Notes under the pieces: model-generated | Told to the model about the DNA's origin: nothing | Database searches by the model: none | The model's input: only the letters and a program-made list of their open reading frames with translations | Shown: one piece after another, positions 1-64,000 of the stretch | How positions within the stretch are numbered: position 1 is the stretch's first letter | Layout of the letters: each line of letters begins with the position of its first letter | Program-made: the position numbers and the translations under genes | Assembly: GCA_947631685.1 (NCBI GenBank) | Contig: CANRMI010000003.1 | Location: 1 to 64,000, forward strand | DNA length: 64,000 nt | From: an uncultured Lachnospiraceae bacterium | GTDB lineage: Bacteria; Bacillota; Clostridia; Lachnospirales; Lachnospiraceae | Direction of reading: 5' to 3'

Positions 1-33
1 TGTACGGGTTTCTTTGGTTCTGTCATCTGTCAT
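1..33 (-). CDS. 5' end of an Rpn-family (PD-(D/E)XK) nuclease/transposase-like paralog, truncated by the window edge
   Basis: Reverse complement of 1-33 reads ATG ACA GAT GAC AGA ACC AAA GAA ACC = MTDDRTKET, the same N-terminus as the 18224-19165 ORF; upstream DNA is also near-identical. Confidence 0.6.
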   Translation of the reverse strand, partial: MTDDRTKETRT

Positions 34-159
34 AGGCAGACTCCTCCTGTGAGATTGTATTTTTGTCTTGAAAAATGCCGCAGAGATTGCGTAGAAAATA
101 TAGATCTGATCTTTCAAGGATAGGTTGATTGTAACAGGGAAAGGGAGATTTGTAAAGTA
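1..159. repeat. Dispersed repeat copy A (Rpn start and upstream region)
   Basis: Positions ~9-159 align almost base-for-base to 19141-19289. Confidence 0.9.
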
Positions 160-260
160 CAAAAACGAGAGCAGCCTACAAAGAAGTGAAAGCAGCCAAT
201 CTACAAAGCAAAGGATTTCCTCTTGACTTTTTTTGTAAACATGCAAATATTATACTGTAA

Positions 261-289
261 ACAAAAAACGCAGACGACACGCCTGCGTT
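261..289 (-). terminator. Rho-independent terminator downstream of tRNA-Gly
   Basis: On the minus strand, aacgcag...ctgcgtt stem followed by ttttgttt. Confidence 0.6.
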
Positions 290-316
290 CTCCTGACAAT
301 AAAACAACAATAAAAA

Positions 317-387
<71 letters not shown>

Positions 388-466
388 ATTTTTACAAGAC
401 TTAACTAGGATAACATACTTTCGGTTGAATGTCAAATAAAAATATTTATGATAAGAGGACAAACTT

Positions 467-2848
467 ATGACACTGCGGGAACTTCAGATTGGTAAAAGTG
501 CAAGGATCACTGCTGTGGGAGGAGACGGTGCTCTCAGGCAGCATTTTCTGGATATGGGCGTCATACCGGAGGCGGTAGTCACGCTGGAAAAATTCGCTCC
601 CATGGGAGATCCCATGGAGCTGCGCATACAAGGATATGAGCTGACACTGCGGCTGGCGGACGCGGAAAAGATTTTGATAGAGCCTTTGACAGCCAGCGCA
701 CAAGAAGCGTCAGGCTCCTGGGGCGAGCTGCGCGCCGCGGAATTTCAGACAGGCCCCATCGAGCACCCCGGTCTGGGCGAGGGCGGCCGTTACCATGTGA
801 AGGCAGATGAAAATCCCCTGCCGGAGGGCAGCGTACTGACCTTTGCGCTGGCCGGGAACCAAAACTGCGGTAAAACCACTCTGTTCAACCAGCTTACCGG
901 CTCCAACCAGCATGTGGGCAATTTCCCGGGCGTTACCGTGGACAGAAAAAGCGGCAGCATCCGCGGCAATTCGCGGACACTGGTAACGGATCTGCCGGGT
1001 ATTTACTCTCTCTCCCCCTATACCAACGAGGAGATCGTATCCCGCCAATTCATTCTGGACGAAAAGCCTACCGGCATCATCAATATCGTAGACGCTACCA
1101 ATATCGAACGCAACCTTTATCTGACCATGCAGCTTATGGAACTGGATGTTCCCATGGTCCTGGCGCTGAACATGATGGATGAAGTCAGGGGAAACGGCGG
1201 TGCCATCCGCATCAATGAAATGGAAGCCATGCTGGGGATTCCCGTGGTGCCTATTTCCGCCGCCAAAAACGAAGGCATCCAGGAATTGATAAACCATGCG
1301 CTCCATGTGGCCAAATATCAGGAGCGGCCCGGGCGGACGGATTTTTGCGATGAAAATGAAAACGGCGGCGCGGTGCACCGTTGTCTTCACGGTATCATGC
1401 ATTTAATTGATGATCACGCAAAGGAAGCCGGTATTCCCGTCCGTTTTGCCGCCACCAAGCTGGTAGAGGGCGATACCCGGGTATTGGAGGCCCTGCGGCT
1501 TTCCCAAAACGAGCAGGAAATGCTGGAGCATATCATATGCCAAATGGAAGAGGAGCGCGGTCTGGACCGGGCTGCCGCCATCGCCGCCATGCGCTTTACC
1601 TTTATCGGAAAGCTGGTGGAAAACTGCGTCGTGAAAGCCGGCGAAAGCAAAGAGCGGGAGCGGAGCCGCAGGATCGATCGCGTCCTTACGGGCAAATTCA
1701 CCGCTATTCCCGTATTTATAGGCATTATGGGGCTGGTATTCTGGCTGACCTTTAACGTCATCGGCGCATGGCTGCAAGATCTTTTGGCAAGAGGCATAGA
1801 TGTTATGACAGCTTTGACTGCCGAGGCCCTTATCGCCTGGAATGTCAATCCGGTGCTCCGCTCCCTGATCATTGACGGTATTTTTAACGGCGTAGGAAGC
1901 GTGCTCAGCTTCCTGCCCCTGATCGTTACCCTGTTTTTCTTTTTGTCCCTGCTGGAAGATACCGGCTACATGGCCCGGGTTGCTTTCGTTATGGACAAGC
2001 TGCTGCGAAAAATCGGCTTGTCCGGCCGCAGCATCGTCCCCATGCTGATCGGATTCGGCTGTACGGTGCCGGGTGTTATGGCCAGCCGCACCCTCCCTTC
2101 GGAGCGGGACAGAAAAATGACCATTCTTTTAACGCCTTTTATGAGCTGTACGGCCAAGCTGCCCGTTTACGGGTTCTTTGCCAGCGCTTTCTTTCCCAGA
2201 CAGAGCGGTCTTATCATGGTGGGACTTTATTTCGGCGGCATCTTTATGGGGATCTTAACGGCTCTGCTGCTTAAAAACAGCCTTTTTAAAGGAGAAGCGG
2301 TTCCCTTTGTCATGGAACTCCCCAATTACCGTATGCCAGGGTTAAAAAATGTGGCCCGGCTGCTGTGGGAAAAGGCAAAGGATTTTCTCCAGAGGGCCTT
2401 TACCGTTATTTTTCTGGCGACCATTGTTATCTGGTTTCTCCAGAACTTCGATTTCCGCCTGAATATGGTAACCGATTCCAAGGACAGCATTCTGGCGGTT
2501 GCCGCCGGGATCATCGCTCCACTCTTCCTTCCTCTGGGATTCGGGGACTGGCGCATTTCCACGGCGCTTATTACCGGGTTTATGGCAAAGGAAAGCGTGG
2601 TTGCCACCCTCTCCGTCCTCTTTAACGCCTCTAGCGGCAGCGGCCTGGCCGGTGTACTGACACCCCTCTCCGCCCTGTCCTTACTGACATTCTGCCTGTT
2701 GTATACTCCCTGTGTGGCGGCCGTAGCCTCTATCAAAAGGGAGCTGGGCGGCAAATGGGCCGCCGTTGTCGTGACAGGGCAGTGTGTCATCGCCTGGATA
2801 TGCGCGCTGATCGTACACATTGCCGGCAGCCTGTTTGGAATGGCATAG
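467..2848 (+). CDS. feoB: Ferrous iron transport protein, FeoA-FeoB fusion
   Basis: N-terminal FeoA/SH3-like domain (MTLRELQIGKSARIT...) followed by the FeoB G domain (GNQNCGKTTLFNQLTGSNQHVGNFPGVTVDRK, DLPGIYSLSPYTNEE) and gate/permease domains. Confidence 0.95.
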   Translation: MTLRELQIGKSARITAVGGDGALRQHFLDMGVIPEAVVTLEKFAPMGDPMELRIQGYELTLRLADAEKILIEPLTASAQEASGSWGELRAAEFQTGPIEHPGLGEGGRYHVKADENPLPEGSVLTFALAGNQNCGKTTLFNQLTGSNQHVGNFPGVTVDRKSGSIRGNSRTLVTDLPGIYSLSPYTNEEIVSRQFILDEKPTGIINIVDATNIERNLYLTMQLMELDVPMVLALNMMDEVRGNGGAIRINEMEAMLGIPVVPISAAKNEGIQELINHALHVAKYQERPGRTDFCDENENGGAVHRCLHGIMHLIDDHAKEAGIPVRFAATKLVEGDTRVLEALRLSQNEQEMLEHIICQMEEERGLDRAAAIAAMRFTFIGKLVENCVVKAGESKERERSRRIDRVLTGKFTAIPVFIGIMGLVFWLTFNVIGAWLQDLLARGIDVMTALTAEALIAWNVNPVLRSLIIDGIFNGVGSVLSFLPLIVTLFFFLSLLEDTGYMARVAFVMDKLLRKIGLSGRSIVPMLIGFGCTVPGVMASRTLPSERDRKMTILLTPFMSCTAKLPVYGFFASAFFPRQSGLIMVGLYFGGIFMGILTALLLKNSLFKGEAVPFVMELPNYRMPGLKNVARLLWEKAKDFLQRAFTVIFLATIVIWFLQNFDFRLNMVTDSKDSILAVAAGIIAPLFLPLGFGDWRISTALITGFMAKESVVATLSVLFNASSGSGLAGVLTPLSALSLLTFCLLYTPCVAAVASIKRELGGKWAAVVVTGQCVIAWICALIVHIAGSLFGMA

Positions 2849-2850
2849 GG

Positions 2851-5121
2851 TTAACGGTTGCTTTCTATTACAAACAGCCTTGCCATAACCGGCTCCTCCA
2901 GCCATACCTTCAGCCGGTTTCCTTCCTGCAAAAAGGGCACCGGCTCCTTTTCCGGATACAGGATCTTCACCTGAAAACCGCTTCCTTCGGAAAAACCCTC
3001 CATATGCCCAAGCCTTTCCAGCGGGATGGACAGACAATTTTCTTCTTCCGTTTCCGGCCGATTGTCGGTTTTCCCCTCCATTTCCCGCTTCCATACGGCC
3101 AGATACACCTTTCCTTCCCCGCCGGTCACGCGCAGTCCCGCGCATAGCCATTTGTGGGTATTTTCCGCTATGCCTAAAGGCCAGAAAGGCAGCGCGCTCT
3201 TAATGTCCCCCCGAATCCGCTTGTAAATACGGATTCCTTCCTTTACCAGTTCTTTTCTCTCCGGCGAAAGCTCTGCCAAATGTCCGCTCTGGTGGATTCT
3301 TAAAAGCATGGCGTTTATCATATTGTATATGACTTCTTCCCGGCCCTGCTTTGCCAGAGCTTTTCTTTCCGCTTCACTGCCTGTCAGATCCAAACGCATG
3401 GGATAGGACCAGATCGCAGCCTGCTCCGGTGTTACGCCTGCTGCGGCGTTGGCCGCGATCGTGGCATAGTTGCGGTAATCCTCCTGATCGGAAGTGGACT
3501 GAATGCTGTAGCGAGAAAGCAGTGCGTAGTCGATACGCAGGCCGCCGCTGGAACAATTTTCGATCACCAGTCCGGGATACCTGGAGAACACATCCTCCAG
3601 CCATGCCAGATACGCTTTTTCATGCTCCAGCATACCCTGCCCCACACTCTCCGCGTAAAGTTCGGTACCGATTCCCGGCTCTATATTGTAATCCATTTTA
3701 ATGTAGCCCACGCCATACTCATTCACCACTCTGTCCACGACTTCATTGACATGCTCTATCACCGCCGGATTGCGGAAATCCAGCTGGTAACGGCTTCTGT
3801 CATAGATCCGCTTCCCATGGCGCACAAAGAACCAGTCATCCGGCACGCTCTTGGCTTTGTCGCAGTTGATTCCCATGACTTCCAGTTCCAGCCACACCCC
3901 CGGTATCATCCCTTTTTTCCGGATATAGTCCGTCACTTCTTTGATCCCGCCGGGAAAACGTTCCCTGCTCTCCTGCCATTCTCCCACGCTGTCCCACCAC
4001 TCGCCGGGAGCGTACCAGCCCGCGTCAATGACATAGTACTCACATCCGCATTCCGCCGCGGCGTCTATCAGGGGCAGTTCCTTTTGTGTGGTAGGATCCC
4101 CGAAAAGGCAATTCATATAGTCGTTAAAAATAACAGGCAGATTCTCGTTGTCCGCGTTAGGACGCCGGATCTTCCGACGGTATTTTGTCAGCTCTCCCAC
4201 CGCCTCTTCAAAGCTGTCTTTGCACACTCCCACGGCCACGGGTACGGAAGTAAAATTCTCTCCCGGCGCCAGCTCCTTAAACCAGTGGGACTGTACCTCC
4301 GTAGGTCCGCTGACACAAAGATAAAAATGGGTATTCTGGTCACTGATCTCATAGTGCCACGAGCCGTTGTGCTCAATCTGCCAGAACAGTCCCGTATGGG
4401 CCTGCCGGTTTTCCACATACCCCAGGGGCAGGTACTTTTTGGACGACCAGTTTCCCGTATTGGTAATTTCCAGTACCTGGGATGTCCGCTGGTACACCCC
4501 CGGCTGCGTCTGCGCCAGTCCCAGCTGCGGAAAGGTAAATTCCCGGATACTCATTTCTTTCTGCCAGCCGTTAAAAGGTATATATACCCGCATTTTTTCA
4601 TCGGAAGAAGCCGCCCCTTCCTTTTCCAGCCCCGTATAACAAAAGGATGAAAGATATTCCAGCGTCTGCGTTTCCGCCCCCGCATTCTTCAAGGTGTTAT
4701 AGATCCGTACCACGGAAGTGCCGTCATAAAACTGCATCACGGTCTCTGCCTCCGTATGTGTCACTTCCTTATCTTCCTGCCGGATTACGAGCCGGCGCCC
4801 TGTTTCATTCCGGGTATCTTCCATGCCCGCATAAGTGAACAAATACCCGGGAGCCGTGACGATATGCTTGTTCCCATGCTTCTCATAGGGCCTGTTATAG
4901 CCGGAAAGATTGGCCTGCACCAGCTGAAACGCCTCATCGACATAACGCTGCCACGCCGCCCGATCCTCTTCCTTACAGCCCTCCCTGCCTTTGCAAATAT
5001 CGCTTTCCGTGAAAGGCACACTGGAAAAATGCAGCAGCTTCAACTGCTTTTTGGGTGTGATGCCAAGCACCATGTAAATTCCGTTTTCCTCTACCTTTAT
5101 GTATTCTTCAATATACGCCAT
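2851..5121 (-). CDS. Alpha-galactosidase, GH36 family
   Basis: GH36-type motifs: FNDYMNCLFGDPTTQKELPLIDAAAECGCEYYVIDAGWY, YIKMDYN, ENCSSGGLRIDY. Start assigned to MAYIEEY. Confidence 0.9.
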   Translation of the reverse strand: MAYIEEYIKVEENGIYMVLGITPKKQLKLLHFSSVPFTESDICKGREGCKEEDRAAWQRYVDEAFQLVQANLSGYNRPYEKHGNKHIVTAPGYLFTYAGMEDTRNETGRRLVIRQEDKEVTHTEAETVMQFYDGTSVVRIYNTLKNAGAETQTLEYLSSFCYTGLEKEGAASSDEKMRVYIPFNGWQKEMSIREFTFPQLGLAQTQPGVYQRTSQVLEITNTGNWSSKKYLPLGYVENRQAHTGLFWQIEHNGSWHYEISDQNTHFYLCVSGPTEVQSHWFKELAPGENFTSVPVAVGVCKDSFEEAVGELTKYRRKIRRPNADNENLPVIFNDYMNCLFGDPTTQKELPLIDAAAECGCEYYVIDAGWYAPGEWWDSVGEWQESRERFPGGIKEVTDYIRKKGMIPGVWLELEVMGINCDKAKSVPDDWFFVRHGKRIYDRSRYQLDFRNPAVIEHVNEVVDRVVNEYGVGYIKMDYNIEPGIGTELYAESVGQGMLEHEKAYLAWLEDVFSRYPGLVIENCSSGGLRIDYALLSRYSIQSTSDQEDYRNYATIAANAAAGVTPEQAAIWSYPMRLDLTGSEAERKALAKQGREEVIYNMINAMLLRIHQSGHLAELSPERKELVKEGIRIYKRIRGDIKSALPFWPLGIAENTHKWLCAGLRVTGGEGKVYLAVWKREMEGKTDNRPETEEENCLSIPLERLGHMEGFSEGSGFQVKILYPEKEPVPFLQEGNRLKVWLEEPVMARLFVIESNR

Positions 5122-5288
5122 ACGCTTTCCTTTCCGCACCGCCCTGTCCGCGGTCTGCATTTCTAACAAAAATGTACCACAATTTCCTCAAAATATCTAT
5201 CACTTTCATCTTGTTAAGCCGACTGAAAACAGTTATGATAAAAGTAATGTGATACAACCATAACATTCTAAAGAAACGAGGAGAACCC

Positions 5289-6695
5289 ATGGGCGGATTT
5301 TTTGGAGTAGCAGCAAGTCAGGACTGTACCTTTGATCTATTTTTCGGAGTGGATTACCACTCCCATTTAGGAACCAGACGGGGCGGCATGGCCGTATACG
5401 GAAAGGACGGTTTTAACCGCTCCATCCACAATATTGAAAATGCGCCGTTTAGAACCAAATTTGACAAGGATGTGCAGGAAATGGAGGGTTTTTATGGCAT
5501 CGGCTGTATCTCGGATTACGAGCCCCAGCCCTTGATCGTGCGCTCCCACCATGGTACCTATGCCCTGACTACCATCAGCAAGATCAACAATGTGGAGGAG
5601 CTGACCGGTATGCTGTTTGAAAGCGGGCACTCCCATTTTCTGGAAATGAGCGGCGGCGATATTAACGCTACCGAGCTGGTGGCCGCGCTGATCAATCAGA
5701 AAGACAATCTGATCGACGGCATTTCCTATGCCTTAGAGGCGGTGGACGGCTCTCTTTCCCTGCTGCTCATGAATCAGGCCGGCATCTACGCCGCAAGGGA
5801 CAAGTACGGCCGCACCCCCATCGTCATCGGCCGCAAGGAAAACGCTTTCTGCGCTTCTTTTGAAAACTTTGCCTATAAAAATCTGGGATATAAGGATTAC
5901 AAAGAACTGGGGCCCGGTGAAGTAGTCATCATGACGGATAAAAACTGCATCACCCTGGCAAATCCCTCCAAAGAAATGAAAATCTGTACCTTCCTGTGGG
6001 TGTACTACGGCTACCCGTCCAGCTCCTATGAGAACGTCAGTGTGGAACAGATGCGCTATAACTGCGGCGCCAAAATGGCCATGCGGGACAACGTAAAACC
6101 CGACATCGTGGCCGGTGTCCCCGATTCCGGAACGGCCCATGCTATCGGTTATGCCAATGCGTCAGGCATTCCTTTTTCCAGGCCTTTCATCAAATATACG
6201 CCCACCTGGCCCCGCTCCTTTATGCCCACCATGCAGAGCCAGCGGAACCTGATCGCCAAAATGAAGCTCCTGGCCGTGGAGGATCTGATCCGGGACAAGA
6301 GCCTGCTGTTAATTGACGACTCTATCGTCAGAGGCACCCAGCTTCGGGAAACCACGGAGTTTTTATATCAGAGCGGTGCGAAGGAAGTGCATATCCGTCC
6401 TGCCTGCCCGCCCCTGCTCTACGGCTGTAAATATTTGAATTTCTCCCGTTCTTCGTCAGAAATGGATCTGATCACCAGACGCGTTATCGCCCGTCTGGAA
6501 AACGGAAACGTAACGGAAGAAACGCTGCAGGAATACGCCGATCCCGATTCCGAAAAATATGAGCGCATGGTGGAAGAGATCCGCAAAGAGCTGCATTTCA
6601 CCACCCTGCGGTTCAACCGTCTGGACGACATGCTGGACGCGGTGGGCATCGACAAATGCAAGCTCTGCACCTACTGCTGGGACGGCAGGGAATAA
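5289..6695 (+). CDS. PurF-like amidophosphoribosyltransferase family protein lacking the N-terminal catalytic Cys
   Basis: PRPP-binding motif LLIDDSIVRGTQ and VAGVPDSGTA as in PurF; begins MGGFFGVA instead of (x)CGIFGI. Confidence 0.85.
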   Translation: MGGFFGVAASQDCTFDLFFGVDYHSHLGTRRGGMAVYGKDGFNRSIHNIENAPFRTKFDKDVQEMEGFYGIGCISDYEPQPLIVRSHHGTYALTTISKINNVEELTGMLFESGHSHFLEMSGGDINATELVAALINQKDNLIDGISYALEAVDGSLSLLLMNQAGIYAARDKYGRTPIVIGRKENAFCASFENFAYKNLGYKDYKELGPGEVVIMTDKNCITLANPSKEMKICTFLWVYYGYPSSSYENVSVEQMRYNCGAKMAMRDNVKPDIVAGVPDSGTAHAIGYANASGIPFSRPFIKYTPTWPRSFMPTMQSQRNLIAKMKLLAVEDLIRDKSLLLIDDSIVRGTQLRETTEFLYQSGAKEVHIRPACPPLLYGCKYLNFSRSSSEMDLITRRVIARLENGNVTEETLQEYADPDSEKYERMVEEIRKELHFTTLRFNRLDDMLDAVGIDKCKLCTYCWDGRE

Positions 6696-7825
6696 TATTG
6701 CAGTAAAAGCTTTACCACCCGGTTATAGCTGATCATCCCGTCCTCTACGCCGTTTAACTTTAAAGAGGCTTCCGTAAAGCTCTCAGAGGCGGCTTCCACC
6801 ACCTCCGTATCGATCCACGCGTTGGTGTTGATCCTGTCCCAGTCCGTTTGCTTTACAAAGATATTGTCTTCATATACCTGGGGCAGGATCTGTACTTCCT
6901 GTCTATAGCGTTCTGTATCCCTGCCAATGGCATCATAAAAATCATTGTCCAGATAATAAAGTACGCTCAGATAGCCACTGTATTCAAAGAATACATCTTC
7001 CGACGAAACGCAGGCCAGGAAACCGATGAAATTGGCATCGTCCTCATAAATAAAGCCTTTTAAATGTGCCAGTTCGTGGCAAAGGGTGGCCGGCTTGTTG
7101 GTCAGATACATAACATCATTGTAGTTGGCTTCCATGGAAAAGGGAAAATAATATCCCTGCATATACTGCTGGCACATCAGATCCGAATAGAACATGGGCT
7201 TGGGCCTGGGGTAAAATCCCTCCAGCCCCTCATAAGTTTCCCCCAGCTTCTTCATCTGCGCGATGGCTTCTTCTGCCATATCGCCGTCGTAGAGGATGTC
7301 TCCGTTCTCATCCCGTTCCACCAGTCCGGAAAGCTCATTACAGCGCCGTACCACCATATCCCGCACTGCTATCAGTTCCTCCAGCGTATATTCCCTGTCC
7401 TCTCTTCCCAGATATTTGTCATTAAACCCTTTTCCATGATACAAAAGGGTACAATTCAAGGTCATGATCAGCAATACGCCCAGCAGGATCCATGCCAGAA
7501 CTCTGTAAAAAATACTGGCGCCCTTTTTGAAACGGCTGTTTTTATTTTTTCGGAAAGCCGGAACACAGCATGCCCCAAGCAGCGCCACCGCTGTCAAAAA
7601 CGCGGCCACAGTCAGACCGACTCCCACCGTCAGCAGGATCTCGCCCACAGAAAAGGGGAAAAGTCCGGTAAAACGGCCGTAGGTATTGATCCAGAAAGGA
7701 AAAATACGGGCAATATACCAGTCCGAAAAGGAGGGAACAAACCACGCTGCCAGATTCAGCGCGATCACCCCTCCGGCGATTCCCAAAAAGACTCTTTTCC
7801 TTATATTTTTTCTCTTCGTTCCCAC
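6671..7825 (-). CDS. DUF3810-type membrane protein with HExxH-like (CHELAHLKGF) motif
   Basis: N-terminal TM segments, CHELAHLKGFIYEDDANFIGFLAC motif typical of DUF3810 proteins. Confidence 0.8.
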   Translation of the reverse strand: MGTKRKNIRKRVFLGIAGGVIALNLAAWFVPSFSDWYIARIFPFWINTYGRFTGLFPFSVGEILLTVGVGLTVAAFLTAVALLGACCVPAFRKNKNSRFKKGASIFYRVLAWILLGVLLIMTLNCTLLYHGKGFNDKYLGREDREYTLEELIAVRDMVVRRCNELSGLVERDENGDILYDGDMAEEAIAQMKKLGETYEGLEGFYPRPKPMFYSDLMCQQYMQGYYFPFSMEANYNDVMYLTNKPATLCHELAHLKGFIYEDDANFIGFLACVSSEDVFFEYSGYLSVLYYLDNDFYDAIGRDTERYRQEVQILPQVYEDNIFVKQTDWDRINTNAWIDTEVVEAASESFTEASLKLNGVEDGMISYNRVVKLLLQYYSLPSQQ

Positions 7826-7970
7826 GCTCTCATCCCTTATCTGTCTGTTCCGCTTTGCCTGCCTGTTTCCATCATACCACTGTTTTTAAAAAAATTCATT
7901 GAAAGATTCTACCTGTTTTTCCGGGATTTTACTGGGAACATCATATCACAAAATCAGCAGAATTTCCACC

Positions 7971-8016
7971 TTGTCCGCGACAGCGTGATTACCTTGTCCA
8001 CGGCAACGCGATTACC
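7971..8016. repeat. Imperfect 23-bp tandem duplication in intergenic region
   Basis: ttgtccgcgacagcgtgattacc followed directly by ttgtccacggcaacgcgattacc. Confidence 0.7.
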
Positions 8017-8103
8017 ATATTGAAAATACCAAAAATTTATCGTAAAATATCCGTATAGCAAACATTTTTTCGGAAAATACACTAAGAAAGGCATGGGATC
8101 GAT

Positions 8104-9648
8104 ATGTTTCAGGAAAATAAAATCTGGATTGGAAAAGCAGGAGATAAAAAGGTCTCCATTTATCCGCGCATGGCCAACCGTCACGGCTTGATAGCGGGCG
8201 CTACCGGCACCGGCAAAACCGTCACGCTGAAAGTAATGGCCGAATCCTTCAGCGACTGCGGCGTACCGGTTTTTCTGGCCGATGTAAAGGGTGATCTGGC
8301 GGCCATGTGCAGACCTGGCACCGAAAACGAATCCGTCAAGAAAAGAATGGACGATTTCGGGCTGGCCGCGGAAGGCTTTGCCTTTTCCTCTTATCCCACG
8401 GCTTATTGGGACGTATACGGGGAAAAAGGAATGCCCCTGCGTACCACCATTTCGGAAATGGGGCCTCTGCTTTTAAGCCGCATCATGGGATTAAACAATA
8501 CGCAGTCCGACATTCTCACCATTATCTTTAAAATTGCGGACGACGAAAATCTGCTGCTGGTGGATACCAAGGATCTGCGCTCCATGGTGCAGTATGTATC
8601 GGAAAATACTGCCCTCTATTCCGCCAAATACGGCAATATGGCAAAGGCCAGCCTGGGCGCCATTACCCGTGCCCTGGTCGCCCTGGAAAGCCAGGGCGGA
8701 GAGCTCTTTTTCGGAGAGCCTGCCCTGAACATTACCGACTGGTTTTCCACCGGTCAGGACGGCAAAGGCACCATTCACATTCTGGACTGCCAGAAGTTGA
8801 TCAACAGTCCCACCATGTACGCCACCTTTATGCTCTGGATGATGTCGGAGCTGTTTGAAACACTGCCGGAAGCCGGCGATCTGGAAAAACCCCGGATGAT
8901 CTTCTTTTTCGATGAAGCGCACCTTTTGTTCGATAACGCTTCCAAAGTTTTGCTGGATAAAATAGAGCAGGTCGTAAAGCTGATCCGTTCCAAGGGCGTG
9001 GGGATTTATTTTATCACCCAGAATCCCAAGGACATACCCAACGGGGTACTGAGCCAGCTGGGCAACAAAGTGCAGCATGCCCTGCATGCCTACACGCCCG
9101 CGGAGCAGAAAGCCGCGAAAGCCGCTGCCCAGTCCTTCAGGGAAAACCCGGAATTTGACACCTATGAAACCCTGCTGCAGTTAGGCATCGGAGAAGCACT
9201 GGTTTCCGTTCTGGACGAAAGCGGCGTTCCCACCGTTGTGGAAAAATGTACCATTCTGCCTCCCCAGAGCCAGATGGGGGCGCTGGATGATACCGTCCGC
9301 GCCCAGCAGATACAGGGCAATCTTTTGTACGTAAGGTACGCAAACGCCGTGGACCGGGATTCCGCCTATGAATTTTTACAGCGGAAATTCGCTCTGGACG
9401 CTCAGGCAGCGCAGCAGGCTCAGGCCGCGGAGGCCGCTGCCAAGGAAGCTGCCAAAAAAGAAGCAGCCCGGGCAAAGCAGATCAAATCCGCCACCAAGAG
9501 CGTGGCCAGCAGCGCCGCCGGCACTATCGGCAGGGAGCTGGGCAACACCGTGGGCTCCTCCCTGGGCGGTTCCTTTGGCAAAAAATTAGGAGGCAACGTA
9601 GGTGCCTCCTTGGGGCGCGGCATTTTAAGCACGCTGTTTAAACTGTAA
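8104..9648 (+). CDS. HerA-like helicase/ATPase, DUF853 family
   Basis: Walker A GATGTGKTVTLKVMAE, Walker B MIFFFDEAHLLFD, Ala/Lys-rich region and Gly/Ser-rich C-terminus typical of DUF853. Confidence 0.9.
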   Translation: MFQENKIWIGKAGDKKVSIYPRMANRHGLIAGATGTGKTVTLKVMAESFSDCGVPVFLADVKGDLAAMCRPGTENESVKKRMDDFGLAAEGFAFSSYPTAYWDVYGEKGMPLRTTISEMGPLLLSRIMGLNNTQSDILTIIFKIADDENLLLVDTKDLRSMVQYVSENTALYSAKYGNMAKASLGAITRALVALESQGGELFFGEPALNITDWFSTGQDGKGTIHILDCQKLINSPTMYATFMLWMMSELFETLPEAGDLEKPRMIFFFDEAHLLFDNASKVLLDKIEQVVKLIRSKGVGIYFITQNPKDIPNGVLSQLGNKVQHALHAYTPAEQKAAKAAAQSFRENPEFDTYETLLQLGIGEALVSVLDESGVPTVVEKCTILPPQSQMGALDDTVRAQQIQGNLLYVRYANAVDRDSAYEFLQRKFALDAQAAQQAQAAEAAAKEAAKKEAARAKQIKSATKSVASSAAGTIGRELGNTVGSSLGGSFGKKLGGNVGASLGRGILSTLFKL

Positions 9649-9660
9649 AGCTCCTGTTTC

Positions 9661-10497
9661 CTATTGCGCGACATAGATAACGCCGGCAGCACCGGGCCCG
9701 ATATGGGTGCCGACTGCCGCGCCTATCTGCAGGCGGCCGGTTATGGGAATCTCTGCCTGTTTTAAGGCTTTTTCCAGATTTTCCGTATTTTCCGTACCGT
9801 AAGAGCACAGGGTATATACGGGAAATCCGGTGTCAGGGTGCACACGCTGCAGCTTATGGACAATGGCCTTATAGGCTCTGGAAAGTCCCAGGGATTTTTC
9901 TTCCACTTTGATAATGCCCGACGCGTCCAGTGTCAGCACCGGTTTGATATTGGCCAGGGTTCCGATCGTGGCGGCCGTCTTGCTCAGCCTGCCGCCCCGG
10001 TAAAGATATTCCAGCGTATCCACGATAAACTCAATATGTATCTTCTGCTTTAACGTTTCCAGCGCCTCCAGGATCTCCCGGGCGCTCTTTTTTTCTTCCC
10101 GCAGCCTGCAGCCGTAGTCCGTCAGTATTTTTATGGCGTAAGTGGCGCTCATAGAATCCAGCAGATATATTTTATCGTAATCCACCATTTCCTTTGCCAT
10201 TAAAGCACTCTGATACGTCCCGCTCAAAGTGGAGGAAATGAGAATGCATATCATTTCGTCCCCCTTTTTCTTTACGTCCTTAAAAATTTCTTCAAAGGCC
10301 GCTACTGAAGGCTGGGATGTCTTGGGAAAGCCGCCCTTTTCCATGAGCATTCTGTAAAATTCAGCCCTATCCAGTTCCACGCCATCCAAGTAATTCCGCT
10401 CCCCGATGCATATCTGCAGAGGAACAAACTCAATCTTCTTTTCCCTCATTTCCCCGGGCAGATAGTCCGAGCCTGTATCCACCAAAAAACGTATCAT
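9661..10497 (-). CDS. DegV family fatty-acid-binding protein
   Basis: MIRFLVDTGSDY...GERNYLDG...KTSQPS...SSTLSGTYQSA; DegV signature. Confidence 0.92.
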   Translation of the reverse strand: MIRFLVDTGSDYLPGEMREKKIEFVPLQICIGERNYLDGVELDRAEFYRMLMEKGGFPKTSQPSVAAFEEIFKDVKKKGDEMICILISSTLSGTYQSALMAKEMVDYDKIYLLDSMSATYAIKILTDYGCRLREEKKSAREILEALETLKQKIHIEFIVDTLEYLYRGGRLSKTAATIGTLANIKPVLTLDASGIIKVEEKSLGLSRAYKAIVHKLQRVHPDTGFPVYTLCSYGTENTENLEKALKQAEIPITGRLQIGAAVGTHIGPGAAGVIYVAQ

Positions 10498-10931
10498 TCC
10501 AGCACCTCCTCGATCACGTCGGAAATATGCGCCAGTTCTTCCAGCAGAGCCTCCGCTTTTTCTTTTCCGAATCTGTCTATTATCATCCTGACCAGGTGCA
10601 GGTTTTTACTGTGTTCGCCCTTATAAAGGCCGCTTTTTTCTTCATTCAGGCGAATATATACCTGCCGCTTATCCGACGTGGAGCGCTCTCTGAAGATCAG
10701 CCCCTTCTCCTCCATACTGCCCAGCACCCTGTTCATCTGTGACTTTAAGGTTTTCGTCCGCTCACACAGGTCCGTAGCGGTCAGCTTTCCTCCCTGGGCC
10801 TTGCTCAAAATATTGCAGACGAGAGCCTCCTTAAAGGGCATATCCGAAACCACCCTTTCGTTGCTGATCTGCACTGACAGGCGCAGCCACGCGGACAACA
10901 GCCTTTCTTCCAGACTTTCCTGTTTCTCCAT
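10494..10931 (-). CDS. MarR family transcriptional regulator
   Basis: Winged-helix pattern: TATDLCERTKTLKSQMNRVLGSMEEKGLIFRERSTSDKRQVYIRL. Confidence 0.9.
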   Translation of the reverse strand: MEKQESLEERLLSAWLRLSVQISNERVVSDMPFKEALVCNILSKAQGGKLTATDLCERTKTLKSQMNRVLGSMEEKGLIFRERSTSDKRQVYIRLNEEKSGLYKGEHSKNLHLVRMIIDRFGKEKAEALLEELAHISDVIEEVLE

Positions 10932-10957
10932 AAGCGCCTTCTCCTTTTTTTAAAAAA

Positions 10958-10994
10958 ATAGTATACAATGTGAACCGTTCACATTGTATACTAT
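10958..10994. promoter_or_regulatory. Perfect 37-bp palindrome upstream of marR-like gene (candidate autoregulatory operator)
   Basis: atagtatacaatgtgaac-c-gttcacattgtatactat: 18-bp arms around 1 nt. Confidence 0.8.
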
Positions 10995-11048
10995 CATAGT
11001 GTCACGCTGTTGGCAAGGGGATTCTTTTCAAATTTTCCCGCCGGTGCC

Positions 11049-11654
11049 TCAATAATAAATTTTTGCCTTTTCTACCACATCAAACCGGCCGTTTTGCAAA
11101 GACAGCAGGGATACCGTACAGTTGGGCATCTTAATATTCCAGAAGTCCGACATGGGAATCCCGGCTATGGGATTGACGATACTCCGGTTCATGGCACCGT
11201 GTGCCACGATCAATATGGTCTCGTACTCCTTCTCCAGAGGGAGTATTCTTTCCTGCATGAAAGAAGCGCTCCGGCTGTAAAGCTGCGGCAGGGATTCCGC
11301 GCCTTCGGGCGGGACATAATTTCCCGGTTCCCGCAACAGATAATAAAACGGCTCCTGGGGATTGTTCCGCATCTCTTCAATATTGCTGCCCTCTTTTACC
11401 CCAAAGCTGATTTCCTTGAGCCTCTCATCCTTTATCAGTGTAAGCGGGCGGTCCCGCAGCATGATCTGCGCGGTCTCCACTGCCCGGATCAGAGGCGAGC
11501 AGAATACCGCCTCAAACGCTACCTCCTTCAATGCCTCGGAAGTAATTTCAGCCAGCTTTCTGCCGTAGTCATTCAGCGGAACATCCGTCTGTCCCTGGAA
11601 GCAGGTCCTTTTGTTCCAGTCGGTTTCTCCGTGGCGCATCAAATAAATGAACAT
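11049..11654 (-). CDS. Histidine phosphatase (phosphoglycerate mutase-like) family protein
   Basis: MFIYLMRHGETDWNK and ILIVAHGAMNR motifs. Confidence 0.92.
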   Translation of the reverse strand: MFIYLMRHGETDWNKRTCFQGQTDVPLNDYGRKLAEITSEALKEVAFEAVFCSPLIRAVETAQIMLRDRPLTLIKDERLKEISFGVKEGSNIEEMRNNPQEPFYYLLREPGNYVPPEGAESLPQLYSRSASFMQERILPLEKEYETILIVAHGAMNRSIVNPIAGIPMSDFWNIKMPNCTVSLLSLQNGRFDVVEKAKIYY

Positions 11655-11668
11655 AATTCCCTCTCCCG

Positions 11669-12826
11669 CTATGCCTGCCGTATCGTTTCCGCCAGTGCCT
11701 GCAGCTGCTCCTTTGTTTCTTTTTTTACGGTGGACCGGATGGTGACCACAGGTTCCAAAACCGTGATCTCCTTCATGCTTTCCAAGTATTCCCTCATTTT
11801 TTTAGCAGCACTGGGCGCCCAGGAACCGTTCTCCACAAGGGCCACTGTGCGCTTCTGATACATTTTGGCTTTCAGGTGCAGCAGAAAATCCTCCATGGGC
11901 GGGAAAAGCCCCGCGTCGTAGCTGGAAGCCGCCAGCACGATCCTGTCATAGCGGAAAGCGTCCTCCACGGCCTCGGCCATATCGTCCCTGGCCAAATCCG
12001 TGATCGCCACCTTTTCTTCTCCCAGCTGCAAAAGCTGCTCCTGCAGGAAGTGCGCCGCTCCAGCCGTGTTGCCGTGAATGGAAGCATAGGCAATGAATAC
12101 GCCTTTATCCTCCGGCTGATAGCTGCTCCAGGTATTGTACTTGTCAATATAAAATCCCAGATTTTCCTTCAGGATCGGACCATGCAGCGGGCAGATAACA
12201 GCAATATCCAAAGCTGCCGCCTTTTTCAGCAGCGCCTGTACGGGAGCCCCGTATTTTCCTACAATATTGAAATAGTAGCGGCGGGCCTCACAGGTCCACT
12301 CTTCTTCCGTATCCAGAGCGCCGAACTTTCCGAACCCGTCCGCGGAAAAAAGCACTTTCTCCTTCTGCTCATAGGTTACCATAACCTCCGGCCAGTGCAC
12401 CATGGGCGCCATAAAAAACTGCAGCGTGTGCTCACCCAGAGAAAGCGTGCCCGCTTCCGCTGCTTCCAGCTTCTCCTGCCCTTCCACATCAAAGAAATTG
12501 GGCAGCATGGAAAAGGTTTTGGCGTTTCCCACCAGCGTAATGTCCGGATAAGCCTGCAGCAGCTTCCCGATCGTTCCCCCATGGTCCGGCTCTAAGTGGG
12601 ATATCACTAGGTAATCCGGCTTGCGTCCGTTCAGTTCCCTTTGCAGATTGGACAGCCACTCTTCTGAACGCCGCATATCCACGGTGTCCATAATCGCGAT
12701 CTTTTCATCCAGTATGATGTAGGAATTGTAAGAAATACCGTTAGGTACTTCGTACTGCCCCTCAAACAAATCAATGTCCTTGTCGTCCACACCGATATAT
12801 TTAATATTGTTCGTAATCTTAACCAT
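11669..12826 (-). CDS. fprA: FprA-type A flavoprotein (metallo-beta-lactamase + flavodoxin domains)
   Basis: SHLEPDHGG, MVHWPEVM di-iron motifs, flavodoxin YASIHGNTAGAA. Confidence 0.92.
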   Translation of the reverse strand: MVKITNNIKYIGVDDKDIDLFEGQYEVPNGISYNSYIILDEKIAIMDTVDMRRSEEWLSNLQRELNGRKPDYLVISHLEPDHGGTIGKLLQAYPDITLVGNAKTFSMLPNFFDVEGQEKLEAAEAGTLSLGEHTLQFFMAPMVHWPEVMVTYEQKEKVLFSADGFGKFGALDTEEEWTCEARRYYFNIVGKYGAPVQALLKKAAALDIAVICPLHGPILKENLGFYIDKYNTWSSYQPEDKGVFIAYASIHGNTAGAAHFLQEQLLQLGEEKVAITDLARDDMAEAVEDAFRYDRIVLAASSYDAGLFPPMEDFLLHLKAKMYQKRTVALVENGSWAPSAAKKMREYLESMKEITVLEPVVTIRSTVKKETKEQLQALAETIRQA

Positions 12827-12923
12827 ATATCCTCGCATTCTGCCGCCAAAACGGCTCCCATGATAGAAAGAGAAGGCGAAAATATCCTTTCCGCCTTCCC
12901 AGTCTTCGCTATGTCTGTATCGA

Positions 12924-13469
12924 TCAGCTGAAATATCTCTTCAGCAGTCCTTCAAAGGCTTTGCCGTGGCGGGCCTCGTCACGGGCCATTTCATGTACGG
13001 TATCATGGATCGCGTCCAGATTCAGCGCCTTTGCGCGCTTAGCCAGATCGGTCTTTCCCGCGGTAGCGCCATTCTCTGCGGCAACCCTCATTTCCAGATT
13101 CTTCTTGGTGGAATCCGTTACCACCTCTCCCAGCAGCTCCGCAAACTTGGCAGCATGCTCTGCCTCTTCAAAAGCTGCCTTCTCCCAGTACATACCGATC
13201 TCAGGATAGCCTTCCCTGTGCGCTACTCTCGCCATAGCCAGATACATACCTACTTCGCTGCACTCGCCTTCAAAGTTGGCACGCAGATCAGCCAGAATAT
13301 CCTCGGGAACGCCCTTTGCCACACCTACTACATGCTCTGCGGCCCAGGTCATATCCCCGGACTGCACGTTGAATTTTTCTGCGGGAGCATGGCAGACAGG
13401 ACATTCTGCAGGTGCCGCGTCTCCTTCATGTACATACCCGCATACGGAACAAACATACTTCATAATCAT
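12924..13469 (-). CDS. Reverse-type rubrerythrin (N-terminal rubredoxin domain, C-terminal ferritin-like domain)
   Basis: [30 protein letters not shown] at the N-terminus, then helical E...ExxH ferritin-like motifs. Confidence 0.9.
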
Positions 13470-13546
13470 TACCTCCTGAATATATAGATTTTTATTTTAT
13501 CCTAGTGTAAAACTTGAATGTATTGTAACACATATTCTTCATTTCT

Positions 13547-14638
13547 TCAATTGTTCTTTTGGCTGGCTGCCAGATCCTCAAACTTCTTTTTGCAGTTCCG
13601 GAAACACTCCAGAAGCTTGGGAGAGAAAATACCGCATTCGCCGTTGATTATCATGGAGAATGCCTGCTCCTTGCTGTAAGCGCTCTTATAGACTCTTTCA
13701 TTCACCAGCGCGTCATACACATCCGCAACGGATACCAGCTGGGCGGAAACGGGAATTTCATCCCCTTTTAATTTGTCGGGATAGCCCCGCCCGTCGTACC
13801 TTTCGTGATGGTGCCGGCATATCTCGTAGCTGGCCTTCTCATATTCCTCGTCCCATACATCCTTGATATTGCTCAAGATCTCACAGCCCCGGGTGGTATG
13901 GGATTTCATGTATTCGTATTCATCCTGCGTCAGCTTTCCGGGCTTTAACAGAATATTGTCGGGAATGGCTATCTTGCCGATATCATGCAGGGCGCTGGCG
14001 GAAACAATCACCTCGATCCGCTTCTCCGTCAGTCCGTACTCCGGGTACTCCTTCATCATTTCCCTGGCCAGGATCTCCGTATAGCCCTTGACACGCATAA
14101 CGTGCTCGCCGCTCTCTAAGTTTCTGGATTCTACCACCGTACCCAGGATGTCGATGATATTTGTATTGCTCTTTTGCAGCTTTGCCGCCTGTATCTTTAA
14201 AAGCTGATACTGCTTCTTTAAGGTTTCGGTCTGCCCTTCGACCTTTTCCTCCAAAGAATTTTTATACATGAACAGCTCCGCGATATTGTTTACCCTCCGC
14301 CTGACAAGCGCGTTGTCAAAAGGCTTCCGGATGAAATCGGAGATACCGAAATCAAAGCACTGTTTCTCTACTTTCAGAGACTGTTCTCCGCTGATGATCA
14401 GCACCGGTACTTTTTTCATCCACCCCTTTTCCTGCAATACGGCAAGCACTTCCAGGCCATCCATTTCCGGCATCACCAGATCCAGCAGAATCACTGCCAG
14501 GTCGTTTAAATTCTGCTCTATCATTTCCAGAGCCTGTCTGCCGTTCTCGGCCTCCATTACGGAATACTCCTCTTCCAGTATTTCGGTGAGAATCTCTCGA
14601 TTTAACTCCATATCGTCTACGATAAGTACCTTCTTCAT
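13547..14638 (-). CDS. Response regulator with HD-GYP domain (c-di-GMP phosphodiesterase-like)
   Basis: REC domain (LIVDDMELNREIL, LLDLVMPEMDG, LIISGE) and HDIGKIAIPD...HHHERYDGRGYPDKLKG. Confidence 0.92.
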   Translation of the reverse strand: MKKVLIVDDMELNREILTEILEEEYSVMEAENGRQALEMIEQNLNDLAVILLDLVMPEMDGLEVLAVLQEKGWMKKVPVLIISGEQSLKVEKQCFDFGISDFIRKPFDNALVRRRVNNIAELFMYKNSLEEKVEGQTETLKKQYQLLKIQAAKLQKSNTNIIDILGTVVESRNLESGEHVMRVKGYTEILAREMMKEYPEYGLTEKRIEVIVSASALHDIGKIAIPDNILLKPGKLTQDEYEYMKSHTTRGCEILSNIKDVWDEEYEKASYEICRHHHERYDGRGYPDKLKGDEIPVSAQLVSVADVYDALVNERVYKSAYSKEQAFSMIINGECGIFSPKLLECFRNCKKKFEDLAASQKNN

Positions 14639-14666
14639 AGATTTCCTCTCCTAAATAAATTTGCCT

Positions 14667-16841
14667 CTAATTTCCCTGGGCGACAATCTTACCGCCCACG
14701 TTTTTAATCGTAACCTTATCCAAGGTCTGAGGCTGCCACTTCCTGCCGTTTATTTCAACCGCAGTTCCCTCAAAAAGCGTTTTGCCCACATAGATGCAGA
14801 CCTTCTTGCTGTTTTCAATATCTTCATCCACATGTCTCTTTAAGTCGTAAAGATTTTCCAGCTCCTGCTCTTTTGTGTAAATGGCATTCTCCAATTTTAA
14901 ATATATCTTCATAGTGTTGCGCACTTCCGCAGTATATTTTTTCTTCAGGTCCATATATGCGCCGCCCAGAAGACTCAGCTCACGATGCACATTTTCAATC
15001 TTCTCCTCTGTCTCTTTTAAATTCTGGGTAGTTTCCTCGGTAATGCCCACCTTGACCTCCGTGTGCAATCCGGCCCGGTTCCCCAAGTACATGGTCCGCA
15101 CTCCCCGCACCGCACAGGCCTCTCCTCCTGCCAGGGTTCCGTTCTCCCCTGTCAGGCACAGGCTGCCTTCCGTAAATATCCTGCTGTTTAAGCAGCTGTT
15201 CATGCGGATGTCCTCTCTGGCATACACAGAAACCGCTTCCAGAAACTTGCCGTAAATGCCCTTGCCCGCCTTGATATAGCCGCTGCCCAGGGAATTGGCA
15301 CCGTGACGCAGCAAAATATTGCCGTCGCACTGGATCACCGCAGCTTCCACCAGTCCGTCCACAACAATATCTTCCGTGGCGTTGACGGAGGTACCTCTGT
15401 CAACATTTCCCCGGATATATACACTGCCCTCAAAATTGATATTGCCGGTAACGGAAGTTACATCATCTACCACCAGCAGCCGGCTGACTTCCATTCTCTG
15501 CTGAACCAGATCCACTTTACCGGCCATGGCCGCCAGATAGGTCCTTTTGTCGGGAAGCAGGATGAAGCCCTTTCCGGTCAGCATACTTAACTCCCGGCCC
15601 TTTCCTCCCTGGATGGCTGTTCCCGTTACCGTATGGCCCTCCGCTCCATAGGAAGCCTCGTGGTAGTAGGCCAGCTTCTGCCCTTCCTCCACACACTCGA
15701 ACCACTCTATATCCTTACAGTCCGTCTTGCCATCCGGCAGACGCTTCGGGGTATTCGCCACTTCCTTGCGGAAGAAGTATTCGTACCAGCCGTCTTTTCC
15801 CTTGGCCGGTCCTTTTCCCTTGGCTATCAAAATGGGGTCGCCGGTACACTCCCCTGCTATGATCTTCTCAACGGCATCCTCCAAGATTCCGAAAGTGATT
15901 CCCCGCACCGCCAGCGCATTGATGACCGTTTCCTTCGTCAGATCCCGGATTCCCGGGTTCACGGTAATATAGGCTTCCATGGCATCCTGACTGACAGAAA
16001 GCGTGGAAATAAACGGGGCCTCGTCTTCCGGTTCAATACGGTCAACCTTCTCCGCGGAGCGCCGGCCTCTGGCCTTCAGCTGCTCCACGCGCCGCTTCTC
16101 CATTTCCCTCGCCGTATACATAAAGCTGCGGTATTGAGAAACGTCGATGTCCTCCTCCATACCCAGGCGGATCTGATGCATCTGCTGCCACTCATACAGG
16201 GGATTGGTATAGCATTCCACGTCCAGACGCCTTTCCATACCCAGACGGATTTCCCGCATCTGCTGCCAGCTGTATTCTACCTTGGCATAGACGGATACAT
16301 CCAGCCCCTTTTCCAGCCCCAGAAAGATTTCCCGTATGGAAACACCCCGCAGCTGCTTGTTGATATACGGCTTTATATTGACGCCGGCAGCCAGAGCCAG
16401 CCGGATCTGCTCCAGCTGCTCTGTAACGTAACCCCCATTAATATATTCCACCAGATTGATTCTTGCCAATAAAGCTTTTCTTAATTCCCGCAGGATCCCG
16501 GCGTCAAAGCGTTTGTAATCTATCAGATTGATACCGGCTTTCAGTCCCTTGCGGATCTGACGCATTTTGTCATAGGGCAGCTCCGGATCCGCATAAATGC
16601 TGACATCCAGCTTCCCTAACAGTCCCTTTCTGATCTCTTCCATTTGAAACCAGTCATAATCCGTCCTGGCATAGAGCTCTACGGGCAGTCCCTCCATAAT
16701 GCCCAAGCGGATCTGGCGCATCTGAATCGCCAGAAATTCCTTTTTGGCATAGGGAGAAACATCTATTTTCATATTCAGGCCCTCTTCTATTTCAGCGGCC
16801 TGGTCAGGTGAAAAACCTAAATCGCTATATTTTTTCTCCAT
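14667..16841 (-). CDS. FapA/DUF342 family protein with N-terminal array of about nine ~25-aa repeats
   Basis: C-terminal FapA-type polymer-forming region (SVYIRGNVDRGTSVNATEDIVVDGLVEAAVIQCDGNILLRHG) and coiled coil; N-terminal QMRxIRxGLxxxxDVSxYA repeats. Confidence 0.85.
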   Translation of the reverse strand: MEKKYSDLGFSPDQAAEIEEGLNMKIDVSPYAKKEFLAIQMRQIRLGIMEGLPVELYARTDYDWFQMEEIRKGLLGKLDVSIYADPELPYDKMRQIRKGLKAGINLIDYKRFDAGILRELRKALLARINLVEYINGGYVTEQLEQIRLALAAGVNIKPYINKQLRGVSIREIFLGLEKGLDVSVYAKVEYSWQQMREIRLGMERRLDVECYTNPLYEWQQMHQIRLGMEEDIDVSQYRSFMYTAREMEKRRVEQLKARGRRSAEKVDRIEPEDEAPFISTLSVSQDAMEAYITVNPGIRDLTKETVINALAVRGITFGILEDAVEKIIAGECTGDPILIAKGKGPAKGKDGWYEYFFRKEVANTPKRLPDGKTDCKDIEWFECVEEGQKLAYYHEASYGAEGHTVTGTAIQGGKGRELSMLTGKGFILLPDKRTYLAAMAGKVDLVQQRMEVSRLLVVDDVTSVTGNINFEGSVYIRGNVDRGTSVNATEDIVVDGLVEAAVIQCDGNILLRHGANSLGSGYIKAGKGIYGKFLEAVSVYAREDIRMNSCLNSRIFTEGSLCLTGENGTLAGGEACAVRGVRTMYLGNRAGLHTEVKVGITEETTQNLKETEEKIENVHRELSLLGGAYMDLKKKYTAEVRNTMKIYLKLENAIYTKEQELENLYDLKRHVDEDIENSKKVCIYVGKTLFEGTAVEINGRKWQPQTLDKVTIKNVGGKIVAQGN

Positions 16842-16862
16842 GTTCAGTCTCCATGCCGCGAT

Positions 16863-17210
16863 CTACAACTGCGCGATGGCAGTCATGGTATTCTCATAGT
16901 CCCTTTTTAAATCGGCCAGCATGGGCGCAATATCCACCGTAGGAGCGCCTTCCCGCAGCGCCTCACAGACCGCGCTGCCGGACTGGGCCAGAGCCGTGAT
17001 TCCCAGATTCAGGCTCATTCCTTTCAAATTATGGGCATAACGGAAAGCGTCCTCATACCGTTTTTCTTCCAACGCCGAAAGCAGCGCGGAATAATCTCCT
17101 CCGGCCGCGAATTTATTCAGGTATTTCACTATGCGCTCATCGTTTAAAAGCCTTCCGGCCGCGTCTTCATAATCTCCGTTCATATGCGCATAACATTCTT
17201 TTACAGTCAT
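16863..17210 (-). CDS. Hpt domain phosphotransfer protein
   Basis: AHNLKGMSLNLGI Hpt motif (HxxKG). Start assigned to MTVKECYAHM behind a GGAGG. Confidence 0.85.
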   Translation of the reverse strand: MTVKECYAHMNGDYEDAAGRLLNDERIVKYLNKFAAGGDYSALLSALEEKRYEDAFRYAHNLKGMSLNLGITALAQSGSAVCEALREGAPTVDIAPMLADLKRDYENTMTAIAQL

Positions 17211-17317
17211 GGGAACCTCCTTTTTATGGTGGACGTTTCTACACTCTGCCTTTACTCCGGCACATTCCACTTTATTGTATCATACTCCGCCCTTTTTTCA
17301 ATCTATTTTTTCTGAAT

Positions 17318-18205
17318 TTACCTGCAAAAACCTTTAAAAAAGCTGCATTCCTCATCATTGCAATACCGCGCGTCCTCCGAGCGCATATCGCAGTGGAACA
17401 CATGGGGCAGCCTGTTCTTCTTATCTCCGTAGAGCCTGTAAATAAAAGGCACGTCACAGTCCGCCAGTTTTTTCGCCATGCGGGGAGCCTGTTCCTTCAG
17501 GAAATCTCCGGTGGCGGTCATCAAAAATACCGGCGGAAAATGCTCCGTCACATGGTTAAGAACCGTGATCAGTTCCTGCTCCCTGGCGCTTCCCCTCTCA
17601 GGCAGGAACTCCTCCATTACCTTTCTGGTCTGTTCTTCCGAGGCCTCCTGCAGCGCCATCCTGTATTTGCCGCAGTTTAAAGCCACCGCCGTGGGGACAA
17701 ATCCCTCCGGTACCTGAAATGCATATTCTTTGGCATATTCCGCATTGGTACAGATGCAGGTATAGAGCCCCAGCAAATGTGCTCCCGCAGAATCCCCCAC
17801 ACCGAATACATGTTCCGTATCAAAGCCATATTCTTCTTCATGGGCAAACACCCAGGAAAATACCAGATTGGTATCTTCCAGGGGCGCGGGAAATTGAAAT
17901 TCCGGAGCCAGACGATAAGTAAAATTCACCACAGCAAACCCTCGTTTTGCCAGATCCATACAATAGAACTGATAGCGTTCTTTATCTCCATATACCCAGG
18001 CACCACCATGTACACTGACGATCACCGGCAGTTTCTTTCCCTGCGCCGCCTTCGGTCTGTAGACATCCAGCACCTGCCAGTCCTGATCGCTGCCGTAAAC
18101 AATATCGTCAAAACGCTGTATCTCCTCCGGCGTAGTCAGTCCGGCGTCCCGCACATCGTCTCCCGCCTTAAAGTTTCTCCTTATCATATCGCTGGTTTCC
18201 GACAT
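17318..18205 (-). CDS. Alpha/beta hydrolase (esterase/lipase-like)
   Basis: SVHGGAWVYGDKERY oxyanion HGG motif, GVGDSAGAHL nucleophile elbow. Confidence 0.88.
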   Translation of the reverse strand: MSETSDMIRRNFKAGDDVRDAGLTTPEEIQRFDDIVYGSDQDWQVLDVYRPKAAQGKKLPVIVSVHGGAWVYGDKERYQFYCMDLAKRGFAVVNFTYRLAPEFQFPAPLEDTNLVFSWVFAHEEEYGFDTEHVFGVGDSAGAHLLGLYTCICTNAEYAKEYAFQVPEGFVPTAVALNCGKYRMALQEASEEQTRKVMEEFLPERGSAREQELITVLNHVTEHFPPVFLMTATGDFLKEQAPRMAKKLADCDVPFIYRLYGDKKNRLPHVFHCDMRSEDARYCNDEECSFFKGFCR

Positions 18206-18223
18206 TTCAGTTTCCTTCCTCTC

Positions 18224-19165
18224 TCAATTTATAGTCTGTCTCTTCCCTTCTTTTTTCAGCTTGTCAAACAGGACTGTCTCATCTGGTCCGTACTTCGCGT
18301 AGGCCTCGCAGATCCAGTCGATCTCCGCCCTGCCTGCCAGAAGGTCCTCGGCTATCTTCTCCGGGTTCTCACCCTTTCGCAGCTTGCCGCAGACTAAGCG
18401 GATCAACAGACGGCGTTCTCCCTCTTCCAAGCCTTCCTCATACCGCACTTCCAGCGCATCGTCCATGTTAAACTGTGTGTACAGCATATTTTCCACCTCC
18501 GACCCATGCTTCTTCACAAAGTCCGAAAAGATATCCTCCCTGACACTGTCCTTTACCGCCAGGGTGACTGCCGTATCCCTGTCCATACCGTCATGCAGAT
18601 GGACCCTGACCCTCTCTATGAACCAGGCGTACTCATACAGCGGCCCGCACTCTTTTAGCACCTTGTGTCCCACCGGGAGATTGATGTTGATCATCCTTAC
18701 TTTCAATTCTAGCATAGGCTCTTCGGTTTCCGCAATATACCCGTCGGAAAGTTTTAATACTTTTTCTTCCGGTACCTCCCTGCTCCCGTTGTAGAAGAGG
18801 AAGAACTCCGGCGTCGGGATGGGGATCCTCCTCTCCCGGTAGAGGTTGCTCTCCTCTAGCAGCTTCTCCATGGTGCGCCCGTAGTAGAGCAGGCTCCGCA
18901 AGGGGATGTTCTCATTGACCGTGGACTGGTGCTCGCTGATAACCAGAATTCGGTCCTTTACGGTAAAGCCCAGATCGTTCTTTCTGGCCAGAAACAGCAC
19001 GCCCTCCAAGGTGGTAATCTTAATGTCCTCCGGGGAGGTTTCTTCCCCGGAGAGGGCGGTATAGAGCTTCGCGGCATTTTCCGGCTCGCTGAAAAGAGCG
19101 GTAAACACATCGGACTTATGCTCCCGGTTGGATAGCTGGGTTTCTTTGGTTCTGTCATCTGTCAT
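18224..19165 (-). CDS. Rpn family recombination-promoting nuclease / PD-(D/E)XK transposase-like protein
   Basis: HKSDVFTALFSEPENAAKLYTALSGEE...DRILVISEHQSTVNENIPLRSLLYYGR, typical of Rpn/PDDEXK_2 proteins; duplicated 5' region at window start. Confidence 0.8.
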   Translation of the reverse strand: MTDDRTKETQLSNREHKSDVFTALFSEPENAAKLYTALSGEETSPEDIKITTLEGVLFLARKNDLGFTVKDRILVISEHQSTVNENIPLRSLLYYGRTMEKLLEESNLYRERRIPIPTPEFFLFYNGSREVPEEKVLKLSDGYIAETEEPMLELKVRMININLPVGHKVLKECGPLYEYAWFIERVRVHLHDGMDRDTAVTLAVKDSVREDIFSDFVKKHGSEVENMLYTQFNMDDALEVRYEEGLEEGERRLLIRLVCGKLRKGENPEKIAEDLLAGRAEIDWICEAYAKYGPDETVLFDKLKKEGKRQTIN

Positions 19166-19289
19166 AGGCAGACTCCTCCTGTGAAATTGTATTTTTGTCT
19201 TGAAAAATGCCGCAGAGATTGCGTAGAAAAATAGATTAGATCTTTCAAGAATAGGTTGATTGTAACAGAAAGGGACACATTTGTAAAGT
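19141..19289. repeat. Dispersed repeat copy B (Rpn start and upstream region)
   Basis: tttctttggttctgtcatctgtcataggcagactcctcctgtga[a/g]attgtatttttgtcttgaaaaatgccgcagagattgcgtagaaaa... shared with 9-159. Confidence 0.9.
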
Positions 19290-19316
19290 CATACTTTCCC
19301 TATAGTTCCATCATGC

Positions 19317-21866
19317 TCAAAATCTACTGACTTCCCCAAATAATTCATCATAACTATAGGTCACCTCTTCTATCTGTTCCTCTGCCCGGTCATAGGCTTC
19401 CCAATAAGGAGCCATCAGCTCTTCGGCCTGCTCTTTCGTCACCCTGAAAAACCAGCGGCCGCCGCTGCGTTCGTAAATTCCCTGTTCCCGCATAAGAGCA
19501 GTGATTTCTATTTTCTTATCTTCCTCCCTGTATTCCGGCAGCATGACCACATACAGGCTCACCTCATCATTGTACCAGTTGGTGACGATAAAGGTATTGA
19601 GTTCGACTTTTCCCTCCGCGTCCAATTGCTCATAGGATAAATATTTTCCGTCCCACGGCCAGGCGACCTTCCTGCTGCCAAGCAGAGAATACCAGCTTCC
19701 CTCCATCGCGTGCCATAAAAAGCATTCTTCTTTTTCCCTGTCATACCGAAAGATATATTGCGTCGCGTGGTGATACGGATTTCTGACACCCAGCTCCGGC
19801 GCTCCGTCCACGTCCACGTCGAAAAAATAGTACAGCTTTCGATCAGAAACAGGAAGGGACTCATCCCGAAACAGTTCCAGATCCTCCAAATCCTGAACAT
19901 CCTTTAAATAACATTGCTCCCCAGTTTCCATGTCCATAAAAGGAATTTCGTTATTGACTAATTTTAGAAAATACGCTTTATACTCATCATAACATTCCGG
20001 ATCTCCCTGTTCAAACGTCCCATAAAAAGAGATTTTCCCATACTCCTCTTTGAGAATATCGACCATTTCCTGACTGGCATAGGGCAGGTCAAAATCCTCG
20101 CGAAAATCCGTCCAGTGCTCATATATCCTTGCACCTTTCTCCGGAACATCAGACATAATATCCTGTAATTCACTATAAGAAATGAGAAAATGATATTCTT
20201 TTCCCGTCCGCATATCCTCTACAAAAAAGACGTCCAGACCTTTACCTGTCATACAATAATAAGTTCTGTATTCCGGATAGTTTCCCCTCCTGAGAAACAA
20301 ATCATCTGAAAAGCAGTCAAATCCCTTCTCTGTTTTCCTGAGCAGGAAAGATAATCTTAAGCAAAGTCGTTGGGAATCTACCGAAAACAAATCTTCCAAC
20401 TCCAGTTCTTCTCCCGTTTTTGAGGAATATAGTTTAGTCACATATTCCCAGCCTCCTGAATAACCGGAATTTGCAGCAAGATATTTTTCATACACAAGGC
20501 TGATATAGTCCTCCCCTGCATAGGCAGAAACACAAATGTATTTCCCATATAGAACTTCTGCCTCCATATCTTCTTTTTTGACATCTGCCAGAAACAGATT
20601 CTGTTCCTGGTAAAATTTCTCCGCATCTTCTCTGATCTTCTGATTAATGAGCTCTGCGGCAGGAACATCCGCCGCTATTTTCGGCACTGTAATGACCGTT
20701 ACCACAGTATGTCCCTGTCCGTCGTTATCCACATTTTCTGAATACTCAATGTCCGTATCCAAATACCCCTCCCGATAAAACGAGCTTTGCTGGGCAAACC
20801 CCTCCAATGACGTATTCACCGCTACCGGAGCATCCATATTTTCAAAGAGTTCCGCTTTTCCCTCTGTTCCCCCAAGGCAATGCCAAAGCTGACCTTTTCC
20901 GTCCTCAACAAATACCTTTGCGAATAATTCATCGTTTACAAAATAAACGGCATTATCTATTTTAGGAAATAGTGTAGGTTCCCCTGCGATTTTCACGGGA
21001 AGATGCAATGCCGTAAAAGTACCGTTTTTTTCATCATATCGAAAAGCTGTATACTCCTGCGAAGAGCAACACAGAACATAGATCCGGCCATGATGCACGG
21101 TATAATCACAGCCCGTCCAATCTCCTTCCGGTATCTGCACACAGGTTTCCTTTCCCGTTTCCTTATCCACCCTGATAATTTGTCCAGGAATTTCTCCTTG
21201 CTCTGCAGAGTAATAATACAGCGCCTCTTGGGTCGGAATAAAACATTCATAATGCGGATATTGCTGCAGCACTTTCCCTTCCTTGTCCATAGCCATGATC
21301 TGACGCTGTGCTTCATCTCCTGTCCGGTTTTCTGCATATATCAGATTCCCATCTGTGCAAATCCAATCACATTTCCCCTGATAAAGCTCTTTACATGTCC
21401 CTTCCAAGGTACAGGAAAAAATTCTGCCAATTCCGTTTTCTGCTTCCGATAAGCAAAAGAACATTTCTCCAACAGGAAAAAATCTCTCAATTTCTTCACT
21501 GCACACCATTTCCGGCTCACCGCCGTCCGTTCTGACCCTGTAGAGTGCGGAGCCCTCAGAAAGATCCGTAAAATACACCCAGTTGTCCAATATGTAAAGC
21601 TCCTTTACCGCATCCTGAACCAGACATTCCGCTTCTCTGCCGTTTTCTTTTGAACGGTACAAATAAAAGTTATCTGCCTCGCTTTGAAAATAATAATAAC
21701 CGTCCGCATAGGTAATCTGTGTGTAATCGGTCGGGCAGATATATGTTTCCAGCACACTTTTACCTGATTTCTGTCCTGCACAACTAAAAATGAATCCACT
21801 TACACATATCAATAAAAAAATTCCCTCAAAAAGCTTAATCCCAATATGTCTTTTATTGATCTTCAT
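19317..21866 (-). CDS. Putative lipoprotein with DUF5050-like propeller and DUF3298/RsiV-like region
   Basis: Lipobox-like SGFIFSC; repeated YADGYYYFQ...LYRSKENG, LYRVRTDGGEPE propeller-like motifs; VTVITVPKIAADVPAAELINQKI region. Confidence 0.6.
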   Translation of the reverse strand: MKINKRHIGIKLFEGIFLLICVSGFIFSCAGQKSGKSVLETYICPTDYTQITYADGYYYFQSEADNFYLYRSKENGREAECLVQDAVKELYILDNWVYFTDLSEGSALYRVRTDGGEPEMVCSEEIERFFPVGEMFFCLSEAENGIGRIFSCTLEGTCKELYQGKCDWICTDGNLIYAENRTGDEAQRQIMAMDKEGKVLQQYPHYECFIPTQEALYYYSAEQGEIPGQIIRVDKETGKETCVQIPEGDWTGCDYTVHHGRIYVLCCSSQEYTAFRYDEKNGTFTALHLPVKIAGEPTLFPKIDNAVYFVNDELFAKVFVEDGKGQLWHCLGGTEGKAELFENMDAPVAVNTSLEGFAQQSSFYREGYLDTDIEYSENVDNDGQGHTVVTVITVPKIAADVPAAELINQKIREDAEKFYQEQNLFLADVKKEDMEAEVLYGKYICVSAYAGEDYISLVYEKYLAANSGYSGGWEYVTKLYSSKTGEELELEDLFSVDSQRLCLRLSFLLRKTEKGFDCFSDDLFLRRGNYPEYRTYYCMTGKGLDVFFVEDMRTGKEYHFLISYSELQDIMSDVPEKGARIYEHWTDFREDFDLPYASQEMVDILKEEYGKISFYGTFEQGDPECYDEYKAYFLKLVNNEIPFMDMETGEQCYLKDVQDLEDLELFRDESLPVSDRKLYYFFDVDVDGAPELGVRNPYHHATQYIFRYDREKEECFLWHAMEGSWYSLLGSRKVAWPWDGKYLSYEQLDAEGKVELNTFIVTNWYNDEVSLYVVMLPEYREEDKKIEITALMREQGIYERSGGRWFFRVTKEQAEELMAPYWEAYDRAEEQIEEVTYSYDELFGEVSRF

Positions 21867-21952
21867 AAAGCAAATCGACCCCCATATTTTCTAATAAAAA
21901 CATTGCCTTTCCCCTCCATAACATGATATACGGTTGCCACTGATCTCTACTC

Positions 21953-23839
21953 TTAATTCGTTGAATAATTGTTCTCATCCCGCGTCATTTTCCATAATCC
22001 GCAGAAATCGACATAAATTGTGTCCGTATCCATCTCGTTTATTCTGTATACAGGATCTTTGATCCATGAAAAGCCGTTGTACATACCGAACAGATACATA
22101 TCCTGCGCATAAGAAAAGGTATTCTGTCCTATGTCTACGGGGCACCAGAAACAATCATCTTCATAGCATATGACAACAGTTCGTTTCAGCTCCTCGACCC
22201 CTACATCACTTATGTTTGAAATTCCGCCGTTATGAATATTGTTGCTTTGATCCAGCTCTACAATTCGGTCTGCAAAACGCCATTGTCCGTAGATGTGTTC
22301 TTCCAAAAATGCTCTATCCTCCTCTGACAAAGCATCCGTTTCCTCTTCCGAAGATTCTGCTCTGTATTCCGCAGGAATTTCCTTTTGCGCTGCACCGTTT
22401 TCCTGTCCGCTTTACCCTTTCGTACTAAACACTTCTCCCTCTGACAAGACAAATTCTCTCTGTGGCAAAAGTATCCATGCGTTGATCGGCTTTGCCTCGC
22501 CTCCCTCAAGCAGCACCGCGTTCAGCAGATAACTATAATCCGAAACATAATATAGGCTGAAGGTCAGCGTTTTACCATCTATCTCCTTGAACCACATATC
22601 TACCAGTCTAAGGACAAGAGGGTGACTTCCTTCATCGATACTTAACTGTTCTAATTCCTGTAACATATTTGTTTTGGAATCCATAAGAGAAAACCTTATC
22701 TCATATCCGTTAGATTCCCTGCACCACTGTATATAAACAGGGAATCCCAGATTGGCGACATCGGCCTGATATACCTCGGTGGAAGGATATTTAAGATTAT
22801 CTGTATCAATGTCCGTGACCTTTATTTCATCCCCCCTGACGCACGGTTGAAAATAGCGGCTTGCATAGCCGTCAGCAATATCCCAATATTCTGCCTTGCT
22901 CTGCAGCAGCTCTATATAATTTCCCAGCCCCGGGAATTCCGGAGAGGAGTCCTGTTCTTCCCATAGATACTCTTTCGGCAGATAATAGATGGAAAGATTA
23001 TCAACAGCAGCGTTTTCCCCGATTTTGTATATTCTCATCCCAATTGTTCCAACATCATCATGAAAGTCGGCTGAAATACCGTTGTCTAATAGAAAAACGT
23101 AATAAAAATCGTTTTCATATTTTATGAGTCTGCCCCCGGCCTGGCTTATTTCAAACTCTATAATGGTATGGAAACTACCATCCTGATACTCCGTGAGCCG
23201 TACAGACAGCGCACCGTCAGAGCCCCCCGATTTCCATTCAAACAAATAACGATTCCCCTCCATATGAAATATGTCTCCAATATCACAGGGTGCATCTGTC
23301 TGTTCGGATAGTAATTCGATGGCCGCATGTCGGTCTTCCAATTGTTCTTTCGCCGCTTCTACTTCCGGAAAAGCTGTAATTAAATCCTCCAAGCTCATTT
23401 CATATTCATTTGCGCCCAGATCCGCCAGTACTTTTTGATATGCGCTGTCCGCTTTTCTGATATCGGGACCGACAGAATGATAAAATGCTTCCTCCAAAAG
23501 TATCACCAATCCGTCTGGGATAACACCATGCTCACTCACCATTGCCTCGAAGGATCCTTGTGCGGCTTCCGCCGAATCACAGATTTCTTCCCGTATCATG
23601 TCTTCTACCCACCGTGCAGAAGTAAAGGCCCTGATACTCAACAGATCATGGTCGAGAAGTGCTGTTGCCTGCTCTATATCCATCTGCGCAAGGTTCTCAT
23701 CTTCTGCCGGCCTGCTTTCCGAAACAATCTCACTTGCAGTATCCTCTGTTTCATATGGTTCATTTTCGACAATACCGCACGCACTTGGTATTAGGCATAG
23801 CAATAGCAGTATAACAAGTCGCTTACATTTTGTTTTCAT
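21953..23839 (-). pseudogene. Putative lipoprotein gene interrupted by a single in-frame TAA (ORFs 22412-23839 and 21953-22330)
   Basis: Lipobox LIPSACG at the N-terminus; both ORFs are in the same frame, separated by TAA at 22412-22414 with no other stop; the downstream part lacks a good ATG/RBS. Confidence 0.65.
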
Positions 23840-24126
23840 CTTTCCATTTTAATACTCCTTTAAAAATTTCCCAAAATTTACTTGTCACAGGAATATCTAT
23901 GATTTGTATAAATCCCCCATATCTGCATATCAAAACTGCCTTATCCGTTAGACCACTTCTCCGCATACATTGCGTTCCGCTGGCATGGGCAGTCTGTTCT
24001 CGTATAAGTTCTCCGGACACATACAGGAACCAAAATTGTGAATGTTCCATATCGACATTTGATTTTCGAGCCGCGGAGCACATACTGCTGCGTGGCAAAG
24101 TCATGATATGACTGATATACATTCAT
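23823..24126 (-). pseudogene. Frameshifted/deleted remnant of a PAAR-like (DUF4280-type) protein
   Basis: Frame 1: MNVYQSYHDFATQQYVLRGSKIKCRYGT; frame 2: SGLTDKAVLICRYGGFIQIID. These resemble the start and end Cys motifs of DUF4280 proteins but lie in different frames. Confidence 0.45.
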
Positions 24127-24260
24127 CAATTCACATAAATCATCTTCATTTCATCTTCCAACCGCAAAGGACTATTTATCATCTTCCCAGCCAACTCCTC
24201 AGCTAGTTTGCCCAAATTTTCACAAAACAGATTCCAGTCATCCAAAAGCAAACGTTCCAT
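24126..24260 (-). pseudogene. 44-aa ORF, partial duplicate of the 25713-25958 ORF
   Basis: MERLLLDDWNLFCENLGKLAEELAGKMINSPLRLEDEMKMIYVN vs LFLDDWNLFCENLGKLVEDLTEKMINSPLQLEDEIQIFYGD. Confidence 0.6.
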
Positions 24261-24319
24261 GTATATTCTTCCCTATATTCCTGTCATATGTTGCTAAAAC
24301 CAATTTCCCAAAATTAATT

Positions 24320-25627
24320 TCATTTCTTCATAATCTTGTCCATTTTAATACCGCCTATGTTGGATGATATGATTTCCCATCCGTTGTCAGGGAAAAGCTC
24401 AAGATTATTCTCGTTGTACCTGCTCCAACAGCTTTCTTCATCAAACCATACCGCTCCTGTTTCACAATCGATTGGCGTTTCTTCCACTATATCTCCAGTC
24501 TCCGAATAAATTCGTTCGTAATAACCTAAGTATGACAGAGATTCTGAAGCCGGATATTCATTCCCATCATAACAAGCCTGCAGTCTCCTGACTCTTCTCC
24601 ACTCTCCATTCAGAAAACAATACATATCCATAATGAGACGTCCATAGCGATCTTTTCCCGTAAAAGATATAAGAGATGACAATTCCTGATTCCAAAGCGG
24701 GCACTTCCATTCGCCGCTCGCTCCGTCCTGCTCCTGCCATAACCAAGGGAACATCGTTTCTTCATATGTACATGTTTCCTGCTTCCATATTAACGTAAGC
24801 AGACTCGTCCGTCCACTCAGCGCATCCATTCCCCAGTCGTCGCTAAACGCAAAGACTATATCCGCTAAACCGTCCCCCGAAACATCCATCAGCCAATGTA
24901 CTTCTTCATATACTACAGGATAATTGACCAGAACTTTTTCCGCGACCACATCATTCTTTGCGTCTTTTACAGTCAGACGGTAATCCGCATACAATCCGCC
25001 CGTAATTAATCCAATATCATAGACAGGCGAAATTCGTTCAAAAGCAATATCATACATTTGTTCTCCCAAAAAAGTATTCTCTGTCCACACGGTACATGGT
25101 AATCCTGTCCCGCCGGATTGCAAGCTTTCTTGCGAAGATATAATCAGCTTTCCGCGGCAATTACCGAACGACATGACATCGACAGCACCAGCATCCGCCC
25201 CACCCCAAAAGGTAATCGGTATATGTATCTCCTCTGTTTCATCAGATTTACCATCTGCATACTGGATATATAGTTCTCCAGCGCATTCCATTTTAATCTC
25301 TGTAATATTTCCATACACATCCGGCAAATAGTAAATCTCATTTTGGTCTATATCCTGAATCGCAATAAAATTACGCCCTGTAAAGTCATTTGCAAAGTAT
25401 CCATATAAGCCGCATATATCTTCATTATTAGGCACGTGATATGCAATAACATGATTTCCCAGGTCAATTATATTGCTGTCCACAAATACAGCTTCTGGTA
25501 AAATAGTTTCCTTTTGCGTCGGTTCCTGCGATAGCAAAGCCTCTTTATATCGAATGATTTTCCACTGGATAAAAGCCACAATACAAACGCAAGCAGCAAT
25601 TACACAAACAATTTTAGCCTTTTTCAT
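24320..25627 (-). CDS. Uncharacterised membrane-anchored/secreted protein (FG-GAP-like calcium motif)
   Basis: N-terminal signal anchor; DVSGDGLADIVFAFSDDWG FG-GAP/VCBS-like motif. Confidence 0.55.
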   Translation of the reverse strand: MKKAKIVCVIAACVCIVAFIQWKIIRYKEALLSQEPTQKETILPEAVFVDSNIIDLGNHVIAYHVPNNEDICGLYGYFANDFTGRNFIAIQDIDQNEIYYLPDVYGNITEIKMECAGELYIQYADGKSDETEEIHIPITFWGGADAGAVDVMSFGNCRGKLIISSQESLQSGGTGLPCTVWTENTFLGEQMYDIAFERISPVYDIGLITGGLYADYRLTVKDAKNDVVAEKVLVNYPVVYEEVHWLMDVSGDGLADIVFAFSDDWGMDALSGRTSLLTLIWKQETCTYEETMFPWLWQEQDGASGEWKCPLWNQELSSLISFTGKDRYGRLIMDMYCFLNGEWRRVRRLQACYDGNEYPASESLSYLGYYERIYSETGDIVEETPIDCETGAVWFDEESCWSRYNENNLELFPDNGWEIISSNIGGIKMDKIMKK

Positions 25628-25712
25628 AAAACTACCCTTTATTTATTTTCACTATTTGTTATCTCTTATTCTGGAAATAATAAATAATAATTTTCTTTAA
25701 ATTTCTTCCAAT

Positions 25713-25958
25713 TTAAAGGTGCCGCAAAACGCCAACCTCCCACATATAATCTCCATAGAATATCTGAATTTCATCTTCCAACTGCAACGGGCTATTTATC
25801 ATCTTCTCGGTCAAGTCCTCAACTAATTTGCCCAAATTTTCACAAAACAGATTCCAGTCATCCAAAAACAAATTTTGATAAAGTATATCTGGCGTCCAGT
25901 ATCTGCAAGACATATTGTCATCAAAATATAGCGTATCATTACTCATTGCTACAAGCAT
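25713..25958 (-). CDS. Small hypothetical protein, possibly 5'-truncated
   Basis: 81-aa ORF sharing a ~40-aa block with the 24126-24260 ORF; upstream frame is broken by stops. Confidence 0.45.
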   Translation of the reverse strand: MLVAMSNDTLYFDDNMSCRYWTPDILYQNLFLDDWNLFCENLGKLVEDLTEKMINSPLQLEDEIQIFYGDYMWEVGVLRHL

Positions 25959-26098
25959 TTCATATAACTTCCGGTATGCTCACTGCTTCGTAATCGACTG
26001 AAAATGAAATATTTCATTTTTCCCTGTTCTTTTGCAACCTGTTGTTCTGCAGCATCCATTCTTCCAACTCTATATACTTTTCCTCTTCCACAATCAGT

Positions 26099-28123
26099 TC
26101 AGAATCTTGGCAGTAGTCCCAAATAGGTCTGCGTAATCAGGTTATCCTCTATCACAATCCGATAGTAACCGCCCCCACTGTCAACCGCGCAAAAGCAGTT
26201 TTCACCGTTTGTCCAAATGCTTTGAATATCCGTAAGCTCCAGCTTTTGAAAAGTCAGCTCCTTCAAGGCCATATCATAATATGTATCCGTCTGTGGATCT
26301 CGGCCGGGATTGGCCACCTGCCAGAGACCATATTCCACATCTGCAGTATCGTAGGTCTCATATTTGCTGATAAATACCTGCCCGTCATCAGTCAGAAACA
26401 TCGTATTCTCTTTTCCTGATTTCATAGAAATGATTTGGGGACAGCCGGAAGCAGCATCGTCTATGTCTAAAATGTCCGCCACACGGATTTCCACAAACTC
26501 CCCATTGCATTGTTCTCGCAGTGTATCCGGATGAGTCAGCACGAACTCCTTATCATGATATTTGATCCTGTCACTGTTCCAATAATATAAAGTACCATTC
26601 TCTTTGCTCAGAAACACAGTATAGGGATCCGAACTCACAGTCTTCACACCCTCTACGCCTTTCAGATCATAATAAATCAAGCATTCATATTTTCCACCCT
26701 CACTCAGAACCGTAATTTCCGGAATATCTTCCGGCAGAGGCGGCCAGGCAATAACCTTATTTTTTCCAGGCTCAACTTCTCCTTCATGGGGAAAAATAAA
26801 CGCATAAGCATTGCTGTTATATCCCTCATAGAAAAAACTCATGAGCGAAAAGATGCTGCCGTCTGTTCTGACAAAATAATCATAATTGCCAGCGCCTGCC
26901 TGCATACAGTCTATCTCTCCAAGCATTACATCCTCTTGTAACGGTGAAAAGTTAGTGAAAGAACCATATACCCACGGGTAATCTGATACATACAGACTTC
27001 CATCCTTGTTCAATGCATACAGTTTTCCGTTTTCTGCCGTGATATCAGTTATGTTTTTCAGATTCCGCATCATAAAGGGTGTATCAATATGGGCAGAACT
27101 GTCTACCGGCTTCATAGGAATCACATTCTCTTTCACTCCCCACGTATACACATCACCCTGCTCGGTGAGGGCAAAAACATTCTCTCCTCCATCCTCCAAT
27201 TTTACGACATGCTCCAACCCTTCTATCCGCTGCGGCTCTGAGACAAAGCTTTCTGCGATTCCGAGCTTTCCTTCCTCATTATTCCCCCATCCCCACACGC
27301 TCCCGTCATCGTAAAGGACAAGAAAAAAGTCCTCTCCAACGACTATTTCTCTTTCTGATGTTTCTTTCTGAGCATTCATCTGTTTTATATTATCACTGGG
27401 GACAAAACTATCTATCTCCATTTCCACAATCGTTAATTGATTCATAGACGGAAGCGGCTCCGCAAGAAAACATAGTTTGCCTTCTCTAATAAAAAAATTG
27501 GTTGTTTCGTATATGTAAGAATTGTCTCCTGTAAAATAGTTGATAAAACAAGAATTCATATATGTCAGGCACTCATTTTCGCGTTCTGCAGGTATTTCAT
27601 TGCCAATTCCTATTTTATCTTGTGCCATGGCATTTATTATCAGGTTTTGGTACTCTTCCATACTGTAAAAATCAGCTAACCGTAGAAGTTCTCCACTCTC
27701 TAAATTAAAATTGAGACCTACCTCAAAATTACCGCCGTCAGCACTTATTCCTTTTTGCTTCTCTCCTCTAAAATATATACTAAGTACCTTTTCATCCATA
27801 TAGGCAATCTCATAAGCAATATCTGCCCGATCTGTCCACTCATCATCGCTCAAACAATCATCAAACAATATGTGAAAAATTTGTTCATTTATTTTGAGGG
27901 AAACCGCATCTTCCCCATTCAAATAAGGATATTCCACAGTTATCGAATCCTGCGTTGTCCGTTTAACCATTTGAGCGCAGGAAACATAGGTGTTCTCTTC
28001 TTTCGTAATGGCAGCATATATGGATGAATTGGTGTAAAAGCAAACCAGGTATCCTAAACCAAAGGCCAGGCCCGCGCATATCACACCACAGATCATCCAG
28101 TTTCTTATTCCTTTTTTATTCAT
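26099..28123 (-). CDS. Membrane-anchored RCC1-repeat protein with RsiV/DUF3298-like N-terminal region
   Basis: N-terminal TM; ITVEYPYLNGEDAVSLKINEQI...; RCC1-type LYDDGSVWGWGNNEEGKLGI and LTEQGDVYTWG. Confidence 0.7.
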   Translation of the reverse strand: MNKKGIRNWMICGVICAGLAFGLGYLVCFYTNSSIYAAITKEENTYVSCAQMVKRTTQDSITVEYPYLNGEDAVSLKINEQIFHILFDDCLSDDEWTDRADIAYEIAYMDEKVLSIYFRGEKQKGISADGGNFEVGLNFNLESGELLRLADFYSMEEYQNLIINAMAQDKIGIGNEIPAERENECLTYMNSCFINYFTGDNSYIYETTNFFIREGKLCFLAEPLPSMNQLTIVEMEIDSFVPSDNIKQMNAQKETSEREIVVGEDFFLVLYDDGSVWGWGNNEEGKLGIAESFVSEPQRIEGLEHVVKLEDGGENVFALTEQGDVYTWGVKENVIPMKPVDSSAHIDTPFMMRNLKNITDITAENGKLYALNKDGSLYVSDYPWVYGSFTNFSPLQEDVMLGEIDCMQAGAGNYDYFVRTDGSIFSLMSFFYEGYNSNAYAFIFPHEGEVEPGKNKVIAWPPLPEDIPEITVLSEGGKYECLIYYDLKGVEGVKTVSSDPYTVFLSKENGTLYYWNSDRIKYHDKEFVLTHPDTLREQCNGEFVEIRVADILDIDDAASGCPQIISMKSGKENTMFLTDDGQVFISKYETYDTADVEYGLWQVANPGRDPQTDTYYDMALKELTFQKLELTDIQSIWTNGENCFCAVDSGGGYYRIVIEDNLITQTYLGLLPRF

Positions 28124-28260
28124 AACTCACACTTTCTAAAATAATGTTTTGACTACTTTGATTATAGGAGATACCGGCAGCATCGTCAATAATTCCCGCC
28201 CCTTGGCAAGCCCCTGGAACCGCTTTATAATGTAGCTCAGGCAATTTTTATCAAATTTTT

Positions 28261-28289
28261 TGTAAGGTTTTGTATTCCGGGAAGTCTTA
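28261..28289 (+). promoter_or_regulatory. Candidate ECF-type autoregulated promoter
   Basis: TGTAAGGTTTT ... GTCTTA ending about 22 bp before the GTG start of the sigma factor; ECF -10 elements commonly contain GTC. Confidence 0.35.
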
Positions 28290-28310
28290 TAAGAGGAAAG
28301 GGGTGGCAGC

Positions 28311-28814
28311 GTGACGGAATTTGAAAAAATATACCGAACCTATTTCGATGATGTGTACCGCTATATCCGCGGCCTGTCCGGCAGCGAGAGCATAGCCGAC
28401 GAGATCACCAGCGAAACATTTTTCAAGGCAATGCGCTCCATAAACGGTTTTCGCGGCAACTGCGATATTCGGGTATGGCTTTGTCAAATAGCCAAAAACT
28501 GCTACTACACCTATCTAAAAAAATCCGCGCGAACGTACAGCATCGACGAACCGGAATTTTCGGAATTGCCATCGGAGGAAGCGACGGCAGAAGAGTTAAG
28601 TATCAGGCGGGACGAGGCCACGAAAATAAGAGCGGCCCTGCATACCCTGCCGGAACCATACCGGGAAGTGTTTATGTGGAGAGTGTTTGGAGAACTGCAC
28701 TTTTCCCAGATCGGCCAGTTGTTCGGCAAATCCGACAACTGGGCCTGCGTGACCTACCACCGCGCCAAAGCAATGATTCAATTAAGACTGGAGGACAAAA
28801 CAGATGAAAAATGA
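28311..28814 (+). CDS. ECF RNA polymerase sigma factor
   Basis: Sigma70 region 2 (FDDVYRYIRGLSGSESIADEITSETFFKAMRSI) and region 4 (EPYREVFMWRVFGELHFSQIGQLFGKSDNWACVTYHRAK); GTG start. Confidence 0.9.
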   Translation: MTEFEKIYRTYFDDVYRYIRGLSGSESIADEITSETFFKAMRSINGFRGNCDIRVWLCQIAKNCYYTYLKKSARTYSIDEPEFSELPSEEATAEELSIRRDEATKIRAALHTLPEPYREVFMWRVFGELHFSQIGQLFGKSDNWACVTYHRAKAMIQLRLEDKTDEK

Positions 28815-29742
28815 GTGTAGTATTGTACGGGATCTATTACCTCTCTACGCTGAAAATATGGTCAGTATGGAGACGGCAGCCTACGTTAAGGAGCATCTGG
28901 AACGCTGCGAGTCCTGTAAAAAAGAATATGAGCAAATTCAAAGATCACCTGTGATACCGCAGACCGGCGGTGCGGCTCCCCTGCAGACTCTAAGCCGCAA
29001 GCTGAAGATCAAACGGATTCAAACGGCCGCCCTGACTGCCGTGTTCGTAATCGCCCTGATGGTGTCTGCTTTCGCCATGCTGAGCGCCCCTGTCTTCCTG
29101 CCCTATTCCGAGGAACTTGTTACAGTCGAGCCATACGGTGACACGGAAATCCTTCTGACCTTTGATGAAGGCATAACCGACTTTTACTGCATCATCCACG
29201 ACGATCCAGATGACAGCAGCGTCTGCCGCTGCGATATTGAAGCCTGGACAACGCTTTGGGATAAATGGTTTGCGAAAGGAAATGAAGCCCTCTCCACAAC
29301 GGTGGCAGCACCAGATAAGCCTATGCTCCTCTCCTATGTTCCAAACGATGGCAGCGAAAATATCTGCCTCGCGAAATACGATCCCGATGCCCAGATTCCC
29401 ATCGAAACAATCGGCAAAGCAACCGGTATCATTACGCTGCCCAGGCTGGCGCTGGGATACTACCTCATCCTCGCGTCTGCGGCCCTGGCTGTCGTCGCAG
29501 CCGTCTGGTTTTTTACAAAAAACAAACCGAATGCGCGCATATGGGTAGAGCGCATCGGTCTGTATCCGGCCGCTTATATTGTCAGCCACTGCATTGTTTC
29601 CGGCATCAACTGGGCCACCCACTCCATGAGCCGTGACCTTTCTCTCATTGTCTTTCTGTCCGTTCTTCTGTACAGCGGATTCTTGTTGGCGCACAACATT
29701 TGGTACTTGAGAAAAGAAATCAGGGAGAGCAACGGGGGGTAG
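28804..29742 (+). CDS. zf-HC2 anti-sigma factor-like membrane protein
   Basis: CSIVRDLLPLYAENMVSMETAAYVKEHLERCESCKKEY (Hx3Cx2C) and TM segments; overlaps the sigma factor gene. Confidence 0.88.
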   Translation: MKNECSIVRDLLPLYAENMVSMETAAYVKEHLERCESCKKEYEQIQRSPVIPQTGGAAPLQTLSRKLKIKRIQTAALTAVFVIALMVSAFAMLSAPVFLPYSEELVTVEPYGDTEILLTFDEGITDFYCIIHDDPDDSSVCRCDIEAWTTLWDKWFAKGNEALSTTVAAPDKPMLLSYVPNDGSENICLAKYDPDAQIPIETIGKATGIITLPRLALGYYLILASAALAVVAAVWFFTKNKPNARIWVERIGLYPAAYIVSHCIVSGINWATHSMSRDLSLIVFLSVLLYSGFLLAHNIWYLRKEIRESNGG

Positions 29743-29792
29743 AGTTGCTCTGGACGAACAGAAGCAGCACAAACCCTCCTCACATATTGATC

Positions 29793-32630
29793 CTATTTCA
29801 TTACTATTTTCATCAATGATGTATAGCTGTCTACAACATCATAAACAACATTATCATCACTGATAGCCTTAAAATGTTCTCTCGCGCAATGGATCTTCGA
29901 GTCCTCAATTAGTCTAAGCTGCATGGAGTTCATGGATCCTTTCGTTTCCGCCACGAAATAAATGTGCTTTACACTTCCTTCATAAAAAGCAATGGCCCAG
30001 TCTGGATTATAATGCCCGACCGGAGTGGAAATATAAAATCCGTCCGGCAGTTTCACATATACGGCAACATCTTTATTAGTATCCAGATCTGTTGCAAAAT
30101 CACGTTCGTTAGAAGAATCATATACGATATGATCATACAGATGCTTCTTTGCCTTCATAGCATTGACACCCAGCTTACCTTTGATAGTCGGATCCGTAAA
30201 AATATCCGTTCCATACTGCTCATCCAAAACATTGTAAGTGATATGTTCAATAATCGCTGTCGCTTTTTGATCATTGATCAGCTGAGCTGCTTTTGATATA
30301 AACTCTTCTGGATTATCTTTAAACTGATTAAAAACCGCCGGTTGAATGCCCTGCAAAATAGCAATAATAGCTTTTCGTGTAAGTCCGGTCTCATCTACTA
30401 ATTTCCCGATCAGATCATACTTGACATTGGAATTGGCTGCTACAGAAACACTATAATTTCCAGATTCCTCTTTCACAAAAGACGTCCCTGCGACCAAGTC
30501 TTCTTTCGATTTAATGGAATTCATTGCACCAGTCTCTACCCGAAAATAAATCTTTGCTACCTGAAGTTTTGAATCAAGGGAAGCAATGGACTTCCTAACC
30601 AATTCATCGGTGTCGAAATCTACTACATATACGGACTTTGCATTAATCTTTGACCATAGCGCCTTAAATTCTTTGCTATTTAACTTTTCATCATCCACCT
30701 GTAGTTCCACATTGTTACTGCGTGCATTTTCCGGCTGCATAGCCTTACTGTCATAGATCGAATCAATAATTTCTATAACGCTTGCAGCAAAATCTTTTGC
30801 TTCTTCCGCAATCTTGATCTCGCCGTTTGCCTTATCTTTATAATATTTATCAGTCAATTCTCCCTGCTTATTGATATATCCACTAACGATCAAGTCAAAA
30901 TAAATTGCCGTAGCCACATCGCTTGTAATGATAACCTCGTTACCTTGATTATCCTTAACCAGCTTATCTACAAATAGTTCTCTGGTAACTGCCTTCGGTC
31001 TATCTGCGACAGCCTCCGCTAACTCAGTTTGAAGGCCTTTTGCGAAAGAATCATAGCTTTCACTTGCGATAACAGTAAGCACATTGACATTATGAACATC
31101 GTTGCCAAGCGCATTAATATCCATACGCTCACCATTCTGATTCACACAAAGTCTTAAGCCACGCCCTACTTCCTGCCGTTTACGAACATCACTGTTGCTT
31201 TGTTTCAACGTACAGATCTGAAAAACATTCGGATTATCCCATCCTTCTCTAAGGGCAGAATGCGAAAAGATGAAACGCACCGGAGATTTTTGAGGATCAC
31301 GATCCAAAAGCAATTCTTTATTTTTCATAATCAGCTCATACGCGCTTACATCATCGGAAGTAGTTTCTTTTCTTCCAACCTTAGAGTTGATCATCTTTCC
31401 TTTTCCATCTACAGAGAAATACCCTGCGTGAGTCTTTTCTACTGGAATCGACTGTAGATACTTAATATAATCGTCCTCACCTAAAGACAGCTGCATGTTA
31501 TTCAGAATATCTTTATATTCTTCTTCAAACATGACCGCATACTTTCCATTCACCGGCTGATTCGCATCGTCATACTCGCGATAGTTTACCACTTCATCTA
31601 TGAAGAATAGAGACAGCACTTTGATTCCCTTATAAAAAAGCTGGCGCTCCTTCTGCAGATGGGACAGTATGGTTTCCCGGATCTGAATACGGCGCAGCTG
31701 ATCTTCATCCACAGCGCCAATAACATCTCCAGCATAAATCTTGATACCGTTGATAAACTCTACAGAATCATCACGGCCATCAATATGGCTCACCACAAAG
31801 CCATTCTTATATTCTTCAAGACCGTTGGAATAGTCATAAAGATTATCCCCTTCTTTTACGATCTTGCTTTTCTTCTTCGTAGCGCCGCCCGCCATCTTCA
31901 TTTCAAAATGGAGCGTAGCCGTCGGATCACTTTTTGACAAATTGATGCTTTCCAGATACAGATAACTGTCCGTAGCCGTACTACCTGTTTCCGTAATACC
32001 CTTAACAGCAATCTTTTTAACTAAACGCTTATTGTACGCTTCCATGGCATCCAGACGATATACCATGTTATAAATACTATCGCTCTTATGTGTAGCAGAA
32101 TATCTAAGCGTAATCATCGGATTAAACTGCTTCAAATTCTCTTTTGTCTGCTTGCCTTCCACCGACTGAGGTTCATCAATAATCAGGATCGGATTCGTCT
32201 TAGCAATAATGTCAATCGGCCTACGTGAACGGAACTCATCCAGTTTCATATAGATTCTTCTGGCGTCCTTACCCTTTGCATTAAATGCCTGCGAATTAAT
32301 GATCATCACATTAATAGCACTATCTGAAGCAAAGCGGTCTATCTCCGTCAGTTGCGCAGAATTGTATATAAAAAAACGAATCTTTTTCCCATACTCTTCT
32401 GCAAAGTGTTCCTGTGTCATCTCAAATGACTTGTATACACCCTCACGAATAGCAATGCTCGGAACTACAATGATGAACTTGCTCCAGCCATAAGCCCGGT
32501 TTAATTCATACATCGTCTTAATATAAGTATAGGTTTTACCCACGCCCGGTCCTGCTGTTATGAGAACAGGACCATCTGCAGTGGCTATTGCCTTTCGTTG
32601 TCCTTCATTAGCATTTCCGAAATCAAACAT
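29793..32630 (-). CDS. Type III restriction enzyme Res-like helicase/nuclease with atypical N-terminus
   Basis: KFIIVVPSIAIREGVYKSFEMT, NPILIIDEPQSVEG, FTLRYSATH-like LRYSATHKSDSIYNMVYRLD, QEVGRGLRL, C-terminal NPDWAIAFYEG...FVAETKG nuclease motif. N-terminus NEGQRKAIATADGPVLITAGPGVGKT is UvrD-like. Confidence 0.85.
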   Translation of the reverse strand: MFDFGNANEGQRKAIATADGPVLITAGPGVGKTYTYIKTMYELNRAYGWSKFIIVVPSIAIREGVYKSFEMTQEHFAEEYGKKIRFFIYNSAQLTEIDRFASDSAINVMIINSQAFNAKGKDARRIYMKLDEFRSRRPIDIIAKTNPILIIDEPQSVEGKQTKENLKQFNPMITLRYSATHKSDSIYNMVYRLDAMEAYNKRLVKKIAVKGITETGSTATDSYLYLESINLSKSDPTATLHFEMKMAGGATKKKSKIVKEGDNLYDYSNGLEEYKNGFVVSHIDGRDDSVEFINGIKIYAGDVIGAVDEDQLRRIQIRETILSHLQKERQLFYKGIKVLSLFFIDEVVNYREYDDANQPVNGKYAVMFEEEYKDILNNMQLSLGEDDYIKYLQSIPVEKTHAGYFSVDGKGKMINSKVGRKETTSDDVSAYELIMKNKELLLDRDPQKSPVRFIFSHSALREGWDNPNVFQICTLKQSNSDVRKRQEVGRGLRLCVNQNGERMDINALGNDVHNVNVLTVIASESYDSFAKGLQTELAEAVADRPKAVTRELFVDKLVKDNQGNEVIITSDVATAIYFDLIVSGYINKQGELTDKYYKDKANGEIKIAEEAKDFAASVIEIIDSIYDSKAMQPENARSNNVELQVDDEKLNSKEFKALWSKINAKSVYVVDFDTDELVRKSIASLDSKLQVAKIYFRVETGAMNSIKSKEDLVAGTSFVKEESGNYSVSVAANSNVKYDLIGKLVDETGLTRKAIIAILQGIQPAVFNQFKDNPEEFISKAAQLINDQKATAIIEHITYNVLDEQYGTDIFTDPTIKGKLGVNAMKAKKHLYDHIVYDSSNERDFATDLDTNKDVAVYVKLPDGFYISTPVGHYNPDWAIAFYEGSVKHIYFVAETKGSMNSMQLRLIEDSKIHCAREHFKAISDDNVVYDVVDSYTSLMKIVMK

Positions 32631-32695
32631 AAAAGCTTGATATCCTTTCTTACGATTATTTATATATTCTTTGTACTTTAGACACTCAACAGTAC

Positions 32696-35185
32696 TTATT
32701 TCTTTTTAATATTTGTTGAAATATCAGTCTCAACAACATTCTTGATTTCAGTCATAATTGGTGTGTAAAAATCCACATCAGCTTTCGGGGTAGATAATGA
32801 AACCACTAATGAGTACCTAATTTTACTATCATACTTATCCAAATAACTTCGTTCTCTCCACCAACCAATTACAGGAAAAACTGCGATATTTTTACAGTCA
32901 CACAATTCTGCTGCTGTTAATTCACAATAATCCGAATGTATTGAGCCTACATCTCGATTTTCTGATCCCAAATACCAGCGTTCGCTTCCACTTGTCCCCT
33001 CGCCTTTATCCTTTTTATCATCTCCACGTAACTTTACATTGATACGTTTCTTAAAATCATCAATATCCTCGTTTGAGTTAATCACATCAAATCTTAACCC
33101 ACACGACGGATAACGATATTTATCCTTCCAGCCGACTTCACCAGGACCGGGTTCAATAAAATATGATAAAGTCACTTTCAAAGTAACCATTTCGTTTTCA
33201 AGTTCTTTCAAAACTTCTGTAGGCCAGGGCAAGGTATGAATATGCATTTCATTCATACTGTTTTTGTTATATGGTTGTAATTCACCTTGAATAACCATAT
33301 TCACACTATTGTTCACACACTGAATTGCTTTTTCCAAATTAGGAATACCATATCCACAAGTTCTTAAAAGTCTCCGACGTCCTTTTGCTTTTGTGTCCTC
33401 GATACAGAATTGTCTTTTCATTTGTTCAGTCCAACTAGCAGAATGAATCATCAATGCCCTAACTGTTTCAGGCCACATATCAGGATATTCAGCAAGTAAC
33501 TGTGAACAAAACCATGCTGCTTGCGCTGCGGCAGAACTTGTCCCCCATATTGTTGAAAAATTCTTAACCAATGGTCTATAATTGGTCGTTAATAACGATA
33601 AATCTGGGCACTCCGAATAATCAGCCCCATTAGTTGCCATGTTTCCTCCATCAAATAACACCTCAGGTTTAACAGGCCACTTACTATTCCACAATTCAGA
33701 AGTAGAATTATACGGAGACATGGCCCCCGCTTCTGCTACTGGATTATAATCTTTAAAAAGCTCATCTGTTATGTTTACATCATCTGAATACGCCCCAACA
33801 GTAATAGCATTCCATGCTTGCCCTGGACTTTCAACACAATGCAATGTATTTGCATCTGGAAATGATACTTTTCTCAATTCTTCTGGATATACATTTCCTG
33901 CGCTAACAACAAAAAGACGCTTTACATTTTCTTCGTTCGCACCAGATGTAATGCTATCTACTGCTGCTGACCACGAAGTCGGACTCCCATCAAAGGTATT
34001 GTATTCCGGAGAAGTCACCGCCATACAAATAACTCTATGTACAAATGGATTGGCTATCTCAGCTAATGACACAGCTTGCTCTGTAACCGCACCATATAAC
34101 TCAGGATTATTTCCACCCGCTGGTGGTAGAATCTTTACCGATTCAATTTTTTGAGGTATCTCTATTTTAGTTTTCCCTAACAATATCTCTTTCAGGTTAT
34201 TATATAGGGCTATTCCAGCCATTTCCGTTCCATGTCCTTGATGATCCCCTTTTCCCCATGCAGAATTTACCGCTTGAACGTGATCTAAATTAATTGCCTG
34301 TGCCAACAAAGGATGCGCTGCTGTAACTCCTGTGTCCAACAAACAAATAGCTACATTGCCATTTGTATAGGTTGTACGTTGTAGTAATTCATCTACCCAT
34401 TCCCTCTGTTCACTATTAGGCAACTCTGAAAAAAAGGTTGTTGCGTCTTGCGCTCGCCGTATTTCCGTGATATATGGACATGCAGCTATTAAGAGTTTTA
34501 GCTGTTCAGCATTTGCATATACCATCTTGACTATACGTTCTGGAAAAACAATATGTTTATCATCTATATGTATTTGATTCTCTGAACATATCAAGGAAAT
34601 ACTTTCCTCAGTTTTTCTCCATGCTCCAATATCACCATTCTTAAAGTCATATCTAAGCCAAATTTCACACCAAACAGGGGTATCTTTAGGCATACTTTCA
34701 GATGTCCCAACCCAAAAAGAATCCAACATTGCCACTTTTATATCATCAATGCTTCTCACCAAATTATTGTTCTTCGGATTTCCCTTCAATGTTTGTTCAT
34801 TTGCATATGCTTCAACTTTTTTAAGGAAAAAGCTTTCTTTTCCAGAAGGGATATAAACTGTAGCCCTAATTATAGATTTTTCTTCATCCTCATGGACATT
34901 GAGCAAACGAATGCCTGCTTTACGATTTTCCAGACTCTTTATAGCCAAGTCATGCCCCTTGGCGCTTAAGAATTCAAGATAAATTCCTTCTTTATAGCGA
35001 ATTGCCGCAACCTGTTTCTGTGACAATGATTTGGAATAGCACTCTTGTAATTTTCTCTGTATAAATGCTGCATGCGTTGCAACTGTACGCTTTGGATAAT
35101 TTGTTGTTATAAGTTTCGATCTCGATGTATAAGGCATAGTTTCAACCGTTTGCGTCAGAAAAATATTTCTTTTTTCTACTGCCAT
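32696..35185 (-). CDS. S8 family (subtilisin-like) peptidase, IetS-like
   Basis: Catalytic motifs LLDTGVTAAHPL, GHGTEMAGIAL, GTSSAAAQAA; directly follows an AAA ATPase gene. Confidence 0.88.
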   Translation of the reverse strand: MAVEKRNIFLTQTVETMPYTSRSKLITTNYPKRTVATHAAFIQRKLQECYSKSLSQKQVAAIRYKEGIYLEFLSAKGHDLAIKSLENRKAGIRLLNVHEDEEKSIIRATVYIPSGKESFFLKKVEAYANEQTLKGNPKNNNLVRSIDDIKVAMLDSFWVGTSESMPKDTPVWCEIWLRYDFKNGDIGAWRKTEESISLICSENQIHIDDKHIVFPERIVKMVYANAEQLKLLIAACPYITEIRRAQDATTFFSELPNSEQREWVDELLQRTTYTNGNVAICLLDTGVTAAHPLLAQAINLDHVQAVNSAWGKGDHQGHGTEMAGIALYNNLKEILLGKTKIEIPQKIESVKILPPAGGNNPELYGAVTEQAVSLAEIANPFVHRVICMAVTSPEYNTFDGSPTSWSAAVDSITSGANEENVKRLFVVSAGNVYPEELRKVSFPDANTLHCVESPGQAWNAITVGAYSDDVNITDELFKDYNPVAEAGAMSPYNSTSELWNSKWPVKPEVLFDGGNMATNGADYSECPDLSLLTTNYRPLVKNFSTIWGTSSAAAQAAWFCSQLLAEYPDMWPETVRALMIHSASWTEQMKRQFCIEDTKAKGRRRLLRTCGYGIPNLEKAIQCVNNSVNMVIQGELQPYNKNSMNEMHIHTLPWPTEVLKELENEMVTLKVTLSYFIEPGPGEVGWKDKYRYPSCGLRFDVINSNEDIDDFKKRINVKLRGDDKKDKGEGTSGSERWYLGSENRDVGSIHSDYCELTAAELCDCKNIAVFPVIGWWRERSYLDKYDSKIRYSLVVSLSTPKADVDFYTPIMTEIKNVVETDISTNIKKK

Positions 35186-35187
35186 AC

Positions 35188-36156
35188 TTATGCCTCCTTA
35201 CACGTGTATACATTTTTTCGTTCGCTTAATAATGCAATTACGGCCTTGTTCGTAATTGGCTCATCATTCAAAATAGAATTTTTAATCGCATCATCACATA
35301 CTCTTGCAATCTCTGCATGACTTAATCCTTCTGCAGCCTTTACCATTTCCCTTGAAATTATAAAATAATTATCATATGCGTTTATTTTGTATTCAAACAA
35401 ACGCTTAATCTCTTTAAACGTAGGCAATGTATAATGCAGTACATCATCAAATCTTCTAAATAATGCTTGATCTAAAAGTTTTTGATTATTTGTCGCTGCC
35501 ACAATAATACTGTCAGAATTATCCTGTTCTATAAATTGTAGAAACGAATTAAGAATTCTCCTCATTTCTCCCACCTCATTATCGAGGTTTCGATCTGCAC
35601 CTATGGCATCAAACTCATCAAAAAAATATACACCAACAGTTGACTCAATGCTGTCAAATATCTGCCTTAACTTTACACTTGTTTCCCCCATGAATTTTGT
35701 CACAAGCTTATCCATTTGTACCGTATATAAAGGTAAAGATAACTCAGAAGCAATGATTGATGCTGTTAGCGTCTTTCCGGTTCCCGGATTTCCTTCAATC
35801 AATATCTTTCTTCTATTAGTCAAACCATACGATGCAAGTTTATTCCTATTTCTGTACTCACTTAAAATTCTTTGGATTTTATCACTAATATCTTCTGAAA
35901 CAATTAGTTCTGATAAATCATGAGAAGGCATTGATAGTGTAAGCATTGGATTAGTTGAAGTAAGCTGAACAATATTTGCTCTTTTGCTTCCAACTCTATC
36001 AATCTGCTTTTTTAAATCACGCGCTAAATTATCGTGCCCAAGCTTGGCTTCGTGCGCTGCAATTTGTAAAACGACAGTTTTAAACTTTTCATCATTACAA
36101 TCGGCATAAGCTTTCACCAAACTTTTTATTTGTTCTGCTGTAGCCATTTCATCCAC
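35188..36156 (-). CDS. AAA family ATPase, IetA-like
   Basis: Walker A EGNPGTGKTLTASIIA, Walker B VYFFDEFDAIG, sensor ATNNQKLLDQALFRRFDDV; 2-nt gap to the S8 peptidase gene. Confidence 0.88.
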   Translation of the reverse strand: MDEMATAEQIKSLVKAYADCNDEKFKTVVLQIAAHEAKLGHDNLARDLKKQIDRVGSKRANIVQLTSTNPMLTLSMPSHDLSELIVSEDISDKIQRILSEYRNRNKLASYGLTNRRKILIEGNPGTGKTLTASIIASELSLPLYTVQMDKLVTKFMGETSVKLRQIFDSIESTVGVYFFDEFDAIGADRNLDNEVGEMRRILNSFLQFIEQDNSDSIIVAATNNQKLLDQALFRRFDDVLHYTLPTFKEIKRLFEYKINAYDNYFIISREMVKAAEGLSHAEIARVCDDAIKNSILNDEPITNKAVIALLSERKNVYTCKEA

Positions 36157-36327
36157 CTCCCATAATCAAAATTAACCAATTTATATCATACTATTTTTAT
36201 ACCATAACGTCAATAAAATGCATATTTTTCTCTATATTTACTCTGTAAAACCCCATTCACTTTCTAATTTTACTTTCTTACGTGGTACCTCCCCACCCTT
36301 TTAACAATTACTCCATTTTTCCCCCAC

Positions 36328-36768
36328 CTACGCTTCTTCCTCCCCCTCACCAAAATCCTCCGACGTCAGCAAAACCGCAGGCGTATACTCGGTTTCGGGT
36401 ATGATGCTTTTTATCGCCGCGAACAGCTCCTGAAATTCATCACCCGGAACCCAGTAGGTATCCTTAAACTTCGTTTTGTCCGCATAGGTGATATTGAACT
36501 CAATACCGCCGATATCCGTACACAAAACATTCATATCTTTTTTTAAGACTTCCGGGAGCATTTTTGCTATCTCAGTGAACTTCCATTTGAAAAGGGGGCT
36601 GTTGGTTTTATAGCTCCACTTTCTCTTCGGGTGAGTCTCTGACTCCACATACGGGATATATTCATAAGAGATCGCATTTTCAGTGATCGTAACCTTGTCA
36701 TTAAAAGCATCCTCAACGCTGCAATAGCCGGATGAACCTTTTATCACTATCCGAATTATCTCCGCCAT
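36328..36768 (-). CDS. Hypothetical protein (146 aa) downstream of XRE regulator
   Basis: Open frame with acidic C-terminus; 36-bp gap to the XRE gene on the same strand. Confidence 0.6.
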   Translation of the reverse strand: MAEIIRIVIKGSSGYCSVEDAFNDKVTITENAISYEYIPYVESETHPKRKWSYKTNSPLFKWKFTEIAKMLPEVLKKDMNVLCTDIGGIEFNITYADKTKFKDTYWVPGDEFQELFAAIKSIIPETEYTPAVLLTSEDFGEGEEEA

Positions 36769-36804
36769 GTTGCGCCTCCAGTTTGATGATATCTTCTGAA
36801 CGGT

Positions 36805-37731
36805 CTAATCAATTCCATTATCCGGATCATACCACATTTCAAAGTCATCATCCTCGTCACTGACAGCAATCTTATCTTCCATAAAAATACTCGTTGATCG
36901 CTTACCGTCTTTACGGGGAATACTGAATTCCGTCACCACTTCCCGTTTCTCCGTGTCAACCAGGATTATGGACATATCCGTATTGACCCGCGCGTGCCCG
37001 AGCAGATCTTTAAGCAACGCGAAAGCCTCTGAATCTACGAGTACAAAAGTGGTTTTTATATCTTTCATACTCTCCGGCTCCCATGCGTCCTGCAAAAACA
37101 CAGGCGCATACCTATCCATCGTCATTCTGATGAACATCTTCTTATCCTCGGAAAGCTGCTCATCATCATCCTTCCGGAACCTCATGCTGTTTACCACAAA
37201 ATTCCAGTACCTTGGCTCATACCCTTGAATATGAATGGCAAATGAGCTATATCGTCTTAAGCCGAATCTGCTTTTCGGCATTTCATCAAACGGCAGCCTC
37301 GAGAAAAACTGAAGCATATGACCTCTTGCGTAAAGCTCCTGCATAATCGTATTTTCAACGTTCGCTCCCAGCTCCATCCGGCTCTCATGACGTTCCATGA
37401 AATGATTGCCCGCCGGATCTCTCCGCTCCTGTCTGTCTTTCGGAATCATTCCATTTGCCCGCATGATCGATTCATAATTGATCCGCTTCGGATCAACGGC
37501 ATTTTTTACGATCGACTGAACCAGTTCCACTGACAAAGGTTTCGTGATCTTGTAATTTGCTATTCTCGATAATGTTGAGGCACTGACGCCGCAAGCGTTT
37601 GCAAATTGCGCCATGGTTCGTTCCGACCCCTTCGCGATATTCACATACGCCGCAAGCTGTCTCTTATCCGGGACATACGCTTCCACATATTCGCGGTTCA
37701 TATCATTTCTTTCATGATTTCTTTCTATCAT
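36805..37731 (-). CDS. XRE-type HTH transcriptional regulator with uncharacterised C-terminal domain
   Basis: RTMAQFANACGVSASTLSRIANYKITKPLSVELVQSIV helix-turn-helix. Confidence 0.75.
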   Translation of the reverse strand: MIERNHERNDMNREYVEAYVPDKRQLAAYVNIAKGSERTMAQFANACGVSASTLSRIANYKITKPLSVELVQSIVKNAVDPKRINYESIMRANGMIPKDRQERRDPAGNHFMERHESRMELGANVENTIMQELYARGHMLQFFSRLPFDEMPKSRFGLRRYSSFAIHIQGYEPRYWNFVVNSMRFRKDDDEQLSEDKKMFIRMTMDRYAPVFLQDAWEPESMKDIKTTFVLVDSEAFALLKDLLGHARVNTDMSIILVDTEKREVVTEFSIPRKDGKRSTSIFMEDKIAVSDEDDDFEMWYDPDNGID

Positions 37732-37773
37732 CCCTCTTTATTCTCCATTTCTATCATATTAATTTTCATTTGT

Positions 37774-37826
37774 TCGCAATATCGTTTTCAGTATCTTGTG
37801 ATTAAAATATTAGCATATCGCAATTT
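37774..37826. promoter_or_regulatory. Three 22-bp-spaced 7-mers (iteron array A) upstream of XRE operon
   Basis: tcgcaat 37774, ttgtgat 37796, tcgcaat 37818; contains atattagcatatcgcaattt. Confidence 0.6.
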
Positions 37827-37865
37827 AGTTGTCATCCGTTTTTTCAATGTAAAGAATAACTTATT

Positions 37866-37902
37866 AAAAATGCGGATCGCTTTTCGGGCAATCCGCATTT
37901 TT
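37866..37902 (-). terminator. Strong hairpin terminator between the GIY-YIG gene and XRE operon
   Basis: aaaaatgcggat-13 nt-atccgcattttt perfect 12-bp arms with flanking A/T tracts. Confidence 0.75.
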
Positions 37903-37960
37903 GTTTGACTCTAATTTGAATATCTATATCGACCGCATGGTCTCATTAAAGAAATATCAC

Positions 37961-39322
37961 TCAGCAAATATATCTTATGCCCCCTTGGCTAAAAACACTA
38001 TCCCTTTTTTTCTCGGTCTCTTCCTTATAACCATCTTTATGAATGATTCTTTTATGCAAATAATCCATAAATTTTTTATAGTTTGGATCATTTTCGCTTA
38101 AATCATCAAGTATCATATATTTACGTTGTAGCATATTTTTGAAACCAGTAGGAGACATCCCTATATGCTTATCTCTAAAAGCTTGTTCCATATCATCTAA
38201 TTTCAGCTTAGAAGGGTGTTTATGTGTTTTCTCCGCGGCTTTCATTACATATTGGGCATCTTCATAATCACCCTTTCTAAAGCTAACAGTGTCCTCATGA
38301 GGGTATCCAGAGTTTTCGTCAACAGCCTCATACATAAAATGAACTTTCTTTTTCTTACCATTAACTTTAACTTCCTTTATCTTGTATATACCTATAACAC
38401 GAGCTTGAACTGTAGCAAATACATATTCAATGTTTAGATTCTTAAACTTTACTTCACTCAATTTCCAATTGCCGCAAACAGTATCCCTTATTGCCTTATT
38501 GCGTTCGCATCCAGCAGGCTTCTCTAAACACTCAGGATATCCGTTTTTTATATTTATGAGTACTGCATTAACCTTTTCATTTATCAAATCTTCATAAATT
38601 ATTGGTTCTTTGGCAAATTGTTCACAGAATTCTTCAACTGTTCTTGCCGCCGTTGGAATATCTCCATGCTTCTCACCTTCGCTTTGATGTCCTTTAACTT
38701 TATTGGTAAGTTTATCATTCTCTCTGCAATTAAACTTTAAATTGTCAATCTGTAAAAGATTGATGAGCGCAGATTCAACCATAAATGCCTCTTTGCTGGT
38801 CATCCCGCATTTTATGATGTACTTCTCTATTTTACTATCAGGGTTATGAGTTATTTCATTTATTTTGTTAATTTTCTCTCCCAGATCATCTATTTTTTCT
38901 TCTAATTCTTCGAATTTCTCTGATTTTACTGATTTTTTTAGTTCGTCTTTTAATTCTTTAAAATTACCTTTCCTTGCAAGTTCCGAAAGATTTTCCGGAA
39001 GGTCAATCTGAATACCTTCGCCGAATAATTCTTTTATCAGAAGATTAACCTGTTGCTTAGCGTCGAATTCGTGCGACCATACTCTTGCTCCCTTTCCCTC
39101 ACCAATATAAAAAGGGATCAGGCTTCCATCGCTCTTCTTCTCACATAAAGCATATACATAAGACCTATATTCTTTACGATTTTTGGGGTTCGCACTTTCC
39201 GAAAACTCGTCTAGCGCATTAGTAAATTCTTCAATCGTTTCATGATCTTTGCGTTTCTTGATTTCTTCCTTTTCTAACTCTTCATATTGATCTTGTTCCT
39301 TTTTGGTTTGTTCTTTCGCCAT
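37961..39322 (-). CDS. LEM3-like GIY-YIG domain protein
   Basis: YRSYVYALCEKKSDGSLIPFYIGEGKGARVWSHEFDA (YVY...FYIGEGKG.R..H) and coiled-coil insertion. Confidence 0.65.
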   Translation of the reverse strand: MAKEQTKKEQDQYEELEKEEIKKRKDHETIEEFTNALDEFSESANPKNRKEYRSYVYALCEKKSDGSLIPFYIGEGKGARVWSHEFDAKQQVNLLIKELFGEGIQIDLPENLSELARKGNFKELKDELKKSVKSEKFEELEEKIDDLGEKINKINEITHNPDSKIEKYIIKCGMTSKEAFMVESALINLLQIDNLKFNCRENDKLTNKVKGHQSEGEKHGDIPTAARTVEEFCEQFAKEPIIYEDLINEKVNAVLINIKNGYPECLEKPAGCERNKAIRDTVCGNWKLSEVKFKNLNIEYVFATVQARVIGIYKIKEVKVNGKKKKVHFMYEAVDENSGYPHEDTVSFRKGDYEDAQYVMKAAEKTHKHPSKLKLDDMEQAFRDKHIGMSPTGFKNMLQRKYMILDDLSENDPNYKKFMDYLHKRIIHKDGYKEETEKKRDSVFSQGGIRYIC

Positions 39323-39476
39323 CAGAAATAGCCTCCTTAGTCATTTTTTCTTAAAATAGTTTCCACATACAGTAAAAGTTATTTTTTATTGTATCGCAAA
39401 TTCCCCTTATTTACAATTTATTTTTTCAATCATGGCCGATTGTGGCCGATTTTTCAGACATTATATAATGCTTACT

Positions 39477-41750
39477 CTATTTTTTAAAAAAGCATTGCTC
39501 AAACTCCTCCGGATAATGCGCCTTGTAATACAGAAGCTGCCAATGCAGCTGCGCGTAAGTAACGCAGTGTCCCCGTGAAAATAAATACCTGATCTTTCTG
39601 CAGGAATCAATGTACCATTCCGGAATATCATGGTCTTTTAATATCTGCCCCCATTTGTCCAGCCAGTTGTCCCGCCCGGCTCTTCCCTTATAAACATCTT
39701 CCGAGATCCGGCAGGCTATCTTATCATCTATCCCATGTCGGCAGAAATAATCAAAACAATCCTCTCTGGCCGTTATCACTTCATCCAGTGAATATCCCTT
39801 CCGCAAGAGGGATTCTGCATTGTCTTCCCAGACGCCCGTGCCGTACATCAGCCCCTCTGTTTTTACCAAATCCCAGAAATCAATATCTTCCCGGGCAGAA
39901 AGTATTTCCTGAAACCTCTGATTCATAAATGGCATTCCGATCATTTCTTTCGGCAAAAAGCATCCGTCTTTATCTTTGGGAATATCCCTCACGGCCAGTC
40001 TGTCGGTAAGCGAAATATCCCCGAGTGAACAGTTTGTCCTTTTTTCTAATTCAGATAAAAATTCCAGCAGATTTACGCCTGCAATAGTAACGCTATACAG
40101 CAGATCCCTGATCTGATAAAAATCCACGCCCACCGCGACAACTCCATTGCTTTGCAAACGCAAAGGAAAATGCTCCGTTATTTCTCCGTTTCCCTCAGGA
40201 AATATCAGCATTTTTCCGGGGTGCAGCTCGTATTCACCGACGCAATCCGCCAATTCACTGGCATAAACCTCATGTTCCCATTCTTTAAGCCGCAAATGAA
40301 ACCTTGAACAATAGCGGTCTATCATGATTTCCGCCCTTCTTCTCCCGACCGTGCCAGGCGTCCCCGCGCGAAAAGACGCTTTTACGCCGGAAAGGGAGGC
40401 CGTCATATCCTGAACCCTCCTTTGCGCGGAAGGCCGTACATTCAGCTCAAAATCCGGCTCTTTCGCGCCATCTACTCCAAGGAAATTTTCGTATGGCAGG
40501 CAAAAGCCATCCCGGATTAGTTTTTTCCCACATATGGGACAATTTTTTTCCGGAAGCCGATAGCCGATCGCGGCATCCAAGGCATCCGTGTCAAAATCGG
40601 AATATCGGCATTCCGCGCACCGGTAATGCGCTTTCAACGGATTCCAGGTCGTGATCCCGCATAAATACGCCACAAAACTGTTATCGCTGCAGCCCCGAAA
40701 ACCATGCGGCTCATCCGGCATTCCTGTTTTCTCCATAAGTTCCCTCATCAACAGGAATATGGGCTCATGGCCGGCACCGCAGATTCTTGTCAATTCTTTT
40801 TCTATACGCGCGGATACCTCTTGAGGGAGAATCTCCCCGTATAAATTACGGGCATTCGTGTATGAAATATCACTGAGTTTCCGGCTGTCTCCGTCCGCAA
40901 AGGGATACATCCGGTTATTCTCAAACGGCTCTGAAAGTTCAATCTGCTCCGCAAGCATCTTAGGATTGTCAATAACAATCTCCTTTGCCTTTTCCTTTCC
41001 AAGAAACGAAAAGAGTTCCATCATTTCTTCGGTACTTCTTAAATGCGCCTCCACATCCTGCTCCATATAGTCTGTTTTCTCATTGCAATGGCAGTCGTTC
41101 CGCAGCATTTTCCACTCGGTATTTTCCTCACGGTCAAGGTACTTCGCGGCAGATACGGCGATCAATGGTTTGCCAAATTTCCCGGCGGCTTCTATCACCC
41201 ATTCCGTCATATCCTTACTTCCGGTTTCTTCCGTCGGGAACAGCGAATGACAGGAAAACGGCGCTATCTCATAATAGTCAAAAATATCCTCCTTATCATA
41301 ATCCTGACGCGGATATGTATTGTCACAGTTCCATCCGATCAGCAGCCCTTCCCTGCATTCATTCAGATCGCTCAGATAGATCCATCCATTTTCCATCTCC
41401 TGATCCGCATATTTGAGCGCTTTCATAGAGAGGATTTTAAATAAATTTCTTCTTCCAATATCATTTTTTACAAGAACCGTAGCATAATGATCCAACGCTC
41501 CTTCTCCATTGCTCCCGTGTATGTCGTCCCGTATACGGATAACAGAACCGTAGATCAGTTTCAGCTGTTTATCAGCATAATACCGCATTGCGTCATATGT
41601 CTCTGCCCAACCGTCAACGGAAAAAAGGTCCGTTATCGCGATCCCCGCAAGTTCTTTCCCTGCTGCCGCCACCGGCAGTCTTATAGGATCTATGATGCTT
41701 TTCCCGATACTGAAACGCGTCTGACAATGTAATTCCATCCGCTTATTCAT
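39477..41750 (-). CDS. PolC-like (DNA polymerase III alpha, PolC type) derivative, predicted catalytically inactive, no exonuclease domain
   Basis: Collinear with PolC: PHP-like start (ELHCQTRFS, AITDLFS), EEMMELFSFLGKEKAKEIVIDNPKMLAEQIE, HYRCAECRYSDF...KNCPICGKKLIRDGFCLPYENFLGVDGAKEPDFELN, DIPEWYIDSCRKIRYLFSRGHCVTYA. Confidence 0.85.
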   Translation of the reverse strand: MNKRMELHCQTRFSIGKSIIDPIRLPVAAAGKELAGIAITDLFSVDGWAETYDAMRYYADKQLKLIYGSVIRIRDDIHGSNGEGALDHYATVLVKNDIGRRNLFKILSMKALKYADQEMENGWIYLSDLNECREGLLIGWNCDNTYPRQDYDKEDIFDYYEIAPFSCHSLFPTEETGSKDMTEWVIEAAGKFGKPLIAVSAAKYLDREENTEWKMLRNDCHCNEKTDYMEQDVEAHLRSTEEMMELFSFLGKEKAKEIVIDNPKMLAEQIELSEPFENNRMYPFADGDSRKLSDISYTNARNLYGEILPQEVSARIEKELTRICGAGHEPIFLLMRELMEKTGMPDEPHGFRGCSDNSFVAYLCGITTWNPLKAHYRCAECRYSDFDTDALDAAIGYRLPEKNCPICGKKLIRDGFCLPYENFLGVDGAKEPDFELNVRPSAQRRVQDMTASLSGVKASFRAGTPGTVGRRRAEIMIDRYCSRFHLRLKEWEHEVYASELADCVGEYELHPGKMLIFPEGNGEITEHFPLRLQSNGVVAVGVDFYQIRDLLYSVTIAGVNLLEFLSELEKRTNCSLGDISLTDRLAVRDIPKDKDGCFLPKEMIGMPFMNQRFQEILSAREDIDFWDLVKTEGLMYGTGVWEDNAESLLRKGYSLDEVITAREDCFDYFCRHGIDDKIACRISEDVYKGRAGRDNWLDKWGQILKDHDIPEWYIDSCRKIRYLFSRGHCVTYAQLHWQLLYYKAHYPEEFEQCFFKK

Positions 41751-41773
41751 TTAACATCCTCCCCATTGAGACT

Positions 41774-44617
41774 CTAGCTCGCGAACCCCATTCGTATGAC
41801 GGTTTTCTTTTTGGCAGTCAGATCAGGAATATCGCACTCTTCAATAGTCGTGATCCGTTCTTTTGTGATCCCGGATTCCTCATACTGCAATACCCTCTCT
41901 GCCAGATTCATTTCCGCTTCTTCCAAAGTCTTACGCACAAACCGACCGTTTCCGTAATCGCTCTCCGCGCGCGCAATATTGAAGATTTTTCTTAATTTGT
42001 TCATAGCTTCATCAGTGATCGTCATTTGTTTCTTCGAGAGCATAAGTTTTGCAATATCGCACAATTCGTCTGTGGTATAATCTTCAAATTCCACCTGAAA
42101 AGCGATCCTTGAAAGCATCCCCGGATTTCTATCAAGGAACTGACGCATGGGATCCGTATACCCGGCAAAGATTACGATCACATCATCCCTGTGGTTCTCC
42201 ATTTCCTGCACGATCGTATTGATCGCCTCATCTCCAAAACTATTTTTATAGCCGTCGCAAAGTGAATACGCCTCATCTATAAACAGCACGCCGCCCTGCG
42301 CTTCTTTAAACCTTCTTTTGACCAGCGGAGCCGTGGATCCAACATGTTCGCCAATAAGATCCGCGCGTCCTACCTCCACAAAAGTTCCTGTGGACAGAAT
42401 CTTTTCATCCCTCATGATCTCCGCGAACAACCTCGCCACTGAAGTCTTTGCCGTGCCAGGATTACCCGTAAAGACCATATGTAAAGAAACCTTTTCTCTG
42501 GCAATGCCTTTATCGATACAAAGTTTATTCAGCTTATAGTGAGAGATCGCCTTGTGAATGATCTTTTTTACGGAAGCAAGCCCTATCATATTATCAAGCT
42601 CTTTCTTTGCGGTTCCCGGCTTTCTCTCTTCCTTCAGCCCTTCTTCCAACATGCTGATATCATTTTTTGTGATCTGAAATAGTTCACCCTTCTTTAGATT
42701 GCCGGCATCTTTTCCGTCTGAGAGCAGCCTTACCGCCTGATTCTGTGACGCCCTGTCGATCAGGTTTCTTACATATCTTCCGTTGCCGAAGTTATCGATA
42801 TTTCTCACTTTCTCAAAAATAAAATATGCCTCTTTTACCGCATCCTCCGTTACCTGGAATCCACGTTCTTTTATCATCAATTTAAATATATCCGTAAGCT
42901 CGTCGGCAGTGTAGTCCGGGAAGTCGATCCAGTAGGGTATCCTGCTTTTCAAGCCCTCGTTCTTTTTCATAAACTCACGCATTCGCTCATTATATCCTGC
43001 CAGAATAACGATCACATCATTTCTTCTATTTTCCATCTCCTGGATAAGAACCGTGATCGCCGAATCGAGTACCATAGAATAGGCTTCGTCGATAAACAAA
43101 ACACCGCCCTTTGCCGCAAGGAACGCTCCCCGGATAGCCTGGATATAATTCAGACCGGAAAGATCCATTCCTCCTCGTTCTATGAAAGCGCCGCTTTTTA
43201 AGACTCCTTTTTCTTTTGCTATCTCCGCGAATAGTTTGGCGACAGTTGTCTTTGCGCTGCCCGGATTGCCTCCAAAGATCATGTTCATAGAACATGACTG
43301 ATAATCCTTACCCTTTCGCTTTATGCGTTCCCTTTCTATGACATCCGCTGCGAGAATGCTTTCAATCTGTTTTTTGACAATATCCAAACCTATCAGCTTG
43401 TTAAGTTTGTCATATGCCGATTCTGCCGGCTTATCCCTCTCCAGCATAAACGCCTGCGACGAAGCGTAATTATATGTTTGAAGTACGTTCTTATTCAGGC
43501 ACCAGGGTTCAAACTTCTCATACGCCATAAGAACATCCGTCTGAGTGAATTCGCTCCCCGGAAAAAGTTTCATGAATTCAGATGCCTGTCCTGCGTATTT
43601 CGCATATTCCGAGTCCTTTATCAAGGCTTTCATATATGCTATGGCAGCGCTTCTGTCGCCTCTTCCTTCACGAAGCGTAACGGGGATCACATACTTTTTA
43701 ATCTTCGGTAAGAGCTGGTAAGAAAAGCCGGGGTTATCTATATTGTACGCAAAAACAAAAAGACATTCGTTTCTATACTCCTTCAAAAGTTTCTCTATAT
43801 ACTCACAGGCTAAAGTATATTCTACAGGATCATGCCCAAACTTCTCTGTAAGATCAAAAACGATAACGCCTCCGCAATTTCCCTCAATAATCTCCCTAAG
43901 ATAATTTTGTCCACGATACACCTCCGGTTCTATCTCACTGACTATTCCCATACGCCGGCTGCTTATACGTTTTGCTTTTATCAGGCTCTGCGTAAGCGCT
44001 TCTGTCATATCTTTCGCGGCCTCAATACTACGACTGGCTATCACATAATGAACCATGTTCCCCTTGAAATCCGATACATTTTCATGTTCTTCAATATTTG
44101 AAAGTTCCGCGATAAACGCCTCATCATATACAGCTTTCTTACAGTTAATCTTCTTCGAAACAAGTCTTTCCTGGAAATCGAGGTGAAGCGGATTCCGATC
44201 TATGAAGTTGCGGTACGCGTGAAACCACTCCAGGTTTGTTGATTCCAGGAACCTGCCACGCTGATCCGTTAAATTTCTTCTTCTTGCTTCATAAATAAAG
44301 TCAAGCGCCTGGTCCATGGTAATTTCATCAGGATCGGCCTTTATTCTTTTTACCGAAAAGACTTCCTTCAGAATTCCGGTAATATGAGCAAATGTATCGC
44401 TGAAAGTACATTTCTTTTCATCATAAGAAAACATTGCGAATATTGTGTTTTCCTCTTCCCTGTAAGCACAGAAACCCACGCCATTATCCATCTCTCTATA
44501 CATATAGTTATTCACGGCGGCAATCGTGCCCTCATAAGAGTAGCTATTAAGTTTTATTGTTGCTTTCCTGCTTATTTGATCTGAGTTCGCATTCATCGCA
44601 AAGTTATAATATCTCAT
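41774..44617 (-). CDS. Tandem AAA+ ATPase (CbbX/SpoVK-like) with probable third, degenerate N-terminal AAA domain
   Basis: Two P-loops GGNPGSAKTTVAKLFAEIAKE and TGNPGTAKTSVARLFAEIMRD, two Walker B GGVLFIDEAYS; N-terminal GGVIVFDLTEKFG resembles Walker B. Confidence 0.88.
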   Translation of the reverse strand: MRYYNFAMNANSDQISRKATIKLNSYSYEGTIAAVNNYMYREMDNGVGFCAYREEENTIFAMFSYDEKKCTFSDTFAHITGILKEVFSVKRIKADPDEITMDQALDFIYEARRRNLTDQRGRFLESTNLEWFHAYRNFIDRNPLHLDFQERLVSKKINCKKAVYDEAFIAELSNIEEHENVSDFKGNMVHYVIASRSIEAAKDMTEALTQSLIKAKRISSRRMGIVSEIEPEVYRGQNYLREIIEGNCGGVIVFDLTEKFGHDPVEYTLACEYIEKLLKEYRNECLFVFAYNIDNPGFSYQLLPKIKKYVIPVTLREGRGDRSAAIAYMKALIKDSEYAKYAGQASEFMKLFPGSEFTQTDVLMAYEKFEPWCLNKNVLQTYNYASSQAFMLERDKPAESAYDKLNKLIGLDIVKKQIESILAADVIERERIKRKGKDYQSCSMNMIFGGNPGSAKTTVAKLFAEIAKEKGVLKSGAFIERGGMDLSGLNYIQAIRGAFLAAKGGVLFIDEAYSMVLDSAITVLIQEMENRRNDVIVILAGYNERMREFMKKNEGLKSRIPYWIDFPDYTADELTDIFKLMIKERGFQVTEDAVKEAYFIFEKVRNIDNFGNGRYVRNLIDRASQNQAVRLLSDGKDAGNLKKGELFQITKNDISMLEEGLKEERKPGTAKKELDNMIGLASVKKIIHKAISHYKLNKLCIDKGIAREKVSLHMVFTGNPGTAKTSVARLFAEIMRDEKILSTGTFVEVGRADLIGEHVGSTAPLVKRRFKEAQGGVLFIDEAYSLCDGYKNSFGDEAINTIVQEMENHRDDVIVIFAGYTDPMRQFLDRNPGMLSRIAFQVEFEDYTTDELCDIAKLMLSKKQMTITDEAMNKLRKIFNIARAESDYGNGRFVRKTLEEAEMNLAERVLQYEESGITKERITTIEECDIPDLTAKKKTVIRMGFAS

Positions 44618-44682
44618 ACATACCTCCCATTTCTTCTTTTTGTATACACTTGTATACTCATTTCGGCGCGAAAGGGGTTCGT

Positions 44683-45246
44683 TTACTCAGCAAGCGGCTT
44701 GCAGATAAATCCATTTTTCTTCGCGTATTCTTCTGCCGCCGATCCCGAAGAGCAGAAGATCACAAAATCTTCGCATTTTTCAAAAACATCCTCATTGCCG
44801 GCTCTCGTATACCTGATATATCCAAAAGCGTATTCCCCGATATTTTTAACGGTCTTCGGGATCTTTACGGATTCCATTTCGCCCATGTCCGCAAACGCGC
44901 CTTCTCCAATGGATGTGATCGTTCCCGGAATTTTCACATCAGAGATGCTCACGTTATAACCCGTTACGTTGGAGGCATACGGTTCGATAGCGGTCACAGG
45001 CAGATTCATTATTTCATCGGGAATTTCCACGGCGGAGTTATAGTATTTTTCACATACATCCGTAACTTCGATTCCAAAAACAGCAATTGCGTCAGCGCCG
45101 TCGTCGCCTTTGATCTTTTTAAATTTAAGACAACGCAGCGTCTGACCTACAGCACCGTAAGGATATTCAATCTCCTCATAAGTCCCACAATTGGTTTCCT
45201 CATCGAACTTTGTTACAAATTCAACATAACCGCTCTCATCAAACAT
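44683..45246 (-). CDS. Leucine-rich repeat (BspA/LRR_5-type) protein without signal peptide
   Basis: ISDVKIPGTITSIGEGAFADMGEMESVKIPKTVKNIGEYAFGYI repeats and YAKKNGF end. Confidence 0.8.
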   Translation of the reverse strand: MFDESGYVEFVTKFDEETNCGTYEEIEYPYGAVGQTLRCLKFKKIKGDDGADAIAVFGIEVTDVCEKYYNSAVEIPDEIMNLPVTAIEPYASNVTGYNVSISDVKIPGTITSIGEGAFADMGEMESVKIPKTVKNIGEYAFGYIRYTRAGNEDVFEKCEDFVIFCSSGSAAEEYAKKNGFICKPLAE

Positions 45247-45317
45247 AATATTTTCCTCCTTTGATCATAGATTGAACATAAAAAGCAATCTGCTTTATTA
45301 TATTCGGTTTCGCTTAG

Positions 45318-45370
45318 TTGCAATTATGATTTCTACTTCTTGCAATCGTCATATTAGCATATTGCAATTT
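45318..45370. promoter_or_regulatory. Three exact TTGCAAT motifs at 22-bp spacing (iteron array B) upstream of LRR-AAA-PolC operon
   Basis: ttgcaat at 45318, 45340, 45362; contains atattagcatattgcaattt shared with array A. Confidence 0.7.
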
Positions 45371-45397
45371 TTTTGTAAAGAAGTTTTTCAAATTTTT

Positions 45398-46882
45398 TTA
45401 AAATTCGTAATTTGCCGGGGTTTCCAATAGACAGGCCACCTCTATATGCACCGTCATCCCAAACTGGTCCACCGGGCGCACCCGCTTCAGCTCGTAGCCG
45501 CCTTCGCGGAGTATGCGCAAGTCACGGGCCAAAGTGGCGGAGTCGCAGCTCACATAAACGATTCTGGAGGGTGCCATTTTCAGCATGACGGACAGACATT
45601 TTTCGTCGCAGCCCTTGCGGGGCGGATCCACCACAATGACGTCCGGATGGCGCATATCGCAGCCGGATTTTGTTTGGAGATCCGAGAAATCTTCCCCATT
45701 TTCATAAAATCGGGGCAGGATCTCTTCTGCTTTTCCTGTGAAAAATTCCGCGTTGGAGATATGGTTTTTTGCCGCGTTTTTTCTGGCATCTTCTATGGCC
45801 TGGGGAATAATCTCCACGCCGTAAACCTGTCTGGCGCGCGTTGCCATGAAGAGGGAAATAGTGCCGATTCCGCAGTACAGATCCCACACGGTTTCCTTTC
45901 CTGTAAGGCCGGCATACTGCAGCGCCAGGCTGTAAAGTTTTTCCGTCTGCAGGGGATTGACCTGGTAAAAGGAGAGGGGTGAGATCTCAAATTCCAGCTC
46001 CTGTCCCGTAAATTCCATGTCCGGTGTTTCCATATTTCTCACCCGTATACTGTCCCGGATCGTGTTTTTTCCCCAGATGGTATGTACCTCTTTCCCCAGG
46101 ATCACATTGGTCTTTTCTGTGTTGATATTTACCGACACGCTCGTCATATTCTTTATGTTTGCCAGTCGTTCCAGCAAAATATCCTGATGGGGAAGCGCCT
46201 CCGGCTTCTTTCCCTCGTAATTCAGCACCAGGCATACCATGATCTCTCCGCGAGAAAAGCTATTTCGGATCAAAATATGACGCACCAGTCCCAGACCGCT
46301 GGTTTCATCGTAGGGCTCTACATGAAATTCCTTCATATATGCCAGAATGGTGTCCAGTATTTCTTTGTTTTCTTTTCTTCCCAGAAAGCACTCCGTATTG
46401 GCGATGATCGAGTGGGTTCTGCCCACGTAAAATCCTGCTATGGGATTCCCTTCTTTGTCTTTTCCCACCGGATAAAGGGCCTTGTTTCGATAGTGAAACG
46501 GGTTCTCCATCCCTACAATGGGCTCCATGATCCTGTCTATTTCTTCCGCGGGAAATCCGCCGATCCTGAGAAGATGATCGCGCACTTTTTCCTGTTTGAA
46601 CTTTAGCTGTCTGGCATAGTCCATCGCTTGTATCTGACAGCCGCCGCACTGTTTGTGGTATCTGCATAAAGGCTGTACACGAAAAGGAGAAGGTATTACT
46701 ACCTTCTCTAATCTCGCGTAGGCATAGTTCTTTTTACTCTTCATGATCTTGGCTTCTACCACATCTCCGATCACAGCGTCCTTAATAAAGAAAGGGAATC
46801 CGTCCTGCTTGCCGATACCTTCTCCTTCCGCTCCAATATCCGTGATCTCCACCCTGATCTTCTGGTCTTTTTTCCACTCCAT
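45398..46882 (-). CDS. rlmD: 23S rRNA (uracil-C5)-methyltransferase, RlmD/RlmCD family
   Basis: TRAM domain plus FeS cysteines (CRYHKQCGGCQIQAMDY), WDLYCGIGTISLFMA, VVDPPRKGCD, VYVSCDSATLARDL. Confidence 0.92.
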   Translation of the reverse strand: MEWKKDQKIRVEITDIGAEGEGIGKQDGFPFFIKDAVIGDVVEAKIMKSKKNYAYARLEKVVIPSPFRVQPLCRYHKQCGGCQIQAMDYARQLKFKQEKVRDHLLRIGGFPAEEIDRIMEPIVGMENPFHYRNKALYPVGKDKEGNPIAGFYVGRTHSIIANTECFLGRKENKEILDTILAYMKEFHVEPYDETSGLGLVRHILIRNSFSRGEIMVCLVLNYEGKKPEALPHQDILLERLANIKNMTSVSVNINTEKTNVILGKEVHTIWGKNTIRDSIRVRNMETPDMEFTGQELEFEISPLSFYQVNPLQTEKLYSLALQYAGLTGKETVWDLYCGIGTISLFMATRARQVYGVEIIPQAIEDARKNAAKNHISNAEFFTGKAEEILPRFYENGEDFSDLQTKSGCDMRHPDVIVVDPPRKGCDEKCLSVMLKMAPSRIVYVSCDSATLARDLRILREGGYELKRVRPVDQFGMTVHIEVACLLETPANYEF

Positions 46883-46891
46883 TTTGGTCCC

Positions 46892-47836
46892 CTATTCCAG
46901 TCTCGTGCCTCTTAAATTGGACTCAAATACCCGATTGTAGCCCAGCCATCCCGTATCGGTCGCCGCGCTGAAGATCTCGTTCATCATTTCCAGTTTGGCG
47001 TCGGTATTATCCGCCATATTTAACGCCACGGCTTCAAAAAGCGCCGGCTTTTTGGGCGAACCGTATTCGTATTCTCCATGGTGCGTCAGGATGCAGTGCT
47101 TTAACTCCGAAGCCAGCACCGGAGGAAAACCTTCTATATCCGCGATCTTTTCCCCTATCATCTCACAGCCCATCACGATATGCCCCAGCAGCTGGCCGTC
47201 GTCGGTATAATCGTTCTCCGGGAAAAGGGAGATTTCCCTGGTTTTCCCAATGTCGTGAAACATGGCTGCCGTCAGCAGCAGATCCTTCTTTAACAGCGGA
47301 TAGACGCCGCACAGGTATTCGCAGAGTTTTGTTACGCTCAGGGTATGCTCCAGCAGCCCGCCCACAAAACCGTGGTGCATGGTCTTGGCCGCCGAGGACT
47401 TTCGGAAAATTCGGATAAAGTTCTCATCTTTTACGAAGAATGCTTCCAGAAGCTTTTTCAGGTAGGGATTTTCTATCCGTTCAATATAGCCCAGAAGCTC
47501 TCCATACATTTCTTCTACATTTTTGTGACTGACGGGCAGATAGTTCGCCGGATCGTATTCTCCTTCCCTGCAGACGCGGACGCGTTTGACGTTGACCTGC
47601 AGGGCGCCCATGAAACTATTGACTTCCCCGCACACTTCTATGTAATCCAGCGCTTCAAACTCTTCGATGCCGGCGCTGTTAGGCTCCCACACTTTGGCGT
47701 CCATGGTGCCGGTCTTATCCTGCAGAATGACATTCTCATAGGCCTTGCCGTTCTTGGTCACCGCGGACTGCTTATGTTTGCAGAGATAAATATCGGAAAC
47801 CCTGTCCCCTTCTTTTAAATCTTTTACATATTTCAT
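46892..47836 (-). CDS. yhaM: 3'-5' exoribonuclease YhaM family (OB + HD domain)
   Basis: OB-fold N-terminus (VILQDKTGTMDAKVWEP) and HD motif (MFHDIGKTREIS, ILTHHGEYEYGSPK). Confidence 0.9.
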   Translation of the reverse strand: MKYVKDLKEGDRVSDIYLCKHKQSAVTKNGKAYENVILQDKTGTMDAKVWEPNSAGIEEFEALDYIEVCGEVNSFMGALQVNVKRVRVCREGEYDPANYLPVSHKNVEEMYGELLGYIERIENPYLKKLLEAFFVKDENFIRIFRKSSAAKTMHHGFVGGLLEHTLSVTKLCEYLCGVYPLLKKDLLLTAAMFHDIGKTREISLFPENDYTDDGQLLGHIVMGCEMIGEKIADIEGFPPVLASELKHCILTHHGEYEYGSPKKPALFEAVALNMADNTDAKLEMMNEIFSAATDTGWLGYNRVFESNLRGTRLE

Positions 47837-47870
47837 CTTCTAGCTCCTTCCATTGTCACTTTGACGCTTC

Positions 47871-49190
47871 TCACTTTACTGCTTCCAGCGTGATCTCCAT
47901 GCTCATTTCCCGGTAGCTGTTCTGGGAAAGACGCTGCACCACTACGGTCACGGTCTGCCCCGCCTCTAAGCGCTGCAGAATCGTGGTGTAATTGGTAAAA
48001 TTTTCAATGCTGTTGCCGTCCAGCTCCGTAATCACATCTCCCCGCTGGATCCCGGCCAGCATGGCGGGCGAATCCATGGCCACCTCCCGCACATAGGCTC
48101 CAAAGGGTACTCCCATTTCCCGGTTGGCCTCTAAGGTCACATCCACCCCGCTGATTCCCAGATACGCCGCTTCTTTTCCGTTGGACAGATTTTCGATCAG
48201 CTTTCTCAATTCAGAAATGCCCACAGCCGTCACGGCGTTTTCTCTGTCCGGCCCGGCACCTCCGGGAACGATCACGCCTATGACCTGGGACTGCATATTG
48301 AAGAGCACGCCCTCGGCCTGGGGACTGCCGTAAATATCCGTAGTCAGCAGCTTATAGTTGGCGTCCACCGTACTCATTGTGCTTCCCGCGGCGGTAATCA
48401 TTCCATACCCCGCGCTGCCTACACTCCCCATGGGCGCTCCCAGCGCTATCACCGGGATCCCCACCGCATCCCGCATATTGGATGAGCCCAGGGTCGCCAC
48501 CCGGACCGCCGTCTGGGTGCTTTCCGGCAGGCTTGCCATCTGCACCGCTACCACAGCCAGCCCAAGCTGCCTGTCCCACTGCTTCATTTCCGCCTCCACG
48601 GCGGTACCGTCGCAAAAGGTTACCATGACGCTTTCCGCGCCATTGACGGTATCACTGTCCGTCAAAATCAGGTACTCCTGGCCGTTGGTGGCCGCAATGA
48701 TCCCGCTGGCCCGGCCCTCGCTCTCATAAATGTTGTTCAGCCAGTCCACATCGGAGCTGACTCCCGTTACCACCACCATGGAGGCCTCCAGTTCGTTTTT
48801 GTAAGAGGCCAGCGCGTTGTAAAGCTGCTCGTAGTGGCTCTTATCCAGCCGCAGATCTTCTAAAAGCCTGTGCAGCTGCTCATCCTCCAGGATCATGGAT
48901 TCCACCGTTTCCTGGAGAGAGGGCTCTTCCTCTTCTACCAGCATATCCTCCGGCGCGACCTCATCGGACTCTTCCGGAAAGATGACCATGGGCGGCTCTT
49001 CCTCCGGATAGAGCCAGTTGCTGAATACCGGTTCTAGGACCAGGAATGTCAGACAGGCGACCAGGCCGAAGATCACTGCCATGGAAACGGTGATTACGGT
49101 CCTGCGCAGCAACTTCTTTTTGTTGAACGGCCTCTCTTTAATTTTTTCTATCATGAAGTCCGACTGCTTCTCCTGACCGTTTTCGGGCAT
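47871..49190 (-). CDS. S1C (DegP/HtrA-like) PDZ protein with apparently degenerate catalytic triad
   Basis: TM + trypsin-like + PDZ (MLAGIQRGDVITELDGNSI); triad positions read LTDSDTV, DRQLGLAV, SPQAEGVLFN. Confidence 0.8.
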   Translation of the reverse strand: MPENGQEKQSDFMIEKIKERPFNKKKLLRRTVITVSMAVIFGLVACLTFLVLEPVFSNWLYPEEEPPMVIFPEESDEVAPEDMLVEEEEPSLQETVESMILEDEQLHRLLEDLRLDKSHYEQLYNALASYKNELEASMVVVTGVSSDVDWLNNIYESEGRASGIIAATNGQEYLILTDSDTVNGAESVMVTFCDGTAVEAEMKQWDRQLGLAVVAVQMASLPESTQTAVRVATLGSSNMRDAVGIPVIALGAPMGSVGSAGYGMITAAGSTMSTVDANYKLLTTDIYGSPQAEGVLFNMQSQVIGVIVPGGAGPDRENAVTAVGISELRKLIENLSNGKEAAYLGISGVDVTLEANREMGVPFGAYVREVAMDSPAMLAGIQRGDVITELDGNSIENFTNYTTILQRLEAGQTVTVVVQRLSQNSYREMSMEITLEAVK

Positions 49191-49304
49191 TTCCCCTTGT
49201 CCTCCTGCCTTTCGTTTCTTCCACTAAAAGTATAGCCGATTGTCCGCCTCTTGTAAAGGATTCTCCGCTTTCCGTCCGGCGTATCACATGCCCGTCATAC
49301 ACAA

Positions 49305-49330
49305 AAAAGACCTGAGATCTCAGGTCTTTT
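49305..49330. terminator. Bidirectional Rho-independent terminator
   Basis: aaaagacctgagatctcaggtctttt perfect palindrome. Confidence 0.8.
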
Positions 49331-49331
49331 A

Positions 49332-49402
49332 AGCAGCTAGCGGGAATCGAACCCGTCTCTCCAGCTTGGGAAGCTAGCATTCTACCGATGAACTATAGCT
49401 GC
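49332..49402 (-). tRNA. tRNA-Gly (CCC)
   Basis: Minus strand gcagctatagttcatcggtagaatgctagcttcccaagctggagagacgggttcgattcccgctagctgct; anticodon CCC in loop TTCCCAA. Confidence 0.93.
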
Positions 49403-49455
49403 GTTAGTAAGAGTATACCACAGCTTCGCCGGAAATGCCAGTATATTTTTTCAGC

Positions 49456-50763
49456 TTATTTTACCGCCTGGAAGGCTTCTTCCAAATCCTCCAGAATATC
49501 GTCAATATTCTCTGTGCCGATAGAGAGGCGGATGGTGTTGGGCGCGATTCCCTGATCCGCCAGTTCCGCATCACTCAGCTGGGAATGGGTGGTGGAGGCC
49601 GGATGGATAACTAAGGATTTTACATCCGCCACATTGGCCAGCAGGCTGAACAGCTCCAGATTGTCGATAAAATCCTTCGCTTTCTGGGCGTCGCCCTTGA
49701 TCTCAAAGGTAAAGATGGAGCCGCCCCCATTGGGGAAATATTTTTTGTACAGTTCTCTTTGTACGGGATCCTTGGAAACCGAAGGATGATGTACCGCCTC
49801 CACCTGGGGGTGATTGCTCAAATACTCCACTACCTTTAAGGCGTTTTCCACATGACGCTCTACGCGCAGGGACAGGGTTTCCAGGCCCTGCAGAAAGAAG
49901 AACGCGTGGAAAGGCGAAAGGGTTGCTCCCGTATCCCGCAGCAGAATGGCCCGGATCTTGGTCACGAAAGCCGCTGCTCCCACCGCTTTGGTGAAGCTTA
50001 TGCCATGATAGCTGGGATTGGGCTCCGTCAGGGACGGGAATTTGCCGCTGGCCTCCCAGTCAAACTTACCGCTGTCCACGATCACGCCGCCAATGGTGGT
50101 GCCGTGTCCGCCGATAAATTTTGTGGCGGAATGGACCACGATGTCCGCGCCGTATTCAATGGGCCGCACCAGATACGGGGTGGCAAAGGTGTTGTCGATC
50201 ACAAGGGGAATCTTATGCGCATGGGCAATTTCCGCCAGCTTTTCAATGTCCACCACATCCGAATTGGGATTTCCCAAAGTTTCAATAAATACCGCCTTGG
50301 TATTTTCCCGGATGGCGTTCTCCACCTCCCCATAGTCGAAGGGATTTACAAAGGTAGTGGTGATCCCGTATTCCGGCAGGGTGTGGGCCAGCAGGTTGTA
50401 GGTTCCCCCGTAGATATTCTTGGCCGCTACAATGTGTTCTCCCGCGTGGGCCAGATTCTCAAAGGTGTAGGTGATCGCCGCCGCGCCGGAGGCCACCGCC
50501 AGGGCTGCCACGCCGCCCTCCAAAGCCGCGATCCTCTTTTCAAAAACGTCCTCCGTGGGATTCGTCAGCCTGCCGTAGATATTGCCGGCATCCTTTAAGC
50601 CAAATCTGTCCGCCGCATGGGCACTGTTGTGAAATACGTAGGAGGAGGTCTGGTAAATGGGAACCGCTCTGGCGTCCGTCACCGGATCCGCCTGCTCCTG
50701 TCCTACATGTAACTGCAATGTTTCAAACTTCAGATTTCTGTCCTTATATGCTTTCTTACTCAT
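49456..50763 (-). CDS. metY: O-acetylhomoserine aminocarboxypropyltransferase / cysteine synthase family
   Basis: Cys/Met metabolism PLP-enzyme motifs: IYGRLTNPTEDVFEKRIAALEGGVAALAVASG, ADIVVHSATKFIGGHGTTIGG. Confidence 0.93.
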   Translation of the reverse strand: MSKKAYKDRNLKFETLQLHVGQEQADPVTDARAVPIYQTSSYVFHNSAHAADRFGLKDAGNIYGRLTNPTEDVFEKRIAALEGGVAALAVASGAAAITYTFENLAHAGEHIVAAKNIYGGTYNLLAHTLPEYGITTTFVNPFDYGEVENAIRENTKAVFIETLGNPNSDVVDIEKLAEIAHAHKIPLVIDNTFATPYLVRPIEYGADIVVHSATKFIGGHGTTIGGVIVDSGKFDWEASGKFPSLTEPNPSYHGISFTKAVGAAAFVTKIRAILLRDTGATLSPFHAFFFLQGLETLSLRVERHVENALKVVEYLSNHPQVEAVHHPSVSKDPVQRELYKKYFPNGGGSIFTFEIKGDAQKAKDFIDNLELFSLLANVADVKSLVIHPASTTHSQLSDAELADQGIAPNTIRLSIGTENIDDILEDLEEAFQAVK

Positions 50764-50913
50764 ATCTTTTCCCTCTTTCCGCGGATGGTTCCGCTGCTTT
50801 TTTATGAATGGCTTTCTCTGCAGGATTGGCGCCTCGTTCTTTATGCCCTTATCCTACCACGCCGGCCGGTTCCTGTCTAATACATTAAAAAGCTTACTGG
50901 TTATAGGGAAAAG

Positions 50914-51819
50914 TTATAACGCTTCCGGGAAATCCAGGCTGATGGTCAGAGCCTTCCCATCCAGCGCTGCTCTGACACTGCCGCCCATGGCTTCGCTCAG
51001 AAGCCTGTTGATGGTGAGCCCTAAGCCGCTGCCCTGGCGGGTGCGGGATTTTTCCCGTACATAGAAACGGTCGAAGAGCCGGGAGACTTCTTCCGGCTTT
51101 AAGACACTTGTGTCATTTTCAAAAGTGATACAGATCCTGCCGGCTTGCCGATACAGGGAAATATGCAGATAGCTCTCCGCGTAACGCAGCGCGTTCTGCA
51201 TCATATTGTTAAAGATTCGCTCCATAGCGGCACTGTCCGCCATAATATAAAGGGGGCCTTTTTCGACGGCAAAATCCACCAGCAGCCCTTTTTTCTCAAA
51301 CAGCTGCCAGAAGAGCAGGCTGGTTTCTTCCGTAAAGCGGGCAATGTCCATCCGCTTTGCCTCCAGATGGTAATCGCCTATTTCCAGCCGGGACATGTCG
51401 TAAAAATTTCCGATAAGAGTCTGCAGGGCTTCAGCTTTTTTCAGTGCCCGCTCCAGACTGCTCCTGTCCTCTTCATTTAGCCGCGCGCTCTCCAAAAGCT
51501 CCAGATACCCGATAATGGCCGTCAGCGGCGTCCGCAGATCATGGCTGATGTCCTCTATCTGGGCGCGCAGTTTCCTTTCCCGGTTCTCATAATAGATCCG
51601 TTCTTTGCGCTCTTCGTAGAGGTGCTCGTTTATGGCCTGCAGCAGCGCCTCCGTTTCTTTTTCCGGATGTGAAAGCAGCAGAATCCGGTTGTCCTCCGGA
51701 TTCTGCCAAATCTCCCGCATTTCCTTTACTGCTTTTCTTACATCAGCCCTCAGGCAGTAAAACCGGGCTATGTAAATTACGGCTATACAGCCAAGCCCTG
51801 CTGCCGCTATCCACTCCAT
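50914..51819 (-). CDS. Sensor histidine kinase
   Basis: ISHDLRTPLTAIIGYLELL H-box; G-box RTRQGSGLGLTI. Confidence 0.9.
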   Translation of the reverse strand: MEWIAAAGLGCIAVIYIARFYCLRADVRKAVKEMREIWQNPEDNRILLLSHPEKETEALLQAINEHLYEERKERIYYENRERKLRAQIEDISHDLRTPLTAIIGYLELLESARLNEEDRSSLERALKKAEALQTLIGNFYDMSRLEIGDYHLEAKRMDIARFTEETSLLFWQLFEKKGLLVDFAVEKGPLYIMADSAAMERIFNNMMQNALRYAESYLHISLYRQAGRICITFENDTSVLKPEEVSRLFDRFYVREKSRTRQGSGLGLTINRLLSEAMGGSVRAALDGKALTISLDFPEAL

Positions 51820-51832
51820 ACCCGCGCTCCTT

Positions 51833-52603
51833 TTATAATTCTTTTCTGCGGACTCCCAGGATTCCCAAAAGCAGGAAAATAACGATGCCCGCGCATCCCG
51901 CCACCAGAAGCTTCATCAGTCCCTCCGGCGTCTGCCAGAACGCTATCGCCTCTTTCCCTATATAGGTGTGGGAGCCCGCCAGGTTGCCTGCCAGCCAGCC
52001 GTCCAGTTTGCTGAAAAAGGGAAATTTCAGTCCCAGCAGGGATACCACCATGGGAAACGCTTCATACACGGCCAGCCAGATCCAGGTAGCGGCTCCCTTG
52101 CTCCCGGACAAAAAGCAGAAAGTCAGAGCCGCCAGTACGCCCTGGACCAGAAACAGGCTGTTGGCCAGATAATCTCTCAGAAACTCCCATAACGCCGCGG
52201 GTCCGCTGTCTTCCAGAAGCAGATAGGCGCTGCCCACAAATATGGCTACCACCGCCGCCAGGGTGATGACGGATACAATCAGGGAAACGATGATCTTGCC
52301 CAGATAGACCATAACGGGAGAATCCCCGAAAGCGATGCTGTTGCCTATGGTCCTGTCCTTGTATTCATCTCCGAACACCAGACAGCCCATTATGATGGTC
52401 ATGACAAATACCATGCCCAGCACATCGTCGACAAAACCAAACACAAACCAGGTGTTCCCGTAGCGGAACGTGGGATTCTCCCACTTTATCCATGCCAGCA
52501 CTATATTCATAAGCACCAGCAGCCCCGCGCAGATGCCGCCGAAAACATAAACGCCCTCTTGATGGGCAATGCGGTATAACTCACTCTTGATATAATTCAG
52601 CAT
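51833..52603 (-). CDS. ABC transporter permease
   Basis: Six hydrophobic segments; adjacent to ATPase; FGDEYKDRTIGNSIAFGDS typical of ABC-2 permeases. Confidence 0.8.
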   Translation of the reverse strand: MLNYIKSELYRIAHQEGVYVFGGICAGLLVLMNIVLAWIKWENPTFRYGNTWFVFGFVDDVLGMVFVMTIIMGCLVFGDEYKDRTIGNSIAFGDSPVMVYLGKIIVSLIVSVITLAAVVAIFVGSAYLLLEDSGPAALWEFLRDYLANSLFLVQGVLAALTFCFLSGSKGAATWIWLAVYEAFPMVVSLLGLKFPFFSKLDGWLAGNLAGSHTYIGKEAIAFWQTPEGLMKLLVAGCAGIVIFLLLGILGVRRKEL

Positions 52604-52604
52604 A

Positions 52605-53534
52605 TCACGCCTCCTCCTTCCTGCTCCCGATCAGATTCATGTAGTAATTTTCCAGATTGATCTCTTTCATTTCAAGGCCCAGCAGGCCGATTCCATGGCT
52701 GACCGCCAGCGCGCTGTAATCGCTCACATTGTCCACTTTCTCCATAATGTGGATCCGGTTGTCCGGCAGCACACAGTAGTTGCTGCAGAGCATTTCCGAT
52801 TCCAGAAGCGCCGCGTAGGCCGCTGCGTCCGTAACCTGAATCTCCAGAAACGTCCGGCACTTCTCCCGCAGCTTCTCCACGCCGATCTCTTCCGCCAGCT
52901 CTCCCGTGTTTAAGAAACCGTAGTCCGTGGCGATATTTTCCAGTTCCGTCAGGATATGGCTGGAAATGAGGATGGTAACGCCTTTTTCCTTATTCAGTTT
53001 TAACAATAGATTTCTGACTTCCACAATTCCTGCCGGATCCAGGCCGTTGATGGGCTCGTCCAGAATCAAAAGTTCCGGTTCCCCCATTAACGCCAGGCCC
53101 AGCCCCAGTCTTTGCTTCATGCCCAGGGAAAGCTTGCAGAACTTTTTTCCCGCGGCCTGGGAAAGGCCCACCATTTCCAACACGTTGTCCACGGTGTCTT
53201 TTCCCGGAATTCCTCTCTGGAGACGATAATATTCCAGATTCTGCTTAGCGGTGAGCTTCGGGTAAAATCCCGGCGCCTCGATAATGGAGCCTATCCGGGT
53301 TCTGGCTTTCCTGTACCCCGCTTCCGTACTTTCTCCCAGCATGGTAAAACTGCCGGCGGTGGGACGTATCCACCCGGTCAGAATTTTTAAGAACGTGGTC
53401 TTGCCCGCTCCGTTGTTTCCCACCAGACCGTAAATGCTGCCTTTCCGCACCCGGATGTCCGCATTCTTTAAAGCCGCGGTCTGCCCGTACATTTTAGTCA
53501 GTCCATGGGATTGTATGATGTATTCCTCACTCAT
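52605..53534 (-). CDS. ABC transporter ATP-binding protein (bacitracin/lantibiotic export-like)
   Basis: GNNGAGKTTFLKILTG, LSLGMKQRLGLGLALMGEPELLILDEPINGLDPAG. Confidence 0.92.
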   Translation of the reverse strand: MSEEYIIQSHGLTKMYGQTAALKNADIRVRKGSIYGLVGNNGAGKTTFLKILTGWIRPTAGSFTMLGESTEAGYRKARTRIGSIIEAPGFYPKLTAKQNLEYYRLQRGIPGKDTVDNVLEMVGLSQAAGKKFCKLSLGMKQRLGLGLALMGEPELLILDEPINGLDPAGIVEVRNLLLKLNKEKGVTILISSHILTELENIATDYGFLNTGELAEEIGVEKLREKCRTFLEIQVTDAAAYAALLESEMLCSNYCVLPDNRIHIMEKVDNVSDYSALAVSHGIGLLGLEMKEINLENYYMNLIGSRKEEA

Positions 53535-53630
53535 AACTTTTCTCCTTTCCAAATCTTCACTCATCTTACTCTCCCAGGCGTAAATAAGTACTTTAGAAAG
53601 TTTAAAGAAATCGTAAAGTGAAAAGCCGGG

Positions 53631-54341
53631 CTATGCCATTTTAAATCCGATCCCCCAGACCGTTTTGATATATTCTTCTTTGTCTATGGCCCCTATCTTT
53701 TTGCGCAGATTGCTCACATGAACATTGATGGTATTATCCTCGCCCAGATAGCTCCCCTGCCAGATCAGCTCGTAAAGGCTGTCCCTGGAATAAACCTTCT
53801 GGGGATTCTGTACCAGCAGACAGAGAATATCGTATTCGTGGGCCGTAAGAGGCAGGAGCTTTCCGCAGACTTGTACCTCCCTGGCCTCCTGGTAGATCTT
53901 TAAATTTTTATAGGTGAGGACTTTCGCCGCCTCCTGCCCTCCCGCTCCTTTTCTCTTTGCCCTGCGCAGCGCGCCGTTGACTCTGGCCGCCACTTCTTCC
54001 CTGGCAAAGGGTTTGGTAAGATAATCGTCGGCTCCCCCGTTCAATACGCTCACCTTATCTTCCAGAGCGGACTTGGCCGAAAGCACAATGATGGGCACCT
54101 CGCTGACCTCCCGGATCCTCTTGATCAGTTCTTCTCCGGAAAGGCCCGGAAGCATCAGATCCATCAGGATCAGGTCGTAGTCCTCTCTCTCCGCCGAAAA
54201 CAGCCGCAGCTGCGCTTCACTGCCGGAATAAGCCTGAATGGGCACATATCCCTGCAGGCGCATGATCTTTGCCAGTATCCGGGAAATATCTTCATCGTCC
54301 TCCACTATCAGGATCTTGATCTCTTTCTCCTCCGCCGTCAT
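53631..54341 (-). CDS. OmpR-family response regulator
   Basis: ILIVEDDEDIS, LILMDLMLPGLSG, C-terminal winged helix with YIKTVWGIGFKM. Confidence 0.93.
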   Translation of the reverse strand: MTAEEKEIKILIVEDDEDISRILAKIMRLQGYVPIQAYSGSEAQLRLFSAEREDYDLILMDLMLPGLSGEELIKRIREVSEVPIIVLSAKSALEDKVSVLNGGADDYLTKPFAREEVAARVNGALRRAKRKGAGGQEAAKVLTYKNLKIYQEAREVQVCGKLLPLTAHEYDILCLLVQNPQKVYSRDSLYELIWQGSYLGEDNTINVHVSNLRKKIGAIDKEEYIKTVWGIGFKMA

Positions 54342-55971
54342 GTTCTTCCCCTCTCCTCTCTGTCTCCTGTCTCAGTAAATATTCTCCCAGTCCCAGCACC
54401 AGGAACACCTGTGTCATGATCATGGTCTGCTGAAAGCTGAATATATTGTTGAGGGTATAGGCAAACAGGCTCACGCCGCAGATCACCGCCCTCTTCTTTT
54501 TTCCAAACCGCCAGATGGCGCTCAGGACCATCCCGATATGTCCCAGCAGCCCGAACAGGCCCAGGTCAGCCAGCAGCGTTATCCACTCCCCATGGGCGTT
54601 TGTGAGCCTGCTGTCCCCAAACTGTTCCCGCACCGCCTCCAAAAGCGCCGGATCTTTTCCGCTGTCAATATAGAGCCACATACCGTCCGGCCCCACTCCT
54701 ACGACCTTGTGGAGAACGTCCTGGGACAGCCACGTCCTTATGCCCGCAGCCCAGGTACCGCCCCGGCTGCTGCCCCATTCCCTGCCAAAAGTAAACACGG
54801 GATTCCCGGAAAGCGCGCCCAGCGCCCCCGGGCGCAGCGTATTTACCGTGATCGCTCCCGCAAACAGCGCCAGTGCCGCGCAGACAGCAATCACCAGTCC
54901 CAGCCGGAGCTTCCTGAGGACTCCGCAGTCCTGCCGCTTCGGGACATAGCGTCCGCACCCCAGCCAGATACCCGCGCAGACAATTCCTGCCAGCCAGGGG
55001 AACGCGCCCTTTACCAGCATGGTATAGACCGGCGTCTGCATATTGTTCTGTGCCGGCGCTATAAGCTGTATCAGCGCTAACAGGCAGAGGGTTCCCCCAA
55101 GCAAAAGCAGCAGCTCGCAAAAATGCCGGAACCCTTCTTTTCCCTCTTCTCCTTCGCCTGATACCGACAGACAGAAAAGCAAAAACAGCATTCCCGCAAG
55201 GGCCAGTATCCCGCTGTCACTGCCCTGGGTGAGCCCGCAGGCAAAGCCTATACAGCAGCCGATACCCAACAGCACGCCGCTTCGTTTCCGGAACACAAAC
55301 CAGGCCGCCGTCAGCGGAAAGATCACCGCCCAGTAGCCGCAGAACCAGTTGATATTTCCGATTGTGGATATGTACCCGGGACCGCTGGAAGTCATGCCCG
55401 GCGGCAGATATCCGTACCGGTTTAAAATCCCCAGCAAAAAGACAGGCATGGACACGGCGGACAGTACGGCGGGCAGCCATTCCCCTGCCTTTTTAGGCAG
55501 AAAGCGGGATATGGCAAAATAGGAGCCGATAAAGACCAGCTGGGGCAGAAATCCCATGTACCAGCCGCTGACTCCCAAACGCAGCGTTTCCCTGTATTCC
55601 GTATAGTAATAGGACAATCCCAACGCCGCCAGATACACTATGGCAAATTTATCCGTCACAGAGAGGGCGTCCAGGGCGCTGTTGATAAACAGGGCCCACT
55701 TATTTCCGCCTGCGCCGTTTTTCTTCAGCCAAAGCAGCAGAGAGCATACCGCGTAGGGCAGAAGGAGCGCCAGAAAGATTTTCCCCGCAAAAAAACCGTA
55801 CTTTTGAAAGAAGTACGCCTTATTGCTCCCGATATAAGAATAGTCCGTTTTCCAGTCGTAGTAATAGGGCAGGATCACTCCCATGGCCAGCACATAAAAA
55901 ACGGTAACGGACTGCAGCAGAATACCCAGCACCCTGTGGCAGAAAAGGACCGCCGAATCGAACTTTTTCAC
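54292..55971 (-). CDS. O-antigen ligase/polymerase-like membrane protein
   Basis: Multi-TM; Wzy_C-like VVGVGPDGMWLY...NAHGEWITLLADLGLFGLLGHI. Confidence 0.8.
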   Translation of the reverse strand: MKKFDSAVLFCHRVLGILLQSVTVFYVLAMGVILPYYYDWKTDYSYIGSNKAYFFQKYGFFAGKIFLALLLPYAVCSLLLWLKKNGAGGNKWALFINSALDALSVTDKFAIVYLAALGLSYYYTEYRETLRLGVSGWYMGFLPQLVFIGSYFAISRFLPKKAGEWLPAVLSAVSMPVFLLGILNRYGYLPPGMTSSGPGYISTIGNINWFCGYWAVIFPLTAAWFVFRKRSGVLLGIGCCIGFACGLTQGSDSGILALAGMLFLLFCLSVSGEGEEGKEGFRHFCELLLLLGGTLCLLALIQLIAPAQNNMQTPVYTMLVKGAFPWLAGIVCAGIWLGCGRYVPKRQDCGVLRKLRLGLVIAVCAALALFAGAITVNTLRPGALGALSGNPVFTFGREWGSSRGGTWAAGIRTWLSQDVLHKVVGVGPDGMWLYIDSGKDPALLEAVREQFGDSRLTNAHGEWITLLADLGLFGLLGHIGMVLSAIWRFGKKKRAVICGVSLFAYTLNNIFSFQQTMIMTQVFLVLGLGEYLLRQETERRGEEHDGGGERDQDPDSGGR

Positions 55972-57083
55972 AGTTCTTCCTCCTGTCCGAAATCTTTTTC
56001 TTTATCATAGTCCTTTTGGTTTTTTTCGTCAACCAGCCGCAGGCAGACCGCGTAGGCCTCCTTTATCATCACCAGCCCCACCGGCCCTTTCACAATGCCC
56101 GCGATGCCGAAAAGCTTTAAGCCCCCGTAGATCCCTATGAGCACCGCTACGGGATAAACGCCCGCTTCCTTGCCGATCAGCTTCGGCTCCGTAAACTGTC
56201 TGATCAGCATACAGACAACATAGGCGCCCACGCAGAGCAGCGCCCTGCCGTAATATCCCTGTATAAACTGCCAGACAGCCAGAGGCACCAGCACCACACC
56301 GGTTCCGATAAAGGGCAGCGCGTCCAGCAGGCCCGCCGCAATACCGAATATCCAGCCGTTTTCCACTCTCGCAAGGGATAGAAACAGCACACAGACGGTA
56401 CCGATCAAAAGCATGATCAAAAGCTGGGCCTTTATATAAACCGCCAGGTAGCGGATGACCCGAAGGGCGATCTCCAGGATCAGCCGGCTCTCCCGGTGCG
56501 CTCCCACCATGGACAGAATGGCGTCATAGTCCTTTGCCAGCAGCACCGTGGCGATCATGGTCACCGCCAGGACGGCGATAATGGAAATCAAATGCCGGAT
56601 ATATCCCCAGGATTCCCCCAGCACATTGGGCAGTACCTGTACCTGAAAATTTTCAATCCACACATCCACCTGCTCCGTTATGGACCTGCTCAGGTTATTG
56701 GTCCGGATGCCGAAAATGTCCTCGATGTTTTCACAGCCCTGCTTTACCACCTGCCGGATGTCCTCCTGCCAATGGTCCGTTTCCTCCACCCAGATGGGAA
56801 TCTGCCGCAGCAGCAGGGAGCCTCCCATCCACACCAGCACGATCAGCACCATGCACAGCAGCAGCAGGATCCCGCTGGCCAGGTACTGCTTTTTGATCCT
56901 GGTCTTTTTCTGGATGTCGTCAAAGGTAGGGTAGCACAAGGTAAGAAAGATAGCCGCCAGCATCACCGGAGTTAAAAGAGGGCTGATAAAGCGCAGAAAA
57001 AAATACACTGCTCCCGTGATCAGAAGCAGCGCCAGGGCTTTGTTTTTTATCTGTTTTTTCCCTTTCGGAAGAAAATTTTCCAT
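55968..57083 (-). CDS. AI-2E family transporter (YtvI/PerM-like)
   Basis: Multi-TM; LLDALPFIGTGVVLVPLAVWQFIQG and FTEPKLIGKEAGVYPVAVLIGIYGGLKLFGIAGIVKGP. Confidence 0.88.
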   Translation of the reverse strand: MENFLPKGKKQIKNKALALLLITGAVYFFLRFISPLLTPVMLAAIFLTLCYPTFDDIQKKTRIKKQYLASGILLLLCMVLIVLVWMGGSLLLRQIPIWVEETDHWQEDIRQVVKQGCENIEDIFGIRTNNLSRSITEQVDVWIENFQVQVLPNVLGESWGYIRHLISIIAVLAVTMIATVLLAKDYDAILSMVGAHRESRLILEIALRVIRYLAVYIKAQLLIMLLIGTVCVLFLSLARVENGWIFGIAAGLLDALPFIGTGVVLVPLAVWQFIQGYYGRALLCVGAYVVCMLIRQFTEPKLIGKEAGVYPVAVLIGIYGGLKLFGIAGIVKGPVGLVMIKEAYAVCLRLVDEKNQKDYDKEKDFGQEEEL

Positions 57084-57150
57084 AAAACCGCCGGCCTTTC
57101 CCGAAATATGTTCCGGTACTTAGTATGGTGCTTTTATGAAAAATTATTTG

Positions 57151-57876
57151 TCACAGGAGAAAGAAAGAGAACGCCGGATTCTCAGGGGAAACGGTATATT
57201 CCAGTTTTCGTCCGTTCCCGGGGTGGAGAAAGTTAAGTCTGACGGCGCACAGCGCGGCAAAACGGATTCCCAGTGCCGCCGCCATTTTGGCCGCTCTGTC
57301 GTCCTGGTATTTAGCGTCTCCCAGAATTGGGAAGCCCCTGTGGGAAAGCTGCGCCCGTATCTGGTGAAACCGGCCGGTCTCCAGTTCTATCCGCAAAAGA
57401 GCAAGCTCTCCCGCTCCAGTGTCCGCACGCTGCTCCACCCGGTAACACAGGCGGGCCCGCTGGGCCTCCCCGGGCAGTGTCCCATCCGGCCCCAAGGCGC
57501 AAACCTGCGCCCTGCTGCCTGTTTTTATCAGATAATCCTCCAGAACATCCTCCGCCTTTGCCGGGCAGCCTGCCACAACCGCCAGATACTCCTTACAGAA
57601 GTTCCCTTCCTGCAGCTGCTTGCTCAAACCGGCCGCCGCGTTTTTATTTTTGGCAAATACCAGAACGCCTTCTACCGGCTGGTCCAGCCTGTGCACCACT
57701 CCGAGATAGGGCGCTTTTTCCCGCCCGTTTCCCTCCCGGCCAGCTTCAAGGGCCAGGTGATTTTTCAATTCGCTCTCCATGTCAGGACTTCCTATGCGGG
57801 CGGTCTGCACCGCCAGCCCCGCCGGTTTTTTCACCACCAGGATGTCCTTATCTTCATACAGAATCTCCGCGCGCAT
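57151..57876 (-). CDS. RluA family pseudouridine synthase
   Basis: VVHRLDQPVEGVLVFAKN and TGRFHQIRAQLSHRGFPILGDAKY. Confidence 0.92.
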   Translation of the reverse strand: MRAEILYEDKDILVVKKPAGLAVQTARIGSPDMESELKNHLALEAGREGNGREKAPYLGVVHRLDQPVEGVLVFAKNKNAAAGLSKQLQEGNFCKEYLAVVAGCPAKAEDVLEDYLIKTGSRAQVCALGPDGTLPGEAQRARLCYRVEQRADTGAGELALLRIELETGRFHQIRAQLSHRGFPILGDAKYQDDRAAKMAAALGIRFAALCAVRLNFLHPGNGRKLEYTVSPENPAFSFFLL

Positions 57877-57891
57877 CCTTCGCTCTCCACG

Positions 57892-58584
57892 CTAAATCTT
57901 GAACCGATAGCCCACGCCCCAGATTGTCTCAATATACTGGGGTTTGGCGGTATCATACTCTATCTTCTCCCGGATCTTTTTGATGTGGACAGTCACGGTG
58001 GCAATATCCCCGATGGAATCCATGTTCCAGATTTCCCGGAACAGTTCTTCCTTGGTAAAGACATGGTTGGGATGCTCCGCCAGGAAAGTCAGCAGATCAA
58101 ATTCCTTGGTGGTAAACGCCTTTTCCTCCCCGTCCACATAGACTCTTCTGGCCGTCTTGTCGATCCGGATCCCCCTGATCTCCACGATGTCGTTATGGGG
58201 TTTGGCCGCCGTCCCTACCAGCCTGTCATACCTTGCCATATGGGCCTTTACCCTGGCTACCAGCTCGCTGGGGCTGAAAGGCTTCGTCATGTAATCGTCC
58301 GCGCCCAGTCCCAGTCCCCGGATCTTGTCAATATCGTCTTTCTTGGCCGAAACCATGATAATGGGAATATTCTTTTCTTCCCGGATCCTTTTGCAGACTT
58401 CAAATCCGTCCATTCCCGGAAGCATCAGATCCAGGACCACCAGGTCGAACTCCCTGTGAAGAGCCGCCTCCAGCCCGCCGTCTCCGGTATTCTGAATCTC
58501 CACCTCAAAATCGCTCAGCTCCAGATAGTCCTTCTCCAAATCCGCGATTTCTTCTTCATCCTCGATAATCAGGATCCTGCTCAT
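57892..58584 (-). CDS. OmpR-family response regulator
   Basis: ILIIEDEEEIADLEKDYLE, LVVLDLMLPGMDGFEVC, YIETIWGVGYRFKI. Confidence 0.94.
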   Translation of the reverse strand: MSRILIIEDEEEIADLEKDYLELSDFEVEIQNTGDGGLEAALHREFDLVVLDLMLPGMDGFEVCKRIREEKNIPIIMVSAKKDDIDKIRGLGLGADDYMTKPFSPSELVARVKAHMARYDRLVGTAAKPHNDIVEIRGIRIDKTARRVYVDGEEKAFTTKEFDLLTFLAEHPNHVFTKEELFREIWNMDSIGDIATVTVHIKKIREKIEYDTAKPQYIETIWGVGYRFKI

Positions 58585-58611
58585 ATTCCATACCTCCCTT
58601 ATTGTTTCTTT

Positions 58612-58706
58612 GTTCTTATACCATTTCCCTGTTCTTACGCTGTTTCTCTGTTTTTATACCGTTTTCTTGTTCTTACGCTGCTTCTCTGTTCCTATGCCGT
58701 TTCTCC
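58612..58706. repeat. 19-bp tandem repeat x5 between sensor kinase and response regulator genes
   Basis: gttcttataccatttccct / gttcttacgctgtttctct / gtttttataccgttttctt / gttcttacgctgcttctct / gttcctatgccgtttctcc. Confidence 0.85.
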
Positions 58707-60200
58707 GTCCTTTTTCTGCTCCCTGTATTTGCGAATCACAAAATGCATACAGGTGCCTTCCTCTTCCCTGCTGGTCGCCCAGATGTATCCGCCATGGTCC
58801 TCGATGATCTTTTTCACAATGGACAGGCCGATACCGTTGCCTCCCGTGGAAGAATTGCGGGAAGCGTCCGTCCGGTAAAAACGCTCAAATATATTGGGCA
58901 GATCCTTGGCCGCAATCCCTTTTCCGTTATCCTCGATCTCCACACGGACGGAATCCACCTCGTCCAGGATCCGGATGTCGATGACGCCCTTTTCCTTATC
59001 CATATATTTGATGCTGTTGCCGATGATATTGTTGATAACCCGCTTCATCTGTTCCGGATCCGCGATGATCATGGTGTCCGGGGATACCAGATTGGCGTAG
59101 TTGAGTTCGATGTTTTTGGATTCCAGATCCAGCCCCACCTCCTCCACGCAGTCCTTAAAGTAATCGGACACATTGATACGGTGGAAATGATAGGGGATCC
59201 GGTTATTGTCAATTCCCGAATAGATCGTCAGCTCGTTGATCAGCCTGTCCATGTCGTTGGCCTTATTGTAAACAGTCTTGATGTATTTATCCATTTTTTC
59301 CGGCGTATCCGCCACGCCGTCCATGATACCCTCCACATACCCCTTGATAGCGGTAATGGGTGTCTTTAAGTCGTGGGAAATATTGCTGATCAGCTCTCTG
59401 TTCTGCTTTTCCTGCTGCAGCTTTTCTTCGGTGGATTCCTTCAGACGCAGCCGCATGTCTTCGTAATTGCGGTACAGGTCCCCGATCTCTCCCTTGGAAT
59501 CGTTGGAAAGCCTGTAATCAAAATTGCCGTCCTTGATCTTACGCATGGCAATATTCAACTGATTCACCGGCTCCAACACCCCGCGGTGTATCCACTGCGT
59601 CAACAGAAAGCTGGTGAATACCAAAACCACCGCGATCGCCACCACCATATCGATCAAAAGCGAGCGGGATATGAGGCTGCTTACTTTGGTGATGATAAAA
59701 AGGCTTCCTTCGCTGCCGTCCGAAAACACAAAATCCAGCTGCTTCACATACTTTCGCATCTCGCTGAAATAATAGCCCGGCCTGCTGTCCGCCCCGCCCA
59801 GCCCGTAGGGAGGCAGCCTGTCCCAGATCTGCTGGGCCGCTTTATCGTTGCCGGTATAAAAAATCTCGCCGCCCTTTCTTACCAGAATGTAAGAGGTCTT
59901 TTGATTCAGCCTGTCGGAGAGGCTTTCCAGATACGCCGTATCTTCAAACGCGGCGGGATCTTCTTTCAGCTGCTCTAACAGCTCTTCATAGAGCGCCTGG
60001 CTCTGAGCACCCACGTTTTCCATACTGTCCGCCATAGCGGAATAATCGATCTCGGTAAATCCACTCGGCTGCTGCCCCCGCATCAGAAACGTGCCGATAA
60101 CAAAAAACGCGGCTGCCATCAGCACCAGCGGTATGATCACCATAATAGCAAAGGTTACCCACAGTCTTGTCCTGAATTTCATAATCGTCCCGCGCCCCAA
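58692..60200 (-). CDS. HAMP-containing sensor histidine kinase
   Basis: HAMP region, NISHDLKTPITAIKGYVEGI H-box, STGGNGIGLSIVKKII. Confidence 0.93.
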   Translation of the reverse strand: MGRGTIMKFRTRLWVTFAIMVIIPLVLMAAAFFVIGTFLMRGQQPSGFTEIDYSAMADSMENVGAQSQALYEELLEQLKEDPAAFEDTAYLESLSDRLNQKTSYILVRKGGEIFYTGNDKAAQQIWDRLPPYGLGGADSRPGYYFSEMRKYVKQLDFVFSDGSEGSLFIITKVSSLISRSLLIDMVVAIAVVLVFTSFLLTQWIHRGVLEPVNQLNIAMRKIKDGNFDYRLSNDSKGEIGDLYRNYEDMRLRLKESTEEKLQQEKQNRELISNISHDLKTPITAIKGYVEGIMDGVADTPEKMDKYIKTVYNKANDMDRLINELTIYSGIDNNRIPYHFHRINVSDYFKDCVEEVGLDLESKNIELNYANLVSPDTMIIADPEQMKRVINNIIGNSIKYMDKEKGVIDIRILDEVDSVRVEIEDNGKGIAAKDLPNIFERFYRTDASRNSSTGGNGIGLSIVKKIIEDHGGYIWATSREEEGTCMHFVIRKYREQKKDGETA

Positions 60201-60358
60201 CTTAATTTAAATTTAATAGAATCATTATACCATAAATACCCCAAAAGAAAATGAACTGAAAAGAAGAATATCCTAAAAAAAGTATAAACCGATTGACTTT
60301 TTTCCGGAAAATTTTTAAAATAAAATCAGTAATGGTTCCTATTTTGGAAGGAGGCGCT

Positions 60359-60760
60359 ATGGCCACAAAATACAGCCGGCAAAGAGAGCAGATCAAAGCC
60401 TATCTTTATTCCTGCAAAGATCATCCTACCGCTGACAATGTTTACTCGGCCATGCGCAGGCAGTTTCCCAATATCAGCCTGGGAACCGTCTACCGCAATC
60501 TGACGCTTTTAGCCCGACAGGGAGAGATCACAAAGCTCAGCCTGGGAGACGGAGGCGACCGTTTCGACTACGACACCTCCCCCCACTATCACTTTGTCTG
60601 CAGACAGTGCGGCAGCGTTACGGACTTTCCTCTTGCGGCAGATGAGCTTTCTTCATCTTTTACAAATCTTTCTTTCGATGGAAAAATAGAAGGACAGGTC
60701 ACTTATTTTTATGGGATATGCGCCTCGTGCCTGCATAACGCCGGCCCGGGAGAAAAATAG
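60359..60760 (+). CDS. Fur family transcriptional regulator (PerR-like)
   Basis: KYSRQREQIKAYLYSCKDHPTADNVYSAMRRQFPNISLGTVYRNL; CRQCGSV and CASCLHN Zn motifs. Confidence 0.9.
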   Translation: MATKYSRQREQIKAYLYSCKDHPTADNVYSAMRRQFPNISLGTVYRNLTLLARQGEITKLSLGDGGDRFDYDTSPHYHFVCRQCGSVTDFPLAADELSSSFTNLSFDGKIEGQVTYFYGICASCLHNAGPGEK

Positions 60761-60810
60761 AATCGCAAATCAGAAACAAGCCACGCAGAACGTGCAGAAA
60801 GGAATTCCCC

Positions 60811-61431
60811 ATGAACAAAAAAGCAATGTATAATCTGACCTACGGTTTATTTGTACTGACCGCCCAGAAAGACGGAAAGGACAACGGCTGTATCATCAAC
60901 ACCGCCGGGCAGGTCACTTCCGAGCCCAACCGCATCAGCATCGCCGTAAACAAATCCAACTACACCCACGACATCATCCGGGAGACTAAAACTTTCAATA
61001 TCTCCATCATCAGTGAAGCTGCCAGCTTTGAGCTGTTTAAACGGTTTGGTTTTCAGTCAGGCCGGGATACGGACAAATTTGAAGATCTGGAGGGCTGGGG
61101 CCGGGCGGAAAACGGTATCAGCTATATCGCTCTGGGCACCAACGCCTATATTTCCGCGAAAGTAGTTTCCGAGCAGGATCTGGGCTCCCATACCCTGTTC
61201 ATAGCAGAGGTGACCGACATGGAGGTTTTAAGCAGCGTGCCCTCCGCCACCTACGCCTATTATCAGGAAAACATCAAACCCAAGCCGCAGAAGAGCACTT
61301 CCCCGGAAGGCAAAACGGTTTGGCGCTGCACAGTCTGCGGCTATGAATACGAAGGGGAAGAGCTGCCCAAGGACTTCATCTGCCCTCTGTGCAAGCACCC
61401 TGCTTCGGACTTTGAAAAGATAGTAAAATGA
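60811..61431 (+). CDS. Flavin reductase-rubredoxin fusion (Hrb-like)
   Basis: Flavin reductase domain (NLTYGLFVLTAQKDGKDNGCIINTAGQVTSEPNRI) and C-terminal rubredoxin WRCTVCGYEYEGEELPKDFICPLCKHPASDFEKI. Confidence 0.9.
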   Translation: MNKKAMYNLTYGLFVLTAQKDGKDNGCIINTAGQVTSEPNRISIAVNKSNYTHDIIRETKTFNISIISEAASFELFKRFGFQSGRDTDKFEDLEGWGRAENGISYIALGTNAYISAKVVSEQDLGSHTLFIAEVTDMEVLSSVPSATYAYYQENIKPKPQKSTSPEGKTVWRCTVCGYEYEGEELPKDFICPLCKHPASDFEKIVK

Positions 61432-61432
61432 C

Positions 61433-61960
61433 CTAATATTCCACGCCTTCCCTGGCGGGGATTCCCCTTTCAAAAGGGTGACGGGCGCATTTCATTTCCG
61501 TAATGTAGTCCGCTTCTTCCAGTAAAAAATCCGCCGGATCGCGGCCTGTACAGACGATTTCCACTCTGCCCCTGGCACTTTGCAGGAAGCTTTTGAGCTT
61601 TTCCCTGTCGATCAGTTTCCACTTCCAGGGGTAAGTGATCTCGTCCAGCACCACAAGGCCGCATTCTCCGGCCTTTACTTTTTCCGTCAATGTTTCCAGA
61701 ATACCGTCATGTATCTTTCGCAGCTCTTCTTTTTCCTCGCTGCTCATCCGCTCATAAAGGGGAAAGCGTTTCTCGCTTTTTAACACGTCCACCTGCTCCA
61801 TGCGGGACAACAGTTCTGTTTCTCCGCTCCTGCCGCCTTTCATGAATTGGGCGAAAATCACCTTTTCGCCTGCCGCGGCCGCCCGCAGCGCCAGGCCCAC
61901 AGCCGCCGTGGTCTTTCCCTTTCCGTCGCCGCAATAGACATGGAGCAAGCCCTCTTTCAT
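61433..61960 (-). CDS. cobO: Cob(I)yrinic acid a,c-diamide adenosyltransferase
   Basis: LLHVYCGDGKGKTTAAVGLALRAAAAGEKVIFAQFMKGG; VLDEITYPWKWKLID. Start at MKEGLLH. Confidence 0.92.
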   Translation of the reverse strand: MKEGLLHVYCGDGKGKTTAAVGLALRAAAAGEKVIFAQFMKGGRSGETELLSRMEQVDVLKSEKRFPLYERMSSEEKEELRKIHDGILETLTEKVKAGECGLVVLDEITYPWKWKLIDREKLKSFLQSARGRVEIVCTGRDPADFLLEEADYITEMKCARHPFERGIPAREGVEY

Positions 61961-61961
61961 C

Positions 61962-62660
61962 TTATTTTTCCCCCTTGTTTCCGAAAATACGTCTGTACCC
62001 GTAGTTGCCGGCTCCGGCTCCCGGCCTCGGTTTCCCTTTATCCTGCCCGCTTTCCCGCGCGGGATGCTCCCGCAAGATACACGCCGTATTTTTACAGTTT
62101 TCACAGATAGGGGCTCCGGCGTCGGTAAATACGGTTTCCGCTCCTGCTTCTCCGGGCGCCATGGGCAGTAAAAATACCACACTCTTTTTAGGCGTCAGCA
62201 CATACTGCCTGTTGAAAGTGACGGGGATGCCCGTAAACTCCGGATACCATTTCTCCATCAGAGAGAGCGGATAGGTGTCTCCCAGGAAGTCTATTTTTTC
62301 CGCCGTTTTTCTTCTTTCCGCTTCCAGCCGTCTGACACATTCCCCGTAGGTTTTTGATAACATCACGGAGGCCAGGCACTCTATCATATAGCCTTCCGTC
62401 ACCGCTTCCCGTTCCAGGTAAACCTCCTGCAGCGCGTCCACGCCCTCTCCAAGGCTTATAAACACCACTGCGTAATCCTCATAGTCCACAGGCGCCTTTT
62501 TTTGTTTCCACACATAATAGGCCCGCGCGTTTACCAATGGCTGCAGAGTCTGGGCAAATGCGGCCAGCCGGGCAAAATCCGATTCGGCAAAGCCGTATCT
62601 TTTTATTAATTTCCGTATATCCTCCGTACTTAACTGGGCGTCTATCTCCATGGTTCGCAT
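61962..62660 (-). CDS. Uncharacterised protein with C-terminal Cys cluster (CENCKNTACILR), possibly corrinoid-related
   Basis: Adjacent (1-nt gap) to cobO; ICENCKNTACILREHP motif. Confidence 0.5.
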   Translation of the reverse strand: MRTMEIDAQLSTEDIRKLIKRYGFAESDFARLAAFAQTLQPLVNARAYYVWKQKKAPVDYEDYAVVFISLGEGVDALQEVYLEREAVTEGYMIECLASVMLSKTYGECVRRLEAERRKTAEKIDFLGDTYPLSLMEKWYPEFTGIPVTFNRQYVLTPKKSVVFLLPMAPGEAGAETVFTDAGAPICENCKNTACILREHPARESGQDKGKPRPGAGAGNYGYRRIFGNKGEK

Positions 62661-62694
62661 AGAGTACCTCCATTCGGGACGGTTCTGCCGTTTC

Positions 62695-63663
62695 CTATTC
62701 GCAGGGATAAACCAGCTTCCACTCCCTGCGCAGCGCGTCCGTCAGCCTCAATACCCGCAGGGTTTCGCTGTGGGGGATTTCAGGGCACTCTGTCCTGCCC
62801 GCCTCTATGGCTTTTATACAGGAAAGCACTTCATATTCATACCCGTTGATCTGCTCCGGCACCGGGATGCAGTCCGTCATGTGGTAAAACTGGTCAAATA
62901 CCCGAATCTCTTCGCAGTTATTGATATTGATCACTTCTATGTATCCCCTGCTCCCGTAAATTACGCCCCGCCTGTCCGTCTGCGCCTGCATACTGCTGTG
63001 CAGTACCGCCATTTTGCCGGACGTAAATGTCAGCGTGATGCTGTTTTGCAGATCCACGCCCCCGGGAGACAGCACTGCCGCGGAATGTACCTCCTTTACC
63101 TCTTCATGGATGGCCATCAACGCAAAATGAATGGGGTAGATGCCCAGATCCAGCAGGGCACCGCCGGCCAGCGCAGGACTTTCCAGCCGCTCTACCCCGG
63201 TCAGCACATAGCCAAGGTTCGCCGTAAGGGAGCGGACCTCTCCGATCACACCCCGCTCCAGCAGCTCATCCAGCATAAACCGGCCGGGCATATATCTGGT
63301 CCAGATTGCCTCCGTTATCAGAAGTCCCTTTTCCTCCGCCAGCCGCAGCAGCTCCTCCGCCTGTCCGGCATTGACGGTAAAGGGTTTTTCTACCAGTACG
63401 TGCTTTCCGTGTTCCAGACACATCTTCGCATGTTCATAGTGAAAAGAATGGGGAGAGGCCACATAGACCAGTTCCAGTCCTTCGTCCTCCAGCATCTCTT
63501 CATAGGAGCCGTAAGCCTTTTCAAAGCCCCATTTTTCGGCAAAGGCTTCCGCTTTTTGCAGATCTCTGGAAGCCGCCGCGTACTTTTCTACTTCCGGCAG
63601 GGCGGATACGGCCTCCGCCATTTTCTGCGCTATCTTTCCCGCTGCCAAAATCCCGAATTTCAA
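62695..63663 (-). CDS. Gfo/Idh/MocA family oxidoreductase
   Basis: KFGILAAGKIAQKMAEAVSALP Rossmann motif; VLVEKPFTVNAGQAEEL. Likely TTG start. Confidence 0.9.
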   Translation of the reverse strand: MKFGILAAGKIAQKMAEAVSALPEVEKYAAASRDLQKAEAFAEKWGFEKAYGSYEEMLEDEGLELVYVASPHSFHYEHAKMCLEHGKHVLVEKPFTVNAGQAEELLRLAEEKGLLITEAIWTRYMPGRFMLDELLERGVIGEVRSLTANLGYVLTGVERLESPALAGGALLDLGIYPIHFALMAIHEEVKEVHSAAVLSPGGVDLQNSITLTFTSGKMAVLHSSMQAQTDRRGVIYGSRGYIEVININNCEEIRVFDQFYHMTDCIPVPEQINGYEYEVLSCIKAIEAGRTECPEIPHSETLRVLRLTDALRREWKLVYPCE

Positions 63664-64000
63664 TTTTGTTCTTCCTCCTCTTCCTGTTTGATCCAATGCG
63701 TCATGACAAACTGCATCATAGGCCCTAATACCGCCACGCAGATTAAGGTGCCGACGCCCACCACGCCTCCGCAGGCAAATCCCAGCACCAGGTAGCAGGC
63801 ATCAATACAGATCCGCACGATCCCATAGGGCTTTTTCAGCCGCTTGGAAACCGCCAGGTACAGCGCGTCGTTGGGCGCTACTCCGATCCCGGCCGACTTT
63901 AAAAGGGGAAAGCCTATGGAAACCACGCAGCAGGTGAGCATAAATTCCACAAACAAAAGTATCGGGTGGGGATTGGCCGGCAGTATGAACGCCGTCACCT
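63660..64000 (-). CDS. YczE/YyaS/YitT-like integral membrane protein, 5' end beyond window
   Basis: FPLLKSAGIGVAPNDALYLAVSKRLKKPYGIVRICIDACYLVLGFACGGVVGVGT. Confidence 0.75.
   Translation of the reverse strand, partial: VTAFILPANPHPILLFVEFMLTCCVVSIGFPLLKSAGIGVAPNDALYLAVSKRLKKPYGIVRICIDACYLVLGFACGGVVGVGTLICVAVLGPMMQFVMTHWIKQEEEEEQN

Follow-up and report, generated by a model that had tools for sequence, protein, structure and literature searches.

A Reduced Accessory PolC Paralogue With Altered Catalytic Residues in a Lachnospiraceae Genome, and Its Relation to PolC Remnants Beside WYL and XRE Regulators

Introduction

About 6% of PolC polymerases lack the 3′–5′ exonuclease (Exo) domain, nearly all of them in Clostridia and Negativicutes, according to the survey of Timinskas et al. 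(PMC3919608). Several genomes of our family sample encode such a PolC of about 1250–1320 aa that matches without an Exo gap; in the examined ones no catalytic Asp has been lost. Since replicative PolCs without Exo are known (PMC3919608), its absence is by itself a weak sign of degeneracy. Further afield, ImuB (Y family) and archaeal PolB2, each catalytically dead or predicted to be so, have a polymerase fold with an altered active site that is kept by selection; they belong to other polymerase families, ImuB acts in a mutasome, and PolB2 proved to be active (PMC8764526).

The window analyzed here (64,000 nucleotides from an uncultured Lachnospiraceae bacterium) contains a 757-aa open reading frame (ORF), referred to below as the window copy. 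Like the exo-less PolCs (G370, G113, G384, G271, G229), it has a PHP domain that continues without an Exo insertion, whereas those proteins are the main PolC of their own genome, about 1250–1300 aa long, with all palm Asp. The exo-less class of Clostridia is otherwise complete and catalytically intact, which the window copy is not. At roughly even odds (about 0.5), it has a maintained, non-catalytic role as a reduced, horizontally acquired accessory PolC paralogue. No such proteins are described in the examined portions of two surveys of bacterial polymerases (PMC12926913, PMC3919608).

Structure of the Window Copy

The ORF starts at 41750 and ends at 39477 on the minus strand, and the plus-strand frame there contains many stops. 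The features needed below are as follows.

39477..41750, minus strand: 757-aa PolC-derived, predicted pseudo-polymerase, PHP–palm–Zn–thumb–fingers core only (profile, PDB, motif and model evidence)
39960..40280, minus strand: segment aa 491–597, third catalytic position (aa 555) changed from Asp to Thr; relaxed constraint
40434..40457, minus strand: palm motif aa 432–439, PDFELNVR (PDIDLNFS in PolC), with the first Asp unchanged and Glu in place of the second
40503..40634, minus strand: Zn-binding segment aa 373–416 (CAEC...CPIC); four of four Cys kept
41511..41750, minus strand: N-terminal half of the PHP domain, aa 1–80, running on without an Exo insertion into aa 81–262
41751..41773, minus strand: 23-nt gap between the stop of the AAA gene and the ORF start, with Shine-Dalgarno-like GGGGAGGA ahead of the ATG
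41774..44617, minus strand: upstream 947-aa double SpoVK/CbbX-type AAA ATPase; no conserved partnership at other loci

In profile searches the ORF matches NCBIfam PRK00448 (PolC) with an E-value of 4.6e-133 and stays far below both PolC equivalog cut-offs (445 bits against 873; 423 against 1043); its Pfam domains are PHP and DNA_pol3_alpha. Residues 3–755 are collinear with Geobacillus PolC (GkaPolC, PDB 3f2b; E 7e-102) from PHP to fingers. An AlphaFold model, for which 31 window and locus sequences were aligned, has a mean pLDDT of 78 (low near residues 145–235 and 586–604), and its best PDB match is again 3f2b, with a TM score of 0.88 by query length; the PHP–palm–thumb–fingers core fold is thus predicted to be present. 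The collinearity, the missing Exo domain and the motifs quoted by a first-pass annotation of the sequence were correct, and the structure prediction that it had suggested gives the GkaPolC fold. The ORF is a genuine PolC homologue. It is an accessory copy, as the same genome holds an intact 1504-aa PolC (G000:C1).

With GkaPolC and the host PolC the window copy shares the collinear PHP–palm–Zn–thumb–fingers core, the predicted fold and the four Zn-binding Cys; the Zn-binding segment is its best-conserved part relative to the orthologue L001 (see below). Unlike the host PolC, it begins at PHP, so that the N-terminal domain (NTD) and OB domain are absent together with Exo, and it ends 143 residues before the host C-terminus, which removes the tandem helix–hairpin–helix (HhH) as well as the clamp motif, whose host sequence is NQISLF. 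These further losses correct the first-pass annotation. Clamp binding, which the same annotation had proposed, is not supported by the sequence, in which a search revealed no clamp-like motif and from which the C-terminal part is missing.

The nine PHP ligands, HHDHEHCDH in PolC, read H, Q, K, L, V, Y, C, A, K, which means that the first His and the Cys are kept and seven are lost over the whole domain. At the palm catalytic columns the window copy has D, E, T. All PolCs examined, whether canonical, exo-less or accessory in G417, have D, D, D there, as does the sister sequence L001; by this comparison the catalytic Asp losses are private to the window copy. The described loss of catalytic residues thus holds for the Asp-to-Glu and Asp-to-Thr changes, but one of the three palm Asp remains. 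The GS motif is also changed. Further private losses occur at PolC-invariant sites (including R687Y, P725S, and H636Y), and 13 aa are deleted in frame near aa 153, again in the window copy alone.

Orthologues and Horizontal Spread

Two close orthologues were found, L001 (68% identical; a roe deer rumen MAG) and L002 (64%; a MAG labelled Lapin-005), both from genera other than that of the window, as judged by genus size and shared coordinates. Both are broken, so that the gene is at best dispensable: L001 carries two frame-changing deletions and a TAG stop, and L002 has lost aa 1–99, has a deletion over aa 391–~600 (the catalytic palm) and contains stops. Random decay of homologues, which the first-pass annotation had set against its reading, is therefore what both close orthologues show, and what the window copy does not.

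L001 retains PDFDLN and GIDILA, and hence all three palm Asp; unless L001 regained them, the Asp-to-Glu and Asp-to-Thr changes arose in the window copy after the split. The altered GS motif is common to all three copies, and the window copy and L001 also share the lost PHP ligands, which suggests that polymerase function was eroding before the copies separated, while other parts were still constrained.

In each of the three genera a single genome carries the gene (1 of 138, 1 of 28, and 1 of 39), and the 138 genomes of the window genus hold no orthologue besides that of the window genome. The synonymous divergence (dS) is about 1.0 for the window copy and L001, whereas it is saturated for the host PolCs; together with the single carrier per genus, this points to horizontal transfer. 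Two origins were considered. A phage origin was rejected: viral_contigs with two queries gave no close relative, and tblastn matches in phages and plasmids were all below 60% identity, mostly 25–32%. Derivation from the exo-less PolC clade is absent from the best tree, and a common clade has a p-AU of 0.17, so that it is neither shown nor rejected.

Selection on the Window Copy

Under a codon model written for this analysis, omega is 0.21 between the window copy and L001 (639 codons; omega = 1 is worse by 78 lnL units) and 0.19 between the window copy and L002. In a three-way fit the omega of the window branch is 0.14, and a free-ratio model gives no significant improvement over a single omega; this fit uses the 396 codons common to all three copies, mostly aa 100–391 and 669–756, so that a private relaxation of the window palm is not separable in it. 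On the L001 branch, omega is inflated by the time that L001 spent as a pseudogene.

Constraint is weakest in the catalytic segment. In the window–L001 comparison, omega for aa 491–597 is 0.34 compared with 0.19 elsewhere (p = 0.0006, uncorrected, eight regions tried). The conservation ratio of residues 536–597 is 0.68 for window–L001, compared with 1.06 ± 0.08 (minimum 0.80) in 430 PolC pairs of similar divergence; the G417 accessory copies, with a ratio of 1.13, behave as real PolCs. This relaxation is not assignable to the window branch alone, because L001 has been a pseudogene for part of the time and the palm of L002 is deleted. The dN/dS analysis that had been suggested thus finds the window frame under purifying selection (omega 0.14–0.21), and purifying selection on the frame combined with a relaxed catalytic segment agrees with the earlier idea of a PolC-derived pseudo-polymerase. 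The simplest reading of these rates would be that the protein is selected for and polymerase chemistry is not.

The best-surviving alternative, a real possibility although one we doubt, is that a formerly active mobile mini-PolC was recently inactivated, is now functionless and is heading to a pseudogene. The decay of both L001 and L002, the three palm Asp still present in L001, and the private deletion and private losses (R687Y, P725S, and H636Y) of the window copy would all fit such a history. However, the 757-codon frame is intact with a clear Shine-Dalgarno sequence, omega is far below 1 with a window branch no higher than the others, and relaxation is focused on one segment rather than evenly spread; moreover, the shared GS and PHP changes place the erosion before the split, with other parts constrained. 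On balance the sequence comparisons speak for a non-polymerase protein that is dispensable and has spread horizontally, more than for a simple pseudogene.

The Upstream AAA Gene and Its Surroundings

The AAA gene and the ORF lie on the same strand with 23-nt spacing, and co-transcription is possible. The ORF could therefore be one half of a two-gene system, being remodelled by the SpoVK/CbbX-type AAA protein or regulating it, although we consider this improbable. A full-length AAA homologue, 63% identical, occurs in the genome G417, which itself has accessory PolCs, and such homologues are rare in the family (among 120 genomes searched at E ≤ 1e-120, only the window genome has one); another AAA gene lies about 1.7 kb upstream of the short PolC remnant L088. 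Yet the G417 homologue is on a different contig with no PolC copy beside it, the genome of L002 has none, and that of L001 has weak partial matches only, so that the suggested clade conserved with the AAA neighbour did not emerge. No window neighbours were found beside the PolC copies at the L001, L002, and G417 loci.

The region is defence-like, with a GC content lower than that of the flank beyond 45.4 kb, and PADLOC 2.0 identified the following features.

29793–32630: type III restriction Res subunit
32696–36156: IetAS-type anti-phage pair (subtilase IetS, AAA IetA)
37961–39322: GIY-YIG protein, weak match to the defence protein PD-T4-3 (3e-8)

No PADLOC 2.0 defence model matches the 757-aa ORF at E 0.01. 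An RCC1-repeat protein is encoded at 26099–28123.

Accessory PolCs and Short PolC Remnants in Lachnospiraceae

G417 encodes three PolCs, of 1516 aa, 1049 aa (no NTD or OB, Exo present), and 826 aa (no Exo); its PolC loci are C15:509139-511388, C3:153886-156999 (L086/L091), and C15:676004-678481 (L035/L092). Like the window copy, the two truncated accessory copies lack the NTD, OB, HhH, and clamp motif and have lost most PHP ligands; unlike it, they keep all palm Asp and a well-conserved catalytic segment, and they are only about 34% (826-aa copy) and 31% (1049-aa copy) identical to it. Judged on these residues, they are possibly active mini-PolCs. In a tree without short remnants they cluster with the window copy and L001 (support 99, long branches).

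Short PolC remnants form a second group. These proteins of about 430–550 aa start at the palm, keep the Zn-binding Cys and have changed catalytic Asp; they occur in about 6 of 299 family genomes, and the window genus has at least five. Where compared they are under strong purifying selection, with synonymous sites saturated in three of four pairs. They resemble the window copy in being PolC-derived, in the lost catalytic Asp and kept Zn-binding Cys, and in lying outside the normal replication genes, and differ in having no PHP domain. Short PolC matches in Lachnospiraceae are not to be taken for replicases. In a tree including all short remnants very long branches joined, and their placement was not used. 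A common origin of the window copy and the short WYL-linked remnants was rejected: derived residues are shared at the background rate only, so that the two look like separate lineages.

Four remnants from several Lachnospiraceae, of about 490–550 aa, have an XRE-type helix-turn-helix (HTH) fused N-terminally to degenerate PolC palm–Zn–fingers.

L034:8931-10415, minus strand: XRE-type HTH–PolC fusion
L089:581-2224, plus strand: XRE-type HTH–PolC fusion
L129:1471-2943, minus strand: XRE-type HTH–PolC fusion
L130:1276-2748, plus strand: XRE-type HTH–PolC fusion

In DNA-damage responses, WYL regulators act as sensors of ssDNA, and their genes are also found together with defence systems (PMC11804915, PMC9122601). 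A WYL-type regulator adjoins the PolC remnant at eight loci, both orthologues of the window copy included, with some of the regulators lying below the Pfam WYL cut-off and assigned by similarity to the others. The pairs are divergent at L087, L103/L142, L104 (where the pair itself is broken), L105/L137, and L134; the WYL gene is downstream on the same strand at L090 and L002; and at L001 it is a downstream remnant with an HTH-like start and the WCX part only. In G557 and G473 no WYL gene other than that adjoining the remnant exceeds the cut-off, and an HMM built from these regulators found none at 100 canonical PolC loci with flanks of about 1.5 kb. L102 was excluded from the adjacency judgement, as its contig ends.

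The window copy shares the loss of catalytic Asp with the WYL-linked class and has no adjacent WYL gene: none lies within the 64-kb window, and the single WYL gene of its genome is elsewhere. Nor is a WYL gene directly adjacent to the XRE-fused remnants, to L088 or to either G417 accessory copy, although there is one about 5 kb away from the 1049-aa copy. Among the papers searched, none has both "WYL domain" and "PolC".

Possible Function

For the maintained, non-catalytic role, the following course is proposed. An accessory PolC paralogue would have been acquired horizontally and cut down to its PHP–palm–thumb–fingers core, with loss of the nuclease metal sites, the processivity modules and the polymerase catalytic triad. 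The kept Zn segment, palm subdomain and fingers may provide a surface that binds DNA, such as primer-template or ssDNA junctions, or a protein partner. The protein would then be a sensor or co-regulator within a variable region of defence type, and not a replicase. DNA binding and a decoy function, both named by the first-pass annotation, are candidate roles. By analogy, a regulatory or sensing role appears likeliest, because WYL and XRE regulators recur beside or fused to related PolC remnants, the window copy itself having no WYL gene nearby. That it is still a polymerase, perhaps a specialised extender, working through altered acidic residues (one Asp and a conservative Glu are kept, and archaeal PolB2 was predicted inactive before purified Dpo2 proved to be a robust polymerase; PMC8764526) is very improbable, since Thr stands at the third Asp position, the GS motif has changed along with several finger residues that are invariant in PolC, and the catalytic segment is precisely where constraint is weakest.

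If selected dead replicase copies persist, the C-family polymerase fold has been reused beyond DNA synthesis, as ImuB has in the Y family. The dead PolCs beside WYL or fused to XRE are the more interesting result, and their mechanism is one that we only infer. Tentatively, and with less confidence than for the maintained role of the window copy, Lachnospiraceae may have repeatedly domesticated PolC into dead proteins that work with DNA-binding regulators (WYL adjacent, XRE HTH fused), for example as sensors that signal replication problems or invading DNA to a transcription switch. In that case the window copy would be a long, PHP-bearing example parted from its WYL partner. The WYL/XRE association makes the idea directly testable.

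At L088/L138 (about 9431–13664), the short PolC remnant and the SpoVK/CbbX-type AAA gene upstream of it are on the same strand, an arrangement that recalls the layout in the window.
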